Shown here: positions 1 through 52,777 of the stretch, piece by piece | Layout: the number at the start of each line of letters is the position of its first letter | Position numbering within the stretch: the stretch's first letter is position 1 | IMG/VR virus record: IMGVR_UViG_3300033273_000162 | Coordinates: 1 to 52,777 of that record | Length of the DNA stretch: 52,777 nucleotides | Direction: 5' to 3' (one strand) | DNA from: a virus | Notes under the pieces: generated by a model | The model's database searches: none | The model's input: only the letters and a program-made list of their open reading frames with translations | What the model was told of the DNA's origin: nothing | Translations under genes and position numbers: made by a program

Positions 1-53
1 TGTTCGCCACTGTGACCTTGGTAGTAAGTTGGAAAGTAGGGACTGGTAGGCAT
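1..53 (-). CDS. 14: Neck protein gp14, 5' end only (truncated by window edge)
   Basis: An ATG one base after the gp13 stop codon opens a frame that stays open to the window edge and gives 17 residues beginning MPTSPYFPTYYQGHSGE. The short N-terminus with aromatic NPYF/SPYF-like residues, and the position directly after gp13, fit the gp14 neck protein of T4-like phages. In T4, gp14 joins gp13 to close the DNA-filled head before tail attachment. Only the start is visible, so the call rests mainly on gene order. The one-base gap to gp13 suggests coupled translation. Confidence 0.7.
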   Translation of the reverse strand, partial: MPTSPYFPTYYQGHSGE

Positions 54-54
54 C

Positions 55-855
55 TTATCCGATCATATCCATTGGTGGGATTGCATACTTGCTGAGAACT
101 TCGCTTTCGATTTTCTCAATTTCTGCTAGTGCGTCTGTGTATAGTTCTCTACCATTAAGAGTAATACCACCTGGCAACTGAACGTTGTTATACTTAATCA
201 AGTTTTGACCCCACTGCTTCTTCATGAGAGCAGTAGCATACTTCTTGACAAACATATCATTGTACATCTCAGTAGCATCTGTAGGATCGATAAGACGATG
301 ACACTCAATCAGGATGTTAGATCCTTCGTTGAGAAAGTCTTTGTCTAGATCCATATAGAGACGATCACGACGCATGGTGTATCTAAACTGCTGGAATGAT
401 CCATTGTTTAGGACCATATCCAGTGTCTCTAGATACTGCTTGTTCATATAATAGTTGAGGATATCAAGTGATCCGAATGCATAGAGATCATTCAAGAACA
501 GTTGATACTCAACACCAAAAAGATTGGAACGGATTGAGTTGCTGACAAGACCAAATACTCTAGTGATACCAACCACATGATCTGGGACTGGAATATAATT
601 TGTTGTTTCTTTCCAGTCAGTTGTGCCACTAGTTGTTGTTATGCTAGCAGCAAACCTTGTCTTATCGTCAGCAGTGATTTCATGGAATAGATATGCACGC
701 TCCATACCGTTGTAACAGTTCTCTTGGAAGAACTGAATGGTGTCATCAATAACGTTATTGACCTGTTCGTCATCGATATTAACTTGTAGGACAGGCTCAC
801 CAAGCTGTCTCTTACAATATGTGATGAGTTCAGCTCTTGAATTTGGAGATGCCAT
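55..855 (-). CDS. 13: Neck protein gp13
   Basis: This 266-residue protein begins MASPNSRAELITYCKRQLG and continues with a conserved region (VNIDDEQVNNVIDDTIQFF) typical of the gp13 head-completion/neck protein of T4-like cyanophages. With gp14 it forms the neck that seals the filled capsid and receives the tail. A longer frame is possible from a TTG four codons upstream. I chose the ATG at 855 because residues from MASPN match the family start and an AAGG-type ribosome-binding sequence lies about 13 bases upstream. That sequence is inside the 3' arm of a hairpin ending in six T residues, so translation may depend on where the mRNA starts. The neighbour downstream is gp14, as in other T4-like genomes. 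Confidence 0.9.
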   Translation of the reverse strand: MASPNSRAELITYCKRQLGEPVLQVNIDDEQVNNVIDDTIQFFQENCYNGMERAYLFHEITADDKTRFAASITTTSGTTDWKETTNYIPVPDHVVGITRVFGLVSNSIRSNLFGVEYQLFLNDLYAFGSLDILNYYMNKQYLETLDMVLNNGSFQQFRYTMRRDRLYMDLDKDFLNEGSNILIECHRLIDPTDATEMYNDMFVKKYATALMKKQWGQNLIKYNNVQLPGGITLNGRELYTDALAEIEKIESEVLSKYAIPPMDMIG

Positions 856-862
856 TACACAC

Positions 863-897
863 AAAAAATCCCTTCTTACCTATTTAGGAAGAAGGGG
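863..897 (-). promoter_or_regulatory. Hairpin with T-tract in the gp13 leader, burying the RBS
   Basis: On the minus strand CCCTTCTT (896-889) pairs with AAGAAGGG (877-870). An 11-base loop contains CCTAAATAGG, and ATTTTTT follows the stem. By form this is an intrinsic terminator, but it ends only eight bases before the gp13 ATG and its 3' arm carries the only plausible Shine-Dalgarno sequence (AAGG). It could terminate or block translation of read-through mRNA. A late-promoter-like CTAAATA lies in the loop, so mRNA started there would lack the 5' arm. Confidence 0.7.
881..887 (-). promoter_or_regulatory. Late-promoter-like element CTAAATA for gp13
   Basis: CTAAATA differs from the end of the T4 late consensus TATAAATA by one base and sits 26 bases upstream of the gp13 ATG, in the hairpin loop. 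The same variant precedes two other genes in this window (22532-22538 and 35839-35845). Confidence 0.4.
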
Positions 898-903
898 TTT
901 AGT

Positions 904-910
904 ATTTATT
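904..910 (-). promoter_or_regulatory. Putative T4-type late promoter upstream of gp13
   Basis: AATAAATA on the minus strand overlaps the TAA stop of the 63-residue gene and lies about 49 bases upstream of the gp13 start. It matches the T4 late consensus in seven of eight positions. Transcripts starting here would contain the whole leader hairpin, unlike ones started at 881-887. Confidence 0.45.
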
Positions 911-1097
911 CAGCAGGTGCAGGTTCTCCTTCTGGTGCGGCACCTTCTCCAGCAAGCAGACCTAGGGTTTCTAGTCCGCCTTCTAGTTTCAGTTTGTATT
1001 CCTGTGCCTTTGCAAGATTGGTTTGTAGTTCAGCAATTTGCTTTTCTGTAGTAGCAATTTGCTCCTCAAAGTTTTTCTTCAGTGTCTCTTGATCCAT
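906..1097 (-). CDS. Small acidic coiled-coil protein
   Basis: This 63-residue protein has a strongly helical, heptad-like core (residues 3-45, rich in E, K, Q, L) and an Ala/Pro/Glu-rich, probably disordered tail ending in APAE. A GAGG ribosome-binding site lies five bases before the ATG. It fits tightly between the U32-like/methyltransferase gene and gp13, so it is co-transcribed with them. I do not recognise a family. Similar short coiled-coil proteins are common among cyanophage late genes and may be minor structural or assembly factors, but nothing here proves that. Confidence 0.75.
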   Translation of the reverse strand: MDQETLKKNFEEQIATTEKQIAELQTNLAKAQEYKLKLEGGLETLGLLAGEGAAPEGEPAPAE

Positions 1098-1104
1098 AGT
1101 AACC

Positions 1105-2790
1105 TCAGCGTTTTTTAAGAATTAGAATATAGAGTCCATTCCACCAGCTTGTGGAATCTTCAAGTTCGGGAGTGAGAATTTGTCTCTCAAACAGAAGTTC
1201 AAGATTATTTATCTCAACAAAATTCTGCCCTGTTCGGATAACACCATCAAAGTTGGCATCATCTAATACTAACACAAACGTGTCCGCTAGTAAAGGGAGA
1301 AGATTATTCAGACAAGAAACTTGATTTTCATCATGGTCTCCATCGTAGAAAATAATGTTTGGTTTTCTATTGATATCATCCTCATTGATATCATTTGCGT
1401 CTTTGTCTAGCAAAGTAGATTTCAGACTGCCAAACATCATATTGTTTTTCATGAAAGATTGTTTTGGATCTTTCACCCCTTTCCAAATAATATCATCTCT
1501 AGCAGGTGCAATTTCATGCTCGAAATTATCAACAGCATATGAGTAGATATTGTTATTCATGATAGCAGCAAAGTAAGTGCTACCAGTGTATGATCCGATT
1601 TCTAGATATGTATTTCCAGGATCAGAACATAGATGATTGAGGAAATGTCTTACACGATGAGAAGACAATCCTTCAATATGATATCCATATTCAACAAAGT
1701 TTGTTTCACCTGTTGCAGAACGATCGATAGCATCAAGAGTTAGTTTGACTAAGGGATGCTCAATTCTATCTTGCTTACGATAGTGTGCGTCAATAACAGA
1801 CTCACAGTAGTTGCAATCCCAACAATCAAACTGACATGTCTTGATCTTTTCTCTCCAGATATCAATTGGTCTCTCATTGAGATCCTTGTCTTCCATATAA
1901 GCATTGAGTTCTGGGAACAATAACTCTTCGTCATTTGCCCACCTCTCAATGATATCCATACTCTCTTTGAGACGCATGACAGATTCTCTACCATGCATTT
2001 TGAAAACATCAATACCAAGATCAAACATCTCCTCCCAGTCCTTTTTCCAAGGTGGAAGATTTGCTGCTTTCAATGCTACGGAACTATCTTCATGTTCCCA
2101 CTTAGAACAAGAAACACGACTGATAATACTTCCAAAGTATGGAGGTTCGTGATTCTCTCTGGTGTTATTGTAATGGTAATGTTCTGGCATAATGGGACAA
2201 CCACCCCAACAACCTTCATTAGCAAGCATAGAGAACTTGACTGGTTTGCCGATAGAAGCACAATATTCTTTTGCTTCTTTCAAGCGACGCAACTGATCAT
2301 GATCACGCATCAAATCTCTATCAAGATTCACATAGTGGAATCCTGCTTTAGCAAGAGACACAATATCATTTGCTTTAGTAACCTCATGTAGAATCGTATT
2401 CTTGATATACAACTCAGGAAACTCTTTCTGAATCTGACCAGTCAATACCCATGAAGTATGTGGAATAGTAACCGTTCTAATACCAGCTTCATACAGATGT
2501 TTGAAGTTGGCAATCCACAAGTCAAGCAGTTCTTGTGATGGTCTTACGTAGATGTTATTAAACGTAGCAGACAGAGGAATGCCAGTTTGTTTTTGAACAT
2601 AGATGGCATTGTATGTTGTTTGACGTAAATCATCTTCAAATACATCTCCCATTGCATCCTGCATGAATGGTGGCATTCTGCATGTAAAATACAAATCGAA
2701 GATATAATCCTTATGCTTTTTCAAGAAAGGAATCAGATGCTCATTAGCAAACTGCTCATCAATTTTTGGATTGATTGGAAGACTAAACAT
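1105..2790 (-). CDS. U32-like TIM-barrel Fe-S protein fused to a methyltransferase-fold domain
   Basis: Residues 1-340 look like a peptidase U32/UbiU-type TIM barrel, with strands such as RTVTIPHTSW (105-114) and HYVNLDRD (152-159). The Cys pattern NEGCWGGCP (C194, C198) plus C228 resembles the 4Fe-4S ligands of U32 proteins, which act in oxygen-independent hydroxylation of ubiquinone precursors or RNA rather than proteolysis. A second group, C319, C323, C326 and C329 (CX3CX2CX2C), may add a fourth ligand or bind a second metal. Residues 385-560 resemble a class I SAM-dependent methyltransferase: glycine-rich loop YLEIGSYTGSTY (395-406), acidic AVDNF (419-423) and FYDGDHDENQV (481-491). The start overlaps the upstream oxygenase stop as TAATG, so the two are coupled. 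The substrate is unknown. A radical-SAM reading is less likely because no clear CX3CX2C occurs near the N-terminus. Confidence 0.6.
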   Translation of the reverse strand: MFSLPINPKIDEQFANEHLIPFLKKHKDYIFDLYFTCRMPPFMQDAMGDVFEDDLRQTTYNAIYVQKQTGIPLSATFNNIYVRPSQELLDLWIANFKHLYEAGIRTVTIPHTSWVLTGQIQKEFPELYIKNTILHEVTKANDIVSLAKAGFHYVNLDRDLMRDHDQLRRLKEAKEYCASIGKPVKFSMLANEGCWGGCPIMPEHYHYNNTRENHEPPYFGSIISRVSCSKWEHEDSSVALKAANLPPWKKDWEEMFDLGIDVFKMHGRESVMRLKESMDIIERWANDEELLFPELNAYMEDKDLNERPIDIWREKIKTCQFDCWDCNYCESVIDAHYRKQDRIEHPLVKLTLDAIDRSATGETNFVEYGYHIEGLSSHRVRHFLNHLCSDPGNTYLEIGSYTGSTYFAAIMNNNIYSYAVDNFEHEIAPARDDIIWKGVKDPKQSFMKNNMMFGSLKSTLLDKDANDINEDDINRKPNIIFYDGDHDENQVSCLNNLLPLLADTFVLVLDDANFDGVIRTGQNFVEINNLELLFERQILTPELEDSTSWWNGLYILILKKR

Positions 2791-3521
2791 TAGTATAACC
2801 TGAAGAAGTGATCTGGATTTCTCTTTCTATCTGGAGCATTGTACAAAGACTCTTCTGTCAAAATGTCAATACCAAGTGTAACACGTTCCACATCAGACTG
2901 GTGTTCTGTAGTCCAATGCACAACATATTCTGGAAATAAAGTTAGGGTTCCAACTTCATTCTCAAGCGCAGCAGAATTCATAGTATATGGATCCTGATAG
3001 ACTGTGCTTGTGCCGCTGACCTGCAGAGATAGATTTCCAGAAAGAAAACTCCATCCATCTCCGCTGTGTTGATGAGGATTAATCTTCTGACCTTTCCTCA
3101 TTACATTTGCCCAGCATTGCGCCCATGGTTTAAGTTCCATGACATTTGCGCCAACATGATGACACAACTCCGCAATTGCATAATGCAATTCAATTTTTAA
3201 TTTTCTTACAACATAGTTCTCATCATAGTCATCCCACTTGAGGATGTTGTATGCTGGAAACTTTGCAGTCATACTGTCTGGTCCCAAACCTGTGCCACCA
3301 TCATACATTAAATGGGGGTTGAGTTTGATAATACTCTCTTCTTTTTCTAGAATAGTCTTTGTCAGATATTTTGCTTCTTGCTCAATAAGAATCTGACTAT
3401 TCCAAAATGGAATAGAATAAACTGGAGCAAATGGCGTATGCTTTTCTTTGTTGCCAAACAGTTCTTTAATTCTGTCTTCTGCTGTTTCTGGTTCAACCCA
3501 GGCATTTGGATCGCTATTCAT
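2790..3521 (-). CDS. 2OG-Fe(II) oxygenase, HxH type (first of three)
   Basis: This 243-residue protein carries the jelly-roll signature of the 2OG-FeII_Oxy_5-like family. HQH at H150/H152 sits in INPHQHSGDGWSFLSG, followed by GTLTLFPEYVVHWT with H202 and a distal R213 for 2-oxoglutarate binding. These enzymes use Fe(II), oxygen and 2-oxoglutarate to hydroxylate or otherwise oxidise a substrate; here the substrate is unknown. A TTG would give five more residues, but I chose the ATG at 3521. It overlaps the upstream stop as ATGAATAG and has a GGGTG sequence just before it. It is one of four oxygenase-like genes surrounding the halogenase. Confidence 0.8.
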   Translation of the reverse strand: MNSDPNAWVEPETAEDRIKELFGNKEKHTPFAPVYSIPFWNSQILIEQEAKYLTKTILEKEESIIKLNPHLMYDGGTGLGPDSMTAKFPAYNILKWDDYDENYVVRKLKIELHYAIAELCHHVGANVMELKPWAQCWANVMRKGQKINPHQHSGDGWSFLSGNLSLQVSGTSTVYQDPYTMNSAALENEVGTLTLFPEYVVHWTTEHQSDVERVTLGIDILTEESLYNAPDRKRNPDHFFRLY

Positions 3522-4176
3522 AATCACCCATCCCAATCATACTGTATCTATCTTCATCCACATACCAGTTTTCTAAAATCCATGGTGAGTGGAAGAAACC
3601 TCCATTGTAAAACAATAATGTATTATACTCCATTGGAGCGATGCAAGACAACTCCCAGTCTTCGTCCCCTCTGAAGTTCTTCCATTGTTCATAACCAGTC
3701 TCTTTGATTGTTTTATCAAAGAGATAACTGTTTTCCTCTTCTGTCAATTCATTGACATGTATCTTACCTTTGTAAGACCAGAAAGCAGTTCCACCCAAAC
3801 ATTGTTTATTGAACCAGATATTCCAAACACCTGGCCAAGCATCTGAATGTGGTAAGTGTGCATTCTTTTTCATCTGCATGTTGCCGTTGTAGATATTACA
3901 AGACACTCTTGCAGGATTCCAGTTGCATACATTATCACGAACAAAGTTAGCAATAAACTTCGCTGCCCATGGTGGAACATCTTGTCTCCATCCAGGAGAA
4001 TATGTACTATCCCTAACAGCAGGAAAATTCAAGAGAAGTTCTTTGTATTCTTCTGGATACTTGAGAAAGTTTTTAATTACTTTAAATTTTGTTCCATCGT
4101 AGATTGCATCTTCTACTTTAGCATCATCATTTATCTGACATATAGATGAAAGATAATCATTATCAAATCGCTTCAT
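3514..4176 (-). CDS. DUF6445-type putative 2OG-oxygenase-like protein
   Basis: The 220-residue protein has LPHSDAWPGVWNIWFN with an HxD pair (H110, D112), then GGTAFWS (128-134) and a later FFHSPW with H196 and R210. This order (HxD, GGT, distal H and R) is that of a non-haem Fe(II)/2OG oxygenase fold and resembles DUF6445 proteins, which in bacteria are often encoded beside tryptophan halogenases. Here too the halogenase is nearby, separated only by another oxygenase gene. The start overlaps the upstream stop as ATGA, showing translational coupling. Its reaction is not known; acting on the same substrate as the halogenase is an inference from context. Confidence 0.65.
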   Translation of the reverse strand: MKRFDNDYLSSICQINDDAKVEDAIYDGTKFKVIKNFLKYPEEYKELLLNFPAVRDSTYSPGWRQDVPPWAAKFIANFVRDNVCNWNPARVSCNIYNGNMQMKKNAHLPHSDAWPGVWNIWFNKQCLGGTAFWSYKGKIHVNELTEEENSYLFDKTIKETGYEQWKNFRGDEDWELSCIAPMEYNTLLFYNGGFFHSPWILENWYVDEDRYSMIGMGDYE

Positions 4177-4838
4177 TGTCTTTCAATTCTGAAACTGTAG
4201 GAGTGGTTATAGATGTAACGTGGCATCACATTGAATGAAATTGAAATTCTGTTGTCTTCTTTATTATCAATATATCCATGAGATATGTTTGACTGCCAAA
4301 GAAGAAGATCGCCTTCTGTATAATCTACATGTGCTCCCCATGTATTATACTTTGTTGGATATTTGATGGGTATATCAATAGTCTGCATAACAGAGTTTTC
4401 TGGATTGAAGTCTTTGTTCTTGAATCCAATAGGAGCATGTAATCCTTTGATGAAATTTACATAGTAAGTTCCAGACACATATGCATTTGCATGTGTGTGA
4501 TTAAACTGCTCTCCACCAGCATCACATTTATTGAGCCAGCAATCAGTGACGATCATTTCTCCCTTGAGTTCATACCCAAGAACGTTCTCAACATAGTCAA
4601 GAGACTTTTCTGTAATCCACTCTTCAAACCACTTGAATTCTGGAATGTCAAGTAAATTCATATTATCTCTGTTAAAATAGTGCGCCAATGCACCATTATC
4701 AACATTTACTTTCTTGATCTTTTCGTCTTCATCAACTTGGTGCAGAAGACCGAAACACTGATCTTTAAGTTTTTGAGTTCTTTCATCGTCTAGTCTATAT
4801 TTCCCAATCGCTCTTGGGAAGATTTCAATTACTGCCAT
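4173..4838 (-). CDS. 2OG-Fe(II) oxygenase, HxH type (second)
   Basis: This 221-residue protein shows the core signature of the 2OG-FeII_Oxy_5-like family: HTHANAYVSGTYYVNF with H114 and H116, then GDLLLWQSNISHGY with H187, and NRISISFNVMP with R197. The SGTYYV and ISISFN segments are the usual strands flanking the metal and cosubstrate sites, so it is probably catalytically competent. It overlaps the 3' end of the halogenase gene by 14 bases and in turn overlaps the DUF6445-type gene by ATGA. The gene order suggests that halogenase and oxygenases are made together. Confidence 0.85.
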   Translation of the reverse strand: MAVIEIFPRAIGKYRLDDERTQKLKDQCFGLLHQVDEDEKIKKVNVDNGALAHYFNRDNMNLLDIPEFKWFEEWITEKSLDYVENVLGYELKGEMIVTDCWLNKCDAGGEQFNHTHANAYVSGTYYVNFIKGLHAPIGFKNKDFNPENSVMQTIDIPIKYPTKYNTWGAHVDYTEGDLLLWQSNISHGYIDNKEDNRISISFNVMPRYIYNHSYSFRIERQ

Positions 4839-6366
4839 AAATGTTTGCTCTCAAGTAGTCATACAGAGACAGAGAATTGTTTGCTATGTTCTGCCACTTT
4901 GATCTTATAGAGTTATTTATTGACACAAAATTATCGATCATTTTCTTCTTATCTACTTGCGGGAAGTCCCATTCCCACTGAGACATAACTACTGGATCGA
5001 TCATTCTATAGTCCATTCCTGCACAAATGCAATGCACTCCCACTGGAGGGTGATCTTCAACAATGTCTTGTCTTCTAGCAAGATCATAGAACTGAGAAGA
5101 TGTTGGTCTTTGCATTACCATGTCTTCATCAAATGTTTTGTTGTGAATATCTTTCCAGTATGATGTATCTATCCTGAGTGAAAGGGTGTAGTGAAATGCT
5201 ACAAAATGTGCGAAGCGATCGAACATTTTTCGTGTTGTGAAGTTATAAACATCACGATCCCATTGGTTATATTCACCACGATTCAATGCTCTCACTAGTT
5301 TGAGCAAAAACTCATGAACTGTATATAATCCACTGCTCTGTAGAGGTTCGATAAAACCTGCTGCCATACCAATCCCAACAACATTCTTTACCCATGTTCT
5401 CTCGTGGATACCAACACGCATCTTGATATCTTTGAATTCAACTTCACCACAATCACCAAGATAATTTTTGAAGTCTTCTAATGCTTGCTCTGGTGAAATA
5501 GAGTTGTCGTCATAGACATAACCCGTACCAATACGAGACCACAGAGGAATATTCCATACCCATCCATGACCGATTGCTGTGCATGTTGTGTATGGTTCTA
5601 GTTGTTCCTTCTTATTCTTATATGGAATCTTAGTTGCCCACGCACGATTGTTTGGAATAATATCGTTGTAGGAAATAAAAGGTTCCTCTAGTTCATTGAG
5701 AAGCAACGCTTTGTTGCCTGTGCAATCAATAAACAGATCTGCAGGGATAAATCTTTCGTTATTTACAAAAACTCTCTCAACACCATCTTCTCCTGTATCG
5801 ATAGATGTTATTGATGCTTGAATATGTTTTACTCCACGAGGAATGCAATAGTGATCTCTGAGATACAAACCAAACTTCACACCATCAAAATGGTATGCAG
5901 TATCTCTTTCAAATTTGTAATTCTCTAGATCTGTTCCTGTGTATATTTTGTTATCTTCAATGCAAGGCATTGTAGAATAAAACGTCCTACAATAATCTTG
6001 TCTTGGTGTGCCAGGATATAAATGCTTCTTCAGTTGCCAATCATTCAATCCTAGAAATTTCTTTTCGTAAAATGGATGACCTAGTGGATTGTGAAATCCA
6101 CCATCATCAATCTTATAGAAATCAACAAACTTAATGCTCTGCTTGTATGATGCATCGCAATACTTCATGAAGTCTTTTTCTTTGATACCCAAAGCAAACA
6201 TCCATGGACGGATACCTGCCAGCGTACTTTCTCCTACACCAGAGATAGGATGATCGGGACTTTCAATAAGTGTGATCTGTTTTTCTGGAAAAAAATGGAT
6301 GAGCGTTGCAGCACTCATCCATCCAGCAGAACCACCACCAACAATAACGATGCGATCAAACTTCAT
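4825..6366 (-). CDS. Flavin-dependent halogenase, VirX1/tryptophan-halogenase type
   Basis: The 513-residue protein opens with a Rossmann FAD-binding motif (VGGGSAGWMSA, residues 9-19). It has the halogenase signature GWVWNIP (268-274) and a lysine at the usual HOX-binding position in ASYKQSIKF (K75), as in PrnA and RebH. Flavin halogenases oxidise chloride, bromide or iodide with FADH2 and O2 and transfer it to an activated aromatic carbon. The cyanophage Syn10 enzyme VirX1 is a characterised iodinating member, and this gene is probably its relative. In PrnA/RebH a catalytic glutamate lies in PLESTG; here the aligned segment is EPLQSSG, so Gln343 replaces Glu. No flavin reductase gene is nearby, so host reductase is presumably used. 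The start overlaps the upstream oxygenase stop as ATGA. Confidence 0.88.
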   Translation of the reverse strand: MKFDRIVIVGGGSAGWMSAATLIHFFPEKQITLIESPDHPISGVGESTLAGIRPWMFALGIKEKDFMKYCDASYKQSIKFVDFYKIDDGGFHNPLGHPFYEKKFLGLNDWQLKKHLYPGTPRQDYCRTFYSTMPCIEDNKIYTGTDLENYKFERDTAYHFDGVKFGLYLRDHYCIPRGVKHIQASITSIDTGEDGVERVFVNNERFIPADLFIDCTGNKALLLNELEEPFISYNDIIPNNRAWATKIPYKNKKEQLEPYTTCTAIGHGWVWNIPLWSRIGTGYVYDDNSISPEQALEDFKNYLGDCGEVEFKDIKMRVGIHERTWVKNVVGIGMAAGFIEPLQSSGLYTVHEFLLKLVRALNRGEYNQWDRDVYNFTTRKMFDRFAHFVAFHYTLSLRIDTSYWKDIHNKTFDEDMVMQRPTSSQFYDLARRQDIVEDHPPVGVHCICAGMDYRMIDPVVMSQWEWDFPQVDKKKMIDNFVSINNSIRSKWQNIANNSLSLYDYLRANIYGSN

Positions 6367-7106
6367 AATACTGTCAATCTGTTCAGTGAATTTGGGAAAC
6401 CTAGACTTCCTCTGAAGAATAGGTTGAATGAAATACTAAATCTAGTCTCTTCTGTATTTTCATTTGGAACTGTATCATGCTCTAACCAAGATGGAAAGAT
6501 CAAACACATACCCTTTTTGGGTTTCATATAGATCTCACCTGAGTTTAATTCATTTCTACCTTCCACTTTAGGCATGTAGAAGAATTTCATTCTAGTTGGA
6601 TCAATGAATCTGATATAGTTTGAAAGAGAATTCTCTGCAACATGTGGAGGATCCTCTGGATACCAAACTCCAGCAAACATAGCATTGCTATGGGAGTGTG
6701 GGTGAATGTATCCACTGTGTCCTAGGACATTTCCCCACATAGTTTCCATGTGTGGTTCAATATCAATATATGCATATGCATTGAAAACACTAGAAGCAAT
6801 ATCAAGAATACTATTCTTTAATTCAGAGTAAATAGGATTCTCGTGCAAAGTATCTTCTGTGTAGAAAGAAACTTTATTTTTTTCTAGTTTTCTTTCATCA
6901 TCACCAGGAAGAACATAATCCCCAATTGACTTCGTTACTTGATAGTCTGGTGCTTGACTGTATTTTTCTTTTAGATCATTAATAATTTCATCTGTGTTTG
7001 AAACAGAAATGCTACTTTCAAATATAGGTGTTGGAAAGGTATGATGAATTGTCTTCAATTCGGTCTTTGGTTGCTCAACCGAATAGTCCCAAAAGTTTTG
7101 ATTCAT
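6363..7106 (-). CDS. 2OG-Fe(II) oxygenase, HxH type (third)
   Basis: The 247-residue protein has SGYIHPHSHSNAMFAGVWY with H135, H137 and H139, then GMCLIFPSWLEHDTVP with H210, and TRFSISFN with R222. This is an almost textbook 2OG-FeII_Oxy_5 pattern (HxH, FPSWLxH, RxSISFN). It is the first gene of the enzymatic island in transcription order and ends in an ATGA overlap with the halogenase. An AAGAG ribosome-binding sequence lies upstream of the ATG. Homologues are frequent in marine cyanophages, usually of unknown substrate; prolyl hydroxylation of proteins has been suggested for relatives but cannot be read from the sequence. Confidence 0.88.
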   Translation of the reverse strand: MNQNFWDYSVEQPKTELKTIHHTFPTPIFESSISVSNTDEIINDLKEKYSQAPDYQVTKSIGDYVLPGDDERKLEKNKVSFYTEDTLHENPIYSELKNSILDIASSVFNAYAYIDIEPHMETMWGNVLGHSGYIHPHSHSNAMFAGVWYPEDPPHVAENSLSNYIRFIDPTRMKFFYMPKVEGRNELNSGEIYMKPKKGMCLIFPSWLEHDTVPNENTEETRFSISFNLFFRGSLGFPNSLNRLTVL

Positions 7107-7112
7107 AATATA

Positions 7113-7877
7113 TCACTCTTGTCCAGTAATAAGTGGATTATCTCCCTTCTTAGTTCCACTCACAATTCCTTGTAGTGAAGTTAGTAGTTTAACTTGCATC
7201 TTCTCTTCGATGCCCTCAAACGTTGGTAATCTGAGATTGTTATCATCTGCAAGAAGATGTTTGGTATATTCTCTTGTCTTGCCTTCAATCTTAGCAAGCT
7301 GACCTCCAAGTAGATTGGAGTATTGGAAACCGATAGAAAGAACTTGTAGTTGTTGTTCTTCTGGCAGCATAGAGATAGAGTCTAGATTTCCTACACTGAT
7401 TCTACCAAACGATAGAATGTCCATCGCTGCTTGTTTGCCCATACGAGCAACCCAATACTTCTCCTCTTCTTCAGGATCACCGTCAAAGTAACGAGCAATG
7501 TCTTCCTCGTTCTCTACACAGTCTTGAATCTTTTTGATGAAGATATCTAATTCCTGTTCTGCTCTTGCAATTTTTCTTTGTCTAATTTCCTGATCGACCT
7601 CAATATCCTCTACGTCAATCTGCCAAAGTTCTGCTTCTAGTGGATCTTCGCACTCTGCGATATCCTTGCGAAGTTTTCTCAACTTAACATCATCTCGTCT
7701 TACGTCAAGCTTGATCTTTCTGATACCATGATATCGGTTCTCGATCTCAAGCAGAGCCTGACGAATTTGGCGAAACCCAGTGACATGAGAATTCATGACA
7801 AAGTGTTCGTTCTGATAATCAGTCTGTCCAGTTGCAAATTTAATCGCGTTACTAAGGATCTGCTCCTTACTTAACAT
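7113..7877 (-). CDS. Unrecognised helical protein with coiled coil
   Basis: The 254-residue product begins MLSKEQILSNAIKFATG. Residues about 40-115 are highly charged and heptad-like, predicting a long coiled coil, followed by an acidic patch (DGDPEEEEK) and a more globular C-terminal half. The frame can be extended four codons to a TTG, but a strong GGAGG sits five bases upstream of the ATG at 7877 and fixes the start there. I do not recognise a named family. Its place between the fibre genes and the oxygenase/halogenase island, in the late operon, would suit a virion or assembly protein. It could instead be a partner of the island enzymes. Confidence 0.75.
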   Translation of the reverse strand: MLSKEQILSNAIKFATGQTDYQNEHFVMNSHVTGFRQIRQALLEIENRYHGIRKIKLDVRRDDVKLRKLRKDIAECEDPLEAELWQIDVEDIEVDQEIRQRKIARAEQELDIFIKKIQDCVENEEDIARYFDGDPEEEEKYWVARMGKQAAMDILSFGRISVGNLDSISMLPEEQQLQVLSIGFQYSNLLGGQLAKIEGKTREYTKHLLADDNNLRLPTFEGIEEKMQVKLLTSLQGIVSGTKKGDNPLITGQE

Positions 7878-7899
7878 AATAACCTCCAAAGATTAATAA

Positions 7900-8727
7900 T
7901 TAAAATTGAAATCCTACTTTAACGGGTACTACTCTCTCGAATTCGACAACTCTTCCTTCTTCCATTGCTTGCTGTTCAGGCATTGCAACACCGAGGTAGT
8001 CCTCGTACAATCTATTTAGTTCCTTAATAGAAGAGGCAATTTTGAACTTATACTTGACTGCATTCATCTGCTTCATGATATCAATGACCTGATCTTTGTA
8101 CTTCTTCCTTCCAGATAGAACCATATTGACCATATCACCAAGAAGAACGTTTCTTGCACGAGCCATTTCATATAAGAGAGGACACTCTGCTTTTTCGTTC
8201 TCTCTGTATGCTTTTGCTTCTTCATACTGAAGTTCAAATGTCAATGCTTCCATTGTAGAAGCGGTGTCTAGAAGCATAAATCTCTTATCAAATTCTTCTT
8301 CAATGACTGCTTTGGCAACTAGTTTCATTGCTTTAATGACACATTGAGTTCTATGTTCATCCATAGGAACTGCAATTTTTTTACCTTCATCGGAATCTGG
8401 TGCTAGAGCAATACCTTCAGAATCAAACGCAACTAACTCACCCTCAATTTCTTGCTTAAGAACTTTTGTTTCTGGTCTGATATCAGCAAAAGATTTGAAT
8501 CCTTTAAACGCTACATCGCGCTCGATTGGGTAATACTTTCCTATTACGTTGGTAGAAAAAATTACAAATTCCGACTCGGGAATAGAAACAGCATACCAAT
8601 CCATGTTGGCATACAACACTCTGAGATCGTGAATGCTGTTTGACAGACGGATATCTTTTGTTAAAAAGTATAGTCTCTTTAACTTTGTAATAGGTGCGGG
8701 ATAGTTTGTTTCCATTGAGTTTTCCAT
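7900..8727 (-). CDS. Unrecognised 275-residue protein
   Basis: The protein starts MENSMETNYPAPITKLKRLY and is mixed alpha/beta in its first 120 residues, then mostly helical with many E, K and M residues (about 125-250). No signal peptide, transmembrane segment or catalytic motif is visible. The ATG overlaps the stop codon of the 704-residue fibre gene as TAATG, so translation is coupled to the fibre. A second ATG four codons later is an alternative start. The coupling suggests a fibre chaperone, hinge or other small virion component, but that is only inferred from position. Confidence 0.7.
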   Translation of the reverse strand: MENSMETNYPAPITKLKRLYFLTKDIRLSNSIHDLRVLYANMDWYAVSIPESEFVIFSTNVIGKYYPIERDVAFKGFKSFADIRPETKVLKQEIEGELVAFDSEGIALAPDSDEGKKIAVPMDEHRTQCVIKAMKLVAKAVIEEEFDKRFMLLDTASTMEALTFELQYEEAKAYRENEKAECPLLYEMARARNVLLGDMVNMVLSGRKKYKDQVIDIMKQMNAVKYKFKIASSIKELNRLYEDYLGVAMPEQQAMEEGRVVEFERVVPVKVGFQF

Positions 8728-10841
8728 TAGTAGCTACCGATGCCTCCGTCAGATGCAGAGGAGTCTGCAAGACCTTCACCTGCGTAGTCACCGTAGATAG
8801 TATTACCATATGCCATAACACCAGGAGCAGACTTATAGGTATTGCCAGTATATGTCATGTATGTTCTTGGTGTTACACCAGCACCCATCATGTCTCCTCC
8901 TGGTTGTCCTGTTCCAGAAGACGCTCCTGGGATACCCTTACGATAAGTTAGAGTGCCATCCGCAAATCTGATGGCATCTTGATAGTAGAAGAAAATCCAA
9001 GCGTTGTTGTTCTGTGCTCCGTTGTAGTTTGAAATACTATATCCTTTGTTCATTCCAGTGTGCATGTTTTCTTCACCACCATTTTCTGGTTTAGACATGC
9101 CACTTCTCAAGATAACAGCATCATTGTCTCTTCTCTTGGTAACGTTTCTGTTGGTATTACCAGCTTCTGAACAATAGAAGAATCCAATTCTAGTTGCAAG
9201 GTGTTTGTTAAATCCGTCATTACCAGGAGCAGGAGAATAATTACTCCAAGAAGAATAACTTTCATTAGAGAATGCAAATCTATGCTGCCCAGAAGAAACC
9301 CAAGAGTAGTATTCACCTTCTGCGTGTGATACGTGATTGACGTTACCACCAACTTCAGAAAGCATTGACTCTGTATTCAAGTCATGACGAGATGTGTTAC
9401 CATTGTTAGAGGTAATGTATGCTCTGTTTCTACCTCCATTTGTTCTCCACTGGTTACCCATGAAATCTTGCCATGCTCCAGAGTATCTTCTTGCTCTAGT
9501 ATCATTCCAAGAAGAGTTCTGACCTCTGTTAGTTTCAGTAACCATACTGAAAGAACATGTGGTTGCATCATTGGGCAACCAGGAGTTAGCGCAGTTATAA
9601 ACAAACAAATTGACACCATTGTGAGAACCGCCAATGTATGCTGCAGTTCTGTCGATGATATCACCTAGAGAGATAGTGACATCAGATGGGTGAGAAGTTC
9701 TGTTTCCATTTCTCCATGGAGCAGCATTCTTATATCCAGCAACTGTGTATCCTCTGTTGATGATATAACGGAATGGATATTGATCTGGGTTCTCTAGTCT
9801 GTAGTTTGCGTCTAGATCGTGTGTCCAGTAGGCGACATACTTAGAACCATCCCATCTTGTTCTTAGAACAGAACCGTCTGTTTGTGCATTCTGTTCTGGA
9901 AGAGTTTCGAATGCGGATCCATTCTGATATAGTTCTCCAGTAAAATTAACATTACCGTTAATGTTTAAAGCATAAGAACCATTTGTATTGCCTTTTATAC
10001 CAACATTACCGCCAGTATCCAATTGCAATGCTAGTGTTCCAGCGTCATTTCCACCACCAGTGTAGAAATCTAGACCAGTACCACCAGTTCTAAATCTTGC
10101 ATTATGTCCGTTTGCTAGAGGACAAATCCAAACAAAGTCTGTATTATCATTATTTTGAATCATCAATGCTGGTGACCAAGATGATGGATATGATCCAAAA
10201 CTGATTAGACCTTGACCTCTATTGTAGATTGTTAATTGTCTAGTGCCACCGCTAGTGCCATCTGTTGCAACACTAAATCTACTAATTGGTTTTTCATATA
10301 CTCCAGTATATCCACCAGATGGTTGCAACACTAAATTGTAAGCATTACCATTATTTTGGTGACGTGATTGTAACCAAGTATATTGAGGAGATGTATTTGA
10401 CTGAACACCAATATTTAAATGGATACCAGTTCCTCTAGATCCAATAACCATCGATCCATTTGGATTTGATGATAGTGAATTTGGATCTTCTCCGCCATTT
10501 GTTCTTCCAAATACTTGGAGTGGAACATTATCATTTCCTACTTGTCTGTTGCTTTCTCCAACAGAAGTTGTTCCTGTAAATGGGGTGAGGTTAGTAAATC
10601 CAGTTGCATCAACTGAAATCATTGGTGCTCCTGAAATATCAGTAGCAGCAAAAGTGGTTCCAGAAGAAATGTTATCGTCTATCGAGAATAACTGTCCACT
10701 ATTTCCTTCAAAAGAAAGACTATTATCATCGAGCACACGAAGCTTAATCGGTGAATTATCTTGACCGACAAAACTAATTTCTGGTATATTTCCTGTGCCT
10801 TTATGCGGCGTTATAAGGATATCCTTATCAGAATTCGCCAT
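8727..10841 (-). CDS. Tail fibre-like structural protein, 704 residues
   Basis: The N-terminal segment EISFVGQDNSPIKLRVLDDNSLSFEG (residues 22-47) resembles the attachment module seen at the start of many cyanophage fibre and virion proteins. The middle (about 120-320) is rich in Asn, Gly, Thr and Ser with short beta repeats such as LQLDTGGNVGIKGNTNGSYALNINGNV, the usual fibre-shaft pattern. The C-terminal 370 residues form an aromatic- and Gly/Asn-rich globular part with several WN/NN segments, probably the receptor-binding tip. It has its own late promoter (10864-10871) and an AAAGGG sequence before the ATG. Host binding is an inference from architecture and from the LamG-like neighbours. 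Confidence 0.75.
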   Translation of the reverse strand: MANSDKDILITPHKGTGNIPEISFVGQDNSPIKLRVLDDNSLSFEGNSGQLFSIDDNISSGTTFAATDISGAPMISVDATGFTNLTPFTGTTSVGESNRQVGNDNVPLQVFGRTNGGEDPNSLSSNPNGSMVIGSRGTGIHLNIGVQSNTSPQYTWLQSRHQNNGNAYNLVLQPSGGYTGVYEKPISRFSVATDGTSGGTRQLTIYNRGQGLISFGSYPSSWSPALMIQNNDNTDFVWICPLANGHNARFRTGGTGLDFYTGGGNDAGTLALQLDTGGNVGIKGNTNGSYALNINGNVNFTGELYQNGSAFETLPEQNAQTDGSVLRTRWDGSKYVAYWTHDLDANYRLENPDQYPFRYIINRGYTVAGYKNAAPWRNGNRTSHPSDVTISLGDIIDRTAAYIGGSHNGVNLFVYNCANSWLPNDATTCSFSMVTETNRGQNSSWNDTRARRYSGAWQDFMGNQWRTNGGRNRAYITSNNGNTSRHDLNTESMLSEVGGNVNHVSHAEGEYYSWVSSGQHRFAFSNESYSSWSNYSPAPGNDGFNKHLATRIGFFYCSEAGNTNRNVTKRRDNDAVILRSGMSKPENGGEENMHTGMNKGYSISNYNGAQNNNAWIFFYYQDAIRFADGTLTYRKGIPGASSGTGQPGGDMMGAGVTPRTYMTYTGNTYKSAPGVMAYGNTIYGDYAGEGLADSSASDGGIGSY

Positions 10842-10863
10842 TTTATACTAGCCCTTTACTTGG

Positions 10864-10871
10864 TATTTATA
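10864..10871 (-). promoter_or_regulatory. T4-type late promoter TATAAATA for the 704-residue fibre gene
   Basis: The minus strand carries an exact TATAAATA 22 bases upstream of the fibre ATG, in a 40-base intergenic gap. This is the consensus element read by the T4-type late sigma factor gp55 with its sliding-clamp coactivator. Confidence 0.75.
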
Positions 10872-10881
10872 TCTCATGTCA

Positions 10882-11691
10882 CTACACTCCATAGAATTTT
10901 CTCTGTGTATTGTAGAGTAGAGCAACTTCTTGATTGGAAATTTGTCTTTCAAAATACATGAAATGGTTCATGAATCCAGAGAAGTTTCCATAACCACCAG
11001 ACCAACTTCCCCATGTCATAGTTCCACTGGTCCATGGAGTATATGAATTTCTATCGGTAGATGTATTTTTCAGTTCTCCATCGACATAGAAACGAGATTC
11101 CCATGTACCAGCAGATCCACCCCAATACGTTGAATATACGTGATGATGCCAAAGGTTGGTTGATCCACCAGGACCATTAGTTCCTGGTGCATATCCATGA
11201 GAATAGTTTTCTACATTACCAGGAGAATAGTGCAGAACACCAGCATCATCTGCTGTACCACCCCAACACATATAGAAAGAAGTTTGTGCTGAAAACCCTC
11301 CACCATAAATGTTTTCTGCTAGTTGGTACGAACTTCCTCTTCTATACTTAAACCAAGATGAAAAAGTGTAGGAACCAACCCTAGAATCCTGAGACATTGA
11401 TCCATACCAACCAGGATCTCCACCAGCGCCAGCAGCAAGAGCATCTTGGTATGCAACTATTCTTCCGTTCCATGTTGGAAAACTCATCTGTGCATGTCCA
11501 GTAGAGTTTCCTGATGGATACAAATATGGTACGTCAGCAGAACTATCTAGTGGATCATATGCCAAATTATATAATCTGGTAGATGAAGAAACAGATGCTG
11601 CTGGATCCCCCAAACACTTTGGATTATTAACATCGATATATACTTTTAATCCATCGAGTGCTGCAACTTTTGGTCCGAAATATACTGCCAT
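10882..11691 (-). CDS. LamG/concanavalin A-like lectin-fold virion protein (copy A)
   Basis: The 269-residue protein starts MAVYFGPKVAALDGLKVYIDVNNPKC, a short conserved head shared with the next gene. It then shows LamG-like jelly-roll features: YTFSSWFKYR (about 115-124), LWHHHVYSTYW, SRFYVDGELKN and a closing FMNHFMYFERQISNQEVALLYN, which corresponds to the typical C-terminal strand with a helix. Such domains usually bind carbohydrate or adhere to surfaces, so a role at the fibre tip contacting the host envelope is likely. A GAGGAG ribosome-binding site precedes the following gene pair. The gene is probably a tandem duplicate of the neighbour at 11691-12353. Confidence 0.7.
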   Translation of the reverse strand: MAVYFGPKVAALDGLKVYIDVNNPKCLGDPAASVSSSTRLYNLAYDPLDSSADVPYLYPSGNSTGHAQMSFPTWNGRIVAYQDALAAGAGGDPGWYGSMSQDSRVGSYTFSSWFKYRRGSSYQLAENIYGGGFSAQTSFYMCWGGTADDAGVLHYSPGNVENYSHGYAPGTNGPGGSTNLWHHHVYSTYWGGSAGTWESRFYVDGELKNTSTDRNSYTPWTSGTMTWGSWSGGYGNFSGFMNHFMYFERQISNQEVALLYNTQRKFYGV

Positions 11692-12353
11692 TATACTCCT
11701 CGTGCAAATAAAGAATCGTGCAATACCTTTGCTTGGGTAGGATTGTATGCTGTATTATTTAATACTCCAGCAACTGCAATTTTGCCTGGTCCTTGTTCTG
11801 TCCAACCAATTCTGTATGTGTTGGTTCCACATCCAACTCTATCACTGGTTCCAACATCAACGCCATTTACATAATGTCTAGATGTTCCTGTATTAGAACT
11901 AGCACTATCACCAGTTCCAACAATAATCCAAGTTTGCCAAACACTCCTAGTAATATCATATCCACTGTCTCGGAAACCATCATTTCTGTTGGAATACATA
12001 CCTAGATTGGTATTACCATTTTGAATAATACCCCAGTGATCGCTATCGCCACGATGCACAGTTCTCCATCCACTATCAGATTGTCTTGGTTTCCATAAGT
12101 AGAACAATGTATAATTTTGTCCTAATGTTAATCTAGTGCTAGTTTCTAGGTATCCTGTGTCCATATTCCAGCAAGCAACACCATCTTGTGTGTCATTACT
12201 CATGGCATATGATCCACTGCTTCTTGCCCAAGACATATTTGGAGCAACTAAGTCATTAATGCTTCCACTAGATGCGGTTTTTGGATTACCCGCATCTATT
12301 AGAGACATTAAATTTTCACTTTGTGGTAATCGTGGTCCGAAATATACTGACAT
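11691..12353 (-). CDS. LamG/concanavalin A-like lectin-fold virion protein (copy B)
   Basis: This 220-residue protein begins MSVYFGPRLPQSENLMSLIDAGNPKT, matching the head of its downstream paralogue (VYFGP, LID..NPK). The body has the same LamG-like order: YTLFYLWKPRQ, GWRTVHRGDSDHWGIIQ, VWQTWIIVGTG, SRHYVNGVDVG and a final GKIAVAGVLNN segment. A strong GGAGGG ribosome-binding site lies nine bases upstream of the ATG. The two paralogues share their head but diverge strongly in the body. That fits duplication followed by divergence of binding faces; which receptor they see cannot be told. Confidence 0.7.
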   Translation of the reverse strand: MSVYFGPRLPQSENLMSLIDAGNPKTASSGSINDLVAPNMSWARSSGSYAMSNDTQDGVACWNMDTGYLETSTRLTLGQNYTLFYLWKPRQSDSGWRTVHRGDSDHWGIIQNGNTNLGMYSNRNDGFRDSGYDITRSVWQTWIIVGTGDSASSNTGTSRHYVNGVDVGTSDRVGCGTNTYRIGWTEQGPGKIAVAGVLNNTAYNPTQAKVLHDSLFARGV

Positions 12354-12356
12354 CTA

Positions 12357-15300
12357 TCAACCCTCCTCTTCTACTGATAGTTCGACTTCAACCTCTAGTG
12401 GATCGATATCCTTACGGGTTCCTTGGACGAAGTAGAAGGATTCTCCTCCACCAATGAAGATCTTATTATCTTCAATCTTCTCAACCCATGCATGATGATC
12501 ACCGATTGGAGTGAGTTGAACTGTGATGCTGTCCTCATCAACGAGAGCAGTCCAGTATTCTGGAAGTTCAACAACATCACTTGCCTTACCACGAACATAG
12601 ACGCCATGCTCAGGACCTTCAAGAGATCCATAACGTAGTTCGTGATTTTCCTTAGTTGGGTGAGGAATTACGAACGACTTGCTGGTAGCACCAAACGAAC
12701 CATTTACATAAAGTTTGTAACTGGTGTTTGTGTTGCTCTGGTTGATCGCAACGTTCTGACTTGCGTCCATGACAAGGGCAGTTGGACCGCCATTTGTCTT
12801 GAAGTGCCACTTGCGATTACCATCAATACGCTCGACGATATCACCAACTGCAGTTCCAGGACCATAGTTGCCTGCGCTATTACAATATGCCATTCTATAA
12901 CCAATAGTAGTGCTACCATTTTTGTGAATGATAGAACTATAACCACCAGATTGACCTGCAATGGTAATACCATCACTATTATCTGCAGGAAGATCAAATC
13001 TAGATGTTCTATTATTGAATACGCGGAAGATACTCGTAGTAAAGTTAGTGTTATAAACACCTAAGAGTTCAGTACCAGTTGTACTATTTGTAGTAGAGAA
13101 CCTTGCGTTCCAGGAAGAACCAGATCCTCTAAACTGAAGACCACCAGCAAAAGTAAAGTATTTGTTGCTAGCAGAAACGTTGATTGCATTATCAACAGAT
13201 GGATTTAAAGTCAGCGTACCAGTCATGGTATCGCCAGACTTCAATACGTTGAGAGAAGCAGCACCAGTTAGATTACCGCTGATTGTTCCTGCAGTGAAGT
13301 TGCCATTGGCATCACGAAGAACAGCGGTATTTGCTACATTGTTGCTAGCAAATGTAATGTTACCAGCGTTCCAAATAACTTGGTTGTTGATTGTGAAGTT
13401 ATTTGCTCCACCAACCTGAACGTTAAGTGATCCAGATCCAGTTCCAGCATTACCACCAGAAGCAAAGATACCAGCGTTATAAGAAGCAGCAGATGTGGAA
13501 GAGTTGAACAGAACTGCAGGAGTAGAAGCAGTTCCATCCTTTCTTCCAAGTCTCAAGTATGCAGTACCGCCATTACTTTCTAACTTAGCAACATCATATG
13601 TTCCAGTTTCATTGATCCAGAACTCTTGGAATGTAACTCTGTTACCAGCAGTACCAATAGTCTCTGCGGTATTAAATGTACCAGTGTTCAGGTAACCAGT
13701 GATCTGAGTCCAGTTAAGGCTGGTATCACCATCTGGAGATGTGAATGGATTGACATTCAGAATGACAATAGTACCAACACCCTGTGCGTTTGCATCATAT
13801 AGATTGACGGTTTGACCGTTCAGGAATGGAGTGGTAGTTAGTGCTTGTCCAGAAATATAGATGTCATAGTAGGTCTTGTTTGTTACCTGCTTGATTGTAA
13901 TTGCGTTTTGGAATTTCTTCTCGGACAAATATCCATTAATTCTGGTATCACTGATTTGATAGAAGTTAATGTTTCTAGCATCCTGATACCAAGCACCTTG
14001 TCTGTTATCAAGTTTGTCAGAGTCCATTCCAGTACCAGGACCATCGGACAATTGAGTCCAGACCTTATACCAGTTAGACCAAGTTGCAACACCAGTTCCA
14101 CTACCACGTAACCAAACATTATTATTGTCTGTAAATGCAAGTTGTCTTACACCACCATCAGCAGTAGCATCACTACCCTTACCTCTAATGGTCATGACTG
14201 CGTTAGCAGTACCACCATCAGCAAGAACGTTTGCGCTATTGTTGATGAAATTGACAACCGCACCTTCAGAGAAGGTATCTGGAGTAGGATCTGATGTTGG
14301 GTTGGATGTTTGAGATCTTAGTCTTAGTGTATTACCAGACTGTCCAGAAATATTAATATCATAAGAACCAGATAGTCTTAGTTTGTTCAGAGTACCAGAA
14401 GTTATGTTGAATGCATTCTGATAGAATGCGCCCTGCTGACCATCAAGTAAGTCAGCATCAAGACCACTTTGAGATCCTGTCTTCAGTTCAACAGATCCAT
14501 TGCCAACCAATCCAATATTGAATTGAGACTTCTTGAACTTAGCAACACCAACCGTTCCATATGCGTCACCAGAAGTTGTGTTTTCTGTTACTCTCAGGAT
14601 ATCCATTTGGATATCACCAAATCCTCTAATAGCAGTATTAACTTTAGCAGATAGGTTACCAGCAGTTGTTGGATTTCCTAGTGCAGGAGGAATTGTAATA
14701 GCAAAGTCATTCTGGAATCCAGAACCACCAGAAGTAACTACAACACTATCGATAGTTCCATTTCCATCAGTTGTGAAATTAGCATAGAGTCCAGTGCCAG
14801 TACCGCCTTGGATAGGTCCAACATTCTTGAGATCAAGGTTTGCTGTGTATCCAGATCCACCGCTGATGATAACAATATCATCAATGTACTCGTTCTTAGT
14901 ATTATTGGTATCAATAATAATTGGTGGTTCGGGTCTATCAAACTGTAAGAACGTTCCTGCAGGAATTGCTTGAGTCAGTGGATTGTTAATCTCAATTTCA
15001 ATATATCCTGTTTTATCAGTAATCGAACTGACAGTTGTGTTTGGATCAATACCACTATTGGTAGAAGATACTGTATGTCCAACTAAAATATTAGTTCTAG
15101 CAGAAACAGGGAAAGTTAGTTTGTTTCCGCTATTTGCAGCGGCAAGGAATGTTGCTTCGAAGTATCTCTGCTCAGCACCCTTGATCGTTTGAACAGCAGG
15201 AGAATATGTCTGATCACCACGTAGGAAAGTGAAGGAGTTTGCAGCATCCGAGTCGAATGCTAGTCTTGCTGTTGCAATAACACCAGATGTAATATCACCT

Positions 15301-18300
15301 GCTGCAACTTGGTTAGAAGATAGGGATACCCAGTTGAGATCATCGAATGCAGAGGTATTAACAACTCTGTTCAAATTAACAGTTACCGAATTGACATCAT
15401 CAATCGTATCTGTATCTACAATCTTAATGTTATTAACAATGTCACCATATAGTCTGCTCTCAATCAGTGCGTTAGCAGTTGCTTGAGTTCCACCACCAGG
15501 AGGTGCAGAGAATGTGATAGTTGGTGCAGAAGTATAACCATAACCACCTGTGTAACCGTTAGATTCGATGATAGTTACTGTGACAACTTGACCATTTGCA
15601 ATAGTACAAGTCGCTGCAGCGGTAACACCTGTAGATGGCGAAGTAATCGATACAGTTGGAGCTGAAGTATATCCAGAACCAGAATCTGTAATCGAGATAG
15701 AATATACAACACCTTGGCGATATTCTGTGGTCTGAATAGTACCACCGCTATTACTTCCAGTGTAAATGCTTCCAACAGCACCAAAGTCCAGTGCGGCATT
15801 TACAGTGATTCCTAGATATAGACTATCAACATCATTGTCTAGGATATAAGATGCTGCAGGGACAGGTGGATTTGCATTAGGATTTCCCTCAACAATTGCA
15901 ATGTCACCAGCAAGAGCACCCTCTAGTTTCAGTCTTTCTGCATCACTTGCAACAGTGAAGACACTGAATGGTCTGAGTGCTGGAATCTGGTCGATAGAAA
16001 TCTTACCAGAATCAGTAAGTTCAACCAGTGCTCTAGGAACTGGGTTCGTAGAATATGCTTTGTTGATGTATGGACCGAGATTGTTGGTAATATAATCCTT
16101 AACTGCTTTCTGTGTTGGTAGAACACTATTGCTAGATGTTGCACCACCCAAAGTATTGTCATCACTAAATCCAGTAACAACAATGTCACCACCTTTCAGT
16201 TTCAAGAATTCAACTTCAGAGATGGTAACCGTACCAGTAAAGGTAATTGCACCAGTTCTGTTCTCAATCTTAGCGAAGTAACCAACCTTGAAGTCACCTA
16301 GTTCGTCAGTACCAGAAGTATAAACACGACCGTAGTTTTCAGATACCTGCTCATTTGCTTCGATCTTAGTACCGCCGTTTTCTGGTAGTGCATTGTAGTC
16401 AGTACCTGCACCAGCAAATTCCCAAGTGTGGGAAGAACTATTAACAATAGATGGTCTGTGTAGTCTTACAGTAGCACCACTAAATGTTCCTAGGTCTGTA
16501 TTGACAACATTGTTAGTTGATTTATCTCTGAATACTGCTGCCTGATTGACAGTAAATGTTGCAGTGAATGGAGGACCAGAAGTTACATTATTGACACTAT
16601 CAATAAAGTAATCTACTGCAGAGTTCTCGCTCTCATATCCATCAATCTTGAGAATGTAGTGCTCTAGAGGTTCTCTTCCAAGACCACTAACTGTAAATTC
16701 AGTGAATCCTGTACCAGTTGCGGAACCAATTCCAGTGATGTTACCAACGTCGAATGGATACTCTTCTGCTCTATATCCTTTCGCTCTAAGAGCAAATGTA
16801 CCAAAGTTGGTAGCGGAGTTAGTAACAGATGCGTATCCACCACTGTCACAGAAGATACCATCTTGACAGAAGATAACGAAGACCGAAACCAACTGAGTGT
16901 AACCATCATTGACAACCTTGTAACCTGTACCACCAAAGGAAACAATCGTGAATGCCGAAGCAACCATCGATTTGCCCTGTGCTGGGTTAGAAACAGATCC
17001 ATCTTCCTCAATACCTGGGAATGGAACGTTTGGTTTAGCACACTTGTTACCATCGATTTCACAACCATTACCACCCTTGAAGGAGATAATAGAAGAGTTC
17101 TGAATGTATGGAGATGCCTCAATGTATGGTAGATCATCCCATACACCTCTAGGTGTGATATACTTGTTATCTGCGTCGTATAGAATTGCCTGTGTAGGTC
17201 TGTTTGGTGTTGGATCATACAGAGTTCCGTATGTCTGAGTTACACTGCCTCCCGCTAGAATGTCATCTAGAGTCTGGAACGAAGTTGTAATTGCAGTTGC
17301 GACATCGGAACATGCAGGGGATTGACCTTGACCATATACAGAAACTGCTTCTGCAACTTCTGTTCTTACAAACGTATGTACAGACTGTGGTAGGTGCTTA
17401 ACTGCATTTGTTGAAGCAGTAATAAAAGTATGTGTTGTTTGTGGTTCATGCTTGATAGCATTCTGTGCTGCAGCAACAAAAGTATGAGTGGAAGTATCGC
17501 TAGAAGTACCAACGTTAATTGTAAATGTTCCGTCTTGACGCTCAATAGCATTTGCCGCAGCACTTACAAATGTATGTGCTCCAGTGTAGGAAGAAGGACC
17601 AACATTAACATCAAACGTGTTTGGTGTTACGTTAGAAATTTGTAACCAGCGACCAGATGGATAATCATAACCAGCACGAGGATATGTCTTCTGAACACTG
17701 TTGTCATCTAACTCACATGTATAAGTCAAAGATCCATCAGCAACCTTGACATAATCACCATTGCTGAATCCATGATTAGTAACAGTAAATGTTACAATGC
17801 CTGTAGATGCATCATATGGTGCATTTGTTGGTGTATGTTGAGTTGAACCAACGGAAGTGATAGCAATAGACTGACCTGCATAAGGATCAGTTCCAGGACG
17901 AGGATATGTGTGAGTGGAATTATTTCCATCTAAAGCACATGTGAAGGAGAATGAGTTGTCTGTGAGTACAACACTACGTCCAACACCTAGACCATGCTGT
18001 CCTACTGTGACAGTCATGTCACCAGTAATAGGATTGTATGTAGCAGCAGATGGAGTGAAATACTTATTGGGACCAGAGGCACCAACATTTAAAGTAATAG
18101 TTGTATCAGTTTTTGCTGTGATAGGAATAGATCTACCAGCATAAGGATCAATACCAGGACGTGGATATGTCTTCTGCGACTGGTTGTTATCCATGTCACA
18201 GGTGAATGTCAGTGAATTGTCAGCAAGTACAATTCCCTCATCAATATCCAGTGTATGAGTTCCGATTGTTAGTACAAGATCTCCAGTTGCTGGGTCATAT

Positions 18301-21300
18301 GTTGCATTGGTTGGAGTGAATTGTACATCAGGACCAGAAGCACCAACATTAACAGTAAATGTGTTTGTGTCCGTAGCAATAACGTTTAGCTGATTAGCAA
18401 AAGCTGTTTGTCCATTCTGTGGATACTTATGCTCGGTCTTATTGCCGTCCATTGTACATGTGAATACAAAGGACTCTGGTTTAATAGTGATACTATCCGC
18501 AGTTGTTACGCTGTGTCCAGCACTTGTAATTACAAAGTTACCATTGGCAGGATCATATGTTGCAGAAGTTGGAGAGATCTGTGCTTTTGCTGGAGTTGCA
18601 GCAGCATCAATCGTGATGTTCCAATCTTCAAACTTATCTACAGTCGAAGTAACTTCAACAACATCATAAATCAGAATAGTAGAATTAGCAGCAGCACTTA
18701 CGAATGTATGTGCTACGCCAGCAGCAGAACCAGCATTACCTACATTACAAGTAATAATTGTAGATGGACCATTGACGCTTACTGCGCTAATTGCAAGACT
18801 CTTTCCATTGTTTCTATCTGTTGGAGAAGGACTTGCTAGGTTTCCACCACCATTAGAAGTACAACTGAATGTTAGTGCTCCCTCCTTAAATGCAATTCTA
18901 TCGTTGGTTGTGATAGGTGCATTAGGAGTAGGAATAGTTACGGTTACTTCACCGCTAGTGGAGTTGTATGTGGCGTTTGTTGGAGTAGTGCCAAGATAGT
19001 TACCATTGGTCCAGTTACGCATTGCATTGATTGCGTAATCTCTTGCTTTGGTAAATGCGTATCTGGTAGCTGGTAGTTCGGATGCAGGAACTCCAGTTAG
19101 TTGTCCGCCTGTGTAGTAAAGATTACCAGCAGAAACAATACCAGAGTTTCCTCCTAGAATTAGGTCTCTTCTTAGTCCAGCAAGAATATACTTAACATCA
19201 CGCTTACACTTAGTTCTATCTGGATTGTTTAGTGCTAGAGATGGATACTCTTCTAGAGTATCTGCTAGTGCTTGCTCTGCAATTAGATCAATGTTTCTAG
19301 CAATCAAGTAAGATCCATCTTGGAATCTAGACGTTGCTTGATTTGAAATGATATCAGTAAAGAGATATCCTAGGGTATCAATAGCAGATGCAACGTTAGC
19401 ACAAGTTGCACCAGCATTTCCTCCTGTCGTATCTTCCGTAACAGTAGGATCTTTGTATAGTGGGAGACTAGAATATACAGGTACAAAATCATCTTCTGCA
19501 TACAAACCAGAACCTGTGTTCCAGTTTCTCATTGCTAGGATAATGAGTTCTCTGGCTCTTTCGTATGCCCTTACAGTTTCTGTAATTTCATTATTGACAT
19601 ATCCAATCTGAGTTCCATCAACATAACGCTTTGCTGCTTCAACAGTATGGTAGTTTCCACCATACTCCAAGTCCATAATAATAGCATTAATAAAGTGCTT
19701 AACGTCTCTGTAGCACTTAGAGTCACCATTTGGAATATTAAATCCAGGATAGATTTTTTCTCCCTGTGTGCAAGACAGGAGAATATTTTCAACCTTTACG
19801 GTTTCTCCACTTGTTAGACCTGGGATTGCATTTGCTAGGGTGATTGTACCTATACCAGTGCCATTAGCATATGAGAAACCTGTAATGTTATACTGAGTTC
19901 CACCATATGTTACAGTACCGCCACTTACATAAGTATGTGAAAATGAGTTTGGTGTAGTATAAACATCAAACGTGGTGCCAGAAACATTCCATGCAGTGAG
20001 CCACTTTTGTGCAAATTCATCATTGATTTGCTTGACTACTTCATCTGCAATGAAATCTGTGTTCTGGCGAATTAGATTAACAGCATCTTGATATCTTCTC
20101 TCGACAAATGGTTGCTCAGAGAATTTGTTTGGAGAGTTTAGAAGCGATAGTGTTAGATAGTGAGATGCCGAACTTACAGTACAATTTGAAATCTGAGTGA
20201 TTCCTGCTGGACTTGCAATATCTTTTGCAATGACAAATCTTCTCGATCTGCCGTCAGCGTCATATAGTACCTTGAATACTCTTTGCTTTCCGTTGAGAAC
20301 CGATAGATCAGGTCCGCTGGTAGGCATACCAGAGATTGTAATCTCTTCGTTCTCTTTGAAATTGTGAATGTTTAGTCTGGTGTTTGACTCACCACCCGAT
20401 AAGATGTTAGTATATACGACTACACCACCATATTCTGGATCAGTGTAGTATGTTGGATCAATTTCAACTTGTACAATTGGTAGTGTAGTAGTTGTATCTG
20501 TTCCAGTAGAAATAACTTCACCTTCTGCTCTAATAGACAGAATGTCTAAAGAAACGAAAGATCTGAGATCATTGAATACAATGGGATCTGTTGGACTTGC
20601 TTGAGTTGCTTCTTCTGCATATGTCAATGCATTTGCATCTGCACTTACAAAAGTATGTACAGATGTATCTTGAGAAACTCCAACATTAACAGTAAATGTG
20701 TTAGTAGTTACTGCGCTAATAGACAACCATCTCTTATATGCAAAATCTGGTTGTCCATCACCAGCAGCAGGTCTTGGATATCTATGCTGTGATGCATTAT
20801 TATCCAATGCACAAGTGAATACTAGGGATTCTGGACTGATTAAGATTTTATCAGATAAGTTAAATCCGTGGTTTGCAACAGTGAATACAGCAAGACCAGT
20901 TGCTGGATCATAAGTTACATTTGTTGGTGTATAAGGTGTGCCTCTGTAATATTCAAAAGTTTCACCAAGGTTAAAGGAACCAGAGAGAACATCTACATCA
21001 ATTGAACCAGAGACGTATGCATCTCCCCCTGTGGTGCTATCGTACTGTACTTGGAGAACTTCACCCCTTGCACCAGTGTTTTCACCGCTTACAAGCGTTC
21101 CTACTTGCAGCGGAGCGGGTAAGTTTGTTCCTGTGTTACTTCCGAAAGTAACTCTAATTCTAGGTGGTCCAAAGATCTGGTGACCAATTGGGAATCTTCT
21201 GCCAAAGTCTCCACCAGCATTGGGGTCATAATAAACCCTTTGCTTGTCGTCAAATGTTACAGCAAAGTCCCAGGTGAATTCAGAGTCACCAAAGGAATCG

Positions 21301-22490
21301 ATAGCATCTCTAAATGTAATACCATTGATATAGTTTTTATCCCCAAACTTAAACATGTGTTTGCGGGGATTGCTTGGTCTGATAATTACCAGACGAAGGT
21401 TGTCACCAATAATAGAACAATCTGGTGGAATGGAAATTGGGTTATCTTCAACGTAATTACCACCAGCGATGATAACTGATTCTTTGACTCCAACTGATTG
21501 AGATGCAATCTGACATGCTCTCTTAATACTTCTTACAGGAGCAGCAGCAGATCTACCGTCGTTTTCATCATTACCAATTTGCTCGGAAACATAGACACGA
21601 CCACCAACGTCATTTGTTGCTAGGTTTAGAACATATTCGGTAGTAGCAACTTTGGTCGATTTATCACCAAGTAAAGGAGTTACCGATCTTGGGAAGATAC
21701 CATCTCCAGTCTGTCCATAGTATGGAAGGAGAGGACTATCTTCTCTATAACCTTCGTGTCTTAGATTTACTGTACCACTTAATACATCACCATCAGTGTG
21801 TGTAGGGGGAGTGGTTCCAGTTTGACCAGTATTGGTAGCTCTATAGATGTTACCTTGGAGATAAACAAAGGCATTTTCAAATAAAGTGACGTTTGGTTGC
21901 CACTGAGTACCACTAGAGTTCTGATAGATTTTAAAGTTTGGTGCTCTAAATTTAGCATCAGCAGTAACAAAGTTGTCGATGTCTAGGTTTAGAATTCTCG
22001 CCGTGTCTGAAATGATAGACGTAGAAGTTCTAATAGCACCATTAACGTCAAATTCATATGCAATTTCGTCAAGGAATGCTTCTGCCTGAGCACCAACACC
22101 ATTACCACCAGTAATAGTTACAGTAGGAGCAGTAGTGTAACCAAAACCAGGATCATCAACAACAATAGCAACGATTGCTCCAAATACTGGATTCGTCGAT
22201 GCTGTTGCTTGAATTCCACCTTCTTCAATTGGTAAGTCTGGAGCACTTAATGTAATAGATGGAGTTGTTGTGTATCCAGAACCAGGAGCAGTAACGGTAA
22301 CCTTTTCAACCTTTTTTCCCGTTCTATTAACACCAACACGAGGCAATTGGGTGCTTGGATCTAACTGCACCCTCATAATTTCTTTTTCGTCCGACCCAAC
22401 ACCCGAACGGATTGTCAATTCATCCGAACCAAGAATGACTGGTTTTTGCGAAGAAATTCTTTGCTTATCCGCATTAAATTCTAAACTCAT
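12357..22490 (-). CDS. Giant tail fibre/virion protein, 3377 residues, multi-repeat
   Basis: The N-terminus has short heads and GSGYTTTPS-type GxGY repeats (about 65-150). Residues about 290-415 resemble a pectate-lyase-like beta helix, with VYVSEQIGNDENDGRSAAAP and GDNLRLVIIRPSNPRKHMF. Six repeats of about 85-100 residues share PTNATYDPATG, FTCxxDxN, YPRP and VNVGxS: one near 517-633 and five in 1167-1643. A short HTFVSAAANA motif recurs among them. Two copies of a helical module (RDVKHFINAI...DLEYGGN and RDVKYILAGL...DLILGGN, about 793-1160) also occur in gp7. The C-terminal 100 residues form a compact domain (LEGPEHGVYVRGK, VELPEYW, QLTPIG). The order suggests a long fibre with shaft repeats and a C-terminal knob. 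A CTAAATA element and AGAGG ribosome-binding site lie upstream. Confidence 0.75.
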   Translation of the reverse strand: MSLEFNADKQRISSQKPVILGSDELTIRSGVGSDEKEIMRVQLDPSTQLPRVGVNRTGKKVEKVTVTAPGSGYTTTPSITLSAPDLPIEEGGIQATASTNPVFGAIVAIVVDDPGFGYTTAPTVTITGGNGVGAQAEAFLDEIAYEFDVNGAIRTSTSIISDTARILNLDIDNFVTADAKFRAPNFKIYQNSSGTQWQPNVTLFENAFVYLQGNIYRATNTGQTGTTPPTHTDGDVLSGTVNLRHEGYREDSPLLPYYGQTGDGIFPRSVTPLLGDKSTKVATTEYVLNLATNDVGGRVYVSEQIGNDENDGRSAAAPVRSIKRACQIASQSVGVKESVIIAGGNYVEDNPISIPPDCSIIGDNLRLVIIRPSNPRKHMFKFGDKNYINGITFRDAIDSFGDSEFTWDFAVTFDDKQRVYYDPNAGGDFGRRFPIGHQIFGPPRIRVTFGSNTGTNLPAPLQVGTLVSGENTGARGEVLQVQYDSTTGGDAYVSGSIDVDVLSGSFNLGETFEYYRGTPYTPTNVTYDPATGLAVFTVANHGFNLSDKILISPESLVFTCALDNNASQHRYPRPAAGDGQPDFAYKRWLSISAVTTNTFTVNVGVSQDTSVHTFVSADANALTYAEEATQASPTDPIVFNDLRSFVSLDILSIRAEGEVISTGTDTTTTLPIVQVEIDPTYYTDPEYGGVVVYTNILSGGESNTRLNIHNFKENEEITISGMPTSGPDLSVLNGKQRVFKVLYDADGRSRRFVIAKDIASPAGITQISNCTVSSASHYLTLSLLNSPNKFSEQPFVERRYQDAVNLIRQNTDFIADEVVKQINDEFAQKWLTAWNVSGTTFDVYTTPNSFSHTYVSGGTVTYGGTQYNITGFSYANGTGIGTITLANAIPGLTSGETVKVENILLSCTQGEKIYPGFNIPNGDSKCYRDVKHFINAIIMDLEYGGNYHTVEAAKRYVDGTQIGYVNNEITETVRAYERARELIILAMRNWNTGSGLYAEDDFVPVYSSLPLYKDPTVTEDTTGGNAGATCANVASAIDTLGYLFTDIISNQATSRFQDGSYLIARNIDLIAEQALADTLEEYPSLALNNPDRTKCKRDVKYILAGLRRDLILGGNSGIVSAGNLYYTGGQLTGVPASELPATRYAFTKARDYAINAMRNWTNGNYLGTTPTNATYNSTSGEVTVTIPTPNAPITTNDRIAFKEGALTFSCTSNGGGNLASPSPTDRNNGKSLAISAVSVNGPSTIITCNVGNAGSAAGVAHTFVSAAANSTILIYDVVEVTSTVDKFEDWNITIDAAATPAKAQISPTSATYDPANGNFVITSAGHSVTTADSITIKPESFVFTCTMDGNKTEHKYPQNGQTAFANQLNVIATDTNTFTVNVGASGPDVQFTPTNATYDPATGDLVLTIGTHTLDIDEGIVLADNSLTFTCDMDNNQSQKTYPRPGIDPYAGRSIPITAKTDTTITLNVGASGPNKYFTPSAATYNPITGDMTVTVGQHGLGVGRSVVLTDNSFSFTCALDGNNSTHTYPRPGTDPYAGQSIAITSVGSTQHTPTNAPYDASTGIVTFTVTNHGFSNGDYVKVADGSLTYTCELDDNSVQKTYPRAGYDYPSGRWLQISNVTPNTFDVNVGPSSYTGAHTFVSAAANAIERQDGTFTINVGTSSDTSTHTFVAAAQNAIKHEPQTTHTFITASTNAVKHLPQSVHTFVRTEVAEAVSVYGQGQSPACSDVATAITTSFQTLDDILAGGSVTQTYGTLYDPTPNRPTQAILYDADNKYITPRGVWDDLPYIEASPYIQNSSIISFKGGNGCEIDGNKCAKPNVPFPGIEEDGSVSNPAQGKSMVASAFTIVSFGGTGYKVVNDGYTQLVSVFVIFCQDGIFCDSGGYASVTNSATNFGTFALRAKGYRAEEYPFDVGNITGIGSATGTGFTEFTVSGLGREPLEHYILKIDGYESENSAVDYFIDSVNNVTSGPPFTATFTVNQAAVFRDKSTNNVVNTDLGTFSGATVRLHRPSIVNSSSHTWEFAGAGTDYNALPENGGTKIEANEQVSENYGRVYTSGTDELGDFKVGYFAKIENRTGAITFTGTVTISEVEFLKLKGGDIVVTGFSDDNTLGGATSSNSVLPTQKAVKDYITNNLGPYINKAYSTNPVPRALVELTDSGKISIDQIPALRPFSVFTVASDAERLKLEGALAGDIAIVEGNPNANPPVPAASYILDNDVDSLYLGITVNAALDFGAVGSIYTGSNSGGTIQTTEYRQGVVYSISITDSGSGYTSAPTVSITSPSTGVTAAATCTIANGQVVTVTIIESNGYTGGYGYTSAPTITFSAPPGGGTQATANALIESRLYGDIVNNIKIVDTDTIDDVNSVTVNLNRVVNTSAFDDLNWVSLSSNQVAAGDITSGVIATARLAFDSDAANSFTFLRGDQTYSPAVQTIKGAEQRYFEATFLAAANSGNKLTFPVSARTNILVGHTVSSTNSGIDPNTTVSSITDKTGYIEIEINNPLTQAIPAGTFLQFDRPEPPIIIDTNNTKNEYIDDIVIISGGSGYTANLDLKNVGPIQGGTGTGLYANFTTDGNGTIDSVVVTSGGSGFQNDFAITIPPALGNPTTAGNLSAKVNTAIRGFGDIQMDILRVTENTTSGDAYGTVGVAKFKKSQFNIGLVGNGSVELKTGSQSGLDADLLDGQQGAFYQNAFNITSGTLNKLRLSGSYDINISGQSGNTLRLRSQTSNPTSDPTPDTFSEGAVVNFINNSANVLADGGTANAVMTIRGKGSDATADGGVRQLAFTDNNNVWLRGSGTGVATWSNWYKVWTQLSDGPGTGMDSDKLDNRQGAWYQDARNINFYQISDTRINGYLSEKKFQNAITIKQVTNKTYYDIYISGQALTTTPFLNGQTVNLYDANAQGVGTIVILNVNPFTSPDGDTSLNWTQITGYLNTGTFNTAETIGTAGNRVTFQEFWINETGTYDVAKLESNGGTAYLRLGRKDGTASTPAVLFNSSTSAASYNAGIFASGGNAGTGSGSLNVQVGGANNFTINNQVIWNAGNITFASNNVANTAVLRDANGNFTAGTISGNLTGAASLNVLKSGDTMTGTLTLNPSVDNAINVSASNKYFTFAGGLQFRGSGSSWNARFSTTNSTTGTELLGVYNTNFTTSIFRVFNNRTSRFDLPADNSDGITIAGQSGGYSSIIHKNGSTTIGYRMAYCNSAGNYGPGTAVGDIVERIDGNRKWHFKTNGGPTALVMDASQNVAINQSNTNTSYKLYVNGSFGATSKSFVIPHPTKENHELRYGSLEGPEHGVYVRGKASDVVELPEYWTALVDEDSITVQLTPIGDHHAWVEKIEDNKIFIGGGESFYFVQGTRKDIDPLEVEVELSVEEEG

Positions 22491-22531
22491 TTGCCTCTAC
22501 TGCTCCAGAGATCCAAACTTTTTTACTCTTC

Positions 22532-22538
22532 TATTTAG
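22532..22538 (-). promoter_or_regulatory. Late-promoter-like CTAAATA upstream of the giant fibre gene
   Basis: The element lies in the 64-base gap 42 bases before the 3377-residue gene. It is the same one-mismatch variant seen at gp13 and at the DUF4815-type gene. No strong hairpin surrounds it here. Confidence 0.4.
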
Positions 22539-22554
22539 TGGTTGCGAAAGTCAG

Positions 22555-23061
22555 TTATGACCAGGCAACAGCAACAATACTGACTTGTGCGATCCACTTA
22601 ATATTTGCTGTTGTACCGCTTCTAGTTGTGCTATAACTGAATACATTCGCTGTTCCAGTATCATATGGAACAACTGTCCAAGTCTCTCCATCAGGAATAT
22701 TGTCACGAATAATAGTTGTTAAACTAGATACGGTGGATACATCTCCTGCCCCATCACACTTAACTACGTTTTCAATTTTTGTTGAAAAAACACCTGCTCC
22801 AGTTGGATTAACTGCGATAATATTTCCAGTGACAAAGTTAATTGTGTTATTTTCCAGAGAAGGTGGAGTGATTCCATCCAAAGTTAATACTACAGTATTA
22901 AGACCACGCAAAATATATTCTGTTTTATTTACATCACCAAAGTTTGAATTTTTTAATTCAAAACTATTGATGTTTGTTAGATCTAGTGTATCGGTTACGA
23001 GTCTTGTTTGATTGACTCCAAATCCGCCTTCAGAATTGACGGACGTAATTGTAGTTGCCAT
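22555..23061 (-). CDS. Small virion-type protein, 168 residues, function unknown
   Basis: The product begins MATTITSVNSEGGFGVNQTRLVTDTLDLTNINS. It is beta-rich, Thr/Val/Asn-rich, without cysteine pairs, membrane segments or catalytic motifs. The C-terminal half reads like an Ig- or fibre-type beta domain (VVPYDTGTANVFSYSTT, IKWIAQVSIVAVAWS). It lies two bases from the stop of the 1483-residue gene and before the giant fibre gene, so it is likely a minor structural component or connector of the fibre assembly. Ribosome-binding is weak, so coupled translation is likely. I do not recognise a family. Confidence 0.65.
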   Translation of the reverse strand: MATTITSVNSEGGFGVNQTRLVTDTLDLTNINSFELKNSNFGDVNKTEYILRGLNTVVLTLDGITPPSLENNTINFVTGNIIAVNPTGAGVFSTKIENVVKCDGAGDVSTVSSLTTIIRDNIPDGETWTVVPYDTGTANVFSYSTTRSGTTANIKWIAQVSIVAVAWS

Positions 23062-23063
23062 TT

Positions 23064-26000
23064 TTATTTCTTAGTGACGGTGAATGTGCTGACGATCTTG
23101 ACTGCATCACCAGCAGTGAGAGAAGCATTTAGAGTTGGTGAAACTCTTACCTCACCACCAGCAGCAAAGTCAAATGTTACTTGGAACAATTCGGTTGCAG
23201 TATGAACAGAACCAAACTCAGTTACAAAGATGTCAGTTCCAGAAGAAACAACACTATACTCAACCATGTGTCTTTCATCAGTAGTTGCATTGTCAGCAAT
23301 TATCATTACCTTTGCGGCACTATGAATTGTTGGGTCGTAAATATCGAATGAAGTGGTATCACTAGTTCCTTTAACCAAATCTGCAGAAGTTGTCTTGATT
23401 AGAACATCATCTAACTCAATAAACTTCAGTGTTTTATCTAATACAGTCAGATTATTTTGAGGATCTGTAGTATCATAACTTCTGTTGATTTGGAATTCAC
23501 CTGCTTGGGTGAATAGTGCTAATGTATCAGGGACACCATTTTCTTTTCCAAATGCAATCTCTGTTGTTGCTAGAGAATTATCTAGAATTAGAGCAGTGCT
23601 ATTATAACTGTAGATATCCAATCCACTTAGTGTTAGAGTAGCATCAAGAGTGATATTAGATGCCTTGAATGTTAAAGGACCAAATACACTAGAAACATAT
23701 GTAAGATCTACCGATCCGTTTGTTACTGTTCCTGCAGTATGTGATGGAGCATTGTTCTCATCTGTATCAAATGTTCCACTAGAATCAACAGAATAAAGAT
23801 TGTCTCCAAAATAAACATAATTGACTGCTGGAAGAACTGCTGCAGTAGCTGCAGCTCCTGCTTCCCACTCAACTTTAGGTGGTGCAATTTCTCTAGATGC
23901 AATTACTTGTGGAGTAATTAAAGTTAATTCTGATGTGGTGAGTCTTACAGTATTTGTGGCATCATTGTAGAACCACAGCGTGTTGTCATTTGCACCTACA
24001 GTTTCTTCTGCTAGGATGTATGTGTTACCATCTACGTCTCTAACACCACCAAGAGAAATAAAGTCACTTCCATTAGAACCTTCATACTGTTGTGTTGCTG
24101 TATTATATCTGATAATTCCAGTAGTAGATGCAGGTGGTCTATTGGTAGAATCACCAACAGGTAGTTTGATACCACCTGTTCCAGATACAGACAACACTTT
24201 TTGCGAAGATCCTGGAGTAACAACTAGATCTTCATCTAGACCAGCAGAGAATGTATTGCCATCAATTAAAATTCTTCCATCTACATTAATACCTGCTCCA
24301 GTTGTAGATAAAGAACCTGTTGTGATATCACCAGTCTTGGTAATTCTTGCATTATTTGTTGTAGTAACTCCTGTGATTTTAAATTCTGGAGTTGTTGTTG
24401 GTGTTGGAGTTCCTTGTAATGATGGGAAAGTTAGAATATCTCCAGTAGCATAACCATCACCTGGATCCTGAATTTCTACTTTAACTAAAGCACCATCTGC
24501 CCTAATTGTGAAAGATGCTGGAGTTGATGGTTGTGTTGAAGCTGCTGGTGGGAAAACAGTGTTATCCACCATTGTTGTGTAATCAATACCAATTACATCA
24601 CCAACAACATAATTTGATCCAATGTTGGTTATAATAATATTTTCAATTTCACCGCCCAATCCAACAGTTACTTCAGCTTCGGCACCAGTTCCAGAACCTC
24701 CAGTGACAGTAACAGATTGATATGTAGAACCACTATATCCTGCGCCTGGATCAGCAGTACATGTTGCTACATCAAAAGTTAAATCAGCACCTGCTGTTTG
24801 CTGTCCTGGCGATAAAGTGCCACCAGGAATAGTGATTGTTTCACCAACAATAAACCCAATTCCTCCATTATTAACTACAATCGAAGCAGCTCCAAGAGCA
24901 TCAATAGTGATTTCAAATTCTGCATTTTCTCCAGATCCAGAAACAGTGTAACCAGTATTTAATGTATATGTACCTGCAACTCTATTAGCATCGGCAACAG
25001 AAATATTTCCAACCGTAGCAATTTCTCCAATTGGAATGTAGAAAGATACAGTAAGTGTTGCAATCAGTCCAGCACCTGTACCACCTGATGCAGGAGCACC
25101 AGAGAAACTTCCATTATCATATCCAGATGCTGGAGTTACGATAGAAGAGGATGTAATTGATAATGCATCAAAATCGAGATCTCTATAGAATACACCTTTG
25201 CTTCCAGTTATTCTTAAAACTTCTCCATTTGATCCAGTAAAGAATAAACTTTGTTGTGTTGTATTGCCACCAATACCAACTCTCGACATGCTACCAAACG
25301 ATAACGCTGGTGCAACAACATCACCCGTAGCAGTTACATTCAACCCATCTGCATATGCTCTACCCTCAACACGTAATTTTTCTGATGTTCCCCCTACATT
25401 TTGATTATCGCCAACAATTACGGTGCTTACAGAATCTGTAGATAATTTTACATTTCCAGTATTAGAAAAAGATCCAGAAATTTCAAGATCGTCTGTTAAT
25501 GGTGTTACCGCTGGATCAATGTTAATTGAAACTTTATTGTTTGTTGAATCGACATATAAAGTTGATCCAATTGTAGCATCAGATGGGAAAGTAAGATCTC
25601 CATTTGCGGTGAAGTTTCCTTCAACTACAGTATCTCCTGTATTAAAATCAACAGTAAATCTACTAGCGCCAATAACCAAATTATTGGATAGTGTAGTAAT
25701 ACCAGTAACATTTAATGTGGAGTTGGTAGTCAGAGAACTAACTGTGGTATCACCCATTTGGGCAGTACCATCTTTCTGTAGTAAAATATTAGAAGTGTTA
25801 TTGACCTGAGCAACAGTAAATACAGCACCAGAACCAGATACTTGAGCTACGCCACTAACAGTAATTACACCCTCACGACCATTGAAACCACCTTCATTGA
25901 TGTGTTCGTTCAACTGGTCTGCAATTCCTTCTTCACAGAAGTAATACAGTGTTGTTGGAGTATTATCGTTTGGAACAATTGCAATTGCAGTAGATGTATA

Positions 26001-27515
26001 GTTATAATCTACTTCATCGCCTTCATAGATTTCACCATAAACGGCATTAGCACCAGCACCACTAATGAGTGTATGGATACCATCACGGGTTGCACTCCAT
26101 CTTAGTGGGTGACCAGCGTTGGATCCATCGGTCTGGTCGAAAATATATCTCTTATTTTTCTCGAATGTAAAATCTTGGCAGTTAGTCCATGGACCATTTG
26201 CTGTTGGAGCAAAGAAATAGTTTAGAGCACCAGGATTTCCTTCTCCGTCATCAATAGATGCTACAGTTAGAGTATTTCCATTGCCGTCATCTGCAGTCAA
26301 TCCTGCAGAGAAGGTTAGTGTTCCTCCAGTAGTACCAGATGCTTCGATTGTTACAGCATCATTGAACTTTTTAACAATGGGTCTAGAATCACCATTGTAT
26401 GTCAGAGTATCTCCAACATTAAATCCAGAACCAGTTGTTCCTCCAGTGAAGGTAACCAACTGACAATACTCCATCTTAACCCAGTATTCTTCTGCTGGGG
26501 AAAGTTCGATAGGATCAACACTCAGTAAGTCGCCAACAATATAACCGTCTCCACCGTTGCTGACAACTACTTCTTCTACGATACCAACACCAGTAACAGT
26601 GAATTGGAATCCAGATCCACCTCCACCACCAAGATCAGAATCTGCAGCAGATAGAACATCTCCTACGAGATAGTTATCGTCTGCAAGGTCAATGCTAACT
26701 TCAAAAACGTTACCAACACCAACAATAACGTATTGGAATCCAGAAACATTGCCAATCTGTGCAGGAGGAGCACTTAGAACATCATTTGCCTGATATCCAG
26801 AACCTTGATTGGTAATCGTAACACTGGTGACATTGACATCTGCTCCACCATCTGTTACGATAATGTCTGCCAGCATACCGCTACCAGAACCACCAGTTAG
26901 TGTAACGTTGGTAAATGTTGCTTGCTGACCAGCACCAAGTGGGTTTCCTCCACTACCACCTGCTTGAATAGTACCACTAAATGCAATAACAGTAATATCT
27001 GCTAATGCGTTTGTACCACTACCACCAGTTAGAGGAACTGCTAGATAAGAACCACCAGTATATCCGCCGCCACCCGCAGTAATTTCACCAGCAAGAGGCG
27101 CTACTGTAACTTCTGCTCTAACACCCGAACCAGTACCACCAGAAAGTAGAACATTCGCAAATGTTCCTGATGCATACAAAGAACCGCCATTTGTAATGGT
27201 AATACCATTAGTTCCAGCTGGAATGGCAGATACTAATGTTTTGAGATCCTGAAGTACAGTTAAATTATCTTTAGAGAAGTTAGCAACTGTATTTCCTTCT
27301 GCGGAAATATAAAGACTTTTTCCTCCTCTGAAGATACCAACATCTGTTGCATTTGTGAAGTATAGTGCTGGTTGCTGAGCACTACCATCACTCATACTAA
27401 AAGCGCCAGAACCCACAGAGGTCTGGACAGTAAATAGATCAGACGCGATCTCATTAATTTTTTGCCTTTGAGTTTCAAAGGTGTCTGTTTTAGCAACGGA
27501 TCTAAGAATTGCCAT
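23064..27515 (-). CDS. Large virion structural protein, 1483 residues, with cupredoxin-like domain
   Basis: The start (MAILRSVAKTDTFETQRQKINEIASDLF) resembles the helical N-terminal module common in cyanophage structural proteins. Residues about 100-340 and 760-1010 are GxGY-type beta repeats (GSGYQANDVLSAPP, GGDGYIVGDLLSVDP, GAGYSGSTYQSVTV). Around residues 438-540 is a cupredoxin-like sequence: FEKNKRYIFDQTDGSNAGHPLRWS, then TLYYFCEEG, in the order of the copper-binding His and Cys. The C-terminal half holds fibre-like segments (VEGNFTANGDLTFPSDATIG, LYVDSTNNKVSINI). It overlaps the 68-residue gene by 14 bases. It probably forms part of the baseplate periphery or a fibre; exact placement is unknown. 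Confidence 0.7.
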   Translation of the reverse strand: MAILRSVAKTDTFETQRQKINEIASDLFTVQTSVGSGAFSMSDGSAQQPALYFTNATDVGIFRGGKSLYISAEGNTVANFSKDNLTVLQDLKTLVSAIPAGTNGITITNGGSLYASGTFANVLLSGGTGSGVRAEVTVAPLAGEITAGGGGYTGGSYLAVPLTGGSGTNALADITVIAFSGTIQAGGSGGNPLGAGQQATFTNVTLTGGSGSGMLADIIVTDGGADVNVTSVTITNQGSGYQANDVLSAPPAQIGNVSGFQYVIVGVGNVFEVSIDLADDNYLVGDVLSAADSDLGGGGGSGFQFTVTGVGIVEEVVVSNGGDGYIVGDLLSVDPIELSPAEEYWVKMEYCQLVTFTGGTTGSGFNVGDTLTYNGDSRPIVKKFNDAVTIEASGTTGGTLTFSAGLTADDGNGNTLTVASIDDGEGNPGALNYFFAPTANGPWTNCQDFTFEKNKRYIFDQTDGSNAGHPLRWSATRDGIHTLISGAGANAVYGEIYEGDEVDYNYTSTAIAIVPNDNTPTTLYYFCEEGIADQLNEHINEGGFNGREGVITVSGVAQVSGSGAVFTVAQVNNTSNILLQKDGTAQMGDTTVSSLTTNSTLNVTGITTLSNNLVIGASRFTVDFNTGDTVVEGNFTANGDLTFPSDATIGSTLYVDSTNNKVSINIDPAVTPLTDDLEISGSFSNTGNVKLSTDSVSTVIVGDNQNVGGTSEKLRVEGRAYADGLNVTATGDVVAPALSFGSMSRVGIGGNTTQQSLFFTGSNGEVLRITGSKGVFYRDLDFDALSITSSSIVTPASGYDNGSFSGAPASGGTGAGLIATLTVSFYIPIGEIATVGNISVADANRVAGTYTLNTGYTVSGSGENAEFEITIDALGAASIVVNNGGIGFIVGETITIPGGTLSPGQQTAGADLTFDVATCTADPGAGYSGSTYQSVTVTGGSGTGAEAEVTVGLGGEIENIIITNIGSNYVVGDVIGIDYTTMVDNTVFPPAASTQPSTPASFTIRADGALVKVEIQDPGDGYATGDILTFPSLQGTPTPTTTPEFKITGVTTTNNARITKTGDITTGSLSTTGAGINVDGRILIDGNTFSAGLDEDLVVTPGSSQKVLSVSGTGGIKLPVGDSTNRPPASTTGIIRYNTATQQYEGSNGSDFISLGGVRDVDGNTYILAEETVGANDNTLWFYNDATNTVRLTTSELTLITPQVIASREIAPPKVEWEAGAAATAAVLPAVNYVYFGDNLYSVDSSGTFDTDENNAPSHTAGTVTNGSVDLTYVSSVFGPLTFKASNITLDATLTLSGLDIYSYNSTALILDNSLATTEIAFGKENGVPDTLALFTQAGEFQINRSYDTTDPQNNLTVLDKTLKFIELDDVLIKTTSADLVKGTSDTTSFDIYDPTIHSAAKVMIIADNATTDERHMVEYSVVSSGTDIFVTEFGSVHTATELFQVTFDFAAGGEVRVSPTLNASLTAGDAVKIVSTFTVTKK

Positions 27516-27708
27516 TTTTGATTAACTCGTGCAGTAGTGCCTTGATTTCAGAGATTTCTTCCTTCAAGTTATTTATGTCTTCTATAGCAGTGGTGAGGTT
27601 CTTTGATTTTTTCCTCGCTTCAATTGCGGAGCTATCGTTATTAATGATAGCTCCTGTGTTCATGTCTCTTACAAGACCATCATATCCTTTTACTTTCGCG
27701 AAATCCAT
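27502..27708 (-). CDS. Small coiled-coil virion protein, 68 residues
   Basis: The sequence opens MDFAKVKGYDGLVRDMNTGAI, with a short beta-type head (GLVRDMNTGAIINND) and then a coiled coil, LTTAIEDINNLKEEISEIKALLHELI (about 39-64). Very similar small proteins are encoded near the baseplate genes of many T4-like phages. The start overlaps the DUF4815-type gene stop as TAATG and its 3' end overlaps the next gene, so it is embedded in the operon. Its role is unknown; a trimeric or dimeric linker is a plausible guess. Confidence 0.7.
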   Translation of the reverse strand: MDFAKVKGYDGLVRDMNTGAIINNDSSAIEARKKSKNLTTAIEDINNLKEEISEIKALLHELIKNGNS

Positions 27709-30700
27709 TAGAAAGATGCGACTGCTCTAATGTCTTGGATCTTAGGAACGAAAGATGGATCCACCGTAGTCATTACAATCTTGATAGCAAAGGAAGAGAA
27801 CTCCTCTAGTTCAGAAACACTGTATTTTAGATCTTGGTAGGAAGATTGTTTTTCAACAATTCCCGAGATGCTATTTTCAGTTGTTGCCAATTCTAGTGTG
27901 TCTGGGAGACCAGTTTCGTTAAAGAATACCCAATCAATGTCTTCGAAGTTTTCCTGACTAGATGCCTTCTTAAACTTGTAAAGAACTTGAATGTTTGCAA
28001 TGTCTTTGACATTAGCAGTTAGATGAACATCAATAGATGTTCCTGGGTTTCCAATAACAACTTCCTTGGTTACATATTTTGCAACAGAAGAACTATTCTT
28101 GGAAGTATTTTCTGGAACAAAATCAACACCATTTGTGTAAGTAACCTTACCAACCTCAAGATAATTATTTTCTTCGTCTGGTTGATTTGGATACTTGATG
28201 AAATCTCCTACCCTGAAGATATCAGCAAGTTGGTCACTAGTGACTGCATTTCTATTATAGAAAGCAGAGTCAATGATTTTGTCAGTATAACTGTCATTAA
28301 TTGGATTTGTATCAACTCTTACGGTCAGTTCTTGTGTCTGACTGTTCCAAATAACAGTCTTACCAGTAATGATATTATCATAAGTTTCATTTAGACTCGA
28401 TGGGTTACGTGCTACAATCGTAGCGCCATCATCAATACTTGCAAAAACTTGTACTGGATTGGAATCGACACTAACATTTGTTAGAGATGCTTGGTTGCCA
28501 AGATCTACAAATTCTCCTTTTTGGAAGAACTGACTTGTCTTGACTCTTACATATACAACCTGTCCATCTACTCTAGCAACAGTACCAGATGTCTTGGAAG
28601 TTCTTCCTTGAATTGTCTGGTTTGCTTGTAGTTCAGTTCCTGCATTTCCTGCAAGTTCGAATTGATATAGTGGGTAGAACTCAATAACTTGATCTCTTCT
28701 GCCAAATCTATTTTCTGTACCAGATGCATTCTCAACTCTGTTAGAAACAGTCTTGACAGAAGCACTAGACAAATCAATGATTGGAGACAGATTAGAAGAT
28801 GTGGAAGATAGTTTTAGTTTATATGTTAGAGAAGAACTAATATTATTAAGAGTTTCGTTAATATCAGAAGCAACTAGTTTCTGATTTGTGAAATAATGTG
28901 GTTCATTTAAGAAGGTCTTCTCATACTCTGTTTGAGAATAAGAATTGTAGTTAGTTGTGCTAGAATCAACTGGAATTACATTAGTTGTTTTCACAGAAAC
29001 ATCTAGTTTTGTTCCAGCAAATGTTAGGTAATGGACCTGTGGATATAGAGTTTCAAACTTTCTGTTATATGTTGCATATACAGAAGTTCCACCACCAATA
29101 GCATTTCCAGCTGCCTGAGATGGAGATACAATATTATAGTAGTCAATACCAGAGTTTGTAACTTCAAACAGATTGCTATTGATAGTTGCTGCTGTAATAC
29201 CACCAGTCTCTAATGCAGTTCTAAAGAACACATAAGATTTTCCACCATCTTCAAATCCGTTGTCTCTGTGGTTGATCTTCACAATCGCGTTGTTATTCTT
29301 AAACAACTTAGATGTGGATGCAGAGTTAGAAGATGCGTTAGTTTCAATTGGATTTGCACCCAAGAGTTCGTAACCAAGACTATCATTCTTGATAAGAAGT
29401 TCTGCAGATCTTGTAATATCAAATTCTGCACGATACATCTTGAACTTAAGATCTTCAAAGATATCTTCTGTCCAACTCTCTGTATTCTGTGAGCGATATA
29501 CCGAACCAAGAGATGGTTGAGTTGTAATAACAGTGCTAGTAGCAATGTCTGTCTCACCAAGTCTAGATACCCACAGTTGATAATCAGTAGAATCGGTTTC
29601 TACTACGAGAGCATACTCTGTATCATTCTGTAGATATACTGGATAATCGAACGCAAAGTGTGTAGGCGTGGTAGAATTAGTTACCTCACCTGCATCAGTT
29701 GCTACACCCATTCTAACTGCTGGTGTATCAATCTCAATAAATGTTTGGATTTCACATCCACCAGCGCCGTTTCCAACGCCTTTAACGACCACAGAAGGTG
29801 CTTCGGTGTAACCAAAACCACTTAGTGATACTTCAGCGTTGTAAATTTTACCACCAGAAACACTAATGCTCGCAGTAGCACTCGCGCCACCAGGAAGTTG
29901 AGGACTTTCGATAGTTAGAATTGCACTATCATAGTTGAGACCTGGGTTGGTAACTCTAATATCAGATACCTTTCCACTGTCTTTTGCAATAGAAAGTACA
30001 AGACTTGTATTGTCGCGAGCATTTGCTTCGGTGACAGATGGAATAATTAGATCTTCGTTTTGTACAAACGATTTTCCATTGTGGTTGCTCAACACTACAG
30101 TATAAACTTGCTCATTTGTTAGACTGTACTTACCAGAAGCAGTAGCAACTAGTTCTACATTGTTCTTATCAAAGATCTTGAGAATAGGACCAGATGCAGC
30201 AGAAGAAGCACCTGTTACACTTTCTCCTTGATATACAGCAACATTACCGCTAGCAAAACACTTAAGGAAAGTATTTGGCGATAGTGTTTTTTCACTTCCA
30301 GGAACAATGTTCTTCGCTGGTTTTTCAGCATCAACATTTGAAATGTATGCCTTGACTGGAATATTTGTACTCTTCTTAGAGAAAAAGAGATCTACGCCAG
30401 TTACAAAACATCCACCCTCTAGGTTTTCGACCTTAAATGTTTGTGCTAGAGGATTAGGTCTAATAGGATTATCAGTGTTGCTCTCAATTAACTGAACACC
30501 TTCATTAGACTTGAAGTAAGATGGTTTTGTGGATACAATGCTAGCAGGATTCTCTGGGAGGAGACCTGTAGCATAATACTTAACTTCGGTGTAACTATCT
30601 ACTTCTTCTTTAGGAGCATTGGTTGGACTAGAAGTAAATCTGAATGTCAAGATTCCAGAAGTAATAGAAACTTCTTCTGCAGAAGTGTCATACGCTACTG

Positions 30701-33700
30701 TATTGATATCTCCAGTCCATGTAGTATTCTCTAGAGGTGGAAGACCAGCAGGTACGATAATCAAACCACTAGCATTTCCATATTCATCAGTGGTGATTTC
30801 ACCATTGAAGGCAGATAGAGAGTTTCCAGCGATTCCAGTGAATCTCAAGTCTGGATTTACCCAACGGTTAATATCTCTTCCTTCCAAGAAGACATACATT
30901 CTTGTGTTAGGTTTCATTCTGCGAATGACATATCTAACAGGAATGCTTCTAGCAAAGAATGCCAACGAAGTGGATACTAGACTCTCGCCTACAGACTTGG
31001 TTGGAACACCTTTACCTACCTCATTGTTTTGAGGACTGATGTTTGAAGAACTGGAGACAGATGCACTAGAAACAGAAGTAACTGCTTGCTGTGTATTAAC
31101 TTCTCCTAGCGAATTAATCGAAGTGAAAGATGTAGAAGTTCCTACCCAATTGACTACAAAGGAATTGTAGAGACTGGAGAAACTCTCTTTTACATCATCT
31201 TTTGCAAGGAAAATATTGAAGAGACTTGTATTAGTATCAACAACGATTGGTTCTTCGCTTTGGTCATACCAGTGATCGATAGATGGGGATACTTCTCCGT
31301 CTCCAACATACTGAAGTACAACAAATGGATTTGGATTTAGTGTCTTAGAAGCAAAATCGTTACCGAGTAAAGATAGTGGGGAGTATGGTAGAGTTACCAT
31401 ATTACCAGACTTCTTATATCCAGAAACAGATCTCTGATCTTCCCTTACATTTACTTCTTTTAGATTTACAGAATCTTCTTTTGCTTGTGGGCGCAGAACA
31501 GACTGCTGACTATCTACAGAACACTTATAATCCAAGGAAGATAGATTGCCAACTTTATGTGCTTCGAAGTTATCAACGAAGAAACCAGACTTAAACCTAT
31601 CAAGACCAATTTCATCTTTGACTTGCATGTTTAGAGCTTGTTGCTCCAGAATGCTGAGTGTGGTATAGTATTCGAGACGTTCGATACGCTTCTCCAACTT
31701 ACCAATGTCGCGCATTGTGTAGCGACGATTATCGACAGGAGTAATTCTTACGTCTTTAGTTGTCTTTGTAAATGCTGGAATATATGCATAGAACAAAGGA
31801 ACAGCGTCATCAATAGGATCTGGTTTAGATGGGTTGAGGGAAGAGTTACCTTCCTTGACGATAAAGTTTCCTTTCTTGTCGAGGAAAACACCATCAATAC
31901 GATCCAAATACTGAACTTGACTAAACGAGAATGTGTATTCTAGTCCTTGGTCTGGAGCAGGAGTGCTAGCAACAACTGCACCAGGACCAGAGAAAGATCC
32001 TCCAGTTACTTCTAAAGAAGACTTATTCAAGAAACCTGGGATAATAGAATTGCTATCAACAACAGGACGGAAATCAATAACATTCTTGAGTTCTAGATTT
32101 CCATGCACAGAAGAGTTGAAAGATGGAATTTCATCTTCGGGAACACCTGCTTCATGTAGATAACTGTCGATAGTACAGAAGTCACCCTGTGACTGTACAA
32201 AGTAATCAAAAGCAATTAGAAGTTGTCCTGTAGATGGTTCGAATCCTGGTTTCAACACGATTCTTGAGACATCATAAATTGTGTCTCTTTGACCATTATC
32301 AAACGTATATCTAGAAGTTACATCTGTACCAGAAACTAGATTACCAGCAGTATCAACAGAAGGTGGTTGAGAAGATGTTCCTTCATACACATACTTCAGT
32401 TTAAATGCATCTGTGTAAGATAGAGTTTCGACTACCTCACTATCATAATCAGTTCCTCTAAATGGAATAATACGATCACCAGCAGAAGCAATAACAATTC
32501 TCTTGTTTCTTACAACTGTCTTGAGTCTTGGTTTTGCGTTGGAAACTTCCAATGTAGCAGTAAGTTTCAACTTTGGATATGTTCCATTAGCAGGAACAGT
32601 TCCAAAATAAGTCGAAGGTAGTTGCAGACTGATACTACCAGAAGTCAAACCACTTGCAGTATCAGTAGAAGAAGAAATCTCAACTGCATCTTCTGCAACA
32701 TATACAATGTCTCCCTTGGAGATGTTTGGTGCATCTCCTGGGTCTATAACTGTAATAATATAATTTTCTTCAGTAAATCTAGCAAACCTTTGTGTTCCAA
32801 ATGGAAGTTGTGCAGCAAAAGTAATACTTCCACCTGCAGCAGCTGCAGTAGTTACGAAATCTCTACGGAAGTAATACTTGATCTTAGTATCATCACCACC
32901 AGCAGAAAGTTTAGATACTTGCTTGCTTCCTGTTGGGAACAAGAGAGTACCAGAGTTTGTATTAATAACTCTTGGTCTTAGTCTTACAAGACTAGTATTG
33001 GTTACGTCTCCAGGAAGCGCGGTGTCTAGATAAATTCTTGTCTTAGACGATCCTTGCTGTCTAGTTGCATACTGAACAATTGCTCTAACAAGATTATTCG
33101 AGTCATCAGAGAACTGAATAAGATCTCCTTGCTGTAGCAAGATAGATGCATCTGCACTAAAACTAGTGGATTCAATAAATTTACTTCCTTGAGAACCAAA
33201 GAATGTAAAACTGGTGACAGACTTAATTTCAGAGTATGTCTGACTATCAACTACAACATCAGCAGAGAAAGTATTTGCGTTTCCAGAACCATATGTGCAA
33301 CCAACAGACTTCACATTTTGTGGGGTGTATGTTGTTACTGTATTTCTAAACAGTACAGGAACAACTGCAGCTGCAGAGTTTGGAGTAGATGCACCTTCTG
33401 GTTGCTGTACAGTAATAGCAGGAGGTGCTGCATACTCAAGACTTACTGCTCTTCTATTACTAATAGTAGCATTATAGATTCTACCTTCATTTGTTCTTCC
33501 AATAGCAATCTTAGAACCATCGAACTCTAGTCCATTGATGAGAAGAGTTGTTCCCTCTGCATATCCAAGTCCTCTATTCTGAACAACAAAGTGAGAAATA
33601 GTATTATCTTTTGCAATCTTTACAGTGTTTCCATTCTCATCTCTAATTGTCTCACCAGATTTAAATTTACCAGAGAGAGTTTTTACAAATAAGATTTTTC

Positions 33701-35804
33701 CTGTTGTGTATGAACCAGTAGAAGATCCTTCGACTACACCATATGCAGAACTATCAATACCAAAGACATAAGAACCTTCGTCAAAAGCATTGGTTCCAGA
33801 TGGTACAGATTCTAGAATAATTCTAGTGAAGAACTGTGGATCAAAATAAGAGTAACCAAAAGTGGTATTATAAGCACTGGTTCCTGCCTCTAGGCGTCCT
33901 TTCGATAGAATTACATCGGAATCGGAATTAAATCCAGGTCCTCTGTTTTGTAGGAAGAAATTACTTGGTTTTGTTTTACCAATAACAGGTGTAATCGTGT
34001 CAGAATAATCTACAATGAAACCAAATTCATTAGAGTTTGTGCTAGCATCCGCTTCACTCAAGAAAATTCTTCTTTTATACTCATTGTCAGAAAGATCATA
34101 TTCAAGTAGAAGTTGCTCTAATTCATTCTTAGGTCCATATACAGTGAGTTCTAAGAATTGAACAGATTCAGATGGGTTGATTAGTGGTTTATTTGTTGTA
34201 GCAAAAGATAGAGTTTTGAAACTTCCAATAGCAGTTGGATTTCCCAATTCACTTCTAGTCTTAATAAAGAAGAGTTCTCCAAACTGAGTTTGGAATGTGG
34301 CATCTGTTACAGCACCAATTAGAGTAACTGGATTTGTAATTTGTAATGTAATAGTTCTAATGCCATCATCTGCAGTGAAGATTTTTCCTCTTCTATCAAT
34401 CGTCTGTCTATGATCTGTAGATAACTCAGTATTGTTTAAACCAATAGATCCATCATTAAATGTAGAATATACAAATACATCTGGATATGCAGTAAGGTCA
34501 GATCCTTCTTTGTTTAGAGGAACACTACCAAATACATTAGTTACACTATAGGTAGGAAGACCTTTGCTCTTAAGATTTACATTATCACTGGAGAGACTTT
34601 CTCTTGCTTTATTAATTTCTAGATATTTGGTCTCTTTATTTACAATTTCATATCCTTTTACATATGCTTTACCAGGACCAATGCTGGCAACCATTTTTCT
34701 AGCAGACTCTTCTGCTGTGTATCCATTATAACGACCAAATTCATCAGCACCATATAGACCTTTATTACCGTCTTTTTGTGCCCACTCTCTGACATCAACA
34801 GAGAAATTATCTACAACATAATCTCCACTCTCATCAAATGTTCTTCTTGCGAGAGTTTGCTCTAGAACACTAAAGTCTGTTCCTTGAATTTTTCTTTGAA
34901 TAACACCCTTCGATACTGTTAAGAGTTGAATGAAATTCTTATCAGTAATAGCACCTAGTGCAAACTCTTTTAGTTCTAAAGAAATCTTAAGTCTATGTGC
35001 TCCAGGTGCAGTGTAGTTGCTGGAACCAATAGAATTATCATATAAACTTGCTTCTGCTTCTGGAGTTACAATTTCTTCTTTGATTGTAAATCCAACTTTT
35101 GCGGAAGGTTTATTGTAATATTCGTCGATAACGAGGAGTTCTTCGTCATTGCGAACAAAATAACCATTGACAAAATAGATACCTTCTTCTACTTTTACAG
35201 CAGATCCATATCCCATTGCTGGACTTTCTAGAGATGTGGTTTCTCCTGTGTCAGGATCTGTTACTTCAATGCTAGTAGGTAGAACACTGCCATCAGTACC
35301 AACAACTAGAAGTGGTGTATTGACACCATTTACTACTTCTAGAGTTTCACCTTGACGGAATCTTGGTTCTGTATTAGAATTACCACTGTTAATGTAATTA
35401 ACAAATAGCGTATCTGCGGAGTCTCCAGTCGCTAACTTTGTTGCTAGGATGGTAGCAGTAACACCAGATGTAAGACCATTTAGCTGCTGTCCTACTAATT
35501 GACTGATGTCATACTTCTTATAAACAATATCGTCTCCTTCCGAGACAGCAACCTCAGAAACAGACGACAGTTTAACGTAATCTAATTTTGTATTGAGACC
35601 AACTTCACCAGGAATTACAAGTTCTCCCTGCTTGAAAGCATACTTACCAAAGCTTTCAATTTGATTTTGGAGAATTGATTGTACCTGAGTTAATTCCCTA
35701 CTTTGGATAGAGTATCCAGGACGGAATAGAATCTTATAAAAATTCTTACTCGCGTCAAAGTCCTCGTAATAAGGATTTACATTTAGGTTAGTCTTCTGTG
35801 GCAT
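27708..35804 (-). CDS. DUF4815-type giant virion protein, 2698 residues
   Basis: The N-terminus MPQKTNLNVNPYYEDFDASKNFYKILFRPGYSIQSRELTQ is the hallmark head of DUF4815-type phage structural proteins, which occur at the gp9/gp10 position after gp8 in T4-like cyanophages. A long beta-rich body follows. It includes GxGY repeats near residues 1950-2030 (NPGLNYDSAILTIESP, GFGYTEAPSVVVKG). It is far larger than T4 gp9 or gp10 and shows no detectable match to either, so I call it a structural protein rather than gp10. Its ribosome-binding site GGAG lies in a strong leader hairpin (35808-35851). It probably anchors or extends the baseplate fibre system. Confidence 0.75.
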   Translation of the reverse strand: MPQKTNLNVNPYYEDFDASKNFYKILFRPGYSIQSRELTQVQSILQNQIESFGKYAFKQGELVIPGEVGLNTKLDYVKLSSVSEVAVSEGDDIVYKKYDISQLVGQQLNGLTSGVTATILATKLATGDSADTLFVNYINSGNSNTEPRFRQGETLEVVNGVNTPLLVVGTDGSVLPTSIEVTDPDTGETTSLESPAMGYGSAVKVEEGIYFVNGYFVRNDEELLVIDEYYNKPSAKVGFTIKEEIVTPEAEASLYDNSIGSSNYTAPGAHRLKISLELKEFALGAITDKNFIQLLTVSKGVIQRKIQGTDFSVLEQTLARRTFDESGDYVVDNFSVDVREWAQKDGNKGLYGADEFGRYNGYTAEESARKMVASIGPGKAYVKGYEIVNKETKYLEINKARESLSSDNVNLKSKGLPTYSVTNVFGSVPLNKEGSDLTAYPDVFVYSTFNDGSIGLNNTELSTDHRQTIDRRGKIFTADDGIRTITLQITNPVTLIGAVTDATFQTQFGELFFIKTRSELGNPTAIGSFKTLSFATTNKPLINPSESVQFLELTVYGPKNELEQLLLEYDLSDNEYKRRIFLSEADASTNSNEFGFIVDYSDTITPVIGKTKPSNFFLQNRGPGFNSDSDVILSKGRLEAGTSAYNTTFGYSYFDPQFFTRIILESVPSGTNAFDEGSYVFGIDSSAYGVVEGSSTGSYTTGKILFVKTLSGKFKSGETIRDENGNTVKIAKDNTISHFVVQNRGLGYAEGTTLLINGLEFDGSKIAIGRTNEGRIYNATISNRRAVSLEYAAPPAITVQQPEGASTPNSAAAVVPVLFRNTVTTYTPQNVKSVGCTYGSGNANTFSADVVVDSQTYSEIKSVTSFTFFGSQGSKFIESTSFSADASILLQQGDLIQFSDDSNNLVRAIVQYATRQQGSSKTRIYLDTALPGDVTNTSLVRLRPRVINTNSGTLLFPTGSKQVSKLSAGGDDTKIKYYFRRDFVTTAAAAGGSITFAAQLPFGTQRFARFTEENYIITVIDPGDAPNISKGDIVYVAEDAVEISSSTDTASGLTSGSISLQLPSTYFGTVPANGTYPKLKLTATLEVSNAKPRLKTVVRNKRIVIASAGDRIIPFRGTDYDSEVVETLSYTDAFKLKYVYEGTSSQPPSVDTAGNLVSGTDVTSRYTFDNGQRDTIYDVSRIVLKPGFEPSTGQLLIAFDYFVQSQGDFCTIDSYLHEAGVPEDEIPSFNSSVHGNLELKNVIDFRPVVDSNSIIPGFLNKSSLEVTGGSFSGPGAVVASTPAPDQGLEYTFSFSQVQYLDRIDGVFLDKKGNFIVKEGNSSLNPSKPDPIDDAVPLFYAYIPAFTKTTKDVRITPVDNRRYTMRDIGKLEKRIERLEYYTTLSILEQQALNMQVKDEIGLDRFKSGFFVDNFEAHKVGNLSSLDYKCSVDSQQSVLRPQAKEDSVNLKEVNVREDQRSVSGYKKSGNMVTLPYSPLSLLGNDFASKTLNPNPFVVLQYVGDGEVSPSIDHWYDQSEEPIVVDTNTSLFNIFLAKDDVKESFSSLYNSFVVNWVGTSTSFTSINSLGEVNTQQAVTSVSSASVSSSSNISPQNNEVGKGVPTKSVGESLVSTSLAFFARSIPVRYVIRRMKPNTRMYVFLEGRDINRWVNPDLRFTGIAGNSLSAFNGEITTDEYGNASGLIIVPAGLPPLENTTWTGDINTVAYDTSAEEVSITSGILTFRFTSSPTNAPKEEVDSYTEVKYYATGLLPENPASIVSTKPSYFKSNEGVQLIESNTDNPIRPNPLAQTFKVENLEGGCFVTGVDLFFSKKSTNIPVKAYISNVDAEKPAKNIVPGSEKTLSPNTFLKCFASGNVAVYQGESVTGASSAASGPILKIFDKNNVELVATASGKYSLTNEQVYTVVLSNHNGKSFVQNEDLIIPSVTEANARDNTSLVLSIAKDSGKVSDIRVTNPGLNYDSAILTIESPQLPGGASATASISVSGGKIYNAEVSLSGFGYTEAPSVVVKGVGNGAGGCEIQTFIEIDTPAVRMGVATDAGEVTNSTTPTHFAFDYPVYLQNDTEYALVVETDSTDYQLWVSRLGETDIATSTVITTQPSLGSVYRSQNTESWTEDIFEDLKFKMYRAEFDITRSAELLIKNDSLGYELLGANPIETNASSNSASTSKLFKNNNAIVKINHRDNGFEDGGKSYVFFRTALETGGITAATINSNLFEVTNSGIDYYNIVSPSQAAGNAIGGGTSVYATYNRKFETLYPQVHYLTFAGTKLDVSVKTTNVIPVDSSTTNYNSYSQTEYEKTFLNEPHYFTNQKLVASDINETLNNISSSLTYKLKLSSTSSNLSPIIDLSSASVKTVSNRVENASGTENRFGRRDQVIEFYPLYQFELAGNAGTELQANQTIQGRTSKTSGTVARVDGQVVYVRVKTSQFFQKGEFVDLGNQASLTNVSVDSNPVQVFASIDDGATIVARNPSSLNETYDNIITGKTVIWNSQTQELTVRVDTNPINDSYTDKIIDSAFYNRNAVTSDQLADIFRVGDFIKYPNQPDEENNYLEVGKVTYTNGVDFVPENTSKNSSSVAKYVTKEVVIGNPGTSIDVHLTANVKDIANIQVLYKFKKASSQENFEDIDWVFFNETGLPDTLELATTENSISGIVEKQSSYQDLKYSVSELEEFSSFAIKIVMTTVDPSFVPKIQDIRAVASF

Positions 35805-35807
35805 TGT

Positions 35808-35851
35808 ACTCCGCCAAATACTAGTATCTAGTCCCTAGTATTTAGCGGAGT
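35808..35851 (-). promoter_or_regulatory. 17-bp leader hairpin burying the RBS of the DUF4815-type gene
   Basis: The two 17-base arms (35851-35835 and 35824-35808) pair fully apart from one T-G wobble, around a 10-base loop. The 3' arm includes GGCGGAGT, the only Shine-Dalgarno sequence, three bases before the ATG. The 5' arm contains the late-promoter-like CTAAATA. No T-run follows on the minus strand, so it is not an intrinsic terminator. Confidence 0.8.
35839..35845 (-). promoter_or_regulatory. Late-promoter-like CTAAATA in the 5' arm of the hairpin
   Basis: If used as a T4-type late promoter, transcription would start about six bases downstream, inside the loop, so the mRNA would lack the 5' arm and the Shine-Dalgarno sequence would be free. 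The element is one mismatch from the late consensus. Confidence 0.4.
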
Positions 35852-35861
35852 AAAAAAGAAA

Positions 35862-37682
35862 TCAGAACTCGATTACAAGCTTGATATCTTCGATTTGGTC
35901 AGGAGCGCGAGTGATGAGACGACGGTTCTCAATATAGATTACTTCACCAGAGTTATTTTCGATTTCTGGATTAGCAAGACCAGCAGTAAATGTCGAACCA
36001 AGAAGTGTCGAAGCGTATGCAACGTCACATAGACCTGCTGCAGCAGAAGACTCTCCGCTGATTGCGTTAGAACCACTGCTCTCGAATGCTCTTACAACAC
36101 CCTGATCAGTGTGTGCATCATTTGTCTGGATGTACTTAAGAACACCAGATGTAGTAGAACCACTGTCAAGAGTCCAAGAAACAACAGTTCCTTTTGCAGT
36201 ACCACCAGTTACGGTTTGGGTGATGGTTTCATCTACAGAGTAATCTGCAGAACCACCATTCAGATTAACTTTAATTGCCTTGAGACCAGAAAGAGTGTCT
36301 GCGGTGGAGAATGTTGTGGTTCCCCAATCATATGGATCAGCAATAATACCAATACGACGGAAATCGTTATCTACAGGGAAGTCACCAGAACCTTCTGCAT
36401 AGGTTAGGCGAATGTTTGTCATTACGCGCTTACCATTTAGTTCTTCTTCGTGATCAGAACCATGACCACCCTCTGGAGGTAGAACAATCTCAATTGCTCC
36501 AGTAGCACCAGATGCAGTGGTAACACCTGTGCTCAAAGAACTATCAGAGAACAAGTTACCATTACCAAGGAGAACGTTAGCATAAGTATAACCCGATCCA
36601 CGAGACTGAATGCTTGCAGAAGTGATTGTACCAGAACCATTTGTTACTAGTTGTACAACACCGCCTGTTCCATCACCTTTAATTCCAGTATAAAGAGTTT
36701 GGGAAGCAGGGAGACCTGCACCAGCATCTTCAATTAGAGCAACATCACATGCACCAGCAACTGCTGCTGCTACTACATTAGTTCTGGTTTGGTTGCTTGG
36801 AAGAACAATTGGCATGAAGTCCGAAGAAAGGAACTTCAGAACATCATCGGTTGGGATGGTGTACATATATTTCCAAATGTAACCAGCGCCAGTTGATTCA
36901 GTGTAGAGACCAGTACCAGCATCGTAGTTAGCACCACCAACACTTGGTTCTTCGGTTGCGTTTTGACCAGTGCTGTTAGAAGGATCTTCGCCATTGTAGA
37001 GGCACTTGAAGACTTCATACTGAGAGTTCATTACATAGAACTTAGCATCAGCAATAGTGGTTGCACCTGTTGCGGTTTGCTTACCGATCTGACCGCCGCC
37101 ACCAGGGGTAGCAGAGTAATCAGGTTTCCACATGTCAAACTTAGGATTAGCAACTAGGTTCCAGTTGTAACGGCGGATGACGGTTCTTGCGTATGCACTA
37201 GTGATACGCTTTGCTGCGATTAGTTCGTCATAGAGAGAAATCTTTTCTCTTTGGTTATCAATTGGAATAGGGGGAATATCCTCAGTTGCATAACGATAAA
37301 CGCCAGACTTAGCAGTAGCACCTGTGTCGGATCCACCAGAACCACCAGTGCGGCACTTAAGATCGGTTCCTAGAGCAGGAGCAGAATTAACACCATTGCT
37401 GCCAAAAACGTCGGTCAGGAGGAGGGCACTATCATAAACAGCAGCAATCGTGGCGCGGAAAGCAGTGGAACCATATGTTCCCACATATACTTCATTGCCA
37501 ACTGTAAATGCGGTAGAACCTTTAGAATAGATTTCTAGGTATGCTCTCCAAGGTTGTGGACGACCCACAAAGAAGTACATTCTAGAACGCTCTGCACTGG
37601 TGTCAGTTGCACCTTCCGTTAGAGACTCTAGGAATTGTTTCGCGTTAAAAATACGAAACTTATCAGAAATAATAGCAGCCAT
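35862..37682 (-). CDS. 8: Baseplate wedge protein gp8
   Basis: The 606-residue protein has the N-terminal SDKFRIFNAKQF and FFVGRPQPWR expected of gp8 (T4: VTSKFR, ITFGRSEPW). Its C-terminus GEVIYIENRRLITRAPDQ closely parallels T4 gp8 GEMIYMENRPPIIMAMDQ. In T4, gp8 dimers join gp7 and gp10 in the baseplate wedge. T4 gp8 is 334 residues; the extra length here is in the middle, including a GSGYTYANVLLGNG GxGY repeat (about 360-375), which may add an outer face. A tandem late promoter precedes it. Position after gp7 matches T4 order. Confidence 0.9.
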   Translation of the reverse strand: MAAIISDKFRIFNAKQFLESLTEGATDTSAERSRMYFFVGRPQPWRAYLEIYSKGSTAFTVGNEVYVGTYGSTAFRATIAAVYDSALLLTDVFGSNGVNSAPALGTDLKCRTGGSGGSDTGATAKSGVYRYATEDIPPIPIDNQREKISLYDELIAAKRITSAYARTVIRRYNWNLVANPKFDMWKPDYSATPGGGGQIGKQTATGATTIADAKFYVMNSQYEVFKCLYNGEDPSNSTGQNATEEPSVGGANYDAGTGLYTESTGAGYIWKYMYTIPTDDVLKFLSSDFMPIVLPSNQTRTNVVAAAVAGACDVALIEDAGAGLPASQTLYTGIKGDGTGGVVQLVTNGSGTITSASIQSRGSGYTYANVLLGNGNLFSDSSLSTGVTTASGATGAIEIVLPPEGGHGSDHEEELNGKRVMTNIRLTYAEGSGDFPVDNDFRRIGIIADPYDWGTTTFSTADTLSGLKAIKVNLNGGSADYSVDETITQTVTGGTAKGTVVSWTLDSGSTTSGVLKYIQTNDAHTDQGVVRAFESSGSNAISGESSAAAGLCDVAYASTLLGSTFTAGLANPEIENNSGEVIYIENRRLITRAPDQIEDIKLVIEF

Positions 37683-37719
37683 GGGTTTCTTTGTCCGACG
37701 TTGTAATTTGTGCCTGAGT

Positions 37720-37733
37720 TATTTATATTTATA
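37720..37733 (-). promoter_or_regulatory. Tandem overlapping T4 late promoters before gp8
   Basis: The minus strand reads TATAAATATAAATA, two exact late-promoter octamers overlapping by two bases, 37-50 bases upstream of the gp8 ATG. The gap between gp7 and gp8 is 58 bases, long for this region. Confidence 0.75.
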
Positions 37734-37740
37734 GCAATAT

Positions 37741-40700
37741 TTAGGTAGTTACGAATGGAACGATCTCGTCTCCACTCGAAATAGTGGTTGGACCACTAAC
37801 ATGTGTGCAACCAGTAAATGTAGTTGTATTTTTGCCAGTATAAGAAATTAGAGAACCAGCACTGGTAAATAGATGTCCCGAAGTTGGGAAGTGTGTGGTA
37901 TTCTGAACAATAACATCTGTACCAATAGTTCCAGAAGAAGAACTTATGGTAACTGGATTCTGGATAGATGGATTGACAAGAGTAAATTTCTCTCCAGATA
38001 ATAAGTAACTCGAATGATCTCTCTCAGTAAAATCTCCCAACGTTAGTGATGGGAAATACATTTCAACATCAGCAAGAGTATAAGAAGATACATCTGCTGT
38101 GCCAGCATCAAATCCAATATCAAATGTGCCAATAGTAGAACCGACACAACCAATGTACAATGCACTGGAGAAGTATTCAAAAGTTACTCCAAAGAGGGAG
38201 TTCCTTGCGGTAATAACTGTTCCATCACGCTTTGTGATATCTAGATCGATAAGATCAACTTCACCTGCTCTAGTTGGAATAGGATCAACGATATAAATTG
38301 ATTCGGAGTAGTAATCGACAACACCACTGTTAGGTGGAATGAATACAACTTCAGGAATTACTTCAGGACTGATGCTAACTTCTGGAGTTGTAATTTGTCT
38401 TTGTACATCTCTTTCAAATCCACCTGCGCTAGCTGAGGCAGATACCATTCTAACATCACTTTCAGATTCGACGGATACAACACCAACAGTTGCAACAGCG
38501 ATCTCTGGAATTTGCCTCAAGAAGGTTCCAGCACCCCAGAACTGAGGTGTTGTTCCATCTACACCTCTGAGTATGTTGAGGAATCTATCCGAAAGTTTTC
38601 TGTTATATTCTACAACTTCATTACCAATCAATAGACGACCAGCGCGATCAAACTTAGTGGTATCTGGAATATATGCAATAGTATCGTTTGCAGCAAAATC
38701 AAGATCCAAGTATGCACCAGTCTCAAAGAAGTTGATATTAGATAGTGCATCATTTGGAATCAAGTTCTGAACTGTTGTAGTAATTGCTTTACTTACAGTA
38801 GAAATAGAATTCAGAGATACAATATCTTGTAATTGAGCACTAACAACTATTGGTTCTTCTGATACTGTTCCAACTAAAACTTCATCTGCAAATAATTCTG
38901 TCGATAAGAAGAATTCATCTTTGACATCTTCAATAGTATTTTCTTGTTCAATTTGAATCTCTGCAGTTATTTGACGATCTGTATTAATAAATTCAGTAAT
39001 AATTTGAGCTTCGCTAGCAATAGTTGGTGTTAGACCAGAATTACCAATAGCGTCGATAGTAGAACTTACTTGCATATTAAATGCATCTTCAACCGTTGGA
39101 TTGACACTAACATTGATTAGAGATACACCAATATCTCTTTCAGTTAGAATATTGTATCTTCTAGCAACAATTACTTGTGGTGCTTGAGTATAACCAGAAC
39201 CACCATCAATTAGATCAACACTGATTACTTGTCCTTTGCTGACTAGTACATTTGCTCTAGCACCGCCACCATTTCCATCTTTTGGTACAAAATTGAGAAC
39301 AGGTGGTGTATAATATTGGTATGCTGTTGGTTGTGTAATTGGTTCATAACTACGCTGGTTCCAAGTTAAAGAAACAACAGAACCATTTTCAATATTAGCA
39401 ACAACCGCTAGTCCTTCACCTCTAGTAATTCCAACATAAGACTCAACAGAGACAGTACCAAAAACGTCATCAGTTAGTTGCTCACCAATTCTTCCATCTT
39501 TACTTGTAGTTTCTCCAGGTAGTTGTTTGATACTTCTAAACGTATCTTCACCATCTACACGAATTTTGTCTCCATTTGCAATAGGAACAAAAGAATTCTT
39601 GAATGTTCTTCCAAAGAATGTTCCTCTCCAAATAGCATCATCTGCTCTGAGAAGCTTTCTTCCTAAATCATCCTCACTAAATGTAAGTGTTTGATTAGAA
39701 ATGTCAGCATCTGTAATTACAAACGTTCTGTCGTAATATCCAACAGGAGCGAATGTAAAGTCAAGACCAGATTCAAACTCTGGATTATGCCCTCTCAATC
39801 GGAAACTAATAGAATTACCATTGACTACAGGTGCAATTATTTCACCAATAACATTACGAGTTCCATCACCTCTATTCTGCCAAACATGGATTGGCAAACC
39901 AACTGCGTCGCCCATCCAATCATACTTAAGTAAATCTGATATTCTGGTTGATTCAAAATCAAATGTTCCTTGTGAATAGTAAGTATCAGGAGCAAAATCA
40001 TAAATGTTTAGAATTTGTCCAACATCTCTACCATAGAGGTATCTGATGTCAATCTTCATTTCTTTCTGAATAGGAACATTAAATGAAATGTTCGGACCAG
40101 AAACTGTATAAGAGAATTCTTTACGTTGAAGAACACCATCTAGGAAAACATATAAGCAATCTTCTTGCTCAATATTTTGTACAGTAAAGTCTTCTACATC
40201 TAGAATCAGGAAAGGACCATTTCTAACACCATCTACTAGATTGTAGTCAATGGTCAATCTCTTGTAGTTTCCAACACCAATACCGACAACCTTTTCTACT
40301 GCGGTTGGTTCTCCAATAGTTTTAGCACCAAGATCCTGGTCCCAAATAGGAGCAACATCAAATTTAATCTTGTTTGGAATTACAGTTCTGTCAATCCAAT
40401 AAGAATCTTCTAATGGATAATTTTCTGTGAATTTTGGTTTTTGTAGAACAGCATTAATAGTCAAGAAGAGATCTTCATCCTCTTCTGTATTAACTGAACT
40501 ATTATCATCCCAGTATAATTCAAACTCTTTAGTCTCACCATCAATATAATCTGGTAAAGATCTGGTAACAGACTCTTCTAGTAATACGTCATTCAAGTTA
40601 TCATATAGAGAATCCATTGCAGAAACAACAGTATTACACTCTTGCGCTGGAAGTAGAGGATCACCAATAATATTGTAGTTGGAGTATGTTAGATCAGATG

Positions 40701-43700
40701 CCCAGTTTCCAGATTTATTTGGATTTTGCTGAGTCTTTTCTACAAGTCCTCTGCCTTCAGTTAGAATAGTATCTACAATATCATGATAGGTGTTGAGAGC
40801 ACTTTCTACCTCAGCACAAACTGGAGTAACGGAATCTACAAGAACATTTGGATCTGTTGTTGGCAATTGATTCTTCATTGCCTGAATCATTAGATTCTTG
40901 GCGTATTCAAATGTAGCAACAGTTTCTGTTAGTTGATCAGAGATGTAGTATAGTTGCTCTCCATATGGATACTCATTCTTTCTATAATAAAGTTGAGCGG
41001 CAGTAACGATTTTTTCATTGCCACCAAACTTAAGATGATAAACATATGCATCAATGATATGTCCAATATCTCTACCACACTTAGTAGAAAGAGAACCCCA
41101 ATTCAGAGAAGGATATTGTCCTTGTGCCCAAGTCAAAGACTGAGAAATGATATATTCTCTATTTGCTACAATGAGATTAGCAGCATCGTAGAATGTACCA
41201 TTATTAACACCACTCCAAGAGAATGTTGCTTGGTCAGTTCCAGAGAAACTGACAGGAACTGTAACCGTGACTCCAGGAGGAACATCGAAAGTGTCTCCTA
41301 CTGGAACTTGACCAGTAGTTGTAGCAATTGTTCCGTCACTTGCACTTCCAGTAAGAGTAGTAGTTCCTACAGCAGCTCCACCGCCACCACCAGAGTTTGC
41401 TAATGCAACATTGCTTACTGTAACTTTAGTATCACTATCGATAGATACAATCTTGGTTCCAGATGGATAAGATCTACCAGAACTTACAAACATGCCAATT
41501 GCAAGATTGTCAGTGCTTGTAACTGTTATCTCATTAGAACCTTGTAGATAATTAACAGAAACATCAGTAAAGTCCCAATTTCTAATTGCAAGTTTTGCCA
41601 GTCTGGTAGCATAAGAGAAAATACCACTAGACTCTGTTCTATTGTTTTGAATGTAAAGATAATCGCTACTCTGGTTAAAGATAGATGTGTAGTCAATAGT
41701 TTTTACATTACCACCAAATCTAATGTCATGCTGATATGCATCTAGGACAAATCTTATGTTTTCTTCGTAATCATCTTGCTTTGTGCTCCAATCCAAAGAT
41801 GGATATGTTGCTTTGGCATAACCAATAGTTTCGTTAATAATAAAGTCAATATTTCTTTCAATTTGATTTGCAGCATCAATCCAGACACCATTGCGTTGGA
41901 AAATATTTCTTAGTTTTCTTAGGTGTTTTGTATTGTATTGTGAGTCTTTAAACTGGAATACTTTACCATAGAAAGTAACACCTTTATACGATGTTGTTTC
42001 ACCACCATCACCAGTCAATTTAGTTCCTGGTCCTAGTGGAGGGGCAGAGAAAATAATTTGATCTCCAGAAATAGTATAAGCAACATCTGGTTCTTGCAGA
42101 ACTCCATCGAGTGTTACAATCAAACCTTTAGAATCTGCTGGGAAGAAAGGAACTCCTTGATCATTAATAATCTGGAAAGATGTGGTTCCTTGGAGTCTTC
42201 CATCAGTATCGTAGTATCCATCAAATGGAGCACCTAGAGTAAATTCAAATGCTCTTACTTCATTGAATAAAAATTCACTGGTAGCAGCAGAACCTCTTCC
42301 TCCACGAACTCTCTGACTCTCTACAGTCTGAATTGTTTGTGTAGTTACTTGTTTTGTGCTTTCAATTGTAATTTTGTTCTTATTTGGATCCCAAAGTTGT
42401 ACAACACTAAAGTGCTGCGTTCTGGGAGCAGCTGCTGGCATTTCAGTATCAGCAGTAGCTTCTACATCTACTTGACCAAATAGTTTAAAACCAGCTGGGT
42501 GAGTTGTTGATTTAATCAACTCCCTCCACTGATCAATTGGAGTCTTAGATTTTACAACGTAAGAATAGTCTTGATAGAAATCACTATCAATCATCTTCTG
42601 GTTAGATACTCCCAAACGTCCTCTGTCGGAAGTGTAATAACCTAGGTTATCATAGAAACTAGTAATCTGCTCTGTAAATGTGCTAGTATATACTGCTGTT
42701 ACAATTCCAGAAATTGGGTTCAATAGAGATTCAATAGCAACATTCTCACGAACAATGCCCTGAATGTCTTTTAGTTTTAATAGTCTGGAACCAAACCTCC
42801 ATTCAGTAACTTTTGCTCTGAATACTTCTACACCATTAACTCTCTGAACTACTGTTTCCCCTCTGCTGAAGTTTCCAGTATAATCCTTAAGGGAAACAAC
42901 ATAATTTGAAGAGAATGTAGAGGATACAGTTTTGTCTAGATGGAATGCACCACCATTAGATACAAAACTGACACTTTGTGGAATACCAATAGTAGAACTA
43001 TCAGCAAACGCTTCAATGTCACTTTCAACAATTTCGATTGTTGGTGCTTTAGTATATCCTCTTCCAGGAGATCCAACTGTTAATGAGAAAATTTCTCCAT
43101 TACGTACAACAACATTAAATGTTGCATCAACACCATCTCCTTCAGTAATGATAACCTTAGGATTGACGTAACTAGATCCTTTATCAGTTACAGTGACACC
43201 AGAAATAGTTTGAGAAGCGATATCAAACAAGACAGTTGCTTTTGCTCTGGAATCGGTATTAATATCTGCACCAACAATTGTTGGCACTTTTTTGTAGTTT
43301 AGTCCTAGATTAATAATACTTACATCGTTAATCTCACCAACTGCAAATTGACCAGTTGTTGTGTATGTAATGGTTCCAGAACCATCCCATAATGGTTCGC
43401 TGGGAATATCATAGACAAAACGGTTTGACGTGACATAATTCAACGTCTTGACACCCTGCAAAGGATCTGTTACAATCTTAAAGTATGCACCTTCAGAATT
43501 AACAACATTCTTCTTATCGAAATAATAGAAGTTTGTAAAGTCAGTTCCTCTCTTTGTTTGGTAATTGTTATCTGCTAGTCTAGACCCAAATCCAAACTTA
43601 ACATCAGTAAATGCCCCAGAATTACCAGGGAGAATCGTCGATTCAGTTTTTTCTGCTGTAATTAGATTGTAGTTCTTACTTGGACTGATATCAAAGTAAG

Positions 43701-46700
43701 TTCCAGTGAGACTAGAGTGAGACGTGTCAAAGACATACTTATAGTATTCTTGAAGATCAATATTTGGATTAGGTGTAAATGTAACACCATCTTCAGAAAA
43801 TTCAAACTTGTAAATTAAATCTTCTGCTGAGTTGATAAAAACTAGTCTTTGTGGATTGCTTCCATCAAAGAAAGTCGAACTTAATGTTAATTTGTTCGCA
43901 TTTGTAGTAAGAGTTGCATAATCATAAACAACTACAATTTCTTGTGTGTCTCTATTGTAAGACTGAATATAACCAGAATTATTTCCAGTAAAGATTTGAT
44001 AGTTTGCTGTAAAGTTAAATGTTGGTTTGTATAAAGATACAGTTTGACCATCAAAGTGATCTACAGCGGTAGTTCCTTCTCTTCCAGTAAGAACAGATAG
44101 AGCACTGTCATTAATACCAGTAATCTCTAAAACTTCCTTTCCTACAGTGATTAAGTCACCAGCAGCAAACTTAGTTGCATCATCAACAATTAGTTGTGCA
44201 GTTCCTGCAGCAAATCCAACGTGATCAATGTACAATACCAAACGCATGGTGCTTTGAGAAGCGCCAGATCTTTCTAGACTCTCATCATCAACGCCTAAGT
44301 AATCTGCTTTTCTATATCCAGATCCTCTTGTTTGGAGTTGAATGTTGGAAACAACGCCAGCATCAGAGACAGTTACAATAGCAGTTGCACCAGAACCACT
44401 ACCACCAGTCAATGGAACATTGTTATAAGTTCCAGGTGTATAGTCGGCACCACCATTTAGAATTTCAAATCTACCAAGACCAGTGTCATTGATTGTAGTA
44501 TTTGACTTGGGTGGAATTAAAGTTGCTTTTTGATATAATCTCTTTCTGAGATAATATGTCTTTGTCTTAGTTGTATCATTTGGATTGATGTCAATCGTTA
44601 CTTTGTCACCAATACCAAGACCATGAGCATCAGCAGTTTCGATTAGAGCAACACTTTGATTTACCTCAAATGGTTCCAGACCATCACTGAGAGAAGTAAG
44701 TTTTACAATCTTAGTTCCTGATGTATTGAATAAATCATCCGACTGAATAAAGTAGTCTTCATTGACAACCCAAGTTCCAGTCAAAACTTTGATTTGTACA
44801 GTGTTCTGTGACGCAGTTCCTTCTAGTACCTCTGCTGTTGCAACAGGAGCATTGACTCCATCAGTCAAGCTAAGAGTCGCACCTTTTGTATAAGAACTTC
44901 TTTGGTCTAAAAGAACAGTGAAGGTCTTAATGCTGGCAGAGAAAGTTCCTGTCTGATCAAACGTTCCATTGACATTTTTAAGAACAATGGTATTGTCATT
45001 CCTTACAGTACCAACAATAGAACCAAACGCACCAGAAGATGGTTGGTTGAGTGTATCATCAGCAAATAGATATGCACTTTGAATAGTTGTTAGTTTAACA
45101 ACTTTATCTTCTTTCGACTCTAAGTAACTTACAGATTTGCCTTTGACAGAAGAAATGATTGCTTCTACTTCAGATCCTTCAGTTCCTTGGTTGTTGAAGT
45201 ATAGTTGGGAATTGACGGAGAAGTTAGCAGAAGATCTTCTGACATCAATTGCATCTACTGTTCCAGATCTTACTTCATTGATAGTAGCAATAACGTTGTC
45301 ACCATTGCCCTGCATTCCAGGAAGAAAATACTTCTTGGAGTTCTTTGGTACATCATCTTGATTGATATCAGAATTGTAGTTGCTATCAACAGGAAGAGAA
45401 TAATAGTTCTCTCCTAGAATGTATGGGTATTGCGGTACTTGGTTGCTATCAATAGTAAGGAAATAAGCATAAGTTCCTTTCGGGAAGTCTGGGGTAATGC
45501 AAAATCTTCCATTGTTCTCGTCTAACGTTCCGCTCTTATGGGTATAAGTGTAATCGTTATTAAAAGATCCTAGTGGATATTGTGTAATCGATGGACCTTC
45601 TTTACGGGTTCCATTTAAAGTATATCCAGAAGTCATCCTAACAATAGGAGACTGTGCATCTAATGGGTCTTGATGGGCAAAAGGACCATAGATTGGATTG
45701 CCATCATAAGCAAAACCAATGATAGGTGAATGAGTTTTCGTCGCAGGTTCTGTTCCTGCATTATTCAAGTTATCATTGAGCTCAATACGCAAAGACTTGG
45801 GATTACCAACATGACCATAACCATATTCTAATGCATTGTTATAGTTTTGAAAAATGTATCCATACTCAGTGTCTAGATCATTTTCCAATCTCTTGAATCT
45901 GTTGAAGTTCCATTCTTTTAGTAATGGAATACCAGTTGCATCTTCGCCAACTGGAATGATATCAACAACTACAGTATTTTGATTATAGAAGTTACCTTCA
46001 TCGATCTTTTCAAATCCAGTGATCTTACCATCAGTATTGACAGTAGCATTGTATGTTGCAAATCTTCCTCTTCCTGCACTATCTCTAATTCTTACAATAG
46101 GTGGGGAAGAGTAGTATTCACCAGGATTATCAATAATCAAACTGGTTACTTTACCACCAGTTACTACAGCACGAACTTCTGCATCTCTACCAGAAGTAAT
46201 TGTAATCTCTGGAGTTTTGGGGAAAATGTCTTGAGTATCTACGATAATGCGCTCAACGACCTGACCAGACAATACTGCTCTTGCTTTGTTTGGTACTTGA
46301 TCAATTAGTACGAAGGGTGGTTTAGCATATCCTCTGCCCTGAGTATCAATTTTGATTTCTTCTAACTTACCATAACGAACACTGCTATGATCTTTGTAAC
46401 CATAGATGGGAACACCGTTTAGAAGAATCCCAACGTCTCTTCTTGGTGTTTTATAAACTTCGGTAGTTCTGGTTGCTTTCTGTCTGATAATACGAAGAAT
46501 CTTCTGATCAAGTAATTCTTCATTTACAGTAGATCCATCTAGAATTCTATAAGATGGGAAACTAGAACTTGTGATATAATAGTATTGATCGTCTGCAAAG
46601 ATGGACGACACATTAGTCGTTACTTGAGAAAGCGACGATTGAATAGTTGGGAATGTTGGGATAACAGGAGCAACACCCTGATTAGTAATCCATCTAGACT

Positions 46701-48000
46701 GATTAGTTCCTGTTTTTACAATCTTTGGATCAGATGTCTCAAAACCAGGACGAGAGACCTGAATCTGATCTCCAGGACTAGAGTATGGTTGTACTTGATT
46801 TGGTTCTAGATTATAGACGACACCAAAAGTCAGCAGCGAAATTGCACCACTGTTGATTGTAACTGGTTTATAAACAGACGTTCCTGCTGGATATGTCAAT
46901 GCTCCAGATGGTTGTCTGTTGTCAATAATAAACTGAGTAACAGTTTTGCTACTGAAGGTAATGGTTTCAGTACCAATCAGGAATGATCCCTTCTTCTCCC
47001 ATCCAAGAGTGGAAGATACATTTACTCTGTCTCCAGTGCTATGTGTGCCAGGAAATGTAGTTTCTAGTTTTGTTTTGGTGGAGATTGCAAAAGTACCATT
47101 TACCGTTTCTGGTGCTAGTACAATATTAAAGATCTGCTCGTTATCAGATGTGCCATCGGCATAAACATTATCAACAACTGCATCTGCATATCCATACTCA
47201 TCGGTAGCAGTCTGAATAACTTTCTTACCAATAAGATCTTTTGGATTACCAGAAACAACCTTACATTTTAGTGCAAATACATTGATCCAGTCAGAATCAG
47301 AAGACTTGTATGTAAAGTCTCTTGGTTTATAAACTTCTGGTTTGTTTGTATTATCTTTAGCAACAATGGTGTTAAAGATAAACTTAATGGAACTAGTTGT
47401 TCCCTTTGCTTTATAGAACTTGGAAATGTTCTTGATAAGGGTTCTCTTATCTACTTCACCTCTGAGATACTTCTCTGGGAAAGATCCTAGATACTGATTC
47501 TCAAAGTTCTTAACTAGAGCATATAAGAAAAGATTGCTTACATTAAAAACTTTCTGCCCAGCATTATGCGGTGCCGCATCTGTACTAGTAAAATTGCTTG
47601 CTTCATATAGATCACCAAGAGATGTGTTGCCACTAACACCTCTAGAGCAGTCTTGGAACTCTGTGTCGGTCCTTGTAGCATAGAAGATGATCTCATCATC
47701 AATGCGGATGTATCCGTTCTTCTTTGGGAAGGATTGTGCATCGGTTACAGTAATCGTAGTATCGCTATCTGTAACACTAGCTGCTAGACTATCATGCTGC
47801 TTGAGAATGTTTTTCTCGTAGTAATCGATATCAGCATACTTCTGAATGTTATTGATAACATCCAAAGTGCCACCTTGAACTTCCTGTGCTTCATAATACT
47901 TTTGAACGAACTTGCTAAAGAGTTCGTACTCAGTAGAAATGAATTCAGGAAGCTGCGACTCGATTAGAGTAGAAATTCTCTTAGTCTTTACAGCAGGCAT
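37741..48000 (-). CDS. 7: Baseplate wedge initiator gp7, giant form (3419 residues)
   Basis: The location between gp6 and gp8, the N-terminal MPAVKTKRISTLIESQLPEF and the large size identify this as the cyanophage gp7. In T4, the 1032-residue gp7 starts wedge assembly and contacts gp10, gp8 and gp6. Here the protein is over three times longer. Near residues 747-860 is a YHYH domain (THSPIIGFAYDGNPIYGPF, later YTYTH and a terminal Cys). GxGY repeats appear at several places (GRGYAKPPFVLID, GRGYTKAPTIEIVE, GSGYTQAPQVIVARRY). Two copies of a helical module (FVLDAYQHDIRFGGN and RDIGHIIDAYVYHLKFGGN, about 2030-2375) also occur in the 3377-residue fibre. An AAGAG ribosome-binding sequence precedes the ATG. 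gp7 identity is based mainly on gene order. Confidence 0.8.
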   Translation of the reverse strand: MPAVKTKRISTLIESQLPEFISTEYELFSKFVQKYYEAQEVQGGTLDVINNIQKYADIDYYEKNILKQHDSLAASVTDSDTTITVTDAQSFPKKNGYIRIDDEIIFYATRTDTEFQDCSRGVSGNTSLGDLYEASNFTSTDAAPHNAGQKVFNVSNLFLYALVKNFENQYLGSFPEKYLRGEVDKRTLIKNISKFYKAKGTTSSIKFIFNTIVAKDNTNKPEVYKPRDFTYKSSDSDWINVFALKCKVVSGNPKDLIGKKVIQTATDEYGYADAVVDNVYADGTSDNEQIFNIVLAPETVNGTFAISTKTKLETTFPGTHSTGDRVNVSSTLGWEKKGSFLIGTETITFSSKTVTQFIIDNRQPSGALTYPAGTSVYKPVTINSGAISLLTFGVVYNLEPNQVQPYSSPGDQIQVSRPGFETSDPKIVKTGTNQSRWITNQGVAPVIPTFPTIQSSLSQVTTNVSSIFADDQYYYITSSSFPSYRILDGSTVNEELLDQKILRIIRQKATRTTEVYKTPRRDVGILLNGVPIYGYKDHSSVRYGKLEEIKIDTQGRGYAKPPFVLIDQVPNKARAVLSGQVVERIIVDTQDIFPKTPEITITSGRDAEVRAVVTGGKVTSLIIDNPGEYYSSPPIVRIRDSAGRGRFATYNATVNTDGKITGFEKIDEGNFYNQNTVVVDIIPVGEDATGIPLLKEWNFNRFKRLENDLDTEYGYIFQNYNNALEYGYGHVGNPKSLRIELNDNLNNAGTEPATKTHSPIIGFAYDGNPIYGPFAHQDPLDAQSPIVRMTSGYTLNGTRKEGPSITQYPLGSFNNDYTYTHKSGTLDENNGRFCITPDFPKGTYAYFLTIDSNQVPQYPYILGENYYSLPVDSNYNSDINQDDVPKNSKKYFLPGMQGNGDNVIATINEVRSGTVDAIDVRRSSANFSVNSQLYFNNQGTEGSEVEAIISSVKGKSVSYLESKEDKVVKLTTIQSAYLFADDTLNQPSSGAFGSIVGTVRNDNTIVLKNVNGTFDQTGTFSASIKTFTVLLDQRSSYTKGATLSLTDGVNAPVATAEVLEGTASQNTVQIKVLTGTWVVNEDYFIQSDDLFNTSGTKIVKLTSLSDGLEPFEVNQSVALIETADAHGLGIGDKVTIDINPNDTTKTKTYYLRKRLYQKATLIPPKSNTTINDTGLGRFEILNGGADYTPGTYNNVPLTGGSGSGATAIVTVSDAGVVSNIQLQTRGSGYRKADYLGVDDESLERSGASQSTMRLVLYIDHVGFAAGTAQLIVDDATKFAAGDLITVGKEVLEITGINDSALSVLTGREGTTAVDHFDGQTVSLYKPTFNFTANYQIFTGNNSGYIQSYNRDTQEIVVVYDYATLTTNANKLTLSSTFFDGSNPQRLVFINSAEDLIYKFEFSEDGVTFTPNPNIDLQEYYKYVFDTSHSSLTGTYFDISPSKNYNLITAEKTESTILPGNSGAFTDVKFGFGSRLADNNYQTKRGTDFTNFYYFDKKNVVNSEGAYFKIVTDPLQGVKTLNYVTSNRFVYDIPSEPLWDGSGTITYTTTGQFAVGEINDVSIINLGLNYKKVPTIVGADINTDSRAKATVLFDIASQTISGVTVTDKGSSYVNPKVIITEGDGVDATFNVVVRNGEIFSLTVGSPGRGYTKAPTIEIVESDIEAFADSSTIGIPQSVSFVSNGGAFHLDKTVSSTFSSNYVVSLKDYTGNFSRGETVVQRVNGVEVFRAKVTEWRFGSRLLKLKDIQGIVRENVAIESLLNPISGIVTAVYTSTFTEQITSFYDNLGYYTSDRGRLGVSNQKMIDSDFYQDYSYVVKSKTPIDQWRELIKSTTHPAGFKLFGQVDVEATADTEMPAAAPRTQHFSVVQLWDPNKNKITIESTKQVTTQTIQTVESQRVRGGRGSAATSEFLFNEVRAFEFTLGAPFDGYYDTDGRLQGTTSFQIINDQGVPFFPADSKGLIVTLDGVLQEPDVAYTISGDQIIFSAPPLGPGTKLTGDGGETTSYKGVTFYGKVFQFKDSQYNTKHLRKLRNIFQRNGVWIDAANQIERNIDFIINETIGYAKATYPSLDWSTKQDDYEENIRFVLDAYQHDIRFGGNVKTIDYTSIFNQSSDYLYIQNNRTESSGIFSYATRLAKLAIRNWDFTDVSVNYLQGSNEITVTSTDNLAIGMFVSSGRSYPSGTKIVSIDSDTKVTVSNVALANSGGGGGAAVGTTTLTGSASDGTIATTTGQVPVGDTFDVPPGVTVTVPVSFSGTDQATFSWSGVNNGTFYDAANLIVANREYIISQSLTWAQGQYPSLNWGSLSTKCGRDIGHIIDAYVYHLKFGGNEKIVTAAQLYYRKNEYPYGEQLYYISDQLTETVATFEYAKNLMIQAMKNQLPTTDPNVLVDSVTPVCAEVESALNTYHDIVDTILTEGRGLVEKTQQNPNKSGNWASDLTYSNYNIIGDPLLPAQECNTVVSAMDSLYDNLNDVLLEESVTRSLPDYIDGETKEFELYWDDNSSVNTEEDEDLFLTINAVLQKPKFTENYPLEDSYWIDRTVIPNKIKFDVAPIWDQDLGAKTIGEPTAVEKVVGIGVGNYKRLTIDYNLVDGVRNGPFLILDVEDFTVQNIEQEDCLYVFLDGVLQRKEFSYTVSGPNISFNVPIQKEMKIDIRYLYGRDVGQILNIYDFAPDTYYSQGTFDFESTRISDLLKYDWMGDAVGLPIHVWQNRGDGTRNVIGEIIAPVVNGNSISFRLRGHNPEFESGLDFTFAPVGYYDRTFVITDADISNQTLTFSEDDLGRKLLRADDAIWRGTFFGRTFKNSFVPIANGDKIRVDGEDTFRSIKQLPGETTSKDGRIGEQLTDDVFGTVSVESYVGITRGEGLAVVANIENGSVVSLTWNQRSYEPITQPTAYQYYTPPVLNFVPKDGNGGGARANVLVSKGQVISVDLIDGGSGYTQAPQVIVARRYNILTERDIGVSLINVSVNPTVEDAFNMQVSSTIDAIGNSGLTPTIASEAQIITEFINTDRQITAEIQIEQENTIEDVKDEFFLSTELFADEVLVGTVSEEPIVVSAQLQDIVSLNSISTVSKAITTTVQNLIPNDALSNINFFETGAYLDLDFAANDTIAYIPDTTKFDRAGRLLIGNEVVEYNRKLSDRFLNILRGVDGTTPQFWGAGTFLRQIPEIAVATVGVVSVESESDVRMVSASASAGGFERDVQRQITTPEVSISPEVIPEVVFIPPNSGVVDYYSESIYIVDPIPTRAGEVDLIDLDITKRDGTVITARNSLFGVTFEYFSSALYIGCVGSTIGTFDIGFDAGTADVSSYTLADVEMYFPSLTLGDFTERDHSSYLLSGEKFTLVNPSIQNPVTISSSSGTIGTDVIVQNTTHFPTSGHLFTSAGSLISYTGKNTTTFTGCTHVSGPTTISSGDEIVPFVTT

Positions 48001-48005
48001 TTACT

Positions 48006-49802
48006 TTACTCTTGGTATGCAGTGAACGAGGAATTGGCAACATCAACGTCAAGATAAACCTCACGGAGTGCCTTGATATCATTAGACTTTGGTTTGACTC
48101 TAACAGAAATACGATTGTCGAAAAATGTACCCTTGATAATAGTTAAAGCATACATTTTCAATTCACCCTTTACATAATCAATATCGCCAACTTCCTTGTC
48201 AAGGACAACCTTTTCGCCAGATGCGCTATCTAGTGTATATAGGACAATTTTGCCATCTCTATCTTCGACATAAACATCGAAATTAGGATACTCAGTAATC
48301 CTAAATCCAGTGGATGATAAGACTGGTTCGTCACAATCTACGTCAAACTCGTTCTGGAAGCACACTTCATAGTAGAATGTAGAATTCAAAGAAGGATAGA
48401 AATCCTTTCTCATTGTTACAGAAGTTAAGTTTGAATTGATCGCTTTATCAGAATCATCAATAACACCAACCATTTTACTGTATCTGAACTTACCATTGAA
48501 CTTCTCAGTATCAGAAGTATCAAGATAAGACTGAACACCACCAATAACCTTGTCTCTAATCTGAGCAGCTGTCTGATCAGTCTTTAATCTGCTGTAGTAA
48601 ATCTTACTAGTTAGTTCAACATAGAGAATCGAAGGATCGATTAACTGTGGTTCTACTGAAGCAACGGTGTATTTCTTAAGTTCAGTAACGATTTGATTCT
48701 TTGTTAGTGATGTGAGGTAACTTGCATCTTTTGGTTTCAATGCAATGAAGACCTTTCCATACTGTGGTGGGTCTTGATCTTCACCACCAAAAATAATGAT
48801 GTCACTAGTAGCAGGATATACTTGGCGTACAATTGCCTCATAGTCCTGAGCGGTCACTGCACGGTCCTGTGTGCCGTATGCCTTAGGAGCGGTATATTTG
48901 ATCTTAGACGTGCTTTCGATCTCTTCACCGCCCGCAGAAGCGGTAGTAGAGGTGATTGATGTGGTGAATGCACTAGGAGATACACCATTTGGGTTCTCAA
49001 GCACACCAGAGAAAACAAAAGTCCTTACTCCGTTGCTCTCTGGACCTGCTGTGGTGAGGTAAGAAACTTCAATTCGTGCATTGTTCTCTAGTTTTTGTCC
49101 TAGAACGCCATCACCCATAAGAATTTCATATCTTTCATCCTCAATCTCGTCAAGGAAGAAGACCTTCGATGTGCCATCAACACCTAGAATATTATCTGCT
49201 ACAAGGTATGGTTCGTTAAAACTTCCACCAGTTGGATATACCTTTACTCTAATCGTGTTGGTGTCAATATTTTGATTGTCAAGAATAAATCTTTGACTCT
49301 TGAGTGCTGTATTAACAACAAATGTATTGACTAACTGTGTGCCTTCGTTGATCGCTACATCAGTAAAAGTCGCAACATCATTGATGACCTGTGCCTTTAC
49401 ATCGTCAAGTACAACATACTGATACACATTGTTGTCATAAGAAGCAATGAAACCTGTTCCTTTCTTCAGGATCAGTTCAGTATCAGTTGTTGGGTTAGTA
49501 TAATTTACAGTAAAAGAGACATACGCAGTAGGAGAGGTAGCACTCTTGGGTCTGTACCCTAGTTGCTTCGCAATCGCTACTACGTTGTCCCTCAAGGTGG
49601 CAGAATCAATGAATAGTTCATTGACTACCATATTGGTGTTAAACGCCGTATAATAGGTGTTATAGGCGAGTGTATCAATCAGCGTCGATAATGCCGATCC
49701 CTCAAAATCATAGTCAGTAAAATCTGACTGCGCTCTCAAGTAATCTTTGAGAGCTACTTTGATATCTTCAAAGTCTAAATTAGCAACCTGAGTATAAGGC
49801 AT
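48006..49802 (-). CDS. 6: Baseplate wedge protein gp6
   Basis: The 598-residue protein has the gp6 start, with FEDIKVALKDYLRAQ and DYDFEGSALSTLIDTLAYNTYYTAF (about 32-56), and a baseplate-J-like segment in which YGTQDRAVTAQDYEAIVRQVYP (about 310-335) is diagnostic. T4 gp6 (660 residues) forms the dimeric ring that ties the wedges together. Length is close to family. The start overlaps the gp25 stop as TAATG, so gp25 and gp6 are translationally coupled, as in other T4-like phages. Confidence 0.93.
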   Translation of the reverse strand: MPYTQVANLDFEDIKVALKDYLRAQSDFTDYDFEGSALSTLIDTLAYNTYYTAFNTNMVVNELFIDSATLRDNVVAIAKQLGYRPKSATSPTAYVSFTVNYTNPTTDTELILKKGTGFIASYDNNVYQYVVLDDVKAQVINDVATFTDVAINEGTQLVNTFVVNTALKSQRFILDNQNIDTNTIRVKVYPTGGSFNEPYLVADNILGVDGTSKVFFLDEIEDERYEILMGDGVLGQKLENNARIEVSYLTTAGPESNGVRTFVFSGVLENPNGVSPSAFTTSITSTTASAGGEEIESTSKIKYTAPKAYGTQDRAVTAQDYEAIVRQVYPATSDIIIFGGEDQDPPQYGKVFIALKPKDASYLTSLTKNQIVTELKKYTVASVEPQLIDPSILYVELTSKIYYSRLKTDQTAAQIRDKVIGGVQSYLDTSDTEKFNGKFRYSKMVGVIDDSDKAINSNLTSVTMRKDFYPSLNSTFYYEVCFQNEFDVDCDEPVLSSTGFRITEYPNFDVYVEDRDGKIVLYTLDSASGEKVVLDKEVGDIDYVKGELKMYALTIIKGTFFDNRISVRVKPKSNDIKALREVYLDVDVANSSFTAYQE

Positions 49803-50194
49803 TATCGTGTACGCTCTAAGAAGAAGTCTACCGCTACTGGTGTGTCATCTCTTCCTACAATAGTATAATGAAGTTCAACTTCATATCCATTGTTATCATA
49901 ATCTGGATTACAACGAATCTGATCTACAGAGATTCTCGGTTCATAGCGATTAAGAGTTTCTTTAATCTCTTTCTTGATAATACCTGCAGACGCAAAATCT
50001 AGGGGTTCGAACAAAATGTTCTGCACATCACACCCTAGATTTGGTTGAAATGGTCGCTCGCCCTTTCTAGTCAATAACAAACCTGTGATCGCCTGAACAA
50101 TCGCAGCCTTGTCCTTTACCTGCACCAAATCATCGGTAACAGGATGTTTTTTAAAAGTAACACTCAGATCTTTGAATGTCTGAAAGGTCGGCAT
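49802..50194 (-). CDS. 25: Baseplate wedge protein gp25
   Basis: The 130-residue product matches the GPW/gp25 family of baseplate proteins. Its TRKGERPFQPNLGCD (43-56) is the characteristic motif and LFEPLD follows at 61-66. T4 gp25 is 132 residues. It sits at the end of the wedge next to the sheath and transmits the contraction signal. It heads the 25-6-7-8 block and has a late-promoter element 25 bases upstream. No clear Shine-Dalgarno sequence is visible before the ATG. Confidence 0.93.
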   Translation of the reverse strand: MPTFQTFKDLSVTFKKHPVTDDLVQVKDKAAIVQAITGLLLTRKGERPFQPNLGCDVQNILFEPLDFASAGIIKKEIKETLNRYEPRISVDQIRCNPDYDNNGYEVELHYTIVGRDDTPVAVDFFLERTR

Positions 50195-50200
50195 TTAGAC

Positions 50201-50215
50201 ACAGCAATAGGCTGT
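50201..50215 (-). promoter_or_regulatory. Small hairpin in the gp25 leader
   Basis: ACAGC and GCTGT form a five-base stem with a five-base loop, seven bases upstream of the gp25 ATG and directly after the late promoter. It is short; a function is uncertain. Confidence 0.3.
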
Positions 50216-50218
50216 TTT

Positions 50219-50226
50219 TATTTATT
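50219..50226 (-). promoter_or_regulatory. Late promoter AATAAATA before gp25
   Basis: The element overlaps the TGA stop of the 71-residue gene and lies 25 bases upstream of gp25. It matches TATAAATA in seven of eight positions. Confidence 0.55.
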
Positions 50227-50441
50227 CACTCCGTCCAACGCTCTACAAAATCATCAAAACCACCAGCGCCTCCGCAAGGGCGTTCTAGACGGTCTTCAGG
50301 CAAAGGATATAGTTCTTCCCTTTTCTTTGCCTCTCGTTGCTTCCTAGCAAGTTCTAGGTAACGATCAGCATCAGTTTCAGTAATAAGTGTCATACCCTCA
50401 TCAATAAAGTTTTGTCCTTTATCAACTCTGCTGTTGCCCAT
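50226..50441 (-). CDS. Small unknown protein, 71 residues
   Basis: The product runs from MGNSRVDKGQNFIDEGMT to DDFVERWTE, with a charged helical middle (about 25-45, ADRYLELARKQREAKKREEL) and a Pro/Gly-rich tail. A longer frame exists from a start 12 codons upstream. I chose the ATG at 50441 because AAGGAG sits seven bases before it, in a doubled AAGGAGAAAGGAG run. It overlaps the upstream gene by 20 bases. No family is recognised; it belongs to the spike/baseplate block of the operon. Confidence 0.7.
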   Translation of the reverse strand: MGNSRVDKGQNFIDEGMTLITETDADRYLELARKQREAKKREELYPLPEDRLERPCGGAGGFDDFVERWTE

Positions 50442-51087
50442 CTCCTTTCTCCTTTGGTGTTTGCCAAAAATAATCATCAGTGTCCCCTAAGCGTCCCCAG
50501 TCGATTCCTGCCTCTACTTGATATTCTATGGTGGATACCTTGAAATCAGGGAATTGGGGCGTCTCAGGGGTGATAGAGAGGTCATACAGACGCATCCTGT
50601 TATTGGGATACAATGCAAACTGACCATTCTCTAATGCAATACAATTATGTGACTTATGCTCTTGGGGAGTCTCACTCACATTATTATCTATCACATCGAT
50701 GTTAGCATGATAATTGTCTAACGTGAATAGATACTGTCCTCGTAACAATCCGTGATCTCTCGTGAAGATCTCGCAGTCCATTGTAGAAACAAAACCTTTC
50801 TGAATCGCTGTTACCCCATAATCCATACAATTCCAAAATTGTAGATTCTCTAGAGATAAATCAGGTGTCGGTGTTTTCGGCGCTCGGAGAAATGCACCGA
50901 TCGGAAGTTTGTCATACATCGCACCATACTCTGGTAAGTACGTCTCAAAATAAAAAGCGCGTCCAGGTATGCTCTTTGCACATACCCAGACGCCCTCAAC
51001 AAACTCCCCATGTCCATCCTGATGATCTCGTAAGTATTCCTTACGTACCCAGACTTTCTGTGCAGGGAGATTGCAAATTAAATTCAC
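50422..51087 (-). CDS. Unknown 221-residue protein of the baseplate block
   Basis: The protein begins MNLICNLPAQKVWVRKEYLRDHQDGHGEF, with a compact, beta-rich and aromatic composition (YLPEYGAMYDKLPIGAFL, LQFWNCMDYGVTAIQKGF, VSTMDCEIF). No membrane segment or catalytic motif stands out. The start is GTG, overlapping the TGA stop of the 48-residue gene (GTGA), which indicates coupling. Its place between the spike-tip genes and gp25 is conserved-looking in cyanophages and would suit a baseplate hub or tail protein, but I do not recognise it as gp53, gp5 or gp48. Confidence 0.75.
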   Translation of the reverse strand: MNLICNLPAQKVWVRKEYLRDHQDGHGEFVEGVWVCAKSIPGRAFYFETYLPEYGAMYDKLPIGAFLRAPKTPTPDLSLENLQFWNCMDYGVTAIQKGFVSTMDCEIFTRDHGLLRGQYLFTLDNYHANIDVIDNNVSETPQEHKSHNCIALENGQFALYPNNRMRLYDLSITPETPQFPDFKVSTIEYQVEAGIDWGRLGDTDDYFWQTPKEKGDGQQQS

Positions 51088-51230
51088 CGACCTTGACCGC
51101 GATATTTCTTCTTCGCGTTATTCCGAGATGTTGCGGCATACTTCGTATTCTTCGACGAACCCTGCCGAGTAGTCTTCGGTTTGCCTTCGATAAACGTACC
51201 GCCACTCAAACCAATTCGTGCTTTTGCCAT
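51084..51230 (-). CDS. Small basic protein, 48 residues
   Basis: An ATG at 51230, three bases after the upstream stop, opens a 48-residue frame ending TGA at 51084. It starts MAKARIGLSGGTFIEGKPKT and ends NNAKKKYRGQGR. The protein is very rich in Lys, Arg, Gly, Ser and Thr with almost no acidic residues, so it is basic and probably disordered. It fills the gap between the PAAR-like gene and the 221-residue gene, and its stop overlaps the next start as GTGA, strong support for a real gene. Similar small basic proteins occur at this place in T4-like cyanophages, of unknown role. Confidence 0.8.
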   Translation of the reverse strand: MAKARIGLSGGTFIEGKPKTTRQGSSKNTKYAATSRNNAKKKYRGQGR

Positions 51231-51232
51231 AG

Positions 51233-51622
51233 TTAATTCTCAAATGATGAACCAATGATTATTGTAGGATGTTGGAACGGTCCTGTCAAGGGTCTGGGTG
51301 AACCTCCTATCACTAACTGTGCATCGTCCCCAGTAACCGCAGGTAACTTCCCATTGATAAAGACAGTTGTGTTCACTGTTGGAGTAAGTCTCCTAGTTCC
51401 TGGTTGACATGGTAAAGGACTTAACGGATTGACTTTCGTTGGTCCTGATATATCATCACATTCATAAAAAGGTTGTGTAGTACCTGCAATGATCTCTAAT
51501 GTCTCGTTATTGACCTTCACAGTCGTCTCTACGGGCGTTCCACCTAGTGCTTGGGGTGGATATATACACGTCCCATCTGTAGACGTTGTATCGACCGTTT
51601 CTGTGCTTGCTAAGAATGCCAT
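51233..51622 (-). CDS. PAAR-like spike tip protein
   Basis: The 129-residue protein has a PAAR-type pattern. TPTVNTTVFINGKLPAVTGD (about 80-99) corresponds to the PxxxxVxINGKPxAxxGD signature, and a terminal HPTIIIGSSFEN follows. PAAR proteins cap the membrane-piercing spike and hold a metal ion at the tip; in T4 this is gp5.4. Candidate metal ligands here are C19, C55, C72 and H118, unlike the more usual three His plus one Cys. The start overlaps the coiled-coil gene stop as TAATG. Position at the head of the baseplate block supports the call. Confidence 0.6.
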   Translation of the reverse strand: MAFLASTETVDTTSTDGTCIYPPQALGGTPVETTVKVNNETLEIIAGTTQPFYECDDISGPTKVNPLSPLPCQPGTRRLTPTVNTTVFINGKLPAVTGDDAQLVIGGSPRPLTGPFQHPTIIIGSSFEN

Positions 51623-51852
51623 TACACTGCCCTTGAAACTTTTACTAGATCCTTCTTAAGACCTTCGATATTATTATGTAGATAATCTAATGTCCTACCA
51701 ATCGTCTCGTACTCTTCCGAGTCTGGGCGCTTATACATCAAGGTGGGGCGCTCTAGCTGGGAGATCCGTTGGTCCAGGCTCGCTAACCTCTCGGACAGCC
51801 ATAGGAGTGTTCTCTCCTGCTCGCTCAACCTCTGCAGTAACTCTTCCATCAT
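51622..51852 (-). CDS. Small coiled-coil protein, 76 residues
   Basis: The product starts MMEELLQRLSEQERTLLWLSERL and its first 45 residues form a heptad-rich helix, followed by a mixed segment (TLMYKRPDSEEYETIG) and a second helix ending KVSRAV. A GTG three codons earlier could start a longer form. I prefer the ATG at 51852 because AGAGG lies eight bases upstream. Its first 122 bases overlap the 3' part of the gene ending at 51731 in another frame. It may be a hub or spike chaperone; that is only inferred from position next to the PAAR-like gene. Confidence 0.65.
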   Translation of the reverse strand: MMEELLQRLSEQERTLLWLSERLASLDQRISQLERPTLMYKRPDSEEYETIGRTLDYLHNNIEGLKKDLVKVSRAV

Positions 51853-51964
51853 TTTGATCACCTCTTAAGAACGCATTGGACGCACGACTCTCAAACTCAT
51901 CGCAGAACGCATCAAAGTTCTCTAGAATTTTATCGTAGTCTGTAAAATCAACTTTTTGGGGCAT
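51731..51964 (-). CDS. Small acidic protein, 77 residues, partly overlapping the next gene
   Basis: The N-terminal part, MPQKVDFTDYDKILENFDAF then CDEFESRASNAFL, looks like an ordinary helical protein. The C-terminal 40 residues (from about 38) are read from the same DNA as the coiled-coil gene and are rich in Pro, Glu and Arg, as expected when a second frame is constrained. There is no clear Shine-Dalgarno sequence before the ATG. It is the first gene after the late promoter at 52007-52013. I do not recognise a family; the overlapping tail could be shorter in relatives. Confidence 0.6.
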   Translation of the reverse strand: MPQKVDFTDYDKILENFDAFCDEFESRASNAFLRGDQNDGRVTAEVERAGENTPMAVREVSEPGPTDLPARAPHLDV

Positions 51965-52006
51965 TTTTTTCTGGGCGAATTTTTTTATATACGACCTTTC
52001 GCAAAA

Positions 52007-52014
52007 TATTTATC
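52007..52014 (-). promoter_or_regulatory. Late promoter GATAAATA for the spike/baseplate block
   Basis: The element is 43 bases upstream of the first gene of the block and matches TATAAATA except for the first base. It lies in the loop of an inverted repeat with six-base arms (51991-51996 and 52015-52020). Confidence 0.6.
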
Positions 52015-52085
52015 GGTCGTCTGGATACTTTTGTAGGTTAGGGATGTTTGGGTTTTTTGGGGATCGCTTGGCGACCCGCTAGTAC

Positions 52086-52115
52086 AAAAATACCCCCCAA
52101 CATACTGTCAGGGGG
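52086..52115 (-). terminator. Intrinsic terminator after the HicA-like gene
   Basis: On the minus strand CCCCCTGACA folds with TGTTGGGGGG (G-T wobbles at two positions) around a GTA loop, and TATTTTT follows. It stands nine bases after the stop codon of the HicA-like gene and separates the GC-rich cluster from the late operon. Confidence 0.75.
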
Positions 52116-52124
52116 CGGGGTGTG

Positions 52125-52295
52125 CTATGCTGCTGTGAGTTGCTTTGCGATGTTGTGGGCGACGAAGGGGCGGCATCGGTAGGGGATGGTGATCTGCTCG
52201 CTGTCGCCTCGCCTCCAGATCTCATGCTTGCCGCCGTTGCGGTGCTTAATCCATCCCTCTACCTTGGCGAGTTTCCTGAGTTGCTTGTCTGTCAT
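52125..52295 (-). CDS. HicA-like small protein, 56 residues
   Basis: The frame starts at ATG 52295, overlapping the upstream stop as ATGA, and ends TAG at 52125. The protein reads MTDKQLRKLAKVEGWIKHRN then GGKHEIWRRG and ends with IAKQLTAA. This matches the compact HicA/YcfA dsRBD-like fold: an N-terminal helix, GWxxxR, a GxH with the conserved His24, a beta hairpin (QITIPYR) and a C-terminal helix. HicA toxins cleave mRNA using that His. The partner HicB antitoxin is not visible in this window; the upstream gene is not HicB-like. It may be a stand-alone RNA-binding or host-shutoff protein. A terminator follows. Confidence 0.6.
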   Translation of the reverse strand: MTDKQLRKLAKVEGWIKHRNGGKHEIWRRGDSEQITIPYRCRPFVAHNIAKQLTAA

Positions 52296-52525
52296 GCTTT
52301 GCGGGTTGCTTGCTTAGTGGATCGCTTGCCCTGTAGTCCCTGCCCTTGTGCGCCTCGGGCGGTCCTGCTGCTATCCCTCACGCTTTTATAAGATGGGAGA
52401 GCGAAGGACTTGCCAGCGGCAACGCGGGTCATGACGAGATCACGGCGGCGTGGTTTGGCAGGTGCTAGGCGGGTCACCGTGTAGGTGCCGTCAGCGATGC
52501 CCTGCTCTAAGGTCTTCAGATCCAT
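52292..52525 (-). CDS. Small basic protein, 77 residues
   Basis: The product starts MDLKTLEQGIADGTYTVTRL and becomes very rich in Arg, Lys, Ser and Gly after about residue 45, ending STKQATRKA. Codons favour G/C at third positions, unlike the baseplate genes. The ATGA overlap with the HicA-like gene argues that it is a real, co-translated gene. No Shine-Dalgarno sequence is obvious, only a hairpin upstream. A nucleic-acid-binding role is possible from its charge, but it does not look like HicB, and I do not recognise it. Confidence 0.65.
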   Translation of the reverse strand: MDLKTLEQGIADGTYTVTRLAPAKPRRRDLVMTRVAAGKSFALPSYKSVRDSSRTARGAQGQGLQGKRSTKQATRKA

Positions 52526-52560
52526 GGGGTGCTGTGGTGATGTGGTTATTCTACAGGGAA

Positions 52561-52581
52561 GGGGGTGCTATGGGCACCCCC
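52561..52581 (-). terminator. Strong GC hairpin between the partial gene and the basic protein gene
   Basis: GGGGGTGC pairs with GCACCCCC around a five-base loop, 13 bases after the stop codon of the partial gene. The following bases (TTCCCTGT) are a weak T tract, so it may be a partial terminator or an mRNA-processing/stability hairpin. Confidence 0.5.
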
Positions 52582-52593
52582 TGTTGCATTTCT

Positions 52594-52777
52594 TCACAGA
52601 TCGCTCAGCAGTTCGTTCATCTCATCGGCATCGATGGCGGGGTCATCCCATGCCACACCGTCGCCAGTCTTGACGAGGTAGCGTCCGACCATGCCGTCAG
52701 TCATGCAACGAACGAACTTGTCCCATGGGGTCTCGTCGTCAGAGCAGAACTTCACGCACGCCTTGGCGGTGTTGTAA
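52594..52777 (-). CDS. Unknown protein, 3' end only (cut by window edge)
   Basis: The minus strand is open from the window edge to a TGA at 52594, giving 60 residues. They begin YNTAKACVKFCSDDETPWDK and end DADEMNELLSDL. The fragment is acidic at the C-terminus, contains three Cys (in ACVKFC and RCM), and uses GC-rich codons like the next two genes. I do not recognise it. The start lies outside the window. Confidence 0.65.
   Translation of the reverse strand, partial: YNTAKACVKFCSDDETPWDKFVRCMTDGMVGRYLVKTGDGVAWDDPAIDADEMNELLSDL

Follow-up and report, generated by a model that had tools for sequence, protein, structure and literature searches.

The best-supported reading of the locus described here is that late in infection a set of enzymes, with the halogenase as an optional add-on, tailors a protein of the virion, probably the fibre made together with them, and the virus may in this way chemically decorate its own particles. 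More specifically, we tentatively propose a late fibre module joined to an exchangeable chemistry block, whose enzymes would act on a virion protein made alongside them, with the C-terminal part of the fibre as the likeliest target. The window, the whole 52.8-kb fragment that was analysed, derives from an uncultivated T4-like cyanomyovirus. Halogenases and oxygenases of cyanophages are already known; the modular structure, the fusion protein and its pairing with a fibre are new. In transcription order, the features are:

10864..10871, minus strand: T4-type late promoter TATAAATA, 22 bp 5′ of the fibre-like gene, the presumed start of the unit
8727..10841, minus strand: fibre-like protein of 704 aa (T4-GC351, "sericin 1 precursor-like"; phrog_1417), the candidate substrate
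7900..8727, minus strand: p1604, 275 aa, at the T4-GC352 position (phrog_10301/1604)
7113..7889, minus strand: GC353, 258 aa (T4-GC353; phrog_1409)
6363..7106, minus strand: OX1, PF13759/TIGR02466 oxygenase with conserved HxH...H...R, the first of the six island genes
4825..6366, minus strand: HAL, predicted flavin-dependent halogenase (PF04820, E 2.5e-96; GGGSAGW, K75, WVWNIP, E340)
4173..4838, minus strand: OX2, PF13759 oxygenase (Pfam), whose tree separates halogenase-bearing alleles
3514..4176, minus strand: DUF6445 protein (PF20043), 2OG-Fe(II) oxygenase with invariant H110-x-D112...H196...R210
2790..3536, minus strand: OX3, PF13759 oxygenase, whose presence or absence matches that of HAL in the window's clade
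1105..2790, minus strand: U32-MT fusion (T4-GC354; phrog_1458, E 5e-231), U32-like TIM barrel plus COMT-type O-methyltransferase
906..1097, minus strand: p580, 63 aa (phrog_580), the last gene of the unit
866..905, minus strand: terminator-like hairpin enclosing a late promoter CTAAATA (881-887), the end of the unit and the start of the gp13 unit
55..864, minus strand: gp13 neck protein, head-tail adaptor Ad2 (phrog_211, E 1e-46), in the next unit

The island of six genes at 1105-7106, as delimited by the first-pass annotation, is borne out: all six ORFs are intact, lie on the minus strand and have Pfam or phrog matches, and their dN/dS against the relative L016 is 0.03-0.06, as low as that of gp13. 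Such ratios indicate strong purifying selection and that the ORFs did not arise by chance. The coupled unit that it described holds within the island, with 4-nt ATGA overlaps at 6363-6366 (OX1/HAL) and 4173-4176 (OX2/DUF6445), a 1-nt TAATG overlap at OX3/U32-MT and longer overlaps of 14 nt at HAL/OX2 and of 23 nt at DUF6445/OX3 (counted from the listed TTG codon; translation beginning at the ATG at 3521 would shorten it to about 8 nt). Yet tight coupling continues past the island, with gaps of 6 nt to the upstream gene (7113-7889) and 7 nt to the downstream one. In fact, the six genes are part of one predicted late transcription unit extending from the fibre-like gene through p580, since a late promoter precedes the unit and none was predicted between its genes, as in T4-type late units. 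The motif [AC]TAAATA has no site on the plus strand; on the minus strand, 8 of its 14 sites fall within the 1.66% of DNA that is intergenic, every one preceding structural genes. A scan for sigma-70 promoters gave no excess relative to shuffles. Late co-expression between the fibre genes and gp13, already claimed in the first-pass annotation, is thus supported by T4-type late promoters before structural genes, two of which bracket the unit.

The sixth gene of the island, the U32-MT fusion, is by its distribution a member of the fibre module and consistently accompanies this type of fibre. In viral contigs, the fibre, p1604 and GC353 genes precede it in 32/32 loci having 6 kb upstream. The conserved C-terminal domain of the fibre-like protein (about residues 290-674) was found in 125 phage records, GC353 in 123 and the fusion in 123, with nearly identical organism tallies, by which, rather than record by record, the lists were matched. 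Two of the 125 fibre records fall outside the fusion/GC353 set, and the one inspected, S-SKS1, matches a short N-terminal stretch only. These ~123 records are mostly S-RIM2/S-RIM12 isolates and so represent few independent lineages; most of them carry the fusion without this halogenase. Among 53 fully bounded loci of the fusion, at least one oxygenase lies beside it in 48 and a halogenase in 3. Scans of the viral contigs with a single query gave 4 loci for the window's halogenase and 2 for GC353, and for this reason a halogenase alignment is needed as query. The coupling of fibre and fusion, together with their position in the operon, favours a virion protein, one of the two targets first suggested, as the candidate substrate.

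The remaining genes, OX1-HAL-OX2-DUF6445-OX3, form, judging from trees and gene content, a haplotype that is exchanged among related phages and in which the halogenase is optional. HAL and OX3 covary in the window's clade (6/6 versus 0/6, P 0.002), and in the OX2 tree the halogenase-bearing alleles form one clade (94/96), apart from the alleles of halogenase-less relatives. The genes on either side have trees that differ from this; on the U32-MT tree, the distribution of HAL needs at least three changes. Between the loci L022 and L025, a DNA identity of 99.3% sets in where the fusion starts, and the sequences upstream differ. Two candidate ideas were rejected: 1- coupling of a fibre allele to the halogenase haplotype, as two changes are forced on the fibre tree, and 2- one obligate pathway of six members, as proposed at first, against which gene content across loci and whole-genome checks both speak, given that relatives differ in which of the genes they carry, that the halogenase can be missing and that the fusion is part of the fibre module. 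Within the block, HAL, OX2, DUF6445 and OX3 do travel together, but the fusion occurs mostly without a halogenase; the independent gain and loss that the first-pass annotation had named as evidence against its pathway is found in part among relatives. In the fibre, p1604, GC353 and the fusion, no aromatic site peculiar to halogenase-bearing phages was detected.

HAL is a member of the flavin-dependent tryptophan halogenase family with predicted activity. It matches PF04820 over residues 5-415 with 323.7 bits (cut-off 21), its GxGxxG motif reads GGGSAGW at 10-16 and its WxWxIP motif WVWNIP, and the catalytic K75 and E340 are invariant across 13 phage proteins. The initial label "VirX1-type" is right in that VirX1 is the closest solved structure, yet HAL is ~36% identical to the VirX1-type Syn9 copy, compared with 51% to the Sf-CH11 protein and 45% to that of S-B64. 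Its nearest relative is the Sf-CH11 protein rather than VirX1 or Syn9 gp42, which places it outside the VirX1 orthologue group. Upstream of phage halogenases, the nearest 5 genes are enriched in Gly-rich fibre-like ones (36/235 versus 29/555, P 7e-6), an association that is weak per locus (21/60 versus 9/56, P 0.03) and lacks significance in phages other than cyanomyoviruses. Elsewhere, halogenases are found away from fibres, in S-B64 among recombination genes and in S-MbCM6 beside psbA. These locations, and a haplotype untied to the fibre allele, count against a fibre substrate and would fit the tailoring of a small molecule, a rather unlikely alternative in our judgement, at which a host metabolite (an indole, phenol, quinone or pigment derivative) is modified and its product is released at lysis or acts on the host. 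Such a role would also suit the large open active site of VirX1, which halogenates many small aromatics in vitro (PMC8407142). However, this promiscuity in vitro does not identify the native substrate, the genes are positioned late with structural genes, and no core biosynthetic enzyme was recognised in the unit.

Perhaps no pathway exists at all, and the slots around the fusion are a hotspot that gathers oxygenase and halogenase genes independently of one another, each with a function of its own. The contents of these slots range from none to seven genes, and in the comparison of L021 with L022, the dS of the halogenase (0.27) points to a later exchange than the dS of its neighbours (1.0-1.6). 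Moreover, oxygenases number 10-24 in phages such as Syn9, S-CREM1 and S-SCSM1. Even so, we regard this explanation as unlikely; it does not account for the covariation of HAL with OX3 and the coupling of OX2 alleles, nor for the strong proximity of halogenases and oxygenases across unrelated phages, where an oxygenase lies within 5 genes of the halogenase in 56/79 viral loci versus 2/80 bacterial ones.

The fusion itself was described at first as U32-like, which stands for its fold and not for its profile. Residues 1-274 were modelled as a U32-like TIM barrel (5d88, Z 15.9, 222 residues, rmsd 3.3; model pTM 0.57), in a match list filled by the methyltransferase half, so that other barrel families were barely compared. 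No U32 Pfam match was obtained, a sequence search of solved structures with the fusion gave no match, and hhalign against four E. coli U32 members (UbiU, UbiV, TrhP, RlhA) returned a probability of 3.5%; because profile homology was not found, we claim the U32 likeness by fold only. The C-terminal part is, according to its model, a SAM-dependent O-methyltransferase of the COMT type with a Rossmann fold, matching COMT, TomG and TrmR at Z 15-16.5 (TrmR, 5zw3, at Z 16.2, among many O-methyltransferases). Methyltransf_24 was found in 38/42 members of the fusion family, the window's own score being just under the cut-off. Seven invariant cysteines of the U32-like part are arranged as Cx3C (194, 198), C228 and Cx3Cx2Cx2C (319, 323, 326, 329). 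Hydroxylation of RNA requires the U32 proteins TrhP and RlhA, and TrmR methylates ho5U (PMC6599085). With matches to both 5d88 and TrmR, the fusion might produce a methoxy-pyrimidine of tRNA or rRNA, by analogy with the 5-methoxyuridine that TrhP and TrmR form between them, the halogenase block being unrelated. We find this improbable given the lack of profile similarity, the obligate partnership with a fibre gene and the different cysteine spacing, as the Cys-x6-Cys (C170, C177) essential in TrhP (PMC6599085) is absent from the fusion.

As for the oxygenases, three had been counted at first; OX1-OX3 indeed match PF13759 (70.5, 56.1 and 35.5 bits; cut-off 27), but DUF6445 is a 2OG-Fe(II) oxygenase too, bringing the total to four. 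OX1-OX3 lack the canonical HxD/E...H triad and have HxH...H...R instead, a motif common to the whole PF13759 family (H in 97-100% and R in 95% of 172-243 relatives), and their use of iron and 2OG is predicted. In DUF6445, the HxD...H iron triad and the 2OG-binding Arg (H110, D112, H196, R210) are invariant in 19 sequences and each reach 100% among 35. Its model (pLDDT 82) adopts a double-stranded beta-helix fold, and 2OG oxygenases head the list of its PDB matches (E 5e-5 to 1e-3, TM ~0.45), among them protein hydroxylases (Tpa1, mimivirus lysyl hydroxylase, PHD2) besides other 2OG enzymes. Fold similarity does not define the substrate. Published guesses on the role of cyanophage halogenases and 2OG oxygenases are antibiotic synthesis or 2OG drawdown. 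The proposal that Sullivan et al. 2010 (PMC3037559) made for cyanophages, repeated for S-SCSM1, is that the oxygenases mainly shift the level of 2OG and the transcription driven by NtcA. It is very improbable here, since the promoter indicates late expression, the oxygenases are many and divergent yet keep their catalytic residues, which points to distinct substrates, and the halogenase and fusion would be left unexplained.

Under the preferred reading, late tailoring of the fibre, the enzymes would act during virion assembly on the conserved Tyr-rich C-terminal part of this co-made protein, as the most likely target. The fusion would hydroxylate an aromatic side chain and then O-methylate it, with the oxygenases likewise hydroxylating side chains and the halogenase placing Br, Cl or I on an activated aromatic ring. 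Receptor-binding fibres would thereby differ between phages in their surface or stability. Doubtful, as we see it, is the stronger version, a two-layer covalent decoration of receptor-binding fibres by a constant, fibre-specific hydroxylase/O-methyltransferase fusion and a swappable oxygenase/halogenase block through which the chemistry of the fibre would vary between phages. If this is true, it may give phage halogenases a native role, and if fibres are chemically diversified, the evolution of host range gains a layer hidden from protein sequence. To our knowledge, no halogenated or hydroxylated phage fibre has been described, and our literature search found no paper connecting phage fibres with halogenases. 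The exchangeable late block and the constant pairing of fusion and fibre make the question of substrate directly testable on a named protein domain, for which the cultured phages S-ShM2, P-SSM4, P-HM2 and S-RIM2 are at hand. Of these, S-ShM2, P-SSM4 and S-RIM2 have the fusion and a slot free of halogenase; Syn9/Syn10 have halogenases and lack the fusion.

A close arrangement among known systems is the slot of S-ShM2/S-RIM14, which has OX1-OX2-DUF6445-OX3 in identical order between GC353 and the fusion, yet without a halogenase and with other genes (petE, gnd) separating the block from the fusion. In Syn9, S-CREM1, S-RIM44 and Sf-CH11, one or more halogenases are followed by several PF13759, PF13640, JmjC and DUF6445 oxygenases; as in the window, these clusters come after fibre genes and sometimes ahead of gp13, but the U32-MT fusion is absent. 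They have been annotated without a functional explanation. Bacterial halogenase loci resemble the window in having DUF6445 near the halogenase in 5/80 cases, although PF13759 is nearly absent (2/80) and TonB receptor and SapC genes are found instead. VirX1, a flavin-dependent halogenase of cyanophage Syn10 (PDB 6QGM; PMC8407142), shares with HAL the PF04820 fold family, the catalytic Lys/Glu, the flavin motifs and a cyanophage origin, and oxygenases adjoin the VirX1-type genes of the Syn9/Syn10 group as they adjoin HAL, even though the Sf-CH11 and S-B64 proteins are nearer to HAL in sequence. Finally, TrhP, RlhA, UbiU and UbiV together with TrmR offer a parallel to the fusion, a U32-like barrel with a COMT-type methyltransferase and hydroxylation followed by O-methylation; the fusion differs from them in its cysteine pattern and profile, and is a single protein tied to a fibre gene.

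Nearly all long genes of this 52.8-kb T4-like cyanomyovirus record lie on the minus strand, and the six ORFs that the first-pass annotation had placed at 1105-7106 are all present, each with an assignment:

6363-7106, minus: OX1, PF13759 oxygenase
4825-6366, minus: HAL, PF04820 flavin-dependent halogenase
4173-4838, minus: OX2, PF13759 oxygenase
3514-4176, minus: DUF6445 protein (PF20043)
2790-3536, minus: OX3, PF13759 oxygenase
1105-2790, minus: U32-MT, U32-like barrel/O-methyltransferase fusion
10864-10871: late promoter before the fibre-like gene
881-887: late promoter before gp13, within a terminator-like hairpin

Island junctions range from a 23-nt overlap to a 7-nt gap, and spacing is comparably tight beyond it, upward to GC353 and p1604 and downward to p580. 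The core of T4-type late promoters, [AC]TAAATA, has 14 copies on the coding strand and none on the opposite one; 8/14 sit in the intergenic 1.66% of the DNA (binomial P 1.6e-11), preceding structural genes by 16-54 bp. No intergenic copy lies between those before the fibre gene and gp13, which places the island in the middle of one unit, with the predicted order fibre - p1604 - GC353 - OX1 - HAL - OX2 - DUF6445 - OX3 - U32-MT - p580; by this promoter logic, its genes would be late and co-expressed. At 865-905 and 35805-35861, in the gaps separating structural units, CTAAATA copies are embedded in terminator-like hairpins formed by inverted repeats; terminator and following promoter thus overlap. 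The structural region also encodes three very large proteins, at 12357-22490 (3377 aa), 27708-35804 (2698 aa) and 37741-48000 (3419 aa).

The six genes had been proposed to form one unit, yet gene orders called on two sets of 80 viral contigs, one carrying the fusion and one carrying halogenases, revealed two modules instead. The constant backbone is fibre - p1604 - GC353 - [slot A] - U32-MT - [slot B] - p580 - gp13, the first three being present in 32/32 fusion loci having 6 kb upstream. Phage records tally similarly for U32-MT (123), GC353 (123) and the fibre C-terminal domain (125), in sets dominated by S-RIM2/S-RIM12 isolates and with membership compared via tallies only. With both slots bounded, 48/53 loci hold at least one oxygenase and 3/53 a halogenase. 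Among whole cultured genomes, S-CAM4, P-SSM4 and P-HM2 carry the fusion without a halogenase, while Syn9, S-RIM44, S-CREM1 and Sf-CH11 carry halogenases without the fusion; in S-ShM2 the fusion is present and a short halogenase lies elsewhere. The two are joined in slot A in the window, as in a handful of contigs (L016, L017, L020-L022).

Slot A in the window's clade holds either OX1-HAL(-HAL)-OX2-DUF6445-OX3 or OX1-OX2-DUF6445, HAL and OX3 covarying (6/6 vs 0/6; P 0.002, near-copies counted), and the OX2 tree gathers every halogenase-bearing allele into one clade (94/96). Halogenase presence needs at least three changes on the U32-MT tree and two on the fibre tree. Contigs L022 and L025 share 99.3% identity across the 4.6 kb that begin with the fusion, but everything upstream differs, the breakpoint being the start of the fusion gene. 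Between L021 and L022, halogenase dS is 0.27 against 1.0-1.6 for block neighbours, so the halogenase can also be exchanged without the rest of the block. The block is thus real, yet neither fixed nor inseparable. A tandem halogenase pair occupies slot A at L021:3885-7011, the extra copy being ~35% identical to the window HAL.

More widely, a PF13759/DUF6445 oxygenase lies within five genes of the halogenase in 56/79 viral loci and a PF13759-type one near it in 2/80 bacterial loci, samples gathered differently, of which only the large contrast is used; bacterial halogenases neighbour TonB receptors and SapC, with DUF6445 in 5/80 loci. Upstream of phage halogenases there is an excess of Gly-rich fibre-like genes, which is clear when counted by gene (P 7e-6), weak when counted by locus (P 0.03) and not significant once cyanomyoviruses are set aside (P 0.2). 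Polyglycine-rich fibre-like proteins of PF21722 type directly precede halogenase/oxygenase genes in unrelated marine phages (L002, L007, L009, L102, L117, L123, L137, L148, L165, L175) and are candidate substrates.

The sequences show intact enzymes, a pairing of fibre and fusion, an exchangeable oxygenase/halogenase block and, going by the promoters, late co-expression. We infer that the enzymes would modify a component of the virion, with the fibre domain that is conserved alongside the fusion as the likeliest target protein. This is better supported for the fusion than for the halogenase, whose haplotype is not tied to a fibre allele and whose gene is located elsewhere in some phages. Small-molecule tailoring by the block is a serious rival. 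Cyanophage halogenases and oxygenases are well known, with antibiotics or 2OG level offered as guesses at their roles (PMC3037559, PMC2984593, PMC9964418, PMC9602691, PMC8407142); in our incomplete coverage of the literature, we found neither the module structure nor the fusion's nature or fibre pairing described before.

The fusion's description as a U32-like/methyltransferase protein holds by fold. Of its two domains, residues 1-274 resemble a U32 peptidase structure (Z 15.9), while residues 356-561 resemble O-methyltransferases of the COMT type (Z about 16). No similarity emerged when its profile was compared with those of UbiU, UbiV, TrhP and RlhA, and the cysteine pattern is different too, hence we do not assign it to the U32 family. 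All 42 relatives keep seven cysteines, and the protein may carry an Fe-S cluster. After the barrel stands a Cx3Cx2C motif (C319, C323, C326) of the kind found in radical SAM enzymes, in a position unusual for that family.

Purifying selection on all six island genes is strong (dN/dS 0.03-0.06). OX1-OX3 all pass PF13759, a family whose conserved motif is HxH...H...R, so their use of iron and 2OG is presumed from family and fold; hundreds of phage relatives likewise have HxH where an HxD/E iron motif would be usual. The annotated genes for three 2OG oxygenases and a DUF6445-type protein stand, although the count becomes four: the latter, whose family is labelled 'minor coat protein' in phage records, has an HxD...H...R set invariant among 19-35 relatives, and structure search with its model (pLDDT 82) ranks 2OG oxygenases first. 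Oxygenase-like cluster proteins of Syn9 and S-ShM2 (L003, L010, L012) are recorded as 'DNA endonuclease V', 'ferrochelatase' or 'minor coat protein'; several of them have 2OG-oxygenase scores or are surrounded by such genes. HAL carries every motif of flavin halogenases, and its K75 and E340 are invariant. It had been called VirX1-type; the characterised Syn10 cyanophage halogenase VirX1 is indeed its closest relative of solved structure, yet not its orthologue, HAL being about 36% identical to the VirX1-type copy of Syn9 vs 51% to the protein of Sf-CH11.
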